Source: a virus. From it: DNA of 43,203 nucleotides. Location: positions 1 through 43,203 of IMG/VR virus record IMGVR_UViG_3300017739_000026. One strand, written 5' to 3'. Positions within the stretch are counted from its first letter, which is position 1, and the number at the start of each line of letters is the position of its first letter. The position numbers and the translations under genes were made by a program. Below, one piece after another: positions 1 to 43,203 of the stretch. The notes under the pieces were generated by a model, which was given only the letters and a program-made list of their open reading frames with translations, made no database searches and was not told the DNA's origin.

Positions 1-567
1 TTGTCTCCAGCGTCTACAAAAACTCCAGTCTTCTGTTAAGTATCTGCCGTTGCTGTCTATTGTGCAGTTAAAGAAGTCATATTGGTTATCGTTTTCAACA
101 CTGCTTAAACCAATAGCGTCTGTGTACTTTTGTGCGCCTTCTTCAATCATTGCTTGAAACACAACACGTTTTATTAGCATAAAACCAGTACCCAGTGTGC
201 CTACTTCTACTAGATCACCTTCACGTTTACCATTGTCTAGTGTGTTCACAACCATTTTAGGCGGCAGTGTTTTTTGAGGATAGATGCCACCTACTATTTC
301 TTTGTCGTGCGACACGAGTTTGTTAATGTCCTCTGCTCTAAACTGTATGTCAGCATCCACAAACATAAGATGTGTAGCATCACCTGCTAGAAACTTTGCC
401 GCACAACTGTTGCGGGCTCTGTTAACGTTGCTTTCATTGCTCAGTGTATCAAGTTGAAAGTCCAAACCGTTTTGCATTGCAAGTATTGTCCATTGCAAAT
501 AACTGCTAAAACATACCTCTGTGATTTGTCCGCCATAACAAGGCGTCATAAAATGTATTTTGGTCAT
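1..567 (-). CDS. Glycosyltransferase, GT-A type (3' end outside window)
   Basis: I translated 189 codons from the ATG at 567 down to the window edge with no stop, so the C-terminus is missing. The protein starts MTKIHFMTPCYGG and has LMFVDADIQF at about residues 67-76, which contains a DxD-like metal/nucleotide-sugar site typical of GT-A glycosyltransferases. It is followed by IVGGIYP and GTGFMLIKR, as in phage and bacterial family-2-like enzymes. The start codon overlaps the stop of the upstream gene (ATGA at 564-567), implying translational coupling with the protein encoded at 564-1769. Likely cytoplasmic, adding sugars to virion or cell-surface glycans; donor and acceptor cannot be read from the sequence. 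Confidence 0.72.
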   Translation of the reverse strand, partial: MTKIHFMTPCYGGQITEVCFSSYLQWTILAMQNGLDFQLDTLSNESNVNRARNSCAAKFLAGDATHLMFVDADIQFRAEDINKLVSHDKEIVGGIYPQKTLPPKMVVNTLDNGKREGDLVEVGTLGTGFMLIKRVVFQAMIEEGAQKYTDAIGLSSVENDNQYDFFNCTIDSNGRYLTEDWSFCRRWRQ

Positions 568-1769
568 GTGTACTCCAGTTGTCTCAGCAATCCATTAATG
601 CGATTCACTTTAGGTGCAAGAAAATGTTGCTGATTGTGGTGCAGTGCATCGCTGATTATTTGCTGTATGCGTTTATGGTGTTTGTCTGTGAGCGCAGTAA
701 TGTCAAAACTTATTTTAAGCAATGTACTCATGCGCTCTCTATGATCTTGTTCTTTATCGTAGTCTTCTTTAATAACTTCACTGAATGTTTTATAGCCTAG
801 TTTGTGCAACAGTCCTAAACTTCCAGGATTGCCTATTAGTACAAATGGTTGTAAGTTAAGTATAGGCTTAAATGTCTTTTCTGTCAAGAAGATTGTTTCG
901 TTGTCAAAGTGTGTCTCTACCACAAAGTTCCAATATGCATCTTGAAAGTAATCTTGATTTATTAGTTTATGATCATTGTGCTCGTTATCGGATAGTGCAT
1001 CGCAACGAAAAGGCATGTGCATTTCAAATGCTAGTGTATCCGACACAAGAGTGTCATCATAGTCATCCCATAAAGACAAATCATTCAGACCTTTATGGCT
1101 TGTTTCATATTTGTAACCTGTATAGCTAAAATATCCTTGTTTAACCATATCTAGTTGGAATAAAAAACTTGCGTAGATTCTACGCCATAGTTTATCTGCA
1201 CGAATCAAACATGTAAACTTTTTATTTCTATTTTGCATGTTTTGTTTTTTAACAAACTTGTTCTCTAAAATATGCAAATATCTATAGTATAGTTCATCGT
1301 CTGGAAAGTATACGAAAGGTGCAACTTTGTTTAGTTTGTAGTTTGCTGTAACAAACTTTATATTATTCATGTTAATATTGTGCTGTCTACACATACGTTC
1401 TAAACTTGTAGTGATTTCTTCTGCTCTGTCGCCTTCGCTGTAATAGAACAATAGTTTAAAATCACCTTGCTTCAATCTCGCTAAACTATGCACATCCATG
1501 AGTTGAATGTAATCAATCTCTGGATCAAAAAAGTTTATGTTAACGGGGTAATATGCACTGGCTGTGCCTGTTATATAATCGTTTACCAGTGTGCAGTTCT
1601 GTGCGACCTTGTCTAGTTTACAATATTTTAGGAAACGAAACTCGTAACTATACGGAGGCTCGATGCATAAATCCCACCAAGCCTTTGTGTTTGGTTCTAG
1701 TGTTTCGTCTTTAACTAGATTAGGAAGAAAACCATGCTGGTTCTTCCTGTCGAACAGCCATATTATCAT
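564..1769 (-). CDS. Glycosyltransferase-like conserved phage protein
   Basis: 401 residues, no signal peptide or membrane segment. The most telling stretch is near residues 295-330, LTEKTFKPILNLQPFVLIG followed by NPGSLGLLHKLGY. A conserved 'EKxxxP..... PFV..G' block like this resembles the nucleotide-binding C-terminal half of GT-B/fucosyltransferase-like proteins. The N-terminal part is aromatic-rich and not recognised. It is translationally coupled to the GT-A glycosyltransferase downstream, which supports a glycan role. Family membership is an inference from a short motif; a plain conserved phage protein of unknown function is the alternative. Confidence 0.5.
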   Translation of the reverse strand: MIIWLFDRKNQHGFLPNLVKDETLEPNTKAWWDLCIEPPYSYEFRFLKYCKLDKVAQNCTLVNDYITGTASAYYPVNINFFDPEIDYIQLMDVHSLARLKQGDFKLLFYYSEGDRAEEITTSLERMCRQHNINMNNIKFVTANYKLNKVAPFVYFPDDELYYRYLHILENKFVKKQNMQNRNKKFTCLIRADKLWRRIYASFLFQLDMVKQGYFSYTGYKYETSHKGLNDLSLWDDYDDTLVSDTLAFEMHMPFRCDALSDNEHNDHKLINQDYFQDAYWNFVVETHFDNETIFLTEKTFKPILNLQPFVLIGNPGSLGLLHKLGYKTFSEVIKEDYDKEQDHRERMSTLLKISFDITALTDKHHKRIQQIISDALHHNQQHFLAPKVNRINGLLRQLEYT

Positions 1770-1781
1770 TGATACTGGTCC

Positions 1782-2036
1782 TTATTGACCGGTTGCTTCT
1801 ACTTCAAAATCTTCAACGTGCTGAGCAACACTGTCTATTATTGCTTCTACAACACGCTCATCTAAATCTTCTACTACACTAAACTCAATGCTTTCGCCAA
1901 GTTCAGTTTGATAGTATGTGGCATCGTTATCGTCATCTTCCATGCACACAGTTTCACAGAACATATCCACAGCGGCAGCAATAGTTTCCATTTGCTGTTC
2001 ACTTAGACTTGGTGCTGTGAAACGAATATAACTCAT
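1782..2036 (-). CDS. Small acidic protein of unknown function
   Basis: 84 residues, strongly acidic (EDDDND at about 33-38, many Glu/Asp later), soluble, with no family recognised. The start codon shares a base with the stop of the upstream gene (TAATG at 2034-2038), so it is probably co-translated with the virion-like protein at 2036-2410. Position and charge would fit a small structural or assembly protein, but nothing in the sequence shows a function. Confidence 0.55.
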   Translation of the reverse strand: MSYIRFTAPSLSEQQMETIAAAVDMFCETVCMEDDDNDATYYQTELGESIEFSVVEDLDERVVEAIIDSVAQHVEDFEVEATGQ

Positions 2037-2410
2037 TAGTGCGCCATAAAGATGTTGTTTATACTACCGGCAGTAAAATCTTCTACTGCAATGCGAATCC
2101 AAACAAAGTTACCTGTAAAGTTATTCAAGTAACTGTTGGTGATTGCTGTACTGCCGTCGCTGGTTACTACACTTGCAATGTCAACCCAGTCTGTGTTAGC
2201 AGGATCTTTTGCAAGTGTGCCTTGTATTTTTACTGTGCCAATAAGTGAGGTTACACGAGTTTGTACTGTGTGTACTCCGTCACTAAAGCCATAGTAACCA
2301 TCACCTTTTACTTTGTCACCGTTAAATGCTAGACTACTGCCATCATAGTTGCCTGCGCTTGTGCCAAAGGCTGTTGTTACTAGTAATGTGGTGCTGGTTG
2401 TTGCTGGCAT
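2036..2410 (-). CDS. Putative virion structural protein, beta-rich
   Basis: 124 residues, rich in Gly, Ser, Thr and Asn, with alternating beta-strand-like segments and almost no charge clusters. It ends in a strand-turn-strand pattern (FVWIRIAVEDFTAGSINNIF) like the small beta-sandwich decoration or fibre proteins of marine phages. No enzyme motif or signal peptide is seen. It is followed by a 1-base-overlapping acidic gene and preceded by two other small genes. The structural assignment rests on composition and context only. Confidence 0.45.
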   Translation of the reverse strand: MPATTSTTLLVTTAFGTSAGNYDGSSLAFNGDKVKGDGYYGFSDGVHTVQTRVTSLIGTVKIQGTLAKDPANTDWVDIASVVTSDGSTAITNSYLNNFTGNFVWIRIAVEDFTAGSINNIFMAH

Positions 2411-2412
2411 AG

Positions 2413-2577
2413 TTATTCCTGAATAAGTTCTACTACTTTACCTGGTCCTGCTAGTTCGCCAATAACTGCTTCTAACTGTGCAAGAACTTCTGGATCAAGA
2501 GGAGGATTTGCTTCTTGATTGTCTTTAAGTAATTCACTTACTTTAATAACTAACATTTGTTCATTGAGTTTAGCCAT
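2413..2577 (-). CDS. Small unknown protein (54 aa)
   Basis: A 54-codon reading frame that I translated myself, starting MAKLNEQMLVIKVSELLKD and ending GKVVELIQE. It is predicted to be helical with a Pro-rich turn (NPPLDPE), soluble and acidic. It fills exactly the gap between two genes transcribed in the same direction, leaving 2 bases downstream and 9 upstream, the spacing expected of a real gene here. Function unknown. Confidence 0.6.
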   Translation of the reverse strand: MAKLNEQMLVIKVSELLKDNQEANPPLDPEVLAQLEAVIGELAGPGKVVELIQE

Positions 2578-2586
2578 TTTTATTCC

Positions 2587-2961
2587 TTATGCAAAGTTCA
2601 TTGATGCTTTAACAATACAAGCTGCACTTGCAAGGTTAATACTGTCAACGGTACCTAAGCCTTGAATCTTATCTTCAATGTGCTGTGCTAGTGTTTCACT
2701 GTTTGTGCCATCATATGTGTCTGATTCGTTGCCGTGTGCAACCATAAACATCATCACTTGATTTGTTTGTACAAGATCACCTTTTACAAGGATCTCGCAA
2801 CTGTCTGCGATCTGCTCAATCACTTTAGCGATTGTAGACTCTGGCCCTGTCTTAGCATTGACTGCGGCACCAAAATCTACTTCTAAAAATGTGCAAGGTT
2901 TGCCAATAAAAAACTCTAAACCAGTTCCTACTGTTGGATTAACTCTTGTTACGACTGCCAT
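2587..2961 (-). CDS. Conserved phage protein, possible virion component
   Basis: 124 residues, soluble, beginning MAVVTRVNPTVGTG, with no catalytic motif recognised. A ribosome-binding site (AGGAG) lies just upstream of the ATG, and a CATAAATA late-promoter-like box lies about 29 bases upstream. Its neighbours are small virion-like genes, so a late structural role is plausible but inferred. Confidence 0.5.
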   Translation of the reverse strand: MAVVTRVNPTVGTGLEFFIGKPCTFLEVDFGAAVNAKTGPESTIAKVIEQIADSCEILVKGDLVQTNQVMMFMVAHGNESDTYDGTNSETLAQHIEDKIQGLGTVDSINLASAACIVKASMNFA

Positions 2962-2989
2962 TTGTTAGTCTCCTAAATAATATATAGTA

Positions 2990-2997
2990 TATTTATG
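2990..2997 (-). promoter_or_regulatory. Late-promoter-like box CATAAATA
   Basis: On the minus strand this reads CATAAATA, one base off the T4 late -10 box TATAAATA and one off the GATAAATA box found upstream of the tail genes here. It lies 29 bases before the ATG at 2961 and overlaps the end of the preceding gene. It is a single 8-base match in AT-rich DNA, so chance occurrence is possible. Confidence 0.35.
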
Positions 2998-3268
2998 CCA
3001 ACTCTGCTTTAGACTTACGTCCACGTTTCTTTTGTTCCTTGTAAGACCCGTCTGGTTTAATGTTGTATGCTTTTGCAAAACGCACAGGTTCCATTCCTTC
3101 AATGTCAACAATAGCTGCTGCTGGCATGTCTGCACTGTAATATACATCCTTTTTAATCACTGTAGGTGTTCCACCTAGTCCTACTGTTTTTACATTAGCA
3201 TAGACCACAGTATTTTCATTTACTAGATTACGTTCTACCAGCGTCTTAAGTAGTGCTTCAGTCATCAT
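2993..3268 (-). CDS. Unknown protein with basic C-terminal tail
   Basis: 91 residues. The N-terminal 70 form an unrecognised mixed alpha/beta segment. The C-terminus is strongly basic (EQKKRGRKSKAELA), resembling a nucleic-acid-binding tail. The ATG overlaps the 3' end of the 227-residue gene upstream by 11 bases, consistent with co-translation. Function unknown; DNA or RNA binding through the tail is an inference. Confidence 0.5.
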   Translation of the reverse strand: MMTEALLKTLVERNLVNENTVVYANVKTVGLGGTPTVIKKDVYYSADMPAAAIVDIEGMEPVRFAKAYNIKPDGSYKEQKKRGRKSKAELA

Positions 3269-3941
3269 TTTTTTTATCTTCCTTGATTTTATATTCGATT
3301 GTTTTCTTCATTTTTGACCCAAGTTTAAAACGGACAAGTTGTAGCATTTTATCATCTTCAACATATCCAATAGCTTGACCGTTCCACGGTCCCCATTTTT
3401 TCAGCCATGTGTTATCTGGCAAACGAATACGACCTTCATATTGCTTTGCCCAAGTTACCCAGTCGGAATATTCTTCACCGCTCATCCATTCGCCTAGCAG
3501 CTGGTAACGGTATTTGCCATGCGGAAGTCGCTTTTTTCTGTAGCGCACATCCTTTTCAAAATCTGCTGTACAATACCATATGCCTACTAGTTGTAATGCT
3601 TGGTCATGTTTCTCACAAAGGTCATTGAACCCGCTAGCAAATTTGATAACTTTTTCTAGATTTTTTGGTTCGTTTGTATAATAGTATAAACTACACTGCT
3701 CTCTGCGTGTCCTGTCACCCTGTGACTTTGCAAAATTACGGATACTGCCAACAAAACTTATAGCATTGTCACTGTCAACTTTGTAACCCCAAGTGTCTAC
3801 TGTAGGTACACGGAGTATTTCTGGAAAGGCATATTTGTATACATATACTTCAAAACGATATAGATATTTGTTATGAAACAAACGATCATTTTCATGCAGT
3901 TGCAGGTTGTACTTCTCTGCTAACTTCGTCAGTGCTTCCAT
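3258..3941 (-). CDS. Unknown phage protein (227 aa)
   Basis: 227 residues, rich in Tyr, Trp and Lys, with a basic C-terminus (KMKKTIEYKIKEDKKNDD). No family is recognised and there are no membrane segments or signal peptide. The start overlaps the end of clpA by 50 bases. I kept it because no other in-frame Met occurs until far downstream. It lies last in the dnaJ-clpA transcription order, so it may be co-expressed with the chaperones. Confidence 0.5.
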   Translation of the reverse strand: MEALTKLAEKYNLQLHENDRLFHNKYLYRFEVYVYKYAFPEILRVPTVDTWGYKVDSDNAISFVGSIRNFAKSQGDRTRREQCSLYYYTNEPKNLEKVIKFASGFNDLCEKHDQALQLVGIWYCTADFEKDVRYRKKRLPHGKYRYQLLGEWMSGEEYSDWVTWAKQYEGRIRLPDNTWLKKWGPWNGQAIGYVEDDKMLQLVRFKLGSKMKKTIEYKIKEDKKNDD

Positions 3942-6159
3942 CTAAATACCTAAACTTTATTAATATATTGTTATCTACATTTCTTACTTTTATTTTACAG
4001 CCATTAGCGTTCTTGTCAACCAGTTTTTTAGCAATAGGCATACGCAACAGTTTGTCAACTGTTCTTGCCATTGGTCTGGCACCCATGCGTTCATCGTAGC
4101 CTTCAGCAAGCAATAAGTCAATGCTAGGCTCGTCAACGTTGACGAGAACACCTTTTTCATTGAGTTGCTTTTGCAGGTCTTTGATAAACTTCATACAGAC
4201 TTTACGTTTAGCAATCTCATCTAATGCACTAAACTTACAAACTGTGTCAATACGATTGCGAAACTCTGGAGCAAAGAACTTTTTGAAAGCATCGTCTATA
4301 GCCTCATCGTGGTGTTCTTGATTACCAAATCCAATCACACGCTTTTCTGCATCTGCTGCACCTAGATTAGTTGTAAGAATAACAAAACAGTTCCTAGCAT
4401 CTGCACGTTTGCCATTTGATCCTGTTACAAAGCCTTCATCCATTAACTGCAACAGTACATTGGCTACATCTGGGTGTGCTTTTTCAATCTCATCAAATAG
4501 TATTACTGCATGTGGATTGCGTTCAATATCTCTGATCAGCATGCCGCCACTTAGATTGTTATCCTCGTACCCTACATAGCCTGGAGGTGCACCGATAAAA
4601 CGTGCTACTGTATGTCGTTCTTGATACTCGCTCATATCATAGCGCAACAGTTTCATGCTGTTTGCATCTGCTAGTTGTTTTGCAAGTTCTGTTTTACCTG
4701 TACCAGTTGGGCCTGTAAACACAAATACACCCAGTGTCTTGTCGCTGAGATTAAGTCCCGCTTTGGCAACCCAAACTTTATCAAGCACTGCATCAACTGC
4801 GGTATCTTGACCGTACACTTTGCTCTTAATGCGGTCTTCCACTTGTTGAGGAACGATTTTATGTTCTTTATCGTTGTCTAGTTGACTTACAGGAATCTTT
4901 GCGTACTTGCTGACTTCCTCTAGAATATTTTGTTTGCTAATGTGCGCACCTGTTACTCCCATTCTGCGTTGTTTAGCAGCCGCACTGTCAATCATATCAA
5001 ATGCTTTGTCAGGCAGTCTCTTGTCTGTTAGATATCTAACACTAAGGTCTACTGCACTGTGTACAGCGTCAGTGCCAATAGTGCAAGCATGATGTGCTTC
5101 ATAATATTTCTTGCTGTTCTCAAGTATTTCTTTTGCTAGTTGTGGTGTAGGTTCTGTGACGGTTACATGATAGAAACGGCGCATCAGCGCACGGTCTTTT
5201 TCAAAACTACTGTTGTATTCTTCCCAGGTAGTGCTTGCAATAACCTTGAGTTTGCCTCTGCCCAAGTAAGGCTTTAGCATGTTAGCAAAGTCTGTGCCGC
5301 CATTAGCACCGCCGCCTGCTCCTTTAAGAGTGTGTGCTTCGTCAATAAAAAGTATGCACTTTTGTTTTGCAATCAGTGCATCCAGTACTTCTTTCACACG
5401 TTCTTCGAACTGTCCACGATACTGTGTGCCTGCAAGCATAGTCCCTACATCTAGATTGAAAACAGTATGGTCTTGTAAATATGCGGGTACTTGTTTGTTT
5501 ACTATCTTTACAGCAAGTCCTTCTGCAACTGCTGTTTTACCAACGCCGGGATCACCTACCATAAGCACATTACTTTTGTTACGTCTAGCAAATGTTTGAG
5601 TAATCTCATCTATAATATCGTCTCTGCCAATCACAGGATCTAGTTTTCCTGCTTCGGCTTGCTCTGTTAAATCTTCACAATATTCGTTGATAACACCTTC
5701 GTAGTATTGTTCTTTTTGATTTGCAACCGCTGCATGTTTGTTGTTGCTCTTAATAAAGTTTACAAAGTCATCCTTGTTGACACTGTACTTCATTAGGAAA
5801 TAACTACTGTGACTATTGTTTTCACTCATTATACTAATGAATACGTCTAACAATGTTACGGTTTCTCTGCCACTAAAAAGCACACTAGTCAGCGCACGAT
5901 TAAACACACGCTCTAAACTTTGTGTTTTTGTTTGTGGTAGGCTTTGCTTTACTTTTGCGTAACTATCAACAATATGGCTTTCTAAATCATCTACTAGTTC
6001 GTCTAGTTGTACACCAAAGTCTCTTAACATAACAGCAAAGTCGGCATTTATTAGTATAGCCAATAGCATATGTTCAGTACTGATGTACCTGTGTCCGTAT
6101 TTGTTTGCAATATTAGTTGCAGTTTCTAAACACTTATCAACTTCTTTAGCGGTTCTCAT
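3892..6159 (-). CDS. clpA: ClpA-like AAA+ unfoldase
   Basis: 755 residues, full length for ClpA (about 750). A Clp N-domain occupies about 1-140. The first AAA+ module has Walker A GDPGVGKT at 202-209 and Walker B ILFIDEA at 269-275. The second has Walker A GPTGTGKT at 483-490, Walker B VILFDE at 552-557 and sensor-2 GARP at 693-696. There is no ClpB-type middle domain. IGF at 609-611, just before the conserved PEFRNRID, sits where ClpA carries its IGL ClpP-docking loop, so the protein could feed substrates to host ClpP. No clpP is in the window. It overlaps dnaJ by 14 bases and shares its promoter. Likely cytoplasmic ATP-driven unfolding of host or phage proteins; the targets are unknown. 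Confidence 0.93.
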   Translation of the reverse strand: MRTAKEVDKCLETATNIANKYGHRYISTEHMLLAILINADFAVMLRDFGVQLDELVDDLESHIVDSYAKVKQSLPQTKTQSLERVFNRALTSVLFSGRETVTLLDVFISIMSENNSHSSYFLMKYSVNKDDFVNFIKSNNKHAAVANQKEQYYEGVINEYCEDLTEQAEAGKLDPVIGRDDIIDEITQTFARRNKSNVLMVGDPGVGKTAVAEGLAVKIVNKQVPAYLQDHTVFNLDVGTMLAGTQYRGQFEERVKEVLDALIAKQKCILFIDEAHTLKGAGGGANGGTDFANMLKPYLGRGKLKVIASTTWEEYNSSFEKDRALMRRFYHVTVTEPTPQLAKEILENSKKYYEAHHACTIGTDAVHSAVDLSVRYLTDKRLPDKAFDMIDSAAAKQRRMGVTGAHISKQNILEEVSKYAKIPVSQLDNDKEHKIVPQQVEDRIKSKVYGQDTAVDAVLDKVWVAKAGLNLSDKTLGVFVFTGPTGTGKTELAKQLADANSMKLLRYDMSEYQERHTVARFIGAPPGYVGYEDNNLSGGMLIRDIERNPHAVILFDEIEKAHPDVANVLLQLMDEGFVTGSNGKRADARNCFVILTTNLGAADAEKRVIGFGNQEHHDEAIDDAFKKFFAPEFRNRIDTVCKFSALDEIAKRKVCMKFIKDLQKQLNEKGVLVNVDEPSIDLLLAEGYDERMGARPMARTVDKLLRMPIAKKLVDKNANGCKIKVRNVDNNILIKFRYLDGSTDEVSREVQPATA

Positions 6160-6973
6160 TATCGTCCCTTAGTTTTGTACATATATTTAACTGTTGTTCA
6201 GACAGGTTTTCAGGTATTTTTACTAACAACTGCACAAGCAAATCGCCTCGTGCTGCTTGTTTAGTGTAAAGTCCGTGATGTGGTATTCGTAGTGTGGCAC
6301 CATATTGTGTGCCAGCGGGTATGGTGAGATTTATTAGTTTTTGTTCTAGTGTCTTAACTTGAACTACTGTACCTATTATAGCATCCCACACACTGATTGT
6401 CAAGTGTTGTTTTAAGTTGTATTCTTCTCTGTAAAACACGTCATGGTCAAGTACATTAACAGTAACAGTAAGATCCCCCGGAGGTATATCTGTTCTTGCT
6501 TTGTCTCCTAGCCCACTATACTTAATCTTTGTGCCTGTGTTAACACTAGCAGGTATTTTTAGCTCTACTAAATGTCTGCTACCGTCTGTGTGTTTGATAC
6601 TTACAGTTTTATATTGCTCATGCAATATTTCTTCTAGTGTGAGATCAACTGTTATTCCAAGATTTTTATTTTGCTTTTTACGATGGTATTCACGCTTACT
6701 AGGATGAAACCCTGCACCACCAAACACTGTAAACATATCATCAAACACACTGTCCATGTTGCCAGTGTTTACATGTATACGAGTTCTGCGATGGTCAAAT
6801 GCCGCACGTTTATGCGGATCTTTAAGCACATCATATGCTTCACTTATTTCATGAAAGCGTTGTTCATCGCCGCCTCTGTCAGGATGATAATCCATTGCAA
6901 GGCGCCTGTATGCTTTTGTTATTTCTTGCGGACTGCAGGTAGGTTCTAGTCCTAGTATATCATAGTAGTTCAT
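6146..6973 (-). CDS. dnaJ: DnaJ/CbpA-type J-domain co-chaperone
   Basis: 275 residues. The J domain covers residues 1-65 with HPD at 30-32. A short linker (about 66-100) contains some Gly/Phe but no long G/F region. Two C-terminal substrate-binding beta domains follow (about 105-260; LTLEEILHE and PAGTQYGATLRI are typical). There are no CxxCxGxG zinc repeats, so it is a type B (CbpA-like) J protein. It would stimulate host DnaK. Short T4-like phage J proteins usually have only the J domain, so a nearly complete CbpA form is notable. A TTTACA/TATAAT promoter precedes it, and it overlaps clpA, so the two form a chaperone operon. Confidence 0.92.
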   Translation of the reverse strand: MNYYDILGLEPTCSPQEITKAYRRLAMDYHPDRGGDEQRFHEISEAYDVLKDPHKRAAFDHRRTRIHVNTGNMDSVFDDMFTVFGGAGFHPSKREYHRKKQNKNLGITVDLTLEEILHEQYKTVSIKHTDGSRHLVELKIPASVNTGTKIKYSGLGDKARTDIPPGDLTVTVNVLDHDVFYREEYNLKQHLTISVWDAIIGTVVQVKTLEQKLINLTIPAGTQYGATLRIPHHGLYTKQAARGDLLVQLLVKIPENLSEQQLNICTKLRDDNENR

Positions 6974-6979
6974 TATAGT

Positions 6980-7008
6980 ATTATATATGACTAGGACTAG
7001 GTTGTAAA
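6980..7008 (-). promoter_or_regulatory. Sigma70-like promoter of dnaJ-clpA
   Basis: On the minus strand TTTACA (7003-7008) and TATAAT (6980-6985) are separated by 17 bases: 5/6 and 6/6 matches to the consensus. The -10 ends only 7 bases before the dnaJ ATG, so the transcript would have a very short or absent leader. It lies in the 36-base gap between two genes. Confidence 0.55.
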
Positions 7009-7009
7009 G

Positions 7010-7342
7010 TTATTTCTTTTTGTCTGCGTAAGCGTTTGCGCCAAAATATGCGGCAACTAAACCAGCGATTGCAACAAAGTAAGTAGGAGCAATATCTCCG
7101 ATAATACTTGCTGCTTTCTCTTGTCCCAGTAAACTTGTTAAAAGTATTAATGCAGGATAAAGCAACATACCACCTAGTGCAAACCAAGTCATTGTACGCA
7201 TTGCATCTCTACGAGCATCTGCATCTTCTAGTTCTTTACGTTTAAACTCCATGTACAGTGCATGTTCTTCATTAGTGACTTTACCATCACCGTTAGTATC
7301 TGCAGGGTGATATCCTGCGGCTTTGATTTCTTCCTCAGCCAT
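7010..7342 (-). CDS. EF-hand membrane protein, lysis-cassette candidate holin
   Basis: 110 residues. An EF-hand loop, DTNGDGKVTNEE at 15-26, is followed by a charged helix (about 27-48) and two hydrophobic segments (about 51-69 and 83-102), ending in a basic tail (DKKK). This EF-hand plus two-TM arrangement is, to my knowledge, shared with proteins of marine T4-like phages. It is encoded in the lysis region next to another small membrane protein. Ca2+ binding through the Asp/Asn ligands is expected from the motif. A holin or holin-regulator role is inferred from topology and position. Confidence 0.6.
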   Translation of the reverse strand: MAEEEIKAAGYHPADTNGDGKVTNEEHALYMEFKRKELEDADARRDAMRTMTWFALGGMLLYPALILLTSLLGQEKAASIIGDIAPTYFVAIAGLVAAYFGANAYADKKK

Positions 7343-7623
7343 TATTTTCTCTCCTCAAGGTCTTTGATTCTTGCTTCAAGCTCATCAATCTTGCTTGTTA
7401 TTTTTGGATATTTTACACGCCAAGCATTGGGATCGTTTTGCAACCAAGTCCAGCCCCAGCGAGTTACCAAATACTCTAGTGTATGGTCAAACTTGCTAAC
7501 TGCCCAGATTGCCATTCGTGTTTCTTTAAACCAGAATAAAAATGCCGCTCCAAACAATGAACCTGCTATTGCTGTGTAAATCCAGAGACGGTCAGCTGCC
7601 ATCCTTTCGATCATTTCCCACAT
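7342..7623 (-). CDS. Small membrane protein with C-terminal coiled coil
   Basis: 93 residues from the ATG at 7623. I chose this start over one 51 bases upstream because GGAGGAG lies 8-10 bases before it. It has one hydrophobic segment (about 14-31, WIYTAIAGSLFGAAFLFWF) and a C-terminal heptad-like helix (SKIDELEARIKDLEERK). It overlaps the FkbM gene by 32 bases and shares a base with the start of the EF-hand gene (TAATG). Likely an inner-membrane protein of the lysis cassette; a holin/antiholin role is conceivable but not shown. Confidence 0.6.
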   Translation of the reverse strand: MWEMIERMAADRLWIYTAIAGSLFGAAFLFWFKETRMAIWAVSKFDHTLEYLVTRWGWTWLQNDPNAWRVKYPKITSKIDELEARIKDLEERK

Positions 7624-8404
7624 TTTGGCTTCTCCTCCAAACCATTCTTTCAACAGTGTCATCTCTTTCAACAACTGCTTGTAGTGTTGTATTTAACTGA
7701 GTTACGCTGCAAAGCCAGTTTATAACTCCGTGTTGATTGCCAAATACATTTACTTGATTGTTTTTATTATTGTTTGCGTTGTATGTACTTACAGGCATCC
7801 AATACATGTAGTAGTTAAAACTCTTTAAGTAGTCATATATCCTACTATATTTTGTAGGATCTTGCATTTCAATCAATAAGTGGGGTTTTTTATCTGCAAG
7901 TGTGCCACGCATACCATACAGTACTTGTAGTTCCATACCTTCTACGTCTATTTTAACAAAGTCTACTCGAGGCAATCCTAGCATATCCAGCGGGGCAGTT
8001 TTTACATCTGTGCCACTTGTTAGTGTAGTTTTACCATAATCAAATGCAGTGCCTGTATCGCCCATTTGATCGCTGAGAGCAAGTCTAGTTGTGGTTACAT
8101 TGTTACAAGCACACATACTACAGTTTTTGACAAGCACGTCGAAGTTATCTCCGTCAGGCTCTAATGCTATAACACGATTGACATATGGAGCAATACCTAC
8201 TGTGTGTACACCAATATTTGCGCCTACATCTACAACCCAACTATCCTGTGTACACAGACTTTTTATTGCTTCAACTTCTAAATGACAGTATTCGCCATAC
8301 AGTTCAAGACTACGTCCTATACTAGGATCGTCTTCTATATATAGCATGTTACCGTAACGAGTGTTAGTTTGTTTTAGAGTTTTCTTTGTTGTCTGATGCC
8401 GCAT
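7592..8404 (-). CDS. FkbM-family SAM methyltransferase
   Basis: 270 residues from the first ATG; a second ATG at 8347 gives 251. The SAM-binding motif VVDVGANIGVHTVG is at about 57-70, with IALEPDG at about 79-85 and FVKIDVEGMEL at about 149-159, the hallmark sequence of the FkbM family. These enzymes O-methylate sugars or other hydroxyls, often in glycan or antibiotic pathways. Here it is embedded in the lysis cassette, overlapping the o-spanin gene and a membrane-protein gene, an unusual place for a tailoring enzyme. The substrate is unknown; a phage or cell-surface glycan is the best guess. Confidence 0.85.
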   Translation of the reverse strand: MRHQTTKKTLKQTNTRYGNMLYIEDDPSIGRSLELYGEYCHLEVEAIKSLCTQDSWVVDVGANIGVHTVGIAPYVNRVIALEPDGDNFDVLVKNCSMCACNNVTTTRLALSDQMGDTGTAFDYGKTTLTSGTDVKTAPLDMLGLPRVDFVKIDVEGMELQVLYGMRGTLADKKPHLLIEMQDPTKYSRIYDYLKSFNYYMYWMPVSTYNANNNKNNQVNVFGNQHGVINWLCSVTQLNTTLQAVVERDDTVERMVWRRSQNVGNDRKDGS

Positions 8405-8777
8405 CTGGTTTTTGAGCTTCTTCGTAATAGATAATAATCTCTGTTTGTTGATTGAGATATCGGCGCAGTTCGCTGATGTTTAGAGCTAGATTTTCATAGT
8501 CACGCATGCTCAGTGCAACTATTGCAAGTTCACCGTTTTCAGCAGTAAACTCTTGGATAAACTCATCCAAAGTTTCTTTGTTTACTACTCTTACTTGTAC
8601 GTCGTAAAGGTCAATCGGTTTTGGTCGGGCTACTATTGGAACTGTCACTTTGGTTACTTGTGTTACCACTTTCACTTCCGGCTCCGGTTGGAATCGGCTG
8701 CACCCACTTAGGAAGAGGAGCATCGCCAGACCCGCCAGTATCAGTTTCAATGTCGCGCCATAGTTTTGCTGTAGCAC
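8364..8777 (-). CDS. o-spanin-like outer-membrane lipoprotein (Rz1-like)
   Basis: 137 residues with a lipoprotein signal peptide: hydrophobic core at about 11-22 and lipobox LSGC with Cys at 26. The mature part is short and soluble, with a Pro-rich segment (VPIVARPKPID). The gene starts inside the 3' end of the i-spanin gene and overlaps it by 167 bases in another frame, the classic Rz/Rz1 arrangement. It would be anchored in the outer membrane and complex with the i-spanin to fuse the membranes in the final lysis step. It is longer than typical Rz1 and runs 247 bases past the i-spanin stop. Confidence 0.78.
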   Translation of the reverse strand: MLQQNYGATLKLILAGLAMLLFLSGCSRFQPEPEVKVVTQVTKVTVPIVARPKPIDLYDVQVRVVNKETLDEFIQEFTAENGELAIVALSMRDYENLALNISELRRYLNQQTEIIIYYEEAQKPDAASDNKENSKTN

Positions 8778-9105
8778 GGTTCATTCTACCTTCTAAATCT
8801 TCTGCATCATTAATAGCATCTGCAACTAAGTCTAACTGTCTTAGTCTTTTGCGTAAGTTATCTCCATACGCTTCTGCTACTTGTAGTTTGCCTTGTAGTT
8901 GTTTTGTAAGCTCTGCATTTTTAACTGCTTCTTGTTGTAGTGTAGCAATGCTTGCTTCGCTGGTTTCTATTGCAACTTCTAGTTTAGCGTTGTTGTCACG
9001 CAGTGTTGCAATAGTTGCTTGGGTAGTATCATAGTAATACTTGGCACCATATCCTGCGATGCCAAGAACACCTAACACTATTACCAATGCATAAACTTTT
9101 ATCAT
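8611..9105 (-). CDS. i-spanin-like inner-membrane protein (Rz-like)
   Basis: 164 residues. An N-terminal membrane anchor (about 4-20, VYALVIVLGVLGIAGYG) is followed by a long periplasmic coiled coil (about 28-110, many Ala/Leu/Gln/Glu heptads) and a flexible Gly/Ser/Pro tail. This is the i-spanin topology, and its 3' end carries the overlapping lipoprotein gene, so the pair is identified by architecture rather than sequence identity. The ATG overlaps the stop of the small membrane gene upstream (ATGA). It would span the periplasm and act after lysozyme has degraded the wall. Confidence 0.78.
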   Translation of the reverse strand: MIKVYALVIVLGVLGIAGYGAKYYYDTTQATIATLRDNNAKLEVAIETSEASIATLQQEAVKNAELTKQLQGKLQVAEAYGDNLRKRLRQLDLVADAINDAEDLEGRMNRATAKLWRDIETDTGGSGDAPLPKWVQPIPTGAGSESGNTSNQSDSSNSSPTKTD

Positions 9106-9266
9106 TCACTTTTCCAAATAGTCCATGCACCGTATGCAATAGCAATGCCTGCAACAATCTTTGCTAGCCCTGCAAAAAACAGTGTCAATAGTCCTAGAAT
9201 AATAAGTGCCGCACCGTCCCAGGTTGTGCGTTCTTTCATACGTGAATCAATCCATTTTTTAATCAT
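9102..9266 (-). CDS. Small membrane protein (54 aa), candidate holin
   Basis: 54 codons translated by eye, starting MIKKWIDSRMKERTTWDGAA and ending WTIWKSE. A basic N-terminus is followed by a hydrophobic stretch of about 30 residues (19-48) that could form one long segment or a tight hairpin. AGGAG lies 6 bases before the ATG, and the stop overlaps the i-spanin start. Size, topology and position directly before the spanins fit a small holin, but other small phage membrane proteins look the same. Confidence 0.6.
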   Translation of the reverse strand: MIKKWIDSRMKERTTWDGAALIILGLLTLFFAGLAKIVAGIAIAYGAWTIWKSE

Positions 9267-9275
9267 TGATTTCTC

Positions 9276-9470
9276 CTATAGTCCGTTGAGAAAACTTGTT
9301 GGTATATCTTTTTTCTCTTCTTTTACTTCTACTGCAGGTGTACAGTTGTCACAACGGCAACATTCGCATGCTTTGTAGTGATAGTCGCCACCGTCTTGAA
9401 GTGCATTACTTTGTATCCACAATGGGCCATCGCAATGGGCCGGATGCCCACAGTTTTGACAGGCAATCAT
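9276..9470 (-). CDS. Cysteine-rich zinc-ribbon-like protein
   Basis: 64 residues with a CQNCGHPAHC cluster at 4-13 and ACECCRCDNC at about 34-43, enough Cys/His for one or two zinc sites. The C-terminal tail is acidic/basic mixed (EVKEEKKD). Similar short Cys-rich proteins occur in T4-like marine phages with no known function. The ATG overlaps the upstream gene's... own neighbour at 9467-9470 (4 bases), indicating coupling. Role in nucleic-acid or protein binding is inferred from the zinc motif. Confidence 0.55.
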   Translation of the reverse strand: MIACQNCGHPAHCDGPLWIQSNALQDGGDYHYKACECCRCDNCTPAVEVKEEKKDIPTSFLNGL

Positions 9471-9715
9471 GTCCAGCTTTTGTTAATGGCTGGCCCGCTT
9501 ATAGTAAGATAGTAACTTGTGCCTGCTTCATTAACACCATGTTCTATTGTATGTCCTACTGGTATACGGCTTCCAATATCACGCATTATGTAGCCGTGTG
9601 CGTCATCCCACCATGTTTCTCTAGTAGGAACATGTGCAGACCACCATGTATCAATATCTGCTTCTGACATAGCCGAACTATACGGGTTGTTAGGTGTATC
9701 AAATGCAAAACCCAT
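9467..9715 (-). CDS. Unknown small protein (82 aa)
   Basis: 82 residues, Trp-rich (WW at about 24 and 35), with no signal peptide or membrane segment. It sits between the lysozyme and a Cys-rich gene and is translationally coupled to the latter by a 4-base overlap. No family recognised. Confidence 0.5.
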   Translation of the reverse strand: MGFAFDTPNNPYSSAMSEADIDTWWSAHVPTRETWWDDAHGYIMRDIGSRIPVGHTIEHGVNEAGTSYYLTISGPAINKSWT

Positions 9716-9724
9716 GTTTCTCTC

Positions 9725-10237
9725 CTAAATCATATCAAGGGCGGCTTCAGTTGTTTCGTCAACACGGCGTGTCCAACCTCTGCCAAATGTTTCAAAAGTA
9801 CTTAGGCTCTCATAGTAGCCTTGTCTACGATTTTGAAACTCTGTTATTGTTGCTTCTAATCCATTTTCCTCGATATACTCATCCAAACACTTTAAAGTGT
9901 TAGGGCCAATACCACCGTCTGCGGTAGTACCAATCATTGTTTGTAAATATTTTGCACTGCGACCTGTGCCAGCGTTAACGCCAAAATCAAACAAACACAA
10001 ATCCAAACCTGCTGGTACACTATCGCAACGCATGCGATCCCAGTAGTTTTGTTTGTAGATTGGTTCAACGTCTTCGCGCACTAGATCCTTCATGTCTTTA
10101 GTGCCACCAAAATCTTCGTATACACGTTTTGTTACACCCAAATTAGTTTCACCGCCCGGGTCTTTGGGATGGTTAACATAACCACCTTCATGATGTAGAA
10201 TCATTTCCAAACAGGTTACATAATTTTCTGCAGCCAT
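9725..10237 (-). CDS. Lysozyme, glycoside hydrolase family 108
   Basis: 170 residues. The N-terminal catalytic block has HHEGGYVNHPKDPGG (15-29) with the presumed catalytic Glu17, followed by ETNLGVT (30-36), the GH108 signature. A C-terminal helical part (TADGGIGPNTLK at about 110-121) matches the peptidoglycan-binding module seen in this family. No signal peptide, so it would need a holin or pore to reach the wall. It is the first gene of the lysis block in transcription order, ahead of the small membrane proteins and spanins. Confidence 0.9.
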   Translation of the reverse strand: MAAENYVTCLEMILHHEGGYVNHPKDPGGETNLGVTKRVYEDFGGTKDMKDLVREDVEPIYKQNYWDRMRCDSVPAGLDLCLFDFGVNAGTGRSAKYLQTMIGTTADGGIGPNTLKCLDEYIEENGLEATITEFQNRRQGYYESLSTFETFGRGWTRRVDETTEAALDMI

Positions 10238-10768
10238 TTATCTTTCCTTTTGTTGATATGTTTTGAACTCTTGTAAATCTGTGTGTGAGCGTGGTACTCT
10301 TGCTGTATTAAGAATACTTTCCATTGCAGATGCCGCTAGTTTTCCATCTCTGTAGCGTTTTGGACTAAGTGGAATACTGCTGGTCATTGCTTCCAATGAA
10401 AGTGGTTGCTGTGTGTTGCGTTTTGTGTCTGGACGATCATAGTAGACCATTTTCCAATCTTCAACATCTGTGATGTTTTTAATATCGTTGATCATGTCCA
10501 TGAACCTGCGTGGATAACTGGTTCTGCGTTCTGCTTCTACAAATACTATATAACGACCTTCACTGATTTCGCCTGCACTTGTTTCTGCATCAATAACCCA
10601 ATCATAGCCTTTTTCAATAAAGTTTTCTAGGTCATATGCAGGTTGCTTGCCCATTACTTTGAATGTAGCAACAATCACAGCATCATCTTTGCCCATCTTA
10701 GGTTTGTACTCGTCAAAGTGTACAGTGTCTTCAATACGACCTTCTAGGTCCTGTGGATCAAGCGCCAT
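10238..10768 (-). CDS. Conserved phage protein of unknown function (176 aa)
   Basis: 176 residues. Residues about 5-115 alternate beta strands and acidic helices. The C-terminal 50 are basic and helix-forming (SPKRYRDGKLAASAMESIL). No known catalytic motif. It abuts the lysozyme gene with no gap and overlaps the upstream gene by 11 bases. Together with the 174-residue protein it may form a conserved pair in marine T4-like phages; that is recollection, not something the sequence proves. Confidence 0.5.
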   Translation of the reverse strand: MALDPQDLEGRIEDTVHFDEYKPKMGKDDAVIVATFKVMGKQPAYDLENFIEKGYDWVIDAETSAGEISEGRYIVFVEAERRTSYPRRFMDMINDIKNITDVEDWKMVYYDRPDTKRNTQQPLSLEAMTSSIPLSPKRYRDGKLAASAMESILNTARVPRSHTDLQEFKTYQQKER

Positions 10769-11282
10769 CTGTCTTGTCCTTTTTATCTACGTTCATTAGT
10801 TCGCTTTGATCTAGCCCTTCTTCATAGGCATCATCTAGTTCTTGCAGATCAATATCTCTGCCTTCAACTTCTGTATAACCTTCTTTAAACTCTTTGACAA
10901 GTTCAATGGGTAGTTTAATTGTGACTAGCCAAACAGGATCTTCACGAAGTTTTGGTTTCTTAGTGCCTGCACGGAAGTCACTGTAGTCTTCTACTTTAAC
11001 AGGAGTACTAAGACTACTTTCAGTAAAAGTAACTTTTGCATTGTATCCTAGTAAACGTTTTGCACCATCTGGATCAGGCATTGATTTTTTGGGCCACATA
11101 AATGTTGATTCAACCCAGTGCTTTTTAAGAATAGGTCCTTCGACTAGTTCGCCTTTTTTCCAGTTCTTAAATGCATATATGTCCAAACTATCAAGCACAC
11201 GCTCAATGTCCATCATAGTCTCGAGACTGCTCTCGCTCATGTAGATCGTTTTTGTATTTTTGATGATGTCAACAATATCCAT
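10758..11282 (-). CDS. Conserved marine T4-like phage protein (174 aa)
   Basis: 174 residues. The N-terminal helix contains YMSESSLETMMDIERVLDSL, then FMWPKKSMPDPDGAKRLLGY at about 62-81. The C-terminus is acidic (QELDDAYEEGLDQSELM). To my memory such proteins are conserved in T4-like cyanophages without assigned function. No signal peptide, membrane segment or enzyme motif. A GATAAATA box lies 23 bases upstream of the ATG but inside the preceding coding sequence, so its role is uncertain. Confidence 0.55.
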   Translation of the reverse strand: MDIVDIIKNTKTIYMSESSLETMMDIERVLDSLDIYAFKNWKKGELVEGPILKKHWVESTFMWPKKSMPDPDGAKRLLGYNAKVTFTESSLSTPVKVEDYSDFRAGTKKPKLREDPVWLVTIKLPIELVKEFKEGYTEVEGRDIDLQELDDAYEEGLDQSELMNVDKKDKTDGA

Positions 11283-12013
11283 TATACTATCCTATCGTAT
11301 AACATATTTATCCATTCTATGTGCGCACTCTCTCGAGGATGAGTTGTATAAAACTCTTGCTCAGTGCGTTTTGCCCAGTTGTACATGCCTTCATCGTATA
11401 TAAACCAGGCGTTGTGTATGCTTTGTCTTAGTGTTTTAAGACTTGCGTCCATTTCAACGTTGCATTCAAATAGGCTGTTGTCTACATACATAAAGCGGAA
11501 AGGAATATCATGTTCTAGCAAATAGTTTTGCAACATAACAATCTCACACCAACTTGTGTATAGTTCCCAATATTCGCTGTCTGCTACTTGGTCTACATAC
11601 ATTCTTGCAAACTCGCTCATGCCACGCTGTTCTGCGTTTTCGCGATTTTCTTTTTGCAAACGAAGTATATCTTCATCCATACTGTGAAAATGATCAGCAA
11701 AGTTTTGGTCATTGTGTGTCCAAGGATTTATACTATACCATGGACTATCTTTATGCCCTGTGTCGTAAGTAAAGCGGAACTCGTAGCGATTAGGAAAACT
11801 CCACATCACTGCAACAAATAAATCTAAATCCTTATACTTGTGTACTGCATTCATTACGTTGCGGCGTATAGCACTATTGCTATTTCCGCCTCGTGCAGTA
11901 GGGCAATGGTTCCATCCTCGGCGTTCTGCTAGTAATGCACACCAAGCATGTTCTGCACTAGGTAGTTCATTGCCGGCAGTGAAACTATCTCCACCGCTGA
12001 TAAGCACTGTCAT
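11282..12013 (-). CDS. SGNH/GDSL-like hydrolase
   Basis: 243 residues. ISGGDSFTAG at 5-14 resembles GDSL block I with a candidate nucleophile Ser10. ARGGNSNSAIRRN at about 39-51 looks like the block II/III Gly-Asn region, and HPRESAH near 228 could provide the catalytic His. The Asp normally three residues before that His is not evident, so activity is uncertain. SGNH enzymes are esterases or acetyl-transferring/removing enzymes on glycans and lipids. A second SGNH gene is at 32955-33683. Substrate unknown. Confidence 0.65.
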   Translation of the reverse strand: MTVLISGGDSFTAGNELPSAEHAWCALLAERRGWNHCPTARGGNSNSAIRRNVMNAVHKYKDLDLFVAVMWSFPNRYEFRFTYDTGHKDSPWYSINPWTHNDQNFADHFHSMDEDILRLQKENRENAEQRGMSEFARMYVDQVADSEYWELYTSWCEIVMLQNYLLEHDIPFRFMYVDNSLFECNVEMDASLKTLRQSIHNAWFIYDEGMYNWAKRTEQEFYTTHPRESAHIEWINMLYDRIV

Positions 12014-12228
12014 ATTAGATATAATCCTATTAACATTGGTATTATTATTGCAAACTGCGGAAGAAAGTTCAATATGATTGCTTTTTCATTCCAACGATAT
12101 CCAACATAGATCCAGCCTGCTGCACCCAGCATTTGTACAATACTATTCCATGGAGTTAAACCAGCAACATGCAGGACCATCGCTATGAGGATAGTCACTG
12201 CACTAGCATACTTTATATAGTTAACCAC
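12010..12228 (-). CDS. Small membrane protein, three hydrophobic segments
   Basis: 72 residues, almost entirely hydrophobic: segments at about 7-24, 30-46 and 50-71, separated by NSIVQ and RWNEK turns. No signal cleavage site and no enzyme motif. It is coupled by short overlaps to the SGNH gene downstream and the sulfotransferase-like gene upstream. I checked it as a possible TctB subunit for the nearby transporter; it is half the usual size and lacks recognisable similarity. Confidence 0.55.
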   Translation of the reverse strand: MVNYIKYASAVTILIAMVLHVAGLTPWNSIVQMLGAAGWIYVGYRWNEKAIILNFLPQFAIIIPMLIGLYLI

Positions 12229-12860
12229 TATAAGGCACCTCTGGCACTGCTGGCAAGTTTTATCAATTCGTCTAGTTCTGTGTGTTCAACGTATTGCATG
12301 TATTTGCGGTTTTTATCTTGTTCAAGTATAGAGTTGATCTGATCAGTACAGGTATTACAAGGTATACCCAACTGAGATTCTATGTTGTGTATATAGGGCA
12401 AGCCGTACAAGTAGATCAATTCTTGGCTTACAAAAACTGGATTTTTGTTCATAAAAAATGACAACTGTTGTAGAAAGTCTGGTGTACTGTGTCTGCCTCT
12501 AACACGCTGTTGTTGATGTTCTAGTATGTTGCGATCTCTACCTATTATCATGTAACGTACACTATCAAACTTCTGTAGTGCGTATGTATGAAATTGTTCA
12601 AACTTAGGTATTCGTGTTTCGCCATCGTACACATAAGGACAGCCCATGCTGGTATAGTAGTAGTTGTGTGTGCTGGTGTCAAACTCCAGTAGCAGTTCTG
12701 GTGTCTCCCAGCAGTCTGCAAAAGGTTCCATGTCATGACCTTCCCAGTATTTGTGCTGTAGATTTTCCCAAGCAAACACACTTGGATTGCTGCCAAATAT
12801 TTTAGCATACAAGTGATTGCCACTGCCCTGTGGACCTGCAGCAATAATTAAGGTTTTCAT
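12228..12860 (-). CDS. Sulfotransferase-like P-loop protein
   Basis: 210 residues. The N-terminus IIAAGPQGSGNHLYAKIF (5-22) is a P-loop-like GxxGSGNH that in sulfotransferase-type folds binds the PAPS phosphate. MIIGRDRNILEHQQQRVRGR at about 104-123 resembles the 3'-phosphate-binding Arg region. Marine phages carry many such proteins, and the true donor is usually unknown. It is coupled to the 2OG oxygenase upstream (ATGA at 12857-12860). Sulfation or another nucleotide-dependent transfer is inferred; a simple NTP-binding protein is possible. Confidence 0.5.
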   Translation of the reverse strand: MKTLIIAAGPQGSGNHLYAKIFGSNPSVFAWENLQHKYWEGHDMEPFADCWETPELLLEFDTSTHNYYYTSMGCPYVYDGETRIPKFEQFHTYALQKFDSVRYMIIGRDRNILEHQQQRVRGRHSTPDFLQQLSFFMNKNPVFVSQELIYLYGLPYIHNIESQLGIPCNTCTDQINSILEQDKNRKYMQYVEHTELDELIKLASSARGAL

Positions 12861-13528
12861 ACTGGTATTTGAAGGTCGTAATGTGAGAACAGCATGTGCA
12901 TTTCTGGTGTTGCTACACCTGTAACCAGTAGCGTACTACGTGGAACACGCCCTGCATTTGCAGTACAATGTGGACTGTTAAACCAATCAAAACTGTAGAT
13001 CTCACCTGCACGATATTGTGTGTGTACAAAATTTCCGTATTGAATAAAATGTCCAGGTTCCCAATCATTAAGCATGACCATAAAACGATACACACTTGTG
13101 GGTTCTGCTTTGTTCCATTTTTCTAACTTATCAACATGCAAGTTCCACACTTGTCCGGGCATTTGCACATGCACTCGACGTTGTACATCTCTGTCATCTC
13201 CAGGCAGTAGATGCAGTGCATCTGTCATGCGTTGAAAGATTGGCTCAATTGCATAGTCGAGATTTGTTAGCACAAGGTCTGGACTTGCGCCTGTGTTGAT
13301 TAGATCTAATTCTTCTGCTTCAATGTCTTCACTGCCGTTGGGGTTGTCAATTGGATTTCGTGTTCTCCATGTTATTTCATTACTTTTTTCAATTGTGCGC
13401 TCTAGTGCTGTTGTCCAATCACCTGTAAACTTTCCAATGTAACGCATGGCATCGTATGCTGGATCATTACGAAACGAATCATAATGATAGTTATTGCGTG
13501 GTGCAGTCTTTTCCCAATTGCTTTTCAT
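12857..13528 (-). CDS. 2-oxoglutarate/Fe(II) oxygenase, aspartyl-hydroxylase-like
   Basis: 223 residues from the ATG at 13528, chosen because AGGAG lies 7 bases before it and an upstream alternative start would fall inside the hairpin after tctC. The candidate iron triad is His131-x-Asp133 (in NLHVDK) and His187 (in NSPHCTANAG), followed by an Arg that could bind 2-oxoglutarate. DWEPGHFIQYGN and RAGEIYSFDW are shared in pattern with the oxygenases at 39776-40417 and 40925-41647. It lies directly downstream of tctA-tctC. Hydroxylation of an amino acid, sugar or protein side chain is likely; the substrate is unknown. Confidence 0.72.
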   Translation of the reverse strand: MKSNWEKTAPRNNYHYDSFRNDPAYDAMRYIGKFTGDWTTALERTIEKSNEITWRTRNPIDNPNGSEDIEAEELDLINTGASPDLVLTNLDYAIEPIFQRMTDALHLLPGDDRDVQRRVHVQMPGQVWNLHVDKLEKWNKAEPTSVYRFMVMLNDWEPGHFIQYGNFVHTQYRAGEIYSFDWFNSPHCTANAGRVPRSTLLVTGVATPEMHMLFSHYDLQIPV

Positions 13529-13548
13529 CTCAATCTCCTGTTTTGTAA

Positions 13549-13577
13549 AAGGGTTGCAATACAACACTGCAACCCTT
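13549..13577 (-). terminator. Hairpin after tctC, terminator or attenuator
   Basis: A perfect 10-bp stem (AAGGGTTGCA / TGCAACCCTT) with a 9-base loop lies 9 bases after the tctC stop. On the minus strand it is followed by a short T stretch (CCCTTTTAC); on the plus strand by GATTGTTTTTT. It probably separates the transporter pair from the oxygenase gene, perhaps partially. Confidence 0.65.
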
Positions 13578-13586
13578 GATTGTTTT

Positions 13587-14654
13587 TTAACGATTCTGTG
13601 GAAACAGTTCTTCTTTTAGCACACTATTTAGACCAAGTGCTTCTTTGTTGAAACGTACCAAAGTGCGTAGTGCATCTTCTGTGATGAATGTCATCAATGT
13701 GTCACGCATTTGATCGCCACGCTCGCCAATGAACCACTCATACTTGCCGTTCTTTGCTTCAATAGCTGCCATTGATTCTGGATCGTTTGCCATTTTATTC
13801 ATTGCTGATACTAGACGATCACGCAGTTTCGGATTGCCTTTGTTAACCCAGATTGCTTTTTGCAAGCCATCACGGAATGATTTAACCAGCACATACGCAT
13901 CGTAGAACTCACCTGATGGTTCAACGCCATAACGCTCTTTGAATTGTATTTCAAATTGTGCGCCTGGGAAGTTTGCATCATCTACATGCTTGCCTGTTGT
14001 TGGGTCAAGTAGACCATGATGGAACCAAAGTTCTGCATTTTCGTCTGGTGCAATGTGAATTGCATATGTTGCTGGATTTTCACGTGAACCAGTTAGATCT
14101 CCACGCTTGAATGCTAAACGACGTTCGCCACCTGACATACCTTTGACCCATTTAACATTCTCACCAAAGCATGCAATGTATTGGTCAAGCGTTTGATCTG
14201 GACCACAAATCATCATTGCAATTGCAAATGCTTCTGGAACAGCACCTGATGTACCAGCAAACACTGGCTTGTCCATGTCTGCACCTTTTACTTTGCCCAT
14301 GATGATGTTCAAGTTCATTAGACCAATTGATTCATAATCTGCATAGTTGTAGTCAACATTTTCTTGCAAGAAACTTACACCGTTACCACCATGTGTGACA
14401 ACAATTGTATCTTCGTTAAAACGTAGTTCGTTGTGCCATTTGTTGATTCCTGGGATATCACGTGCGCCTGGAATGTTACGCAATTTGATGCGCTCTCCAA
14501 GATGCTTGCTGAGTTCTTTCATAATAATCTCAGTCCACACTGTGGTTCCGCCGCCTGGCTTTTGTGGGTTAACAACAGTGATGTCTGCTGTTGCAACAGT
14601 CGCTGTCATTGATAGTGCTGCTACAGCACCGATTAGTATATTTTTGATTTTCAT
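13587..14654 (-). CDS. tctC: TctC-like periplasmic solute-binding protein
   Basis: 355 residues with a cleavable signal peptide (MKIKNILIGAVAALSMTATV, then ATA before the mature start). ITVVNPQKPGGGTTVW at about 25-40 matches the TctC/Bug fold start (family pattern 'PGGG.D'), and later segments (THGGNG, MSGGERRLAF, FYDAYVLVKSFRDG) follow the two-lobed binding protein pattern. It would capture a carboxylate in the periplasm and deliver it to TctA. The gene follows tctA by 12 bases with no tctB between. Ligand unknown: citrate and other di/tricarboxylates are known for the family, but related Bug proteins bind many compounds. Confidence 0.8.
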   Translation of the reverse strand: MKIKNILIGAVAALSMTATVATADITVVNPQKPGGGTTVWTEIIMKELSKHLGERIKLRNIPGARDIPGINKWHNELRFNEDTIVVTHGGNGVSFLQENVDYNYADYESIGLMNLNIIMGKVKGADMDKPVFAGTSGAVPEAFAIAMMICGPDQTLDQYIACFGENVKWVKGMSGGERRLAFKRGDLTGSRENPATYAIHIAPDENAELWFHHGLLDPTTGKHVDDANFPGAQFEIQFKERYGVEPSGEFYDAYVLVKSFRDGLQKAIWVNKGNPKLRDRLVSAMNKMANDPESMAAIEAKNGKYEWFIGERGDQMRDTLMTFITEDALRTLVRFNKEALGLNSVLKEELFPQNR

Positions 14655-14666
14655 TTTTAACTCCTG

Positions 14667-16190
14667 TTATACAAAATCAATTTTTGCTTTATTAAAGAAT
14701 ATTCCCCAAATTGCTGCAAGTATCGCTAGTGCAATAAATGCGGCAGGGAAGGGTGCAAGCAGTAGTTCTTCCCATCCGTACCCGAATGTGTTAAACTGTA
14801 CCCAACTTGCTTCAAGTCTATGCGATAATATAAATCCGATTAGGAAACTTATGCGACTGAATTTAAAATACTTCATGCCCAAGCCAACTGCACAACACAT
14901 AGCAAACATAAGATAATCGTCAAAGAATCCTGTGTACTGTGATGTGGTCCATATTAGACTTGCCATAATGGGCCAGAAGTAAAACTTGAATGGAATGTTT
15001 GTAATGTATACCGCATAACGAATAAATCCGTAACTGATTGGTAAAATAATTAGCAAACTTAACATATAACTGCTTAGTAGGTGATCAAAGAACACCCCGT
15101 CTTCTAGTACTGCTGGACTACCTAGTTCAAGTCCAACGTACATCAACAAGCCCATTACGATGACTTCAAATGGTGCACCAGGAATACCAAACAAAATAGT
15201 AGGAACATAACTGGTGGCTTTTTGTGCATTGTTGGCGCCTTCGCAGCCAATTACACCTTGTACGTTGCCTTGTCCTACTGGGTACTTTTCGCCATTGGCA
15301 TCAGCACCTTTACCTGGTTTGCGTGATAAAGCAACTGTTTGGCTATATGCAAACCAATCTGCAATATTGCCGCCGATGCCTGGCACCAGTCCCACAAAGC
15401 CGCCAATAAAGCCACCACGCAAGCCATCCCACTTGTATTTCCAAGTGTCTTTGATACCTTGTATCAACTGTGTAACAATATCACCTTTGGTCAAACTAAC
15501 TTTTGTTGCTTGCATTCTGTATGCACTAACTAGTTCAGGGAACGCTAGTACACCTGCCATCACTGGGATCATTTGAATACCATCTTCAATATAATCCCAA
15601 TCAGCAAACCAAATGGTCCAAGTATTAAAATCAAACTGTGGAATTACTGTGATCCAACGTGATGCGGCTGTGTCTGGGTCCATGCCTACTAGTCCTAGTA
15701 CAACACCTGCTACAAGAGCAAAGACGCCACGAACCCAATACTTACTGCTGATAAAGATAACACATGTCATTGCAAATATAAGGAACGAAAACATTTCTGC
15801 TGTGCCAAAGTACAGTACAATTTTGGTATAGTACGGCAAGAACAAAAACACCAACAGTCCCCAAATAAGTCCGTTAACCCAACTTGTGCTGATTGCTGCA
15901 CTTAATGCTCTTGCTGCTTGTCCGCGCCTGCTCATAGGAAAGCCATCAACCATTGTTGCTGCAGCTCCACCTGCTCCAGGTACGTTCATAACTACACCAC
16001 AAAACGTGTCGCCAATGCTGCTGGTCACAACAACTGCGGTGGTAAACACCACCAGCATGTAAGGATCATGAAAGTAACCTACAAAACTGTAGACTGCAAT
16101 AAGTCCAGTGGTAGCACCTGCTACTGGTATAAGTCCTACAAAGAATCCATAGAAGACTCCTAGCAGTAATACAATGATGTATGTTTCCAT
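14667..16190 (-). CDS. tctA: TctA-type transporter membrane subunit
   Basis: 507 residues, the normal TctA length, with about 10-12 hydrophobic segments. The two repeated signature blocks are visible: GLIPVAGATTGL near residue 19 with VVMNVPGAGGAAATMVDGFP (about 66-85) in the N-half, and GFVGLVPGIGGNIADWF (about 267-283) with TILFGIPGAPFEVIVMG (about 331-347) in the C-half. It is the channel of a tripartite tricarboxylate transporter. No tctB is adjacent. The 5' leader contains a hairpin in place of a clear Shine-Dalgarno. I see no sign of damage, so a functional host-derived gene is likely. A second copy is at the window's right edge. Confidence 0.92.
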   Translation of the reverse strand: METYIIVLLLGVFYGFFVGLIPVAGATTGLIAVYSFVGYFHDPYMLVVFTTAVVVTSSIGDTFCGVVMNVPGAGGAAATMVDGFPMSRRGQAARALSAAISTSWVNGLIWGLLVFLFLPYYTKIVLYFGTAEMFSFLIFAMTCVIFISSKYWVRGVFALVAGVVLGLVGMDPDTAASRWITVIPQFDFNTWTIWFADWDYIEDGIQMIPVMAGVLAFPELVSAYRMQATKVSLTKGDIVTQLIQGIKDTWKYKWDGLRGGFIGGFVGLVPGIGGNIADWFAYSQTVALSRKPGKGADANGEKYPVGQGNVQGVIGCEGANNAQKATSYVPTILFGIPGAPFEVIVMGLLMYVGLELGSPAVLEDGVFFDHLLSSYMLSLLIILPISYGFIRYAVYITNIPFKFYFWPIMASLIWTTSQYTGFFDDYLMFAMCCAVGLGMKYFKFSRISFLIGFILSHRLEASWVQFNTFGYGWEELLLAPFPAAFIALAILAAIWGIFFNKAKIDFV

Positions 16191-16298
16191 AGAGAAATCA
16201 CAGAGGTGCTAACACCTACTGTGCCTTTTTAATTTATTGGGGGATATACAACTGAACTTCACTGCATTCCGCAAAAGAGCGTTAGTTGTACTATGTGT
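16191..16298. other. Intergenic region between methyltransferase and tctA
   Basis: 108 bases without a gene. Besides the hairpin at 16199-16223 it holds an A-rich stretch and no clear sigma70 promoter; TGTATA at about 16249 on the minus strand lacks a good -35. It is one of the longer gaps in the window, so it may carry an unrecognised promoter for tctA-tctC. Confidence 0.5.
16199..16223 (-). promoter_or_regulatory. Hairpin in the tctA leader
   Basis: Bases 16199-16208 (CACAGAGGTG) pair with 16213-16223 (CACCTACTGTG) with one bulged A and a 4-base loop. On the minus strand the stem ends 9 bases before the tctA ATG, where a ribosome would land, and no clear purine-rich ribosome-binding site is seen. 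It could control translation. On the plus strand it is followed by CCTTTTTAA and would resemble a weak terminator. Confidence 0.45.
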
Positions 16299-16976
16299 TT
16301 ATTTAGTCCGCCACACGAAGTATAACCGATTTTTGTGGCTGTCGGTTCTAATGTCTAGTATTTCTACGCCAAGTTGTTCTGCACAGTTAACAATAAAGTT
16401 GCTGTCCCATGGGTAAAAGTAAATCCAGTTTGACTCGCTTTTGTCATGTGGTAGTCCAGGATTTGCTCTAAAGAACATTACTGCACCTGGATTACACAAA
16501 CTTACAGCATGTTCCAGTTCTGCATAAATTTTATCTGTGCTGCCAAAGTTGATACTGCCAAGTGCTATTGTAGCATCATACTTTTCATCTGGATGATGAT
16601 CTAGTAGTTTTACATGCAAATCTGCTGCATCATTATAAGGATCAATGCCAACTAGATTATCTATCTTGCCTTTAAACTCATGATATCCGCAACCAATGTC
16701 TAGTACCTTGCGTGGCTTTAAACTGTTGATCTCGTCAATGAGTGCAAGTCCACTGTACTTGTACTTTTTCATTTCGCCTTGCCATACATTGCGAAAGTAG
16801 TTGTCTAACACTTTATCGTCAATGCGATCAACAAGTTCGCCAATGTGTGTATATTCAACATCAATTTCAACGTCGAATGTACCTTGAATAGCCTGTTGCA
16901 ATGTGCGTGAGTTACGCAACAACTGCGGGCTAGTATGGATCATTTGTTCAAGTTTGTGTAGGATTTTATGGTTCAC
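16299..16976 (-). CDS. Class I SAM-dependent methyltransferase
   Basis: 225 residues. VLDIGCGYHEFKG (about 90-102) is motif I for SAM binding, LVGIDPYND (about 107-115) carries the acidic residue for the ribose, and DATIALGSINFG follows at about 133-144. The N-terminal helical 80 residues are unrecognised and may bind substrate. The ATG overlaps the stop of the upstream gene (ATGA). Likely a small-molecule or glycan methyltransferase, cytoplasmic; substrate unknown. Confidence 0.78.
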   Translation of the reverse strand: MNHKILHKLEQMIHTSPQLLRNSRTLQQAIQGTFDVEIDVEYTHIGELVDRIDDKVLDNYFRNVWQGEMKKYKYSGLALIDEINSLKPRKVLDIGCGYHEFKGKIDNLVGIDPYNDAADLHVKLLDHHPDEKYDATIALGSINFGSTDKIYAELEHAVSLCNPGAVMFFRANPGLPHDKSESNWIYFYPWDSNFIVNCAEQLGVEILDIRTDSHKNRLYFVWRTK

Positions 16977-17542
16977 GGTTTATAAGTTCCTATAAAAATG
17001 TCACTGTGTTTGTGATGTTGTATCCATTGTACACTATGTTTTTGACCAAAGTCAAGTATTAATTTATTCTGTTCTTCAATACGTTTGGTCATCAAGTAGT
17101 CTGTTTCATACCAGTCATAGTTTGGATAGGTAATGTCAAATCCACCTGCCTTCTTCCACCATAGAAAACTTGCCCAGTCTGGTCTGTAAACTAGTTGTAT
17201 CCATGCAAGTGGATAGCGTTCTTGTATTTCATTAAAGTAGTAGGGCCACTCGTGACTCATTAGTAGTTTGCTTCCAGAACTAAGGTCCCACTGTGTATAG
17301 GGTGCATTGAGGTTGTGCTTATCCAACCCGCCTTCAGCAGGGTTTGCAGGAAACTCCATACCAGTGCCATAATAAGCATCACAGTGTCCACTGAAGTCGC
17401 CATGTTTGTATATGCGATGTTCTGCACGATCTGTGCAGTTGTATTGACCCGAGGATTTTATTTCCTGTGCAATGCCACTCCAGCGACTGCCAGGCACACC
17501 TGTGTAAAATATATATTGGGGGAGCATAAAAATATTTATCAT
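16973..17542 (-). CDS. Sulfotransferase-like phage protein
   Basis: 189 residues from the first ATG; a second ATG at 17527 is possible and neither has a strong ribosome-binding site. YTGVPGSRWSGIAQEI at about 13-28 is a degenerate P-loop of the type found in sulfotransferase-like proteins. The C-half (WIQLVYRPDWASFLWWKKAGG) is aromatic-rich. It is the first minus-strand gene left of the divergent phoH promoter. Nucleotide or PAPS binding is inferred from the motif. Confidence 0.42.
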   Translation of the reverse strand: MINIFMLPQYIFYTGVPGSRWSGIAQEIKSSGQYNCTDRAEHRIYKHGDFSGHCDAYYGTGMEFPANPAEGGLDKHNLNAPYTQWDLSSGSKLLMSHEWPYYFNEIQERYPLAWIQLVYRPDWASFLWWKKAGGFDITYPNYDWYETDYLMTKRIEEQNKLILDFGQKHSVQWIQHHKHSDIFIGTYKP

Positions 17543-17603
17543 TATATGCGCACTTAATCAAATATATGGATACTTAACTATCGCTCTAGCGACGTAAGTA
17601 ATA

Positions 17604-17633
17604 TTAACAAGGGAGGCATATTTGCTCTATAAT
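17604..17633 (+). promoter_or_regulatory. Sigma70-like promoter of the phoH unit
   Basis: TTAACA (17604-17609) and TATAAT (17628-17633) are separated by 18 bases: 5/6 and 6/6 consensus matches. It points at phoH, with a leader of about 40 bases and AGGAG at 17664-17668. The 138-base divergent gap is otherwise empty. Confidence 0.6.
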
Positions 17634-17680
17634 ATAACACCTTGTATGCTTCTCTATGCAATCAGGAGAATGCATATATA

Positions 17681-18430
17681 ATGGCTAGAAAACAACGCAA
17701 AGCTAAACCTCAGCGTCAACACCTTACACATGCTGAGTATATGGAATCAAACGTACACTACCTACCACAAGCAACCAAACAAAAAGAAGTTCATTTACAT
17801 GGACGCAATCCTAACCAAAAATCTTACATTTTTAAACTACTAGATCCTACGCAAACTATTGTTTTTGCAACAGGACCAGCAGGCACGGGAAAAACAATGT
17901 TGGCTGTACTAGCAGCTGTTAAAGCGTTAAAAGAAGGAGATGCAGAACGTATTATCATTACACGACCGGCAGTAGGTGTAGATGATGAACAACACGGTTT
18001 CCTACCAGGCACTATAGAAGATAAGATGGCGCCTTGGACAAAGCCAATATTTGATGTAATGAGAGATTACTACAATGCCAAGCAAATACAAACCATGATC
18101 CAGGAAGGTGTTATTGAGATTTCGCCACTGGCATTCATGCGGGGTCGAACTTTTAAAAACGCTTGGGTTATTGCAGATGAAATGCAGAACGCAACACCTA
18201 ATCAAATGAAGATGTTACTTACACGCATTGGAGACAACAGTCGTATGGTAGTAACCGGTGATATTGCACAAACAGATCGTAAAGAATATGAAAACGGATT
18301 GATTGATTTCAAACGACTATATGCGAGATTTAACGACAGTGAGTACATTAGCATTGCTGAGTTTGAACATCAAGACATTGAAAGACATCCAGCAGTCATC
18401 GAAGTCTTAGATATATATGGCGATAAATAA
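17681..18430 (+). CDS. phoH: PhoH-like ATPase
   Basis: 249 residues from ATG 17681. I preferred this over an upstream TTG because AGGAG (17664-17668) precedes it, although the spacing is long (12 bases). Walker A GPAGTGKT is at 65-72, RPAVGVDDEQHGFLPG at 95-110 is the PhoH signature, Walker B is VIADE at 163-167, and MVVTGDIAQTDR follows as the sensor region. PhoH is widespread in marine phages; it is a predicted RNA/nucleotide-dependent ATPase linked to phosphate stress, but its phage role is unsettled. With the next gene it forms the only plus-strand unit in the window. Confidence 0.93.
   Translation: MARKQRKAKPQRQHLTHAEYMESNVHYLPQATKQKEVHLHGRNPNQKSYIFKLLDPTQTIVFATGPAGTGKTMLAVLAAVKALKEGDAERIIITRPAVGVDDEQHGFLPGTIEDKMAPWTKPIFDVMRDYYNAKQIQTMIQEGVIEISPLAFMRGRTFKNAWVIADEMQNATPNQMKMLLTRIGDNSRMVVTGDIAQTDRKEYENGLIDFKRLYARFNDSEYISIAEFEHQDIERHPAVIEVLDIYGDK
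18422..18429 (+). promoter_or_regulatory. Late-promoter-like box GATAAATA
   Basis: The same 8-mer found before three tail genes on the minus strand occurs here on the plus strand, overlapping the phoH stop and 44 bases before the ATG at 18473. It suggests that the downstream gene is late-expressed independently of phoH. Confidence 0.4.
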
Positions 18431-18472
18431 ACATGTTATAACAAACAGATTTATCTTCGGAGAACAAGACAC

Positions 18473-18997
18473 ATGGCAACAGATTATAGATTTGCTATTC
18501 AATGCTGGCAAGACAGTGCAGGCAGTGAAGACGCAAGAATGGACGTATTCATTGATGGTACAAAAGTTGTAGACAATACAACAATCACTGCTACTAGCGC
18601 AGATAGCCCACAGTTAGTAACGTGGGAAACTACAGGACTTGCAGATCCTGCTGGCGACGGTAGTGTGGACATTGATATTAAGGTAGTGCTCAAGAACGAG
18701 TACTATGTAGACACTGACACAGATAGAAATATTTGGATTGACATGATTGGGTACAATCCTAAAGCCAATAATGTAAGTGGACAAAGCGGCGCAGTATATA
18801 CAACACCAAGTAGTAATCCAGCAACAGTTGTATCAGACTGGACAACAGCAGACAGTTATATGCAGGAACTTCCTACAGCAGTAGCAGGTGACCAGATTCC
18901 AAGTGATTTTTGGAGCGGTGTTACAGTTTTCAATCATATCCCTGTTTGGGGAAGTGATGGTATAGACGGTACAACTGTTACCCTTCCACTAAAATAG
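18473..18997 (+). CDS. Putative carbohydrate-binding (CBM36/60-like) protein
   Basis: 174 residues, no signal peptide, beta-rich. Residues 22-35 (RMDVFIDGTKVVDN), a conserved 'VVLKNEYY' near 71-78 and DTDRNIWIDMIGYN at 82-95 follow the pattern of calcium-dependent xylan-binding modules (VDG ... ND ... DRNLxVDxI). The C-terminal 75 residues are unrecognised. GGAG precedes the ATG, and a strong terminator follows 22 bases after the stop. A virion-associated glycan-binding role is inferred, supported by the late box upstream. Confidence 0.5.
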   Translation: MATDYRFAIQCWQDSAGSEDARMDVFIDGTKVVDNTTITATSADSPQLVTWETTGLADPAGDGSVDIDIKVVLKNEYYVDTDTDRNIWIDMIGYNPKANNVSGQSGAVYTTPSSNPATVVSDWTTADSYMQELPTAVAGDQIPSDFWSGVTVFNHIPVWGSDGIDGTTVTLPLK

Positions 18998-19018
18998 ATC
19001 GCATAATAAAAATAAAAG

Positions 19019-19043
19019 AAAAGCGCCATATGGCGCTTTTTTT
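19019..19043. terminator. Bidirectional intrinsic terminator
   Basis: A perfect GC-rich stem (AAAGCGCC, ATAT loop, GGCGCTTT) is followed by a T run on the plus strand and by TTTTCTTTTATTTTT on the minus strand. It sits where the plus-strand phoH unit meets the minus-strand tRNA cluster, so it probably stops both convergent transcripts. Confidence 0.92.
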
Positions 19044-19049
19044 GTGACT

Positions 19050-19126
19050 TGGCGCGGCTGAAGAGATTCGAACTCCTAACCTTCGGTTTCGTAGACCGAT
19101 GCTCTATCCAGTTGAGCTACAGCCGC
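19050..19126 (-). tRNA. tRNA-Arg(ACG)
   Basis: 77 bases including an encoded CCA. Acceptor GCGGCTG/CAGCCGC, D stem GCTC/GAGC, anticodon stem TCGGT/ACCGA with loop CTACGAA (anticodon ACG), standard T arm with TTCGAAT, discriminator G. It reads CGN Arg codons if A34 is deaminated to inosine, as in bacterial tRNA-Arg(ICG). Confidence 0.95.
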
Positions 19127-19131
19127 TGATT

Positions 19132-19206
19132 TGGTATCCCTACCCGGATTCGAACCGAGATTGCCGCCGTGAAAGGGCGGTGTCCTAACCATTAGACGAT
19201 AGGGAC
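19132..19206 (-). tRNA. tRNA-Glu(TTC)
   Basis: 75 bases with encoded CCA. Anticodon stem CCGCC/GGCGG with loop CTTTCAC (anticodon TTC), T loop TTCGAAT, discriminator A. The acceptor GTCCCTA/TAGGGAT closes with a G1-U72 wobble where Watson-Crick G-C is usual. Confidence 0.95.
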
Positions 19207-19211
19207 TTATT

Positions 19212-19297
19212 TGGCATAGGTGGAGGGATTCGAACCCCCTAGCATCTCTGCTCTAGTTTTGGAGACTAGTGTGACACTCCAACTTCACCGCACCTAC
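19212..19297 (-). tRNA. tRNA with CCA anticodon and long variable arm (Trp-like)
   Basis: 86 bases with encoded CCA. Acceptor GTAGGTG/CACCTAT (G1-U72), D stem GTGA/TCAC, anticodon stem CTAGT/ACTAG with loop CTCCAAA, identical to the tRNA-Trp loop (anticodon CCA). Unlike normal tRNA-Trp (short variable loop), the variable region is 13 bases and folds as AGCA-GAGA-TGCT, a class II feature of Ser/Leu/Tyr tRNAs. Position 8 is C rather than U. Discriminator G suits both Trp and Ser. Trp identity is the default call; charging is uncertain. Confidence 0.8.
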
Positions 19298-19298
19298 A

Positions 19299-19433
19299 TT
19301 ATTTGTTGCGTTTACGCCTAAACTTTCTAAGCCTTGCATACTTTCTCAGCATACACTCAATAACAATATTTTTAAGTTTGCGACGTTTTGATCTTGCCGC
19401 TTGACTTCGATCTAGTCTAGTACCTCTGTCCAT
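19299..19433 (-). CDS. Very basic 44-residue protein
   Basis: A 44-codon frame translated by eye, starting MDRGTRLDRSQAARSKRRK and ending LRKFRRKRNK. About 40% of residues are Arg or Lys and they lie on helix-forming segments, suggesting nucleic-acid binding. GAGG lies 5-8 bases upstream of the ATG. It ends 2 bases from the tRNA cluster and starts 10 bases after the HAD gene, so it is co-transcribed with both. It could be a small nucleic-acid-binding or host-takeover protein; unrecognised. Confidence 0.6.
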   Translation of the reverse strand: MDRGTRLDRSQAARSKRRKLKNIVIECMLRKYARLRKFRRKRNK

Positions 19434-19443
19434 ATCTGCCTCT

Positions 19444-20016
19444 TTATGCAGTTACGATCTCGTAAACCTCTTTCCAACTCTTAGCAAGTGGAAAATCCTT
19501 GCAATCCATGTTAAAGCCATGCTCGATTACAATAGGCTTCAGACCGACTTTTTCACCAGCGAGTGCGTTTTCTACTTTGTCCTCGACCCAGTAACAACCG
19601 CTGTCTTTGTATTTAAGTAAAGCCTCGTCTTTGTCGGCGCCAGTAGCCAAGCAAACAACACTTTCAAAAGTGCCTTTGCCAAACAGTTTTGCTAAGTTCC
19701 GTTCCCGCAACTTTTGTGCATACTTGTTAGTTGACAAACTAGTAACACAAATAAATGTCCATCCTTCGTCAGCCATCTTAGTGATAACTTCGACTGCATC
19801 ACGCAGTGGAGGAAGGTAACCAATAGCAGCACTTTCGTTGAAGATGCGTATCATCTTCTTGCCTTGTTCTTTGCTAATACCGTACTGTTCGCCTACGTTG
19901 TAGATCGTCTCAGCACCTTCTATCTTTTGGAATCCGTATTCTTCCATAAAAATATGGAAGGCATACTCCCAATTACATAGGACGCCATCACAATCAACAA
20001 TAATAGTCTTTTTCAT
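19444..20016 (-). CDS. HAD-superfamily phosphatase (5'-nucleotidase-like)
   Basis: 190 residues. Motif I IIVDCDGVLCNW has the nucleophile Asp8 and acid/base Asp10. FICVTSLST (about 92-100) is motif II, and later Lys and Asp residues (ATGADKDEALL; YWVEDKVENA) fill motifs III/IV. Phage homologues are usually 5'(3')-deoxyribonucleotidases, fitting nucleotide metabolism alongside MazG; the exact substrate is not visible. A TTGACA/TATACT promoter lies 31-58 bases upstream, and the tRNAs and basic protein are downstream. Confidence 0.85.
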   Translation of the reverse strand: MKKTIIVDCDGVLCNWEYAFHIFMEEYGFQKIEGAETIYNVGEQYGISKEQGKKMIRIFNESAAIGYLPPLRDAVEVITKMADEGWTFICVTSLSTNKYAQKLRERNLAKLFGKGTFESVVCLATGADKDEALLKYKDSGCYWVEDKVENALAGEKVGLKPIVIEHGFNMDCKDFPLAKSWKEVYEIVTA

Positions 20017-20046
20017 ATTTTCTCTTTCTCTTTAACTTACTTTACT

Positions 20047-20074
20047 AGTATAGCAAACTTTTAAGTTTTGTCAA
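20047..20074 (-). promoter_or_regulatory. Sigma70-like promoter of the HAD-tRNA unit
   Basis: TTGACA (20069-20074) and TATACT (20047-20052) are separated by 16 bases: 6/6 and 5/6 consensus matches. The -35 overlaps the end of the preceding gene. It would drive the HAD gene, the basic protein and the three tRNAs. Confidence 0.65.
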
Positions 20075-20729
20075 CCACTTTTACATAGTTAAGCACAGTT
20101 TCTTTGCCACCGTGGAACTTACTGGTCTGGTGACGTTTGACTTTGCCTTCTACTGTACAAGCATCGCCCCAATGTTCTGCAGAATGTTTAGTAAAGAAGC
20201 AAACAATATCTGTGCCGATTTTAGCATTTACAATGTAGCAAGCCAGTCTCTGTATAAAACTACAGTTAATGATTTCTACTTCGCCGCTGATCTTCTCGCC
20301 TAGATTGCCAATGTATTCACTAACAGTACTAAGTTTGCGCATTTCGATGTCTTTAGCATCACGTTTGACTGCACGGTTGTATGCTTTAGGCAAACTTGCT
20401 ATTACGCCAATATCTCTGCGATCAACTACACCTGTTTGGATAAGGTTGAGAACTTTTTGCTCAAAATCATTGATCTTGGCACCCATGGCTTTAAATGTCA
20501 AGCCTCTGTAGTATTTGATGATATCTTCTGCAGTAGTTTCGCAGTCTTGCGTAACTGTGTCTATAAACGCAGTTTGCTGTTCACTAAGAACACCTAAATG
20601 TGAAAGGATAAGTGTTTTGTTGGTCACGGTGTCTGGACCAGGATAGTTTATGTATTCTTCTTGATTTTGGTTATATGCTGCAACAGCGTAGGTCATTACT
20701 AGTTTGAGGTCGAAAGTAGTATCTTTCAT
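20061..20729 (-). CDS. Unknown phage protein (222 aa)
   Basis: 222 residues, soluble. The N-terminal half is helical. The C-terminal half is beta-rich, with CYIVNAKIGTDIVCFF and EGKVKRHQTSKFHGGKETVL, a pattern that could be an OB-like fold binding nucleic acid. It has its own near-consensus promoter and lies between nucleotide-metabolism and replication genes. A replication-associated role is inferred from position; I do not recognise the family. Confidence 0.5.
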   Translation of the reverse strand: MKDTTFDLKLVMTYAVAAYNQNQEEYINYPGPDTVTNKTLILSHLGVLSEQQTAFIDTVTQDCETTAEDIIKYYRGLTFKAMGAKINDFEQKVLNLIQTGVVDRRDIGVIASLPKAYNRAVKRDAKDIEMRKLSTVSEYIGNLGEKISGEVEIINCSFIQRLACYIVNAKIGTDIVCFFTKHSAEHWGDACTVEGKVKRHQTSKFHGGKETVLNYVKVVDKT

Positions 20730-20764
20730 TGCTTTGGTCCTTGGTAATGTTTAACAATATGTAT

Positions 20765-20792
20765 ATAATAGCACCTTTATATTATTTGTCAA
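20765..20792 (-). promoter_or_regulatory. Sigma70-like promoter of the 222-aa gene
   Basis: TTGACA (20787-20792) and TATTAT (20765-20770) are separated by 16 bases. The -35 overlaps the last codons of the radical SAM gene. The 52-base gap holds nothing else. Confidence 0.6.
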
Positions 20793-21750
20793 CCAGATCC
20801 TTGTAAATCATCCTCAAACTATTTTGTGCTTGTATATTTTTCGTTACACACGTTCTTTGCCAAAGATCTTCTTCCCACGCAACCTTTCCTGTGTAATGGC
20901 TGTAATGAAACTGCTCAGGATTAGTGCAGATATGTGTGTGCCAAACACTGATGTTCTGTTGGTCAATCCAAGTTGCAAGTTCTGGTATATTGTCTATGTT
21001 GTCATGTTGTACAACTGTGTTAACCATAAACTTGGGATCTAGTGCTTGTCTTAGTGCTTGTATATTTTTTTGTATTATATCCCAACTACACAGCGTCCTA
21101 ATGCGTTCTATTGTTTCTCCTGTGCCATCTATACTCAGTACAAAACATAAGTTAGTAAAACGTTTAAGTGCAGACATCATATGGTCTGTCAAGATAGTTG
21201 CATTTGTATTGATTATTATTTCGCAGTCAACGTTTTCTAAACTATCGAGCACAGTGCTAAAACTCTTTATCATAAAAGGTTCACCGCCTGCAAGATAAAT
21301 GCGTTTAGCATTAGGGTTGATATCAAGATCGGGCTCTACAGTTTTGTAAATATCTTCATGACCTAAGTATCTAGCCCATTCGCTGCTACTGCCTGCATTG
21401 CAAGTTTGACATCTTAGGTTACAAAGATTACTGTATCGCAAGTCATAACTTAGTTCTTCTGGATTATGGAAATCTAAATCTGGAAAGGATTTAAGCCATT
21501 CTTTGTTGTAAAGTTGCCGTTCACTAAAAGTCTTTATTTGTTCTTGCGCTACACATTTTCTGCATTCACCAACAGATTTATTGTCTAGCATTGCTGTGCG
21601 CACTGCTTGTAGTCGATCATCGTCGATGATGTCGCTGCTATGACAACAAAGTTTTTGCTTATTGTTGAGGTCTATGTGCTTGTGTATGAAAGGAAGGACG
21701 CAGAAACTATGCCCATATGTTAGTACATCCTTTAGTTGGATATCTGACAT
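20782..21750 (-). CDS. Radical SAM protein with N-terminal auxiliary-cluster cysteines
   Basis: 322 residues. The radical SAM motif CNLRCQTC has Cys110, Cys114 and Cys117, followed by YLAGGEPFMI, the SAM-binding GGE. Ahead of it lie Cys17, Cys35, Cys36, Cys63 and Cys66, resembling the twitch/SPASM auxiliary [4Fe-4S] site but placed N-terminally, as in the N-terminal-twitch radical SAM family. It would generate a deoxyadenosyl radical to modify a peptide, sugar or other substrate. The ATG overlaps the end of the clamp-loader gene. A related protein is at 35029-36318. Substrate unknown. Confidence 0.85.
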   Translation of the reverse strand: MSDIQLKDVLTYGHSFCVLPFIHKHIDLNNKQKLCCHSSDIIDDDRLQAVRTAMLDNKSVGECRKCVAQEQIKTFSERQLYNKEWLKSFPDLDFHNPEELSYDLRYSNLCNLRCQTCNAGSSSEWARYLGHEDIYKTVEPDLDINPNAKRIYLAGGEPFMIKSFSTVLDSLENVDCEIIINTNATILTDHMMSALKRFTNLCFVLSIDGTGETIERIRTLCSWDIIQKNIQALRQALDPKFMVNTVVQHDNIDNIPELATWIDQQNISVWHTHICTNPEQFHYSHYTGKVAWEEDLWQRTCVTKNIQAQNSLRMIYKDLVDK

Positions 21751-22655
21751 AGTTCTACTAGTGTTGCCGCCAAGTTAATCTCTTGGTCTGCTACCATTGG
21801 AATGTTGCGCAGTCCTTTTGCAATGATGAGAATAGCTGCATCCTTTTGTTCCTGTGTTTCTCCCCACAGTTCCAAGTTGTCATACATCCAGCGGAACAGA
21901 TCATCCATTTCCTCAGGACGCACTTGACTGCACAGCATCTTACGAGCCTCTAGTATCTTACCTTGCTTGAACAAGTCTACCACTGCTAGTTTGTAGTCTG
22001 CTGTTGCACTATCACCTTCGTTTGGCTTTACTAGTGTGCCATCCACTGTGTTCATCTGACACAAGTTCAAGCATTTACGCAAGTCAGGATATGTTGCTTT
22101 TACATAACTGTCCAGTGTATCAATATCAATCTCTACACCTTCTTCAACACACACTGTTGCAATACGAGCAGTAAACTCTGTGTGATCAATCTTTTCAATG
22201 TGAAAGCCTTGACAACGGCTGTGCAGTGCAGGGATAATCTTGTTTGGATAGTTACAAGTGAGAATAAAGCGACTACTGCTTGCATATGTTTCCATTACAC
22301 CACGCAGTGCCGCTTGACCATTTGGACTGATATAATCAGCCTCATCTAGCAGTACAACTTTAAAATCACCAAAAGGCATAGTTTGTACAAAGTTAGTGAT
22401 CTTATCACGCACGTTTTCAACACTGTTTTCACGACTAGCATTGATCTCTAGTACATCATACTCATCAATATCAAGCATGTTAATAAGCACTTTTGCCAGT
22501 GTAGTTTTACCTGTGCCTGGAGCACCACTAAACAGCAAGTGTGGAATAGTTTTTGCATCTACCCAACCCTGCACTTGTTTACGTTGTGCATCATCTCTAA
22601 ACACATAGTCTGAGATTGTGCTAGGTCTGTATTTTTCTGTCCAAAGTTCTTTCAT
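21732..22655 (-). CDS. 44: Sliding-clamp loader large subunit (T4 gp44-like)
   Basis: 307 residues. AAA+ ATPase with the clamp-loader N-terminus WTEKYRP at 5-11, Walker A GAPGTGKT at 44-51, Walker B VVLLDEAD at 99-106, and an SRC motif (LHSRCQGF, about 147-154) supplying the arginine finger. The C-terminal helical collar occupies about 230-307. It is the phage homologue of RFC/gp44 and loads the gp45 clamp, which is not in this window. It is encoded after two tiny genes (22652-22911) with ATGA overlaps and before the radical SAM gene. Confidence 0.93.
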   Translation of the reverse strand: MKELWTEKYRPSTISDYVFRDDAQRKQVQGWVDAKTIPHLLFSGAPGTGKTTLAKVLINMLDIDEYDVLEINASRENSVENVRDKITNFVQTMPFGDFKVVLLDEADYISPNGQAALRGVMETYASSSRFILTCNYPNKIIPALHSRCQGFHIEKIDHTEFTARIATVCVEEGVEIDIDTLDSYVKATYPDLRKCLNLCQMNTVDGTLVKPNEGDSATADYKLAVVDLFKQGKILEARKMLCSQVRPEEMDDLFRWMYDNLELWGETQEQKDAAILIIAKGLRNIPMVADQEINLAATLVELCQISN

Positions 22656-22789
22656 CGAACAAGATCCTCAATAGCAAGATATACGCCGTATAGAAAGAAA
22701 CTCCAGATAACAACGAATCCAACGATGCTCGTATCGCAGTATCCGTACTCATCAGCAAGTCCTAGTTTCTTAAAAAATTTGTGTATCAT
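22652..22789 (-). CDS. Tiny membrane protein (45 aa)
   Basis: 45 codons translated by eye, starting MIHKFFKKLGLADEYG, with a hydrophobic segment at about 22-39 (SIVGFVVIWSFFLYGVYL). Start and stop both lie in ATGA overlaps with flanking genes (22786-22789 and 22652-22655). That tight packing is the main support. Function unknown. Confidence 0.55.
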   Translation of the reverse strand: MIHKFFKKLGLADEYGYCDTSIVGFVVIWSFFLYGVYLAIEDLVR

Positions 22790-22911
22790 TTGTAGGTTCC
22801 ATCTAAGTTATAGTGTTTAGCATTGTACATGAAACAGAGCAGAGCTGTCAATATTCCATATTGATTTTTAAGTTGTATAAACCAACTGCGATAGTGTTTA
22901 AGGGTTGACAT
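22786..22911 (-). CDS. Tiny unknown protein (41 aa)
   Basis: 41 codons, starting MSTLKHYRSWFIQLKNQYG and ending NLDGTYK. It overlaps the acyltransferase gene by 14 bases and the next tiny gene by 4. No clear ribosome-binding site is seen, so it relies on coupling or may not be translated. Confidence 0.4.
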   Translation of the reverse strand: MSTLKHYRSWFIQLKNQYGILTALLCFMYNAKHYNLDGTYK

Positions 22912-23320
22912 ATTCAAAGTTTACAGTATCTTCGTTAACACGCAGCTTGATTGCACCATTCTTCAAATGAAATCGTTCTGCCATTTCTGTAGGAGGGCTT
23001 AGTGTAACAAATCTGTCTACGTCTGGCATGTTGCTTTTGATCCATTCTACTGCATCAAATACAACGTCTGCACCTGCGCCGCGTTCATAACTCCATACTG
23101 TGTAAAACACAGCCGTAGTGCCTGGATTGTCCAGCACTTCCTCAGTGCTAGGCACATCCTCGCAGAATGCAGCGCAAATGATTGCAGCAGGTGCTTCGTC
23201 CTTGTACCACAGTGCAAATGCTTTGCGGTTTTCTGTGATGCGAAAGTTTGCATCAATGTGTGGTCTTACAGGATCGTGATCGAAATATGAGAGTTGTGTT
23301 TCATCAATAACAGTTAACAT
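22898..23320 (-). CDS. GNAT-like acyltransferase
   Basis: 140 residues. VFYTVWSYERGAGADVVFDA (about 71-90) resembles GNAT motif A (beta strand, then the Gly-containing acyl-CoA pyrophosphate loop RGAGA, then helix), and ERFHLKNGA near 115-123 is the motif B helix. Size fits a single GNAT domain. It is followed by replication genes. Acetylation of a protein or small molecule is inferred; the motif is imperfect. Confidence 0.55.
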   Translation of the reverse strand: MLTVIDETQLSYFDHDPVRPHIDANFRITENRKAFALWYKDEAPAAIICAAFCEDVPSTEEVLDNPGTTAVFYTVWSYERGAGADVVFDAVEWIKSNMPDVDRFVTLSPPTEMAERFHLKNGAIKLRVNEDTVNFEYVNP

Positions 23321-23860
23321 TTAAATCCTATTGTAAAGTTCAAAGTCGTCAGCGTAAAGTTCTTCTACTCCTGACTCTTCAATGAAAAAGTTAATCATTG
23401 CGATAAGATTGGGGTCTGCATTTTCTGCAAACAGTTCGAAAGGTTGGTACCCATTTTCTACAGCCCATGTATTAAAGTCATCTAGTTTAATAAACTTCCA
23501 AGAGATATTCTTATAGCGTTCACTAGCATTGATTTGCTTCTGCAAATGTACAGGATCAATGTTGTACCAATCTTTAGGATCTTCTTCCAATGTCTCTTTA
23601 AACAAACTTTCAGTGTTGTCCCATTGATCCATCGGTTCTTTGGCAACCGCTGTTGCTAGACGTTTTGTCACAGTTTGTATTTGCTTGGGCAATCTACCAT
23701 TTGGGTTTCGTACCAAGTAAATGGCTGTAGCATCTTGAATATTTTTTACATCTGCATCACCTAGTTGTACAAAGCCATTTGCTTCGCCCCAAGCAATGAT
23801 ACTGCGTCTAGCACACTTAGGGCTAGTGCCGATCAGATGTTTTCCGTTCCATATCACCAT
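23321..23860 (-). CDS. Sulfotransferase-like protein
   Basis: 179 residues. LIGTSPKCARRSIIAW at about 9-24 resembles the PAPS 5'-phosphate loop of sulfotransferases (GxPKxGTTS), and AIYLVRNPNGR at about 46-56 resembles the 3'-phosphate-binding Arg/Ser strand. The loop lacks the usual GTT(T/S), so activity is uncertain. Its start lies inside the end of the 62-residue coiled-coil gene by 38 bases. One of three such P-loop proteins in the window. Confidence 0.45.
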   Translation of the reverse strand: MVIWNGKHLIGTSPKCARRSIIAWGEANGFVQLGDADVKNIQDATAIYLVRNPNGRLPKQIQTVTKRLATAVAKEPMDQWDNTESLFKETLEEDPKDWYNIDPVHLQKQINASERYKNISWKFIKLDDFNTWAVENGYQPFELFAENADPNLIAMINFFIEESGVEELYADDFELYNRI

Positions 23861-24011
23861 CGATTAATTCTGCAATACGTTTGTAACTATTTTGCAGTTG
23901 CTCCTGTAGTTCTCTTACGTTATGTCGTAAGATTTGATTTTCATCTTCTTTTGCAAGAAACATACTCCTGTATCTTTCTGCTTCTGACTGTGTGTGGTCT
24001 TCCCAAGCCAT
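23823..24011 (-). CDS. Small coiled-coil protein (62 aa)
   Basis: 62 residues, predicted to be a single long helix with heptad-like charged repeats (LRHNVRELQEQLQNSYKRIAEL). It abuts the GroES gene and overlaps the sulfotransferase-like gene. No family recognised. Confidence 0.5.
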   Translation of the reverse strand: MAWEDHTQSEAERYRSMFLAKEDENQILRHNVRELQEQLQNSYKRIAELIDGDMERKTSDRH

Positions 24012-24410
24012 TTACACCTCTAGTTTACCTACACCAACTTTCCCTTGATATTCATATGTCTGGTGCCCCATACTAATATCGAAAAACTCCTGCCCTGGAT
24101 CTTCGTCTGTTACTGCAAGTGTGTCTTTAGGATCTACTGTGCGTACAATCTCACCATTAAGTTCAAATCCACGGCTCCAGCGACCATGTGCTACTAACAC
24201 CCACTCGCCAACTTTAACATCTTCTTGCTCAGGACCAATAGCAATCACTTTGCCCCATCTTGGATGAATGCCTCGTGTCTCACCGTCATCGCTGGTAATA
24301 ATAATACCAGCTTTGGTTGTAATCTCACCAAACTCCATTTCCTTTACAAGAATACCATCTCGCAAAGGTTTGAAAGTTCCTGTGGTCCTTGTCGCTACAT
24401 GTTTTGCCAT
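24012..24410 (-). CDS. groES: GroES-type co-chaperonin (gp31-like)
   Basis: 132 residues, longer than bacterial GroES (about 97). FKPLRDGILVKEM at 13-25 is the conserved first strand, EFGEITTKAGIIITSDDGE at 26-44 is the mobile loop with hydrophobic GIIIT (GroEL-binding IVL equivalent), and RGIHPRWGKVIAIGP at 46-60 matches the conserved GxVxAxGxG region. It would cap host GroEL for folding phage proteins, as gp31 does in T4. The extra C-terminal residues are unrecognised. Overlaps the upstream gene's stop by one base. Confidence 0.88.
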   Translation of the reverse strand: MAKHVATRTTGTFKPLRDGILVKEMEFGEITTKAGIIITSDDGETRGIHPRWGKVIAIGPEQEDVKVGEWVLVAHGRWSRGFELNGEIVRTVDPKDTLAVTDEDPGQEFFDISMGHQTYEYQGKVGVGKLEV

Positions 24411-24892
24411 TAAATCCTCCGTACACCTGGGTTCTCACGTTCTTCTGTGCCTTTTGCAGGTTGAACGTTTTGTTCTACTTTCTTAGCTGCCGCTACAGCC
24501 GCTGCTAGCCCACCAGTTGGAGTTGGTTTAGTTTCTTCATCTGGTTGGCTTTGTACAACTTCGTGTACATCGCCGTGACCGTCAACAACATCAGTTGTTT
24601 GTGGTTGTGCTTGCACAGCAGGTTCCCAGTCTTGCCAGTCATCTTCATCTGCTTGCGCAATATTTGTGCCTTCTGGGATAACATCGTCTACTGGAACCAT
24701 TGTGTTCATTTCATTGTATTCTCGCATGATTTGTTCGCGACTTTTTGTAATAGTACCATCAGGCGAAATCTCATCACCTCTGGCGTTTACTTTCATATTG
24801 CCCAGTGCAGGCGCAGTTTCATTTGCTAACATCATAGCACCAAAATCAACGTTTTGTCCATTGGCTGTTCTATAAGTTTTTCCTCGAGCCAT
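24410..24892 (-). CDS. Conserved T4-like marine phage protein (160 aa)
   Basis: 160 residues. The N-terminus MARGKTYRTANGQNVDFGAM is recalled as conserved in T4-like cyanophages. The middle is acidic and low-complexity, with an Ala-rich helix (GGLAAAVAAAKK) near the C-terminus. Mostly disordered in appearance. TATAAT at 24921-24926 on the minus strand could be its -10, but no convincing -35 is present. It precedes groES. Function unknown. Confidence 0.55.
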   Translation of the reverse strand: MARGKTYRTANGQNVDFGAMMLANETAPALGNMKVNARGDEISPDGTITKSREQIMREYNEMNTMVPVDDVIPEGTNIAQADEDDWQDWEPAVQAQPQTTDVVDGHGDVHEVVQSQPDEETKPTPTGGLAAAVAAAKKVEQNVQPAKGTEERENPGVRRI

Positions 24893-24927
24893 TATATTCT
24901 CCTAATAATAATATGCGTATATTATAC

Positions 24928-25443
24928 TTATCTTAAAAACTCTGCTACGTCTAAATCATAGTATAGACTGTCAATCTTATGCACACCTATCAAATATAGC
25001 ACATAACTTGCAACACTACTACCACGACCAACACCCCAAACAATGTCTTGATCTCGCATAGTATCTACAATATAACACAAAAAACGCAACAAGTCAAACA
25101 TATCTCGTTCTTGGTAAAGCAGTAGCTCTTGTCCTACTCTCTGTAGTTGTGCATCTGTTTTACATAAATCTAACAAGTATTTTGCAATGTCTAAGTGTTT
25201 ATACTTTTCTGGCATATGCCAGTTGCTTTGATTTATATTATGATACTGTTGTATATCCATATTTACATCGTTCAACTGTGTTAACATTGTGTCCAAATGA
25301 AGTGCATTGCTTGCCGCATTAAACTTTGTTACATTTTCTAAACATAGATTAGTAATATCGAGACTTGGGTTTGCATACAGCATTTCACATGCTTGCTGTT
25401 CACTGAGAACCTGTCTCGAATATTCATCAAGTTGTATTGTCAT
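24928..25443 (-). CDS. DNA polymerase III alpha-like fragment
   Basis: 171 residues. GVGRGSSVASYVLYLIG at 137-153 followed by IDSLYYDLDVAEFL matches the palm-entry region of bacterial PolIII alpha (GPGRGSAAGSLVAYxLxITxxDP...FERFLNP). In real PolIII the next few residues contain the catalytic DxDxDF aspartates, but here the protein stops right after EFLR. It has no PHP domain. It therefore cannot be a polymerase alone; a nucleic-acid- or nucleotide-binding role, or an interaction with another polymerase piece, is conjecture. Overlaps the upstream gene by 17 bases. Confidence 0.6.
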   Translation of the reverse strand: MTIQLDEYSRQVLSEQQACEMLYANPSLDITNLCLENVTKFNAASNALHLDTMLTQLNDVNMDIQQYHNINQSNWHMPEKYKHLDIAKYLLDLCKTDAQLQRVGQELLLYQERDMFDLLRFLCYIVDTMRDQDIVWGVGRGSSVASYVLYLIGVHKIDSLYYDLDVAEFLR

Positions 25444-26038
25444 TGTTAGGTGGTTTCTTTTTGAAATCTTTTAGTTCTACTACTGTACCTGATTTTTCGT
25501 CAAACGTCAAGTCTTCTTCTGACCAATCAACAGTTACTATTTTTAGTCCTTCGTGTAAGAAAAACATCTGCGCACTAGGCTTGTACCAGTATTTTACATA
25601 CTGCTCTAAATCAGGTTCATCATCAAACAACTGTAACAAGTTTTCATTGCCGCCTTCGTCTGATGTAAATGTATGACTTACGTTTCGTGCCTGTTGGCTG
25701 CTAATAGTAATACTGTCTACAAAAAACACTTCTTCACAGATTGCACTGATCTTTGTATACAAACACATGGCGACTAAATGATCCCAAGGATCGTCTGGAA
25801 ACACATGCACTTGTGCTTTGAATGGTAAGTTAGCAATCTTTGACAGATTGTGTGCTCCAATAAACACACTGTTGTCTATAACTTCTGCAATGTAATATTG
25901 AATACGATCCATTGCTTTAGTGTAGAGTTTGTTCTTGCCCATGTTAGGTACTAAACTAATAGTTACATGCCAAGTATTTGGTACAATAATATCTTCCAGC
26001 ACCATCGTAGTAGAGAAAGTTTCTTTTACTTCTATCAT
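25427..26038 (-). CDS. Unknown phage protein (203 aa)
   Basis: 203 residues from the ATG at 26038, 2 bases after the stop of the upstream gene. A longer frame would need a TTG start within that gene. Beta-rich N-half, acidic C-half, no recognised motif. It overlaps the PolIII-like gene by 17 bases, so the two may act together; this is only positional. Confidence 0.5.
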   Translation of the reverse strand: MIEVKETFSTTMVLEDIIVPNTWHVTISLVPNMGKNKLYTKAMDRIQYYIAEVIDNSVFIGAHNLSKIANLPFKAQVHVFPDDPWDHLVAMCLYTKISAICEEVFFVDSITISSQQARNVSHTFTSDEGGNENLLQLFDDEPDLEQYVKYWYKPSAQMFFLHEGLKIVTVDWSEEDLTFDEKSGTVVELKDFKKKPPNNDNTT

Positions 26039-26040
26039 TT

Positions 26041-26289
26041 TTATATGTCGATTAAATCGTCCCAATCTTTGCCTTTGTCTTTTTGTTGTTCTTGCATTTT
26101 ATCCCAACGCTCTCTGTCTCTTTTTCTATTTTCTTCTTTATAGTCTTCGAGCATCATTTCAATCTGGCTCATTACATGTGCATTGCCCGATTGATAGGCA
26201 AAGTTCATACGCTTTTGCAGTTCACTTATTTTTTTGAGAACTTCTGCGTCAGACATGCTGGATAAGTTAGGTGTTAAAGGATGATTCAT
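26041..26289 (-). CDS. Small helical protein (82 aa)
   Basis: 82 residues, helical and charged, with EVLKKISELQKRMNFAYQSG and a Lys/Glu/Asp-rich C-terminus. It appears to be a conserved small protein of T4-like phages with unknown role. Coupled to the small membrane gene upstream by ATGA. Confidence 0.5.
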   Translation of the reverse strand: MNHPLTPNLSSMSDAEVLKKISELQKRMNFAYQSGNAHVMSQIEMMLEDYKEENRKRDRERWDKMQEQQKDKGKDWDDLIDI

Positions 26290-26459
26290 CTTAGTCCATC
26301 CCTGCGTTGTTCACAATATGCATTAAATGTTATCCAGTTTCTCCACACAAGCCAAGCACCAACAATGCTCCAAAGCATGTTGGGAATCATCATTAGTGTT
26401 ATACTAAAGTAGATTAGCACAGAAAATACTGCACATACTAAGTGGTCTTTTGTTGTCAT
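26286..26459 (-). CDS. Small membrane protein (57 aa)
   Basis: 57 codons translated by eye, starting MTTKDHLVCAVFSVLIY, with two hydrophobic segments (about 7-25 and 28-41) and a basic C-terminus (CEQRRDGLR). Both ends sit in ATGA overlaps with mazG and the 82-residue gene, which supports it as real. Confidence 0.6.
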   Translation of the reverse strand: MTTKDHLVCAVFSVLIYFSITLMMIPNMLWSIVGAWLVWRNWITFNAYCEQRRDGLR

Positions 26460-26812
26460 TCAATAAACTGTTTAAGTTGTGGTGCCTGCCATCCTTCAGG
26501 TTTGAGAACTTTGCCGTCCTCACGTTTGCGAACTTTACCTGTTTCTGGATCAATCTTTGCAAAGTTAGTTTTCATAACTTCTTCCCATGCACCTTCGCTG
26601 TCCCAGCCAGCTGCACGGATAGCACCAATAGTTACAACCAGAATATCAATAAGTGCATCTAGTTGTTCTACTTTGTCGTTGGCGTCTACTGCTTCTGTTA
26701 GTTCTGTATATTCTTCTTCGATTAAATCAAGATACATAGCGTAGTTACTTGCGCTAGGCTCTTGGTCACACGCTGTTTGAAACGTGTCAATATCTTTAAA
26801 AGGATTAGTCAT
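26456..26812 (-). CDS. mazG: MazG-like nucleotide pyrophosphohydrolase
   Basis: 118 residues. The metal-binding helices are visible: IEEEYTEL at about 31-38 (ExxE) and VEQLDALIDILVVTIGA at about 48-64 (the ExxD-like second pair). It would hydrolyse (d)NTPs to monophosphates; viral MazG is widespread in marine phages and may clean the pool or recycle host nucleotides. A perfect TTGACA/TATAAT promoter precedes it. First gene of a unit leading to the PolIII-like and GroES genes. Confidence 0.85.
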   Translation of the reverse strand: MTNPFKDIDTFQTACDQEPSASNYAMYLDLIEEEYTELTEAVDANDKVEQLDALIDILVVTIGAIRAAGWDSEGAWEEVMKTNFAKIDPETGKVRKREDGKVLKPEGWQAPQLKQFIE

Positions 26813-26843
26813 TGATACCTCTGGTTATGCATGTATTATATAT

Positions 26844-26871
26844 ATTATACAGGTTTTAGAGGCAGTGTCAA
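26844..26871 (-). promoter_or_regulatory. Perfect-consensus sigma70 promoter before mazG
   Basis: TTGACA (26866-26871) and TATAAT (26844-26849), 6/6 in both, separated by 16 bases, in a 62-base gap between the tail gene stop and mazG. It is the clearest promoter in the window and would be read by the host RNA polymerase. Confidence 0.8.
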
Positions 26872-26874
26872 GTA

Positions 26875-27603
26875 TTAAATGGCTTGTAGTACTAGTTTTT
26901 TCCAAATAGCAGTTGAGCCATCATATGTTGCTGTACACACATATAGGTTAGTAGCATCAGCACAAATATCGCCTGCCTTGTCACCTGTCTGACCTGTGCC
27001 AGTTGCAGTGCGAACTTCAATAGAACGATTGTTGCGCAACTGGTCAAGTACAGCAATACTTGCACCTGCATCATCTGTAATGAACTCAAACAAGTGTACA
27101 CCTGTTCTGTCAAATGTGATTACATTACTGCCGTTGCTGCCGATAAGTTGATCTTCACCAATGTCCACTGCTCCTGGTAGTGTCATTGTATGTGCTACGT
27201 TTGCTACATTGATTTCAACACGGATTGTGCCTACTTTGCCTGCGGCTGGAAAGTTACTAAACGCAAATGTGCAACTGCCGCTAGTTGTTAATGTTTGATA
27301 TGGACCATCTTCATAGTCAAAGGTTACTGTTCCACTAGTTGTACCTTTTGCAACACGAGTTTCACTGATATCTTTAAGTTCAAAATCTTCAAGTACTGCG
27401 CCAGCGCCATCATTGTTTAGACTGTCGCCGTCCAATGCGCCTTTGAGGATTGCCTTGCTTTCAATGTCACTAATCTCTGTCTTAGCAGTGTCTAGTGCTG
27501 TTTTAATATTGGTAAAGTTATCGCGAAATCCTTGGCTGTCATTGTCCTGCCCTGCTACTGGATACGCTGTGTCAATACCTGTTGTGATAATACCGCTTGC
27601 CAT
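26875..27603 (-). CDS. Tail-fibre or virion protein with C-terminal dGDxAGD module
   Basis: 242 residues. The N-terminus (MASGIITTGIDTAYPVAGQD, then NDSQGFRDNFTNIKTAL) is the 'G..DNDSQGFRDNF' variant of the fibre attachment module. The middle is beta-rich. The C-terminal 40 residues (GDKAGDICADATNLYVCTAT, then STAIWKKL) are shared in pattern with the end of the 30125-30883 protein. A GATAAATA box lies 34 bases upstream. Likely a trimeric tail fibre or fibre-associated virion protein. Confidence 0.72.
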   Translation of the reverse strand: MASGIITTGIDTAYPVAGQDNDSQGFRDNFTNIKTALDTAKTEISDIESKAILKGALDGDSLNNDGAGAVLEDFELKDISETRVAKGTTSGTVTFDYEDGPYQTLTTSGSCTFAFSNFPAAGKVGTIRVEINVANVAHTMTLPGAVDIGEDQLIGSNGSNVITFDRTGVHLFEFITDDAGASIAVLDQLRNNRSIEVRTATGTGQTGDKAGDICADATNLYVCTATYDGSTAIWKKLVLQAI

Positions 27604-27636
27604 TATTTAAAACTCCAACTGTGGAAACTGTCTATA

Positions 27637-27644
27637 TATTTATC
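27637..27644 (-). promoter_or_regulatory. Late-promoter-like box GATAAATA
   Basis: GATAAATA on the minus strand, 34 bases before the ATG at 27603 and overlapping the stop of the 815-residue gene. Identical to the boxes at 30113 and 31487 and one base from T4 TATAAATA. Confidence 0.55.
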
Positions 27645-30087
27645 TTTCAGTGTAAGGTAGTCTGTCAAAAGGTCCTACCTGTGGGAACTTAATATATTTG
27701 TCCCCTTGATCTTTGTTTGCAAATGTGTCTACATTGGCAAAGAATCTTGTACCGTCACCATCAAACTCTGTTACGTCACTAACATCAAATGTTGTTTCTT
27801 GTGTGATTGTAAACTTGTTTGTTGTTTTGTCAAACCAGCGGCTCAAGTTATTGTCTAGTATAAACCTATCAATCTCAAAACTAATCTTTTTAATATCCAG
27901 TGTACTGTTTTTTACACGTTCTTCAAGTCTATACTTGATCTTTTTCGCCGTGCCTGGATTACAGTAAACAATAGGTGCTGCTAGTATCCACCCAAGCACT
28001 GTGTTATCTTCTTGTTTGTCTTGCATCCAGTCTGGTAATACTTTACGTTCTAGTATTTGATAACCAATGTCTGTGGTAAGTCTACTGCGCATATTTTCAA
28101 TACTGTTTGGATACACATAATAATCGTTTGCTTGTGAAACCAAATAATGCTGATGACTTACATCTATAGCAGGTTCACTTACACGCAATGGATTACTCCA
28201 TGTAGTGACATCACTGCGTACATCTTGTTTTAGTACAGGACTACCACTCATCCCTGTGCTAGGATTTATTCCTTGTTTGTTATCTAAAAGTTCTAAGTAG
28301 ACAACTTCATACTTCACAGTGCCATCTTCATTAAGGGCTCTTGCTGTTTTAAAATCACCAAATCTTAATATGTTATTATAGAAGTTTTTACTCATTGCTT
28401 CTATGTAATCTGTTTCAGGCTTTGGTGCTAGACCAGCTGCAATCACAGCACGAATATCTGTTTGAATACCAAATGCATAATCACCCGGACGATACACATC
28501 TGCTTGTGGTATGTCATCGTTGTTTTGAATAAACGCTTCATAGATATCACGTTGTGCTTGTGTAGGCAACGCTCTAGCAAAAATACTTTCATATGGCTTT
28601 TTGCTATCTAGTACTAGTCTTATACTAAATGTCTTGTAAGTGTCTACAACACCATCTGCACTGAATACCCTTACTGTAAATGTATAGATATTTTCAAATG
28701 TTGTTTCATTGGTGTACAAATCTTCAATATCAAACGTTGTACGTCCTGTGTCAAACATTAATGTTTCAAAACTTACTCTGCCTACAATAAGTCCACTGCT
28801 GTTAAGTGTTAACCCTTGTGGCAAGTTTTGTGTAAATCCTAGATTACCTTGTAGTTCATACTGTACAGGTCTGCCGTCGCTAATACTAGCTGAAATACTA
28901 AGTTGACTTTGTGTACCTGTGCTTATAGTACCAAGGTCAGCATTGGGCCACCCAACAACACTGTCTATATCGCCTTCTACTGTGACACTGAAACTAATAG
29001 TGTCTTGACTTACATACTCAGTGTTATCACGTTTGCGACAGAAAATACCAAAGGTATAGTTTTTAGTAGTACTGGCTTGCTGTGGAATGTATCCGCTAAT
29101 CCAACCGCTGGTAGGATCTAATACCAGACCGTCTGGTAAGTTAGCAGATTCTTGATCAAAGTTTACATCATCAAAGCCATCTACTGCACTGTCAAAACCG
29201 CCAACTAGTTGAAACTCTAATGTATCTCCATCAAAGTCCCTTCCAAGTACTTGGTAACTAAAATAGTTGTCGTGTTTAATAGTGCCTATTTCTGTTGCTT
29301 GTGTTAGCATGGCAGGTCTACGCAGATTTGTTTCACTTGCGTCTAAAAGTTGACCTAATCCTGTATTAGTTTCTTGATCGTCATAGTTGTCTACTGTGAG
29401 TATGTCCATGTCTGCTGTAACAACATTACGACTTGCAGCAAACAGTGTATATGATTTTAAGTCAACGTCTTTGCCATCTGTGACTGCTACAATAAAGTCA
29501 TATGTTTTGTTTACACTTTTAGTTCTAAAGTCCCATTCTCCGATGTCAAAGTTATTGACATCAAATCCAGGAGTACCTGTTACATCTTCAAAAGGAGTAA
29601 TGTATCCAATAATCTTACCATCGGTTGTAACTTCTAATCCACTAGGCAAGTTGCCACTTTGCAGTTTCCAAGTTAGTGTATCTTGCGGATCAGGGTCTGT
29701 AGCAGTAAGTTGTACATCAACTTTATCGCCATCGAAAAACGCACCTAAATCACTTGCAGGTTCCGAAGTAATCACAGGAGCATCTTGTCCTGTGACAGTC
29801 ATTTCAAACACACGGTCTGCTACACTGCCATCATCACTTACAGCTCTTACAATAAACTTACTGGTAACATCTTGTGCTACTTCTTTAGGAACACCTTGGA
29901 TATAATCATAGTTCTTAGGATTGCCTTCTACAACACCATTGCGTGTCACTCTAATGCCAACAGGCAATACGCCACTCAAGTATTTGTAACTTGTGGCATT
30001 GGCTGCGTTTAGTTGAACTTGGTAAAACTCGCCTTCTACGACTGTACCTAGATCACCAGGTGGTGTAACCCATACTGGAGGCAACAT
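27640..30087 (-). CDS. Large virion protein with repeated Ig/cadherin-like domains
   Basis: 815 residues with no signal peptide. Residues 5-480 contain several similar units of about 90-110 residues, each with a strand pattern ending in 'LPSGLxVxxxGxIxGYI/NP' (for example LPSGLEVTTDGKIIGY, LPDGLVLDPTSGWISGY, LPQGLTLNSSGLIVGR), typical of putative-Ig (He_PIG)/dystroglycan-type cadherin repeats. The C-terminal 300 residues are a different, unrecognised domain. Such repeats make extended, often calcium-binding, adhesive structures. Likely a tail or baseplate-associated fibre. Preceded by a GATAAATA box. Confidence 0.75.
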   Translation of the reverse strand: MLPPVWVTPPGDLGTVVEGEFYQVQLNAANATSYKYLSGVLPVGIRVTRNGVVEGNPKNYDYIQGVPKEVAQDVTSKFIVRAVSDDGSVADRVFEMTVTGQDAPVITSEPASDLGAFFDGDKVDVQLTATDPDPQDTLTWKLQSGNLPSGLEVTTDGKIIGYITPFEDVTGTPGFDVNNFDIGEWDFRTKSVNKTYDFIVAVTDGKDVDLKSYTLFAASRNVVTADMDILTVDNYDDQETNTGLGQLLDASETNLRRPAMLTQATEIGTIKHDNYFSYQVLGRDFDGDTLEFQLVGGFDSAVDGFDDVNFDQESANLPDGLVLDPTSGWISGYIPQQASTTKNYTFGIFCRKRDNTEYVSQDTISFSVTVEGDIDSVVGWPNADLGTISTGTQSQLSISASISDGRPVQYELQGNLGFTQNLPQGLTLNSSGLIVGRVSFETLMFDTGRTTFDIEDLYTNETTFENIYTFTVRVFSADGVVDTYKTFSIRLVLDSKKPYESIFARALPTQAQRDIYEAFIQNNDDIPQADVYRPGDYAFGIQTDIRAVIAAGLAPKPETDYIEAMSKNFYNNILRFGDFKTARALNEDGTVKYEVVYLELLDNKQGINPSTGMSGSPVLKQDVRSDVTTWSNPLRVSEPAIDVSHQHYLVSQANDYYVYPNSIENMRSRLTTDIGYQILERKVLPDWMQDKQEDNTVLGWILAAPIVYCNPGTAKKIKYRLEERVKNSTLDIKKISFEIDRFILDNNLSRWFDKTTNKFTITQETTFDVSDVTEFDGDGTRFFANVDTFANKDQGDKYIKFPQVGPFDRLPYTER

Positions 30088-30112
30088 ACTATATACTCCT
30101 CGTTATATGTAG

Positions 30113-30120
30113 TATTTATC
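30113..30120 (-). promoter_or_regulatory. Late-promoter-like box GATAAATA
   Basis: GATAAATA on the minus strand, 26 bases before the ATG at 30087, in a 37-base gap. A GAGGAG-type ribosome-binding site lies between the box and the ATG. Confidence 0.6.
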
Positions 30121-30124
30121 AACC

Positions 30125-30883
30125 CTACCAGGTGTCACCGCTCCATGCAACACGCTTCCAAATGTTTGCTGAACCGTCGTAATCTGCTGTTGCATAGTAG
30201 ATATAGTTGCCGTCAAAGGCAAAATCGCCTGCAGTATCGCCGCTAACGCCTATACTGCTTGCAGGTGTGTGGCTTTGTACAATACGCATGCGGTCACCAC
30301 CGGCAGTGATGTCTGCACCTGCATCAACATCTTGTACAAAAATATCTTTAAAACGCAGACTAGTACCGCCAATATCATATGTTTGATCAGTGTCGGGAAC
30401 AATACTGCTGTCTAATCTGCCTGTAATAGTTACTGTGTCAGCACTGCTGTCACCTAGGTCAACGTTTCCATTAAAGGTTGCTGTGCCACTTGCTATGAGT
30501 GTTGCTGTAGTAATACTTGTAGTGTTTGCTACTGCATTTACATTAAGTGTGCCATCTATTACGGCACTACCATCAATGTTTGCAGCACCATCTACTTGCA
30601 GTGTAGCACCACGAGTTTCGCCAGTAGCTCTAAGATCACCAGTTACACTAGCATCGCTTTGAATGTTTACAATGCCTGTGCCATTGGGATCAATAACAAC
30701 GTTTTCGTTGCTTACATCTCCAATAATCTTGTTATCAACAAATCTAAGTCTACTTAGACTAGTACCACCAAGTTCGTCGTAAACTTCTGTAAAGTTGTCG
30801 TTTACCTTTACAAATGCGGCACGAAGTGAATCGCCTGTGCCGTCGTCTGCATTAGTACCTACATTAATGGTTGCCTTTGCCAT
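30125..30883 (-). CDS. Tail-fibre-like protein
   Basis: 252 residues. N-terminal module INVGTNADDGTGDSLRAAF followed by VKVNDNFTEVYDEL (about 5-38), the fibre attachment module of marine T4-like phages; a low-complexity beta-helical middle (Asp/Thr/Ala-rich repeats); and a C-terminal module (GDTAGDFAFDGNYIYYATAD, then ANIWKRV) shared with the 242-residue protein. 9 bases separate it from the 189-residue fibre gene, so they are co-transcribed. Confidence 0.8.
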   Translation of the reverse strand: MAKATINVGTNADDGTGDSLRAAFVKVNDNFTEVYDELGGTSLSRLRFVDNKIIGDVSNENVVIDPNGTGIVNIQSDASVTGDLRATGETRGATLQVDGAANIDGSAVIDGTLNVNAVANTTSITTATLIASGTATFNGNVDLGDSSADTVTITGRLDSSIVPDTDQTYDIGGTSLRFKDIFVQDVDAGADITAGGDRMRIVQSHTPASSIGVSGDTAGDFAFDGNYIYYATADYDGSANIWKRVAWSGDTW

Positions 30884-30892
30884 TGTCTATCC

Positions 30893-31462
30893 TTAACTTA
30901 CAGCGTAGTATGGTACAACGTATGCTGTGCCGTTAACTTTTAGTTGGAAGTATCCAGTTGGAGTTGCTGGTAGCGCAGTTGCTCCACCTGCCGCGCCTAC
31001 TGTTGTTTGTGCAGTTGTGTTGTAGTCAATAAGACCAGTACCGCTAGGATCAATAACTAGGTCTTGGTTACTGCGCTCTGTACCGATTCTTGTACCACCA
31101 ACAAATACATCTCCAACTTGTAGTCTGCCTGTTGATTCAGTAAATGTAAACTCGCCGTTGAAACTTACATCACCGTCACTGTCAACAAATGCCACTGCAT
31201 TGTCTGTATGGTCTGTAAAACGAAGTTCGCTTGCTGTTGCTAATACGACACGACCAGTGCCGTTTGGATCTAGGATAATGTTGCCGTTGGTGTTATCACT
31301 AGCAACGGTGTTGCCTGTGATAGTTACATTGTTACCACTTGATGCAGTACTGTACAAATACAGCTCATCAAAGTTATCGTTGATTTTGTCAAAGGCAGTG
31401 CGTAACGGATCGCCTGTTCCGTCATTGGCGCTACTACCAATATTAATACTTTGTTTCGGCAT
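30893..31462 (-). CDS. Tail-fibre-like protein
   Basis: 189 residues with the same N-terminal module as its neighbour (INIGSSANDGTGDPLRTAF followed by DKINDNFDELY). The rest is a beta-rich shaft; the C-terminus (GYFQLKVNGTAYVVPYYAVS) differs and may be a small receptor-facing tip. A GATAAATA box lies 25 bases upstream. Probably a paralogue from duplication of the attachment module. Confidence 0.8.
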   Translation of the reverse strand: MPKQSINIGSSANDGTGDPLRTAFDKINDNFDELYLYSTASSGNNVTITGNTVASDNTNGNIILDPNGTGRVVLATASELRFTDHTDNAVAFVDSDGDVSFNGEFTFTESTGRLQVGDVFVGGTRIGTERSNQDLVIDPSGTGLIDYNTTAQTTVGAAGGATALPATPTGYFQLKVNGTAYVVPYYAVS

Positions 31463-31486
31463 TATTAGAACTCCTAACTTACTGTA

Positions 31487-31494
31487 TATTTATC
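31487..31494 (-). promoter_or_regulatory. Late-promoter-like box GATAAATA
   Basis: GATAAATA on the minus strand, 25 bases before the ATG at 31462, in the 50-base gap after the oxygenase gene. Same box and spacing as at 30113. Confidence 0.6.
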
Positions 31495-31512
31495 CAGTAG
31501 TAGGAAAAAGAT

Positions 31513-32583
31513 TTACAAAGTTAAGTTCTCTAGTGGTCTTGTTGGATTTACACCTAAGAAATCGCCCCATTTGCCATAGTAGTGTCGCATACCAACTTCA
31601 TCATGTATAGTAGAGTTCTCATGTCTTCCGTGCAGAATGTTTCTTGATTCTGTACCTTCACGCATTGTAGTGCCTTGCCCTGCAACGCCAATAAGGTCTT
31701 CGTGCAGATTGCGTCCAAATGGACCCCAGATACTGTTGTGGTGTTTAATGCGTGTGTGTCTCTCAGCAGGTGTGTCAATGCGCAGCCCATAACCTCTGAA
31801 CTCGATTAAGACTCGATTAGGACCTAGTGGAGTTACTGTGTCACTACGATAGGCACTGCCCCGTAAGTTGAAGTTATAGCCTGGGAAGAGGTCGACCATG
31901 TACCACTGGTTGGGCGGCAGATTGGGAAAAGATAACTCCCCTCTATCCTCAAAGCCGTCATACTCAGTATAGTTAACAGTAAAGCTACTGACGTTAACAT
32001 GACCATTATCAAAAGGAACATTTTTTCTAGCGAAATATTCATCGTTAAAACCGCTCACTCTGTTAAAGTAGTGCATGAAATCGTGATAAAACTCGCTATT
32101 AGTATCATGCCACAACTTGTAGTTGGTGTCAATGATTGCTTTGTGATAGTGAAACACTTCTAGTTCTTCAGTATCAATAGCATCTGCTATGCAATCAAAT
32201 GCACCTGCTGTCCACTGTTCTACATCCTGAGTAGGATTTGGATCCAGTGTTACCCAAACCATTTGTCCGTGCTTTACTTCGCAATGCAGTTGTGTTCCAT
32301 CTATAGGCCCACTTAGTGTACCTGCTGGCTGTGTAATGCCTGTGTCTCGAAGAGCACGAACACCGTCCGTTGTATTTACTGCTATTACAGGAACGCCTGC
32401 TATTGTAGTTGTGCGGAAATCGCCTAGTTCATACATTTCGCTCAAGTGGCATATAGGCACCCAAACTTTACCGAAGATCAACTCTTGTTCTGCTAGGTAA
32501 ACTTCGTGATTATTGTAGCATTCACTGCTGATGTATTCTATGTTTGGTTGCTTTAACCAGTTGGTATGATTGCGTGGTGGCAT
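31513..32583 (-). CDS. Rieske-type oxygenase homologue lacking its Rieske cluster ligands
   Basis: 356 residues from the ATG at 32583, which AAGGAG precedes by 6 bases. The N-terminal fold follows Rieske non-haem oxygenase alpha subunits (ECYNNHEVYLAEQELIFGKV, then WVPICHLSEMYELGDF and VPVIAVNTTDGVRALRD), but the CxH and CxxH cluster ligands that should follow are absent; only LHCEVKHG (101/105) remains. The C-terminal mononuclear-iron site looks retained: NYKLWHDTNSEFYHDFMH with His167 and His171, and Glu295/Asp296 in NLHEDLIGVAG. Without a Rieske electron donor it cannot work as a standard oxygenase. It is encoded just after an IscA-like gene. Confidence 0.75.
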   Translation of the reverse strand: MPPRNHTNWLKQPNIEYISSECYNNHEVYLAEQELIFGKVWVPICHLSEMYELGDFRTTTIAGVPVIAVNTTDGVRALRDTGITQPAGTLSGPIDGTQLHCEVKHGQMVWVTLDPNPTQDVEQWTAGAFDCIADAIDTEELEVFHYHKAIIDTNYKLWHDTNSEFYHDFMHYFNRVSGFNDEYFARKNVPFDNGHVNVSSFTVNYTEYDGFEDRGELSFPNLPPNQWYMVDLFPGYNFNLRGSAYRSDTVTPLGPNRVLIEFRGYGLRIDTPAERHTRIKHHNSIWGPFGRNLHEDLIGVAGQGTTMREGTESRNILHGRHENSTIHDEVGMRHYYGKWGDFLGVNPTRPLENLTL

Positions 32584-32604
32584 AGTAAACTCCTTACTAT
32601 ACAA

Positions 32605-32668
32605 TATTTACATATAGCATGGAGTAATGTCAAAGATTATCTGTCTATTAGGGAATAGGTATAAACTA
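32605..32668. other. Gap between oxygenase and IscA-like gene
   Basis: 64 bases without a gene. A TTGACA-like element is present on the minus strand at about 32624-32629, but no -10 at the right distance, so I do not call a promoter. Nothing else recognised. Confidence 0.4.
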
Positions 32669-32950
32669 TTATACAGCAAAACTTTCGCCGCAGCCGCAAC
32701 TTGCTACAGCATTGGGATTGACGACTTGTAGATAACTGCCGCCTAGTTCTGTAATATAATCAACGGTACAGCCCATTACAAACATTTCTGCAATAGGGTC
32801 TACATGTAGATTGCCTACGGTAGGTTCTTTGTCTGTAACATCCCAAATATAAGTAAAACCGCTGCATCCTCCGCCTTTTACACTTAGGTAAACATTGGGA
32901 TCTCCAACGGTTTTAAGATATTGTTCTGCTTTTTCAGTTAGTGTGATCAT
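32669..32950 (-). CDS. iscA: IscA/HesB/ErpA-type Fe-S carrier
   Basis: 93 residues, the family length being about 105. The three conserved cysteines are present as GGGCSGF (Cys29) and SCGCGESF (Cys85, Cys87). A-type carriers transfer [Fe-S] clusters to target enzymes. Marine T4-like phages often carry one. Here it could serve the two radical SAM proteins in the window. 4 bases separate it from the SGNH gene upstream, so it is part of that unit. Confidence 0.9.
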   Translation of the reverse strand: MITLTEKAEQYLKTVGDPNVYLSVKGGGCSGFTYIWDVTDKEPTVGNLHVDPIAEMFVMGCTVDYITELGGSYLQVVNPNAVASCGCGESFAV

Positions 32951-32954
32951 ACTA

Positions 32955-33683
32955 TTATTTATTGGCGATGTGTGCTACAAGTTTATCAAACAGTAACTTG
33001 TTAGATCGAGGGCCAGGATGTACATTGTCATCTGCTCTGTCTAATCTGTTGTCATAAAAACTATAGTCAAGCCATTCTATTGTGTTATCAAAATCTATGC
33101 TTGTCAGTATATTTCTAAGATCGTTGAGTTTTTCTGATATGTATTCGTCAGGTCTATTTTCAAAATCTAACATGTCTTTTATGTCACTAGTAAGATTGTA
33201 ATCAAAAACTTCTCGACAAAGTGTGTTTGTTCCTTGTACAAAAACATATTTTCTATTCAAGTTTTTAAGTGCAAGTTCCAAACTTTTGACTTGAAGTAGA
33301 AATCTTTTAAGATTCATGTAACTATTATCAAAATGCTTGTAGTGCAACCGTGCATAGTCTTTTACACCGTTGATATCTGCATTTTTGCCTTCTGCAGGCG
33401 GGCCTAATATAGTATAGTCATCTACATTATTATGACTGCTATACATCCATCGTCTATGTGGGTATGACCATACTACAACCGCATAGTCATAACTAGTGTC
33501 AATGACTTGCTCTAATGTTCTGTAGAATATTTCTTCACAAGTTCCAGCGTTGATTCCTATGTTTGTAACGTCTGACTCGTAGTAATCTGCTAACAAATAG
33601 GGCCAGTGATACAGAGGTTGGTTTTGTTTTGTAAAACCACACTGCTCTGTAAAACTACAACCTGCTACTAGAATATTCTGCAT
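32955..33683 (-). CDS. SGNH/GDSL-like hydrolase
   Basis: 242 residues from the ATG at 33683; AGGAG lies 4-8 bases before it, so I rejected an upstream start. ILVAGCSFTEQ (4-14) carries nucleophile Ser10, and DDNVHPGPRSN near the C-terminus has the DxxH catalytic pair (Asp and His). The Gly/Asn blocks II and III (GINAGTCEE) are visible near 50-60. Unlike the first SGNH gene it keeps the full DxxH motif and is more likely active as an esterase/deacetylase. A pseudoknot lies in its leader. Confidence 0.72.
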   Translation of the reverse strand: MQNILVAGCSFTEQCGFTKQNQPLYHWPYLLADYYESDVTNIGINAGTCEEIFYRTLEQVIDTSYDYAVVVWSYPHRRWMYSSHNNVDDYTILGPPAEGKNADINGVKDYARLHYKHFDNSYMNLKRFLLQVKSLELALKNLNRKYVFVQGTNTLCREVFDYNLTSDIKDMLDFENRPDEYISEKLNDLRNILTSIDFDNTIEWLDYSFYDNRLDRADDNVHPGPRSNKLLFDKLVAHIANK

Positions 33684-33700
33684 GTTTCTCCTGGGCACCA

Positions 33701-33737
33701 TCCATTCAGTTATTTAACCTGTCGAATGGAAGACAGG
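33701..33737 (-). promoter_or_regulatory. H-type RNA pseudoknot in leader of SGNH gene
   Basis: On the minus strand CCTGTC (33732-33737 paired with 33718-33723) forms stem 1, and CCATTC in its loop pairs with GAATGGA-side bases (33701-33707 with 33724-33730) as stem 2 of 6-7 bp. The crossing loop of 1-2 bases spans stem 2, and a 10-base A/T-rich loop spans stem 1, both sterically suitable. It lies about 10 bases upstream of the AGGAG of the SGNH gene. Same geometry as the autoregulatory pseudoknot before T4 gene 32. Confidence 0.6.
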
Positions 33738-33747
33738 ACTTTGTTAG

Positions 33748-33966
33748 TTATGGACGGTCTTTGGTAAATGGACCATCATCTAATTCATTAAGTGCTTCGC
33801 TCTTATGATCTGCTTCAAACATTAGATTAAGACTTTCAAACTGTTTAGATTCCCAATCCTCGTTTGAACGCAACTGCACATCAGTTGCTCCGCTTTCCAG
33901 TGCTTTTCTAAATGCTGCTATTCCTGCATCAACATCAGTTGTATATACGTCTACGTTAACTTTCAT
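33748..33966 (-). CDS. Unknown small protein (72 aa)
   Basis: 72 residues, soluble and acidic, starting MKVNVDVYTTDVDAGIAAF. It ends 10 bases before the pseudoknot. No family recognised; the transcript leader of the SGNH gene follows. Confidence 0.5.
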   Translation of the reverse strand: MKVNVDVYTTDVDAGIAAFRKALESGATDVQLRSNEDWESKQFESLNLMFEADHKSEALNELDDGPFTKDRP

Positions 33967-33986
33967 TTTCGATTTTCCTTAAGTTT

Positions 33987-34487
33987 TTATTCATGTTCTC
34001 CACCTGGATCGTTTGGATCAAGTTTAACCTTTTCACCGTTAATCCACATGTATTGTCGTGTGCGGCTTACACTGTGATATCCAGGGCGCAAACTAAAAAG
34101 TTTTGGATTGCGTTTTGCAGTTTCAAATGTGCCTACTGTTACAACAATACCAGCAATAAACAATACATGTGCAACTGCACTTACACCAAACACAGTGATA
34201 CTACCTACACTCATGCTAAAGATAATACACCACATCCATGCTAGTATTTGCATTACTACATGTCGAGTCTGTAGGTCTGGAATATTACGCAATGGATTCA
34301 TGTTATGATCCATAATAGCGTTCCAACCGTTTACAATAAATGTTCTCACAGGATAAACTCCTTTTTCCAGTGTTGTTTTAATAGGATAGTGTGCGTCTAC
34401 AGTGTCTTTAAAATCAATAGCGTCATACACATTAATAAAACTCTGTACTACTTTATGGTTTCGGAAGTAACCAGTTACCCTATACAT
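33987..34487 (-). CDS. Membrane protein of unknown function (166 aa)
   Basis: 166 residues. A soluble N-terminal half (about 1-75) is followed by two hydrophobic segments (about 78-97 and 101-119) and a basic/polar tail (LRPGYHSVSRTRQYMW). No signal peptide. Coupled by TAATG to the 66-residue exported gene, so the two may be partners at the envelope. Function unknown. Confidence 0.5.
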   Translation of the reverse strand: MYRVTGYFRNHKVVQSFINVYDAIDFKDTVDAHYPIKTTLEKGVYPVRTFIVNGWNAIMDHNMNPLRNIPDLQTRHVVMQILAWMWCIIFSMSVGSITVFGVSAVAHVLFIAGIVVTVGTFETAKRNPKLFSLRPGYHSVSRTRQYMWINGEKVKLDPNDPGGEHE

Positions 34488-34687
34488 TAGTCTCTTAGCA
34501 TCTTAAAGTAAATGCTTTCTTTCCCAGTCGCTTCATTGCGCACTGTTAGTGCTGGCTGTCCATCAGGATCTGATTTACCAACATAGTTCCAAGACATGCC
34601 GTCTTCGATATTTTGCTCTACTGTTTCAAAAAACTCTGTGTTGTCGATTGCAAACAGTGTTGTAAAAAGCATTACTGCGATAGTCAT
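34487..34687 (-). CDS. Small exported protein (66 aa)
   Basis: 66 residues with an N-terminal hydrophobic segment (MTIAVMLFTTLFAIDNTEFF) that looks like a signal peptide or membrane anchor. The rest is soluble and acidic. Coupled to the membrane protein at 33987-34487. No family recognised. Confidence 0.5.
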   Translation of the reverse strand: MTIAVMLFTTLFAIDNTEFFETVEQNIEDGMSWNYVGKSDPDGQPALTVRNEATGKESIYFKMLRD

Positions 34688-34727
34688 TTTTCGTTCTTCC
34701 TTAGTCTATACTTGCGTTTTTATGTAC

Positions 34728-34817
34728 TGGCAGAGAGGGAGGGATTCGAACCCCCGGAGCCCGCAAAGGCTCAATGGATTAGTAATCCACCGCTTTAAGC
34801 CACTCAGCCACCTCTCC
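34728..34817 (-). tRNA. tRNA-Ser with ACT anticodon
   Basis: 90 bases including encoded CCA, class II. Acceptor GGAGAGG/CCTCTCT (G1-U72), long variable arm GAGCC/GGCTC, T loop TTCGAAT, discriminator G. Anticodon loop TTACTAA gives anticodon ACT, reading Ser AGU. Bacterial Ser tRNAs for AGY normally have GCT. Confidence 0.9.
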
Positions 34818-34823
34818 AATACT

Positions 34824-34979
34824 TTAATGAGCCATTATGACCTTACGTTCATAAACTTTAATAGCCGCTTTGGCTTGCTCTCTGTTAACTTTAGCCATGT
34901 TCATAACAAACTTTATACTTTGTTCTGTACTAAGTTGCATTTGGTATGCTTCAATAACTGCGTAATCAATATCTGTCAT
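34824..34979 (-). CDS. Small helical protein (51 aa)
   Basis: 51 codons translated by eye, starting MTDIDYAVIEAYQMQLSTEQ and ending YERKVIMAH; predicted all-helical with mixed charge. AGGAG precedes the ATG by 7 bases, and a perfect-consensus promoter lies 25-53 bases upstream. tRNA-Ser follows 6 bases after the stop. Function unknown. Confidence 0.7.
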   Translation of the reverse strand: MTDIDYAVIEAYQMQLSTEQSIKFVMNMAKVNREQAKAAIKVYERKVIMAH

Positions 34980-35003
34980 TTCATGTCTCCTATTATTATT
35001 AAC

Positions 35004-35032
35004 ATTATATGCTAACTTTACTAGGATGTCAA
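35004..35032 (-). promoter_or_regulatory. Perfect-consensus sigma70 promoter before 51-aa gene and tRNA-Ser
   Basis: TTGACA (35027-35032) and TATAAT (35004-35009), 6/6 in both, separated by 17 bases. The -35 overlaps the stop of the upstream radical SAM gene. It would drive the small gene and tRNA-Ser. Confidence 0.8.
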
Positions 35033-36318
35033 GTCTTTTTTGGCGATAAAAAATCCTCAGTGTTTACACCATAAGTTTCGGCCCAGTCGAGCTCTGCGTC
35101 TTGATCTTCGGCTTCTTTCTTTTGTTGCTTGTTGTTGAACATATCAACAGGCATGATAGTTTCTTCTTTTTCCATGTTCGACTCCCATATATGAGGGAAA
35201 AGTTCTTTACTATTAAGTTTTCTTCTTTGATCTAACAATAGCAGATTAGTTCGAGTATCGTCAATATCTTTTTTGTATTTACTGTCAATGAAGTTAATGC
35301 AACCTTCTATGGCATTATACAAACTGTATTTAGGATCCAATGTCTTTTGTAGTTGTGTACATCTGAGTACAAAATAGTCTAGCTGCCAGTCTGGCAGATT
35401 ATTAATATTACTCCAAGTTGGACTTGTTGCATGATGTATTACAAAACCATTCTCATGTACGCCTCGTTCCATAAGGTAATCTATACAATCGAATAGTGCT
35501 ACAGGATTTAATACATTCAAAACCATGTTAAAGTTATAACTAGGAACTTCATTTATAACTACGTCAATATTTTTTGCAAAACTACTCCAGGTCTGTGGAT
35601 ATCTAATGTATTGATAATGTTCACCTGTGCTTTCTGCACTTATTGTATATCTTAACTTTTTAAACTTTTTGCTAAGTTCAAATACAGGTGTATGTATGTT
35701 TTTTATATTACTGTTTATTCTTAACTTACAATCAGGATTGACCTCGTATAGTGTTTCCAGTAACTGAGCAAAATCCTTGTTTATAAGTGGCTCACCGCCT
35801 GCAAGATAAACTTCTTTTGCATTCGCTAGGTTATCCAGTACAAACTGCTTAACATCCTCTACACCATCTGCCCTGTTGACCGTCACTCCTAGTTCTTTTG
35901 CCCATCTACTGCTTAGGGCTGGAAAACAATAAACACATGCATTTTGACAGGTGTTATCATAACGTAAATCAAATCCGGTAGGTATTAGGTCACCATCGTT
36001 TGTATCATAACTTTCTAATCTGTCAGTTCTTGTAAGTGTGCGTTTATAGTGTTTTCTTAAACTATAAGCATCTTGCTCTGTTTCAAGTTTATAACACTCT
36101 GCGCAGTTACTATGGTATTTGCCATTTATCATAGCACCCTGTATTTCTTTAAGCACAGGATTGCTCGTGATACAACTAGCAAACGTATCTGTGTTAAGAT
36201 TACCTAAAGGGCTTGCTCCGATACTACAAGTTTTAACATCACCATCTGGTGCTACATAAAGATTGTTCCAAGGCGCAGGGCAAAATGTTTTGCTTTCAAA
36301 TAACTGTTTTGGTTTCAT
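35029..36318 (-). CDS. Radical SAM protein with N-terminal auxiliary-cluster cysteines
   Basis: 429 residues. The radical SAM motif CQNACVYC has Cys124, Cys128 and Cys131, followed by YLAGGEPLIN. N-terminal cysteines at 13, 31, 49, 72 and 75 form the same twitch/SPASM-like set as in the 322-residue paralogue. The C-terminal 70 residues are charged and probably disordered. Overlaps the SDR gene by 4 bases. Possibly peptide or sugar modification with the flanking PP-loop, PLP and 2OG enzymes; substrate unknown. Confidence 0.85.
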   Translation of the reverse strand: MKPKQLFESKTFCPAPWNNLYVAPDGDVKTCSIGASPLGNLNTDTFASCITSNPVLKEIQGAMINGKYHSNCAECYKLETEQDAYSLRKHYKRTLTRTDRLESYDTNDGDLIPTGFDLRYDNTCQNACVYCFPALSSRWAKELGVTVNRADGVEDVKQFVLDNLANAKEVYLAGGEPLINKDFAQLLETLYEVNPDCKLRINSNIKNIHTPVFELSKKFKKLRYTISAESTGEHYQYIRYPQTWSSFAKNIDVVINEVPSYNFNMVLNVLNPVALFDCIDYLMERGVHENGFVIHHATSPTWSNINNLPDWQLDYFVLRCTQLQKTLDPKYSLYNAIEGCINFIDSKYKKDIDDTRTNLLLLDQRRKLNSKELFPHIWESNMEKEETIMPVDMFNNKQQKKEAEDQDAELDWAETYGVNTEDFLSPKKT

Positions 36319-36764
36319 ATAACAATATTATTCCTGCACCATTGTTCCAGTTTAGCATAGTCATATTCTCCAGGATCATACAAATGCGCTGGATTAACGA
36401 TTGCAATGTTCGGATGATTTATCTGTGCAACTGCATGTGCAAGACTCTGTTTCTGTGTATGATAGCGCATCATATGAACATCGTCGCCCCAATGTTTTTC
36501 ATATACCACTGCACTGCCTATGTTTATAACACGTTTTTTTGTTCCATGTATTTCGAAGCATTCATACACGAGTTGTGTTTGTGCAAAATCTGGCTTTGCT
36601 ACGCTGATTAGAACATCAAAGTCTGCGGTTAAGATCGTTTGTCTAACAGAATAATCTCTGAGATCATGCTGTTTTCCAAATCTTAAAACAGTGTGTGCGT
36701 GTTCTAAATAATCAGCAATGCTTTTTCCAAGCCCTGCATCTGTTCCTGTAACTGATACTATCAT
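36315..36764 (-). CDS. Short-chain dehydrogenase/epimerase-like protein
   Basis: 149 residues from the ATG at 36764; an upstream start would run into the tRNA-Arg. VSVTGTDAGLGKSIADYL gives TGxxxGxG at about 5-12, GSAVVY is the Ser region, and YHTQK (YxxxK) is the catalytic pair near residue 105. It is shorter than a typical SDR (about 250), so the substrate-binding C-terminus is reduced. Likely an NAD(P)-dependent oxidoreductase of a sugar-modifying pathway. Confidence 0.6.
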   Translation of the reverse strand: MIVSVTGTDAGLGKSIADYLEHAHTVLRFGKQHDLRDYSVRQTILTADFDVLISVAKPDFAQTQLVYECFEIHGTKKRVINIGSAVVYEKHWGDDVHMMRYHTQKQSLAHAVAQINHPNIAIVNPAHLYDPGEYDYAKLEQWCRNNIVI

Positions 36765-36774
36765 AATATGAATA

Positions 36775-36851
36775 TGGCGTTCCCGGCAGGATTCGAACCT
36801 GCGACCCACAGCTTAGAAGGCTGTTGCTCTATCCAGCTGAGCTACGGAAAC
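36775..36851 (-). tRNA. tRNA-Arg(TCT)
   Basis: 77 bases with encoded CCA. Acceptor GTTTCCG/CGGGAAC, D stem GCTC/GAGC, anticodon stem ACAGC/GCTGT with loop CTTCTAA (anticodon TCT), T loop TTCGAAT, discriminator G. Reads AGA/AGG, codons common in AT-rich genomes. Confidence 0.95.
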
Positions 36852-36858
36852 ATAAAGT

Positions 36859-36943
36859 TGGTGCGCCTAGAGGGAGTCGAACCCCCACGCCTTGCGGCAC
36901 AGGTACCTAAAACCTGCGTGTCTACCAGTTCCACCATAGGCGC
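36859..36943 (-). tRNA. tRNA-Leu(TAG)
   Basis: 85 bases with encoded CCA, class II variable arm. Acceptor GCGCCTA/TAGGCGC, anticodon stem CAGGT/ACCTG with loop TTTAGGT (anticodon TAG), T loop TTCGACT, discriminator A. It precedes tRNA-Arg in transcription order and shares its promoter. Reads CTA and other CTN codons; CTA is frequent here. Confidence 0.94.
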
Positions 36944-36955
36944 TTTATGTTTATT

Positions 36956-36984
36956 ACTATACTAGAATCCTATGCTTGTGTCAA
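36956..36984 (-). promoter_or_regulatory. Sigma70-like promoter of tRNA-Leu/tRNA-Arg
   Basis: TTGACA (36979-36984) and TATAGT (36956-36961) are separated by 17 bases: 6/6 and 5/6. The -35 lies inside the last codons of the PP-loop gene. It would also serve the SDR and radical SAM genes. Confidence 0.6.
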
Positions 36985-38073
36985 CCTATTTATATCAGTG
37001 TGCGGTAGCATTTCTAAGTTTGTGGGTGTTATCTTAAAAATAGCAGTTATGCGAGCTACTGTTGTTGTACTCTTTACACCGTCTAATATTGTTCTTGTTT
37101 CCAATCCATAAGGAGCAGGACTTAGTTGCTCTACTAGATGCGCACTTGTCTCACGCCAAGCATCAACTATATCCTGCCTGCCCATGCCTAATACCTGTTG
37201 CATGCTGCGATAATGCTTGTTGTTAAAGTATCCAGTTGCATGGAAATCTTTGCGTGTTTTTTCTTCATTGTATTTTACATCTATACCGTCGTGCAATCCT
37301 AAATGTCTGCAAAAATGTTTTTGAGGAAGGTCTTTATAAACAACAAAGCCTTGTTTGTCTCGTTGTTTTATAAACTCATATCCTTGATAAACTTGCTTTA
37401 CAGTTAGCTCTGGGTGAACGCTGCCTAGAAAAAAGTCTTCGTGTGTACGTCCAATACAATAATCTGTCGCATCATTGAGTATCCAATAGTAGTCATCGCC
37501 ATTGACATAGTACCATGGTTTGTCTACACCTAACAGTTCAAGATCATAGTCGTCATATTTGTCTAACATCAAATCGCTATATACCGGAGCAAATCCATGA
37601 TAGAAGTCATGGTATTTTGTAAAGCACCATGGATCAGTCCAAACACGTTCAAAATCCTCTATGCCGAGCCTGTGTACAACATTAGGCATATGAACGCTGT
37701 TGGCAAACTCAATACCAGGTGTAAACTCTTGCTCTGTATATGGATCTTCAACTATGCTATTTGTATGAGTAAAAACACAATCAAAGTCAATACCCATGTC
37801 TAATGCCGCAAGCAATATAGTATGACTATCTCTACCGCCGGTGTAATGCAATCTTATTTTGTTGTGTGACTGTCTTAGTACACTGAGTTTTTGTCTAATA
37901 AGATCCGCAGTGGTATACTGTTGCAATCTTGCAACATCCACTGCACTGTATGCATCTAGATGATATTGTGGTGCAATGCCTTGGCTAAACTGTTCAGTTT
38001 GCGCACTTTCATACAGTGCAGCATATGCATTGACGAATGTCTTTTCGCCTACTCGATAATGTTGTTGATTCAT
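36970..38073 (-). CDS. PP-loop ATP pyrophosphatase (asparagine-synthase/QueC-like)
   Basis: 367 residues. HYTGGRDSHTILLAAL at 76-91 holds the PP-loop (SGGxDS-like, TGGRDS at 78-83) that binds ATP pyrophosphate. The C-terminal half is acidic and Asp-rich, unlike asparagine synthase. No N-terminal Cys2 glutaminase domain. Such enzymes adenylate a carboxylate or a base and transfer nitrogen or sulfur. The intrinsic terminator 12 bases upstream of its ATG suggests that it is separated from the previous transcript; no strong promoter or ribosome-binding site is seen. Substrate unknown. Confidence 0.7.
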   Translation of the reverse strand: MNQQHYRVGEKTFVNAYAALYESAQTEQFSQGIAPQYHLDAYSAVDVARLQQYTTADLIRQKLSVLRQSHNKIRLHYTGGRDSHTILLAALDMGIDFDCVFTHTNSIVEDPYTEQEFTPGIEFANSVHMPNVVHRLGIEDFERVWTDPWCFTKYHDFYHGFAPVYSDLMLDKYDDYDLELLGVDKPWYYVNGDDYYWILNDATDYCIGRTHEDFFLGSVHPELTVKQVYQGYEFIKQRDKQGFVVYKDLPQKHFCRHLGLHDGIDVKYNEEKTRKDFHATGYFNNKHYRSMQQVLGMGRQDIVDAWRETSAHLVEQLSPAPYGLETRTILDGVKSTTTVARITAIFKITPTNLEMLPHTDINRLTQA

Positions 38074-38084
38074 ATTTTCTATGT

Positions 38085-38117
38085 AAAAAAATAGTGTGCG
38101 CCTAAACGCACACTATT
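38085..38117 (-). terminator. Strong intrinsic terminator
   Basis: A perfect 11-bp stem (AATAGTGTGCG / CGCACACTATT) with a 6-base loop is followed on the minus strand by a run of T. It ends the transcript of the 237-residue oxygenase gene. Confidence 0.92.
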
Positions 38118-38125
38118 ACGGGGGA

Positions 38126-38839
38126 TTAAGCTGCAGCTTTTGCTGCTACTAGCTCGTCTACGTTGATGAGCTGCATGTTGCTTTCACCAACTAAGTTGTC
38201 TAACCATTCGTTACGCTTCACAACCATCATGAATGTGTTGCGTGGGATGTCTGTTACGTTCTCTGTACCATGACCTGTGTGATCTGGATTAAAGATTAGG
38301 AACTGACCTTTTTGTAGGTTGATTGACATTTCACTGTCTTCGGTCTTAAAGCGGAACCAAGCACCACCTGGCATGTCGTTAAGTTGTACGAAAATGCGCA
38401 GTGTTTCGCCGTGCTCTTGACCACGCTGATTATCAAAGTCAGTGTGGATAGCCATTGTATGACCTGGCTTCTGCTGGAAGATACGGATGCGTGTCTTCTC
38501 ACACTTAAACCAATCAATCATAGCTCTTAGTTTTGGACTGTTGTAGTAACTGTCTGTGTATGAGAAGTTTTCTGGTGCTTCTTCTGCCCAAAAGTCTTGG
38601 ATTTCTGTTGTTGTGCTTTTACCATCTTCACTACGGAAAGCATTGTAAAGATAGTTGCTAACAATACCTTTATCTTCGTCGAATGCAACGATATTGTTAT
38701 CACTCACTGCACGTTCGCGAGCAGTGTAATCGAGTGCTGCTAGTTCATTGTCCCAGTCGCCCTGGAAAATCTGTGAACTGCAATAGATGCCTGTATTAGG
38801 GTTGTAACCTTTTGCATCATACTGTTTAAGTTCTGACAT
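38126..38839 (-). CDS. 2-oxoglutarate/Fe(II) oxygenase, hydroxylase-like
   Basis: 237 residues. Candidate iron ligands His132 and Asp134 (AIHTDFD), His190 (TGHGTENV), and Arg200 for 2-oxoglutarate, as in prolyl/aspartyl hydroxylase-like beta-jelly-roll enzymes. NDMPGGAWFRF precedes the strand carrying the C-terminal His. Ends in a strong terminator. A TATAAATA box lies about 96 bases upstream. It differs from the other three oxygenases in sequence and may act on a different substrate. Confidence 0.75.
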   Translation of the reverse strand: MSELKQYDAKGYNPNTGIYCSSQIFQGDWDNELAALDYTARERAVSDNNIVAFDEDKGIVSNYLYNAFRSEDGKSTTTEIQDFWAEEAPENFSYTDSYYNSPKLRAMIDWFKCEKTRIRIFQQKPGHTMAIHTDFDNQRGQEHGETLRIFVQLNDMPGGAWFRFKTEDSEMSINLQKGQFLIFNPDHTGHGTENVTDIPRNTFMMVVKRNEWLDNLVGESNMQLINVDELVAAKAAA

Positions 38840-38901
38840 TTTATTATCTCCTATAGGATATCAGTATTGTTGAACTTTATATTAGGACCCGTCGATCCGC
38901 G

Positions 38902-39786
38902 TCATAGGCGCTGTTCTAACACTGTATTTATACTCTGTTTAAGTTGATCACTTAAACAAAGTCTATTGAAAGGACCTCCTCTGTTAAGGTAGTCCCAATG
39001 TTCACCAACACCTGTAGCAAGATTTACCACAGGGCTAGCACTTACACCAAGTTCATCGCACAGTGCAAGTTGTGTAGTTCTATACTTTTCAAACAAATAG
39101 TCTGAACTAAAGTTTTCCATTAAGCCCATTGCTATTTGCATGTTAAAAAAGTTTAGATAACTATCACGTTGGTATGCGCCCAGTCCATCTTTATTTGACC
39201 CAGATCTCTGTAGACGCATACCTATACGCAATCTTCCAACAGGAAATGCTTTGCTCATGCTAAACACAACCTGTTCAATGCACGGATAAGTTAGATCGAA
39301 GTCCATTTCACCTACCGTGCCAAACCAACAACAATCCACAAGTACAGGTACTTTTAATAGTGTACATTGTTCCATTAGTTCTTTGTAGTTATAGTTTGTA
39401 CCACTGTCAGCGAAAGGTATGCTAATGATCAAAGTGTCATTTGGCCCAATATCATTTTTATCTTTTAGTACATTAATATCAGTAGCATACCCATGATAAC
39501 TGTATTCACCTGCTAGTACACGCAGATTTCTATGACGATGTTTTAAGTAAAACTTGTCAAATGCTTCTGTTGTACCATGACTGTATACACTATCGCTGAA
39601 CTCGTTCAAACCTTGTATGGTGTTGTTGCTTGTACTGAGAATCCAATCTCGATACATATCGCAGTATTCCTCACTGCAATCCGTGTCCTGTGTGCCTACT
39701 TTAGCATGCATTAACATGCCTAGTGTTGTAGTTGTTTCACTATCAGGAATACATTTACCTTGACTATAAGGCTTTCTAGTCCTCAT
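38902..39786 (-). CDS. PLP-dependent aminotransferase-like protein
   Basis: 294 residues, shorter than the 370-400 of fold-type I enzymes. VPVLVDCCWFGTVGEMDFD (about 146-164) gives the Asp that pairs with the PLP nitrogen, and VVFSMSKAFPVGRLRIGMR (about 173-191) contains the Schiff-base Lys in SMSKAF. SHGTTEAF (about 69-76) resembles the Gly-Thr phosphate loop. The C-terminal small domain appears truncated. It overlaps the 2OG oxygenase gene by 11 bases. Likely an aminotransferase of a sugar or amino-acid derivative; could be a degenerate homologue. Confidence 0.65.
   Translation of the reverse strand: MRTRKPYSQGKCIPDSETTTTLGMLMHAKVGTQDTDCSEEYCDMYRDWILSTSNNTIQGLNEFSDSVYSHGTTEAFDKFYLKHRHRNLRVLAGEYSYHGYATDINVLKDKNDIGPNDTLIISIPFADSGTNYNYKELMEQCTLLKVPVLVDCCWFGTVGEMDFDLTYPCIEQVVFSMSKAFPVGRLRIGMRLQRSGSNKDGLGAYQRDSYLNFFNMQIAMGLMENFSSDYLFEKYRTTQLALCDELGVSASPVVNLATGVGEHWDYLNRGGPFNRLCLSDQLKQSINTVLEQRL
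38935..38942 (-). promoter_or_regulatory. TATAAATA late-promoter-like box
   Basis: Perfect T4 late -10 box on the minus strand, about 96 bases before the ATG at 38839, but inside the coding sequence of the PLP gene. The distance is longer than for the GATAAATA boxes, so its role is uncertain. Confidence 0.3.
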
Positions 39787-40417
39787 TCACAAATCCGGTT
39801 ACCGTTAATGTATACTTTGGATTGATGCCAAAGTTTGCACTTAGATGAAATACATCATTTGGAATCTCCACAGTGTATCCAGGTTTCCAATGATGTAACA
39901 TATTATCATGCACTTGCAAAAAATGTCCCCAATCCCATGGGCTAATAGCAACAAAATATCTTTTTACATTGCCTTCGCCGAAACGTGTTTTAAAACCGTT
40001 GTAACTATCAGTGTGAATAGGAATGCCTGTGCCTGGATCATATCGTAACAATCTAACCAAACAGGTTTCTTTTTTGAGATTAACAGCATCAAAGAAATCA
40101 TCACCGCACATGTCTTTCAGTGCCTGATCATCTTCTGGTTCGATTCCCCAGTTGATTTCTAAAGTGTTATGTTCGTTGTATCCTAGATACTGTGTCATTA
40201 CGCTTTGTCGCAAACTGTCTGCAGGTACAAACGGTCTAGGTTTGTAATCTTTAATCGTAGCTCGGGAAATATTATCTTGTGCCCACGATATAATCTGTTG
40301 ATGATCAATATCAACATGCATTTCTAAATCACTAATGTCTAGATGATCATCTAAACTTACTTGTTTGTCGTCCAAGTATTCTTGGAACCAATCATTTTTT
40401 TCGTAAAGATTTGGCAT
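39776..40417 (-). CDS. 2-oxoglutarate/Fe(II) oxygenase, aspartyl-hydroxylase-like
   Basis: 213 residues from the ATG at 40417, which overlaps the epimerase stop (TAATG); a start 15 bases upstream is possible. Candidate iron ligands are His135 and Asp137 (PIHTDSYNGF) and His191 (VFHLSANFGINP). WDWGHFLQVHDN and the GINPKYTLTVTG end are shared with the oxygenase at 40925-41647. It overlaps the PLP gene by 11 bases. Probably hydroxylates a sugar, amino acid or peptide. Confidence 0.75.
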   Translation of the reverse strand: MPNLYEKNDWFQEYLDDKQVSLDDHLDISDLEMHVDIDHQQIISWAQDNISRATIKDYKPRPFVPADSLRQSVMTQYLGYNEHNTLEINWGIEPEDDQALKDMCGDDFFDAVNLKKETCLVRLLRYDPGTGIPIHTDSYNGFKTRFGEGNVKRYFVAISPWDWGHFLQVHDNMLHHWKPGYTVEIPNDVFHLSANFGINPKYTLTVTGFVNED

Positions 40418-40932
40418 TACTTTATATCCCATATTCTATAAATCGAATGACTACGCACTGTGCGTCTTACAATATCTTCCCCTGCAAGTTTAGTTTCAGC
40501 ATATATACGATGCTCTTCTCCCAAAGGTGATAGGTCTATTGTGTGTTTTTGATTGTTAATATCAGGTAAATTTCTAGTACCAAGAAATCCACTGCAAAAT
40601 ACACGACCAACATGCTCTCTATGAGTATGCCTTATGTCATTGTCTGTAAGTCCATACACACATTTTGTACTTGTATACACAACGTGGCAATCACTAAAAA
40701 CATCACATATACGTTGTATGCCTTCTAGTTCAATGCGTCTTGTTTCTGCATCTCGTCTTGGACTTGTTTTGCGACACGCTCTCGCAACAAGCCAAACTGT
40801 GTCTATGTTTTCATATTGTTGCCACTCATCAATAGGATCTTCAAATCGTGTAGTGGCAATGGTTGGCTTATAGGAGTCAGCAAGATACTGTCCTAAATGT
40901 CCTGTAGCACCTATAAGCAACACATTATTCAA
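40417..40932 (-). CDS. NAD(P)-dependent sugar epimerase/dehydratase-like protein
   Basis: 171 residues from a TTG at 40932 (GGAG 8 bases upstream) or 168 from a GTG at 40923; a longer ATG frame would overlap the oxygenase gene by 160 bases. NNVLLIGATGHLGQYLADSY gives GxxGxxG at the N-terminus, VVYTSTKCVYG is the Ser/Thr region, and YAETKLAGED contains YxxxK. It is shorter than typical (about 300), lacking much of the C-terminal substrate domain. Likely modifies nucleotide sugars in the pathway with the flanking genes. Confidence 0.62.
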   Translation of the reverse strand: MNNVLLIGATGHLGQYLADSYKPTIATTRFEDPIDEWQQYENIDTVWLVARACRKTSPRRDAETRRIELEGIQRICDVFSDCHVVYTSTKCVYGLTDNDIRHTHREHVGRVFCSGFLGTRNLPDINNQKHTIDLSPLGEEHRIYAETKLAGEDIVRRTVRSHSIYRIWDIK

Positions 40933-41647
40933 GTTCACCACTCCAATGAATAGTGATCTTAGGATTGATGCCTGCGTTTGCACTTCCGTGATACACGCCA
41001 GGCTGAAGATCCCAAAAGTCTCCTGCTCGCCATTGGTTAATACAAGTGTTGCCCCAATGAAAGAAGTGACCCCAATCCCAGTCACGCACAAAAATCATAT
41101 ACCTGCGCAGTTTAGTATAGTCAGGCTTTTCGTCACCTGTGCGTCTAATAAAACTACTATAGGTATCCACATGACTCCAAATATTATGCCCTGGAGGCTG
41201 AATAAACAGACTAATGCCCATTTTATCTTTGCCAAATCCTGGGAATAAGTTTGCTAGTGGTTCAAACCAATGTTCAAACTCCTCGTTAGCAATCTTGAAG
41301 TACTGTGTGTTGTACGCAGTATGGGTATTATTTTTTAGTGCAAGCAATGCTTGTTCCCTAATAGGAGCATCGCTTACATCATCATTGGCATGCATGATAC
41401 GTTCATTCTCGTAGTCATACCACCAAAACTTTTCTGGTGTCATATGCTGGTTTGCTTTATTGATTGCAAACTCTGCTAGACCTTCCCAATCAAACTCGAC
41501 GTTGCCCTCATAGTTGAGAGCATCGCCGTGATCCTGTTTCATAGGATCCCAATGCCAAGGATACTGTTCTCGGATTACCGGAAGAACACTTTCCTCAGGA
41601 CTGATAGGTTTCAGTGGGATCTTAAAATCATATGGATCTAGTTTCAT
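40925..41647 (-). CDS. 2-oxoglutarate/Fe(II) oxygenase, aspartyl-hydroxylase-like
   Basis: 240 residues from the ATG at 41647, which overlaps the tctC2 stop (ATGA at 41644-41647); I rejected a start 60 bases upstream inside tctC2. WSHVDTYSSFIRR gives His-x-Asp and VYHGSANAGINPKITIHWSG gives the distal His. The block DWDWGHFFHWGN is like that in the other two aspartyl-hydroxylase-like proteins. Direct coupling to tctC2 parallels the tctC1/oxygenase pair. Substrate unknown. Confidence 0.78.
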   Translation of the reverse strand: MKLDPYDFKIPLKPISPEESVLPVIREQYPWHWDPMKQDHGDALNYEGNVEFDWEGLAEFAINKANQHMTPEKFWWYDYENERIMHANDDVSDAPIREQALLALKNNTHTAYNTQYFKIANEEFEHWFEPLANLFPGFGKDKMGISLFIQPPGHNIWSHVDTYSSFIRRTGDEKPDYTKLRRYMIFVRDWDWGHFFHWGNTCINQWRAGDFWDLQPGVYHGSANAGINPKITIHWSGELE

Positions 41648-42495
41648 CGCTGGCTTTCTACCATTGGTTCCCAACGACTGTTGATTTCGTCTTCGGTGAG
41701 ATCCCAACGAGTTGTGTATACGCTGTTACACTTTGTCCATGTACCAATAGCACTGTCACAGTTCAAATGGTTTTCCATCATACGCAACTTCAACCCATCT
41801 GCTTGTTCCTGTGTCATATTAAGTGCCATCCAAGTCATATCCCAACCAAATGCTAGTTTAGGATTACCTGTCATTTGTGGCAAACTGTTTTCGCCAACAC
41901 TAGCAAGGCTTTGCTCGCAAGTAATAGCAGGATCAGTTTCAGTAACAACCAATACATGCTTTTTACTAAGCAGTGCATAGTCTACTTCGCCGTTGATAAG
42001 AGCAAGACGTGCATCGCCTGATCCATCATAGACAACAGGCTTGTGTGTAGTTCCCCATTGGTTGTTGAACTCTTGTACAATACGAGCCAATGGACCGTCT
42101 GCAGGTACTGTGTGTGCTACACGACCTGAGTCTTTGCTAATAAAGCCACCCCTGGTACACACAAACAAAGGTGCTGAATCATAGCGCAGTGTGATTGCAT
42201 CGTTGATGTCAAACTTAACACAGCCGCCGTCACGCCCTACTGCTTCATAATCACTAGCCCATGGCATAAGCACAGGACCATCAATCTTTGGAAGCAAACT
42301 TCCTAGTGCAACACAACGGTCACCTGGGTTTACCAAGTTTACGTCATAACTGCTGGCTAGGTCAGTACTGTATGCTTGGCTTTGCATGCTAAAGCCGCCT
42401 GTTTTACTACCACTGTTAAGGATAGTTAGTTTTTCTGCCGCAAAAGCAGTAGTCGAAAATAGTGCAATCGAAAATGCAACTAGTAGGTTCTTCAT
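41644..42495 (-). CDS. TctC-like periplasmic binding protein, second copy
   Basis: 283 residues with a signal peptide (MKNLLVAFSIALFSTTAFAA, cleaved about there). The mature part starts KLTILNSGSKTGGFSMQS, which corresponds to the 'PGG.tD' start of TctC, but the sequence is divergent and shorter than tctC1. It follows tctA2 by 9 bases, the same order as in the first pair, and is coupled to an oxygenase. Assignment rests on position, signal peptide and general fold pattern; ligand unknown. Confidence 0.6.
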   Translation of the reverse strand: MKNLLVAFSIALFSTTAFAAEKLTILNSGSKTGGFSMQSQAYSTDLASSYDVNLVNPGDRCVALGSLLPKIDGPVLMPWASDYEAVGRDGGCVKFDINDAITLRYDSAPLFVCTRGGFISKDSGRVAHTVPADGPLARIVQEFNNQWGTTHKPVVYDGSGDARLALINGEVDYALLSKKHVLVVTETDPAITCEQSLASVGENSLPQMTGNPKLAFGWDMTWMALNMTQEQADGLKLRMMENHLNCDSAIGTWTKCNSVYTTRWDLTEDEINSRWEPMVESQR

Positions 42496-42504
42496 CTATA
42501 TCTC

Positions 42505-43203
42505 CTAGAATAAAAGTTGATTGAGTCTAAATACTCCATCTATTAGTTTGTTATGAATGATAAATGCAAACACTAAAGGAAGTGTGTCTGTGTTTCTCAA
42601 TAGCATTCCTATGGGTGCTAGTACAGCGAAACATATTAAATAATATAGCATGCTGTAGTTCATTAAACCTGTATACAGTGTAACACCAAACAATGCAATA
42701 ATCAATAAACTTATTAAGATTTTTAAGTTGAAGTTATAAAAAACTGGCACCATTTTGCTCAAGGGCCAAGCAATCATAAATCCAATAAAGTTTACTAACA
42801 CAAGTCCAAGGGCAAGTTCAGGAAGAAAATCGCTGAACTCAAACTGTACAAGGTTAAAACCTTTTTGTTCCATGAGGAACAACAGTATTGCTTCACTGCC
42901 AATAAGTGGTACTCCAAATATAAGCAGTGGCAACAACATACTGAAAGCACCTGCATTGTTTGCAGTTTCACTAACCACAATACGATTTACAGGATCTTTG
43001 GTCACCAACATACTAGCATTGTATGCGGCTGTACTACTAAACACTGTAGTAAGTCCAGGAATAAGCCCTCCGAAGAAACCTATCGCTGTGCTTGCTAATA
43101 GTGCCAAAGGATTGAGAATGTACACACGACCTAGTTCATAAGCCTTTGCTTTTGTCTTGGCTATGTCAGCATCCCAATGATGCAACATCTGCGGAATAGC
43201 AAA
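42505..43203 (-). CDS. tctA: TctA-type transporter subunit, second copy (5' end outside window)
   Basis: At least 232 codons including 5 beyond the first visible Met; the frame is open to the window edge, so the N-terminal half is missing. It carries the C-half TctA signature GFFGGLIPGLTTVFS (about 43-57 of the visible part) and LIFGVPLIGSEAILLFLMEQ, with about 6-7 hydrophobic segments. It is not identical to tctA1 (different residues throughout), so it is a divergent paralogue or separately acquired. tctC2 follows; no tctB is seen. Confidence 0.85.
   Translation of the reverse strand, partial: FAIPQMLHHWDADIAKTKAKAYELGRVYILNPLALLASTAIGFFGGLIPGLTTVFSSTAAYNASMLVTKDPVNRIVVSETANNAGAFSMLLPLLIFGVPLIGSEAILLFLMEQKGFNLVQFEFSDFLPELALGLVLVNFIGFMIAWPLSKMVPVFYNFNLKILISLLIIALFGVTLYTGLMNYSMLYYLICFAVLAPIGMLLRNTDTLPLVFAFIIHNKLIDGVFRLNQLLF

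Follow-up and report, generated by a model that had tools for sequence, protein, structure and literature searches.

A probable TctA-TctC importer of marine T4-like phages encoded behind a structured RNA leader, perhaps a riboswitch

The tctA and tctC genes carried by a T4-like phage are very likely preceded by a genuine RNA leader that acts in cis and is specific to this operon, and this is the main result of the analysis of the window, a stretch of 43,203 bp that constitutes a complete IMG/VR viral record and is a linear fragment (Table 1). The overall reading, in which TctA and TctC form a TTT importer owned by the phage and encoded behind a dedicated structured RNA leader that is perhaps a riboswitch, is held with moderate confidence. 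The presence of tctA in phages is not in itself a novelty, because viral contigs assigned to phages of SUP05 bacteria were described in 2014 with genes for a tctA domain and for 2OG-Fe(II) oxygenases as putative auxiliary metabolic genes; in the available portion of that report tctA is a domain match of unknown role, and neither a pairing with TctC nor an RNA element is described (PMC4164917). The openly licensed literature yielded no dedicated report of a tctA-linked RNA, and one may exist elsewhere.

Table 1. Features of the window discussed in the text, with positions and the basis of each assignment.
Feature	Position	Strand	Basis
P-loop (GPQGSGNH) protein	12228-12860	-	similar protein after the SSS symporter in L255
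2OG/Fe(II)-type oxygenase	12857-13528	-	start corrected; homologue alignment and fold
Terminator-like hairpin GGGTTGCAGTGTTGTATTGCAACCC with TTTT, after tctC	13551-13575	-	sequence
tctC, periplasmic solute-binding protein with signal peptide, 355 aa	13587-14654	-	fold and pairing with tctA
tctA, membrane subunit, 507 aa	14667-16190	-	Pfam, signature motifs, dN/dS and tree
AAGG (16224-16227), hairpin (16199-16223) and 8 nt before the tctA ATG	16199-16227	-	sequence reading
Conserved C-run UAUCCCCCAA, just 3' of the leader hairpin, candidate switching strand	16237-16246	-	47/53 leaders
tctAC leader RNA hairpin, stem UACAACU/AGUUGUA, core UAACGCUC...GAAGUUCA	16247-16290	-	homologue comparison, scans
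Class I SAM methyltransferase-like protein, conserved module	16299-16976	-	recurrence in loci
Small P-loop protein, sulfotransferase/kinase-like, conserved module	16973-17542	-	candidate enzyme class only
Third oxygenase homologue, by the second pair	39776-40432	-	sequence
Second oxygenase homologue, by the second pair	40925-41707	-	sequence
SBP-like protein with signal peptide, adjacent to the second tctA, candidate TctC only	41644-42495	-	sequence
Second tctA, divergent, truncated at the contig end	42505-43203	-	sequence

The RNA Leader Upstream of tctA

In the window, the core of the leader element matches at 16253-16284 and the covariance model at 16239-16297, and folding of the 108-nt leader gives z = -2.8. 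The spacer between the methyltransferase-like gene and tctA keeps the same order of parts in distant relatives, namely the stem, UAACGCUC, a loop, GAAGUUCA, the other arm of the stem, and the C-run. The first-pass annotation of the pair made no mention of an RNA element ahead of tctA. A first broad scan with the pattern TAACGCTCN{3,24}AAGTTCA gave mostly chance matches among the matches listed, which included 11 stemmed sites, 10 of them before tctA or tctC, with L129 as a chance match. Two core-only scans of the whole viral collection yielded 75 distinct sites (the window and one re-fetched fragment included), and 66 of them are flanked by a stem of 4 bp or more. Sixty-four of these 66 stemmed sites lie directly upstream of tctA or tctC, 59 by automatic assignment and five by reading (L235, L251, L296, and L302, where tctA starts within a few dozen bases, and L240, a re-fetched piece of L003), and the remaining two are L292, whose contig ends 15 bp after the element, and L255, where the element precedes an SSS (Na+/solute) symporter. 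Two weak-stem sites with a mismatch, L172 and L249, also precede tctA or tctC, and the other seven weak-stem or stemless core sites have neither gene downstream and were judged to be chance matches. A held-out scan for A-T and T-A closing pairs found 32 core sites, with tctA or tctC downstream of all four sites that had a stem of at least 7 bp, compared with 0 of the 28 stemless sites.

The stems are conserved by pairing. Over 34 aligned elements, 95.8% of the cells are paired, compared with 73.5% when shuffled and at most 45.9% when the partner strand was slid, and both sides change in 9 of the 12 pairs (covariation score 0.525 vs. 0.139); 17 different 5-bp arm pairs occur among the leader stems. 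The AAC/GUU pairs of the core never vary, an invariance that is partly built in, since the patterns used for searching prescribed the core, and the independent evidence for an RNA element is thus confined to the stems, the C-run, and the gene position. Of 37 phage records, 30 have a single strong match to the covariance model, with one marginal partial match in addition, and the copy is also single in the records of 299,910 and 328,292 bp. Taken as a structured cis-acting RNA, the leader is assigned with high confidence. Three other ideas about the element were set aside: a general intergenic hairpin of phages is ruled out by the single copy per genome; a DNA operator is unlikely, as variation in the stems is compensatory, the core is constant and non-palindromic, and the counted sites lie on the sense strand; and a conserved pseudoknot between the C-run and the hairpin loop was rejected by eye, the loop being too variable.

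The element is not a fixed part of every such locus. The covariance model found no recognizable copy in 26 of the 38 first-tested tctA/tctC loci, and the RNA is therefore not essential to the module. No Rfam family matched the leaders in targeted searches (E ≤ 5), and no copy was found in 399 Pseudomonadota genomes, a search run without a positive control.

The TctA-TctC Pair and the Missing TctB

The product of tctA matches the Pfam TctA family (PF01970) at E = 5.9e-78 over positions 1-422 of 423, and it contains the duplicated G-x3-G-x3-G-x2-P motif of TTT membrane subunits. The TM1 copy of the TTT signature lies at residues 11-25 (GVFYGFFVGLIPVAG), where P-V-A-G replaces P-G-Hy-G, and the TM7 copy at residues 259-273 (GGFIGGFVGLVPGIG) is a full match, which bears out the first-pass description of a full-length TctA with two signature halves. 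The tctC gene follows tctA after 12 bp, and an N-terminal signal peptide is evident by reading, as had been noted, although Pfam gave no match at E ≤ 0.01 for the window product, the Pfam TctC model matched none of 18 members, and profile matches to PDB entries were borderline only (BugD/MatC). For the AlphaFold model of this protein (pLDDT 87.9), the top 15 Foldseek matches are all TctC/Bug-type solute-binding proteins (TMt 0.57-0.68), and the best-matching solved structures are those of MatC, TctC, BugE, BugD, Bug27, TphC, and AdpC. By its predicted fold and its pairing with tctA, the tctC product is a TctC-type binding protein.

The small subunit TctB, whose absence between or beside the pair had been remarked upon, was likewise not detected here: the 12-bp gap leaves no gene between tctA and tctC, and searches with PF07331 gave 0/19 and 0/28 matches in viral records (47 in total) with positive results in control genomes, bearing in mind that TctB is poorly conserved in general, so that a very divergent TctB could escape this search (PMC5812351). 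In the bacterial TctCs that are nearest by profile score, the neighboring TctA has a TctB that is fused or adjacent, and TctB was therefore likely lost in the phage line. The function of TctB is unknown, and TctA without TctB or TctC is known from archaea (PMC5812351). The phage pair thus shares with TctABC transporters the TctA core with its duplicated signature, the TctC/Bug fold of TctC, and the adjacency of the genes, but it differs in that TctB is not detected, TctC falls below Pfam detection, the genes are phage-encoded, and an RNA leader is present. TctA and TctC probably form a working importer. The identity of its substrate as 2-oxoglutarate, citrate, or a similar carboxylate is a tentative suggestion.

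The Oxygenase and the Conserved Module

A hairpin with a TTTT tail follows tctC, as the first-pass annotation had stated; it was not listed by a simple terminator scan, on our reading because its loop exceeds the limit of the scan. The next gene encodes a 2OG/Fe(II)-type oxygenase, also as proposed, and its start is most likely the ATG at 13528 and not the GTG at 13567, since close homologues align from that ATG. The HxD...H...R residues of this protein (H131, D133, H187, and R197) are invariant in 21 homologues, and its model (pLDDT 79.6) has a predicted double-stranded beta-helix fold of the cupin/2OG barrel type, with Foldseek matches to prolyl hydroxylases, AspH, and cupins at low TM-scores. 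The hairpin does not set the oxygenase functionally apart from tctC, because many relatives have an oxygenase gene whose start overlaps or directly adjoins the stop of tctC.

Protein searches of viral contigs located TctA at 26 loci, TctC at 23, and the oxygenase at 28, with the same gene order in most of them. Among the 67 loci that bear the RNA element, TctA is found in 64, TctC in 56, the methyltransferase-like protein in 50, the small P-loop protein in 41, and the oxygenase in 36. The P-loop protein and the methyltransferase have no credible PDB profile match, and the Pfam matches of the methyltransferase are all sub-threshold. The order of the module genes varies among phages whose TctAs share only 35-45% identity with that of the window. 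All three of the main genes are under strong purifying selection, with dN/dS values of 0.04-0.10 for tctA, 0.05-0.13 for tctC, and 0.05-0.09 for the oxygenase. In addition, TctA is found together with a binding protein and oxygenases a second time on the contig (39776-43203), which supports, in general terms, a link between import and the oxygenases. The earlier notion of the TctA-TctC pair and a 2OG-type oxygenase as a conserved module is consequently upheld by the recurring loci and by the oxygenases that also follow the second pair.

Viral Origin of the Module

The contig is that of a T4-like phage. Genes for a clamp loader, PhoH, baseplate/tail-fiber connector proteins, an endolysin, and a spanin lie within the same 43 kb, and relatives with the same cassette, up to 299,910 and 328,292 bp in length, encode T4 gp23. 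A search of 50,697 phage records from isolates gave no close relative of the window TctA, of the L145 TctA, or of the methyltransferase, and one weak cyanophage match for the oxygenase. In a maximum-likelihood tree, 20 phage TctAs and one sequence from a metagenome-assembled genome (MAG) form a group with support of 100/100, separated from 22 bacterial TctAs by a branch with a length of 1.58 changes per site, and the program warns that branches as long as this may join falsely. Phage TctA is a long-standing phage-specific lineage that is far from bacterial TctA.

The first-pass annotation took the pair to be phage-encoded, and this is sustained by dozens of viral contigs in which the cassette recurs among phage genes. 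The opposite view, that the pair is bacterial DNA in a viral contig, either as an assembly chimera or as transduced host DNA, could appeal to the MAG in question, marine bacterium B5-7, in which homologues of TctA, TctC, the methyltransferase, and the P-loop protein lie together on a contig with bacterial genes. However, B5-7 is the sole carrier of this TctC among 109 genomes of its order and its TctA falls inside the phage clade, while phage genes flank the cassette in many independent viral contigs and gp23 occurs in relatives, so that bacterial origin is very improbable. An assembly chimera or host DNA is ruled out by the recurrence in many independent contigs, the phage neighbors, and the tree, in which the phage TctAs are not nested within a native operon of a host. 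Acquisition of the B5-7 cassette from a phage would fit these data, because only one of the 109 genomes has this TctC.

Possible Action of the Leader and Alternative Explanations

If the leader is regulatory, it would set the translation or transcription of tctAC during infection, and in one case that of a replacement symporter. Among 53 distinct leaders, 47 have the C-run 5-20 nt past the stem, compared with a shuffled mean of 12.3. A terminator-like hairpin starts from the strand that follows the element in L242, and long hairpins in L169, L253, and L298 use the C-run as one arm, for which reason the C-run is suggested as a candidate switching strand. Structure-bridged ribosome-binding sites have been described for T4 genes, and the AAGG, hairpin, and 8-nt spacer before the tctA ATG in the window lineage could possibly be such a site. 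The leader may act as a small riboswitch, for which the simplest metabolite would be the imported solute or its product, and the chance that it is a small-molecule riboswitch is put at about even. Phage riboswitches have been described as rare, with a glutamine riboswitch in Melnitz and its relatives and a reported psbA-linked one in cyanophages (PMC9004378). The tctAC leader resembles these as a small structured RNA that lies close to metabolic or regulatory genes in marine T4-like phages, but it differs in having no Rfam match and in being tied to a transporter operon.

The symporter locus is informative about what the leader serves. The leaders of L226 and L255 are nearly identical, and the slot that holds tctC-tctA in L226 holds an SSS symporter in L255, whose closest solved structure is the DUR3 urea-proton symporter; the RNA-led slot is followed by relatives of the same neighboring genes, but the transporter is a single-subunit protein unrelated to TctAC. 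This exchange suggests that the RNA and its neighbors serve the import of some solute and not TctAC as such, and it cautions against presuming citrate. TctC may capture a carboxylate or an amino-acid-like solute in the periplasm, which TctA would import without TctB, and the solute may then supply 2-oxoglutarate or a related acid to the several 2OG oxygenases of the phage, or may itself be what the oxygenase, methyltransferase, and P-loop protein of the module modify. The most specific version, in which a new riboswitch class, found so far only in phages, senses a solute-linked metabolite and switches a TctB-less TTT importer or a Na+ symporter, is given slightly less than an even chance.

The hairpin could instead be the binding site of a phage or host protein, a translational repressor or mRNA stabilizer, that times tctAC expression. 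The leader is a small hairpin of about 30 nt whose bulged C and asymmetric internal loop resemble those of protein-bound operator hairpins such as the MS2 coat operator, and its one copy per genome would suit such a site. A Shine-Dalgarno-like 4-mer in the usual place, present in only 3 of 43 tctA-first leaders compared with 10 of 10 tctC-first ones, also means that translation of tctA may need the leader. However, no partner gene has been identified, and the same leader before the unrelated transporter of L255 favors the sensing of something tied to import, so that a protein site is somewhat unlikely.

Two further readings concern the module and not the leader. A simple auxiliary module that raises citrate, 2-oxoglutarate, or citrate-iron for the phage 2OG oxygenases, without special RNA control, draws on the carboxylate binding of TTT proteins, on the presence of at least four 2OG-type oxygenase-like genes in the window, and on the oxygenases placed after both TctA/SBP pairs. 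It is nevertheless unlikely in this form, as the leader covaries and is specific to the operon, the module also takes in the methyltransferase and the P-loop protein, and some TctAC loci have no adjacent oxygenase. The raised carboxylate supply during infection that was proposed at first is itself plausible, but more citrate or 2-oxoglutarate is only one option, because the module is not confined to transporter and oxygenase but includes a methyltransferase and a P-loop protein, and because a urea-transporter-like SSS symporter takes the transporter slot in one case. The module might alternatively make or tailor a small molecule or glycan from the imported solute, for example for decoration of the surface or the virion. 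This would be in keeping with enzymes that are tightly co-conserved with the transporter across phages with TctAs only 35-45% identical, but no product follows from any Pfam or PDB assignment and the P-loop enzyme class is a candidate one, which leaves this reading rather improbable.

Significance

Many marine bacterial viruses carry a two-part importer of their own, in many of them behind a folded RNA, and this makes the question of what is taken up testable. If the importer acts as proposed, it would be a TTT importer that works without TctB. Since what lies behind the RNA is a transporter, and in one case another transporter in its place, the identity of the RNA ligand would point to what the virus wants imported, a question that is open for many auxiliary metabolic genes of phages. 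If the riboswitch reading is true, viruses would sense metabolites and tune the uptake of the infected cell.

Variation in Gene Content of the Module

In the phage contig L255, the RNA leader is followed by an SSS symporter and then by a P-loop protein and the module's methyltransferase. In one group of contigs that carry tctC first (L139, L169, L180, L253, L279, L283, and L298), additional genes lie downstream of tctA: a class-I glutamine amidotransferase, encoded in the opposite orientation, and a protein with weak resemblance to ferritin, with an amidinotransferase-like protein next in some members. Several relatives encode the DUF6552 protein downstream of either tctC or the oxygenase, and it is possibly an accessory subunit. 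TctA-TctC, methyltransferase, P-loop, and oxygenase-like genes also occur in a contig of the marine bacterium B5-7 MAG (loci L081, L097, and L098), which probably acquired them from phage.

Other Genes of the Phage Contig

Any RNA element belonging to the second tctA would fall outside the contig. The tRNA genes may aid in assigning the host of this phage.

Features in the window and in the phage contig L255
Feature	Location	Strand	Remark
ClpA/ClpB-like AAA+ ATPase (phrog_4871)	3892-6159	-	phage-encoded
DUF6552 family membrane protein	12010-12228	-	72 aa
Six tRNA genes	19050-19297 and 34728-36943	-	Arg-acg, Glu-ttc, Trp-cca, Ser-act, Arg-tct, Leu-tag
Rieske ring-hydroxylase alpha-subunit-like protein	31513-32604	-	same phage contig
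Additional 2OG-FeII_Oxy_3-like oxygenase	38126-38839	-	match under Pfam cut-off
Divergent second tctA, SBP-like protein, two oxygenase homologues	39776-43203	-	tctA truncated by contig end
SSS symporter, then P-loop protein and methyltransferase	L255 1192-3990	-	symporter replaces TctC-TctA behind same RNA leader
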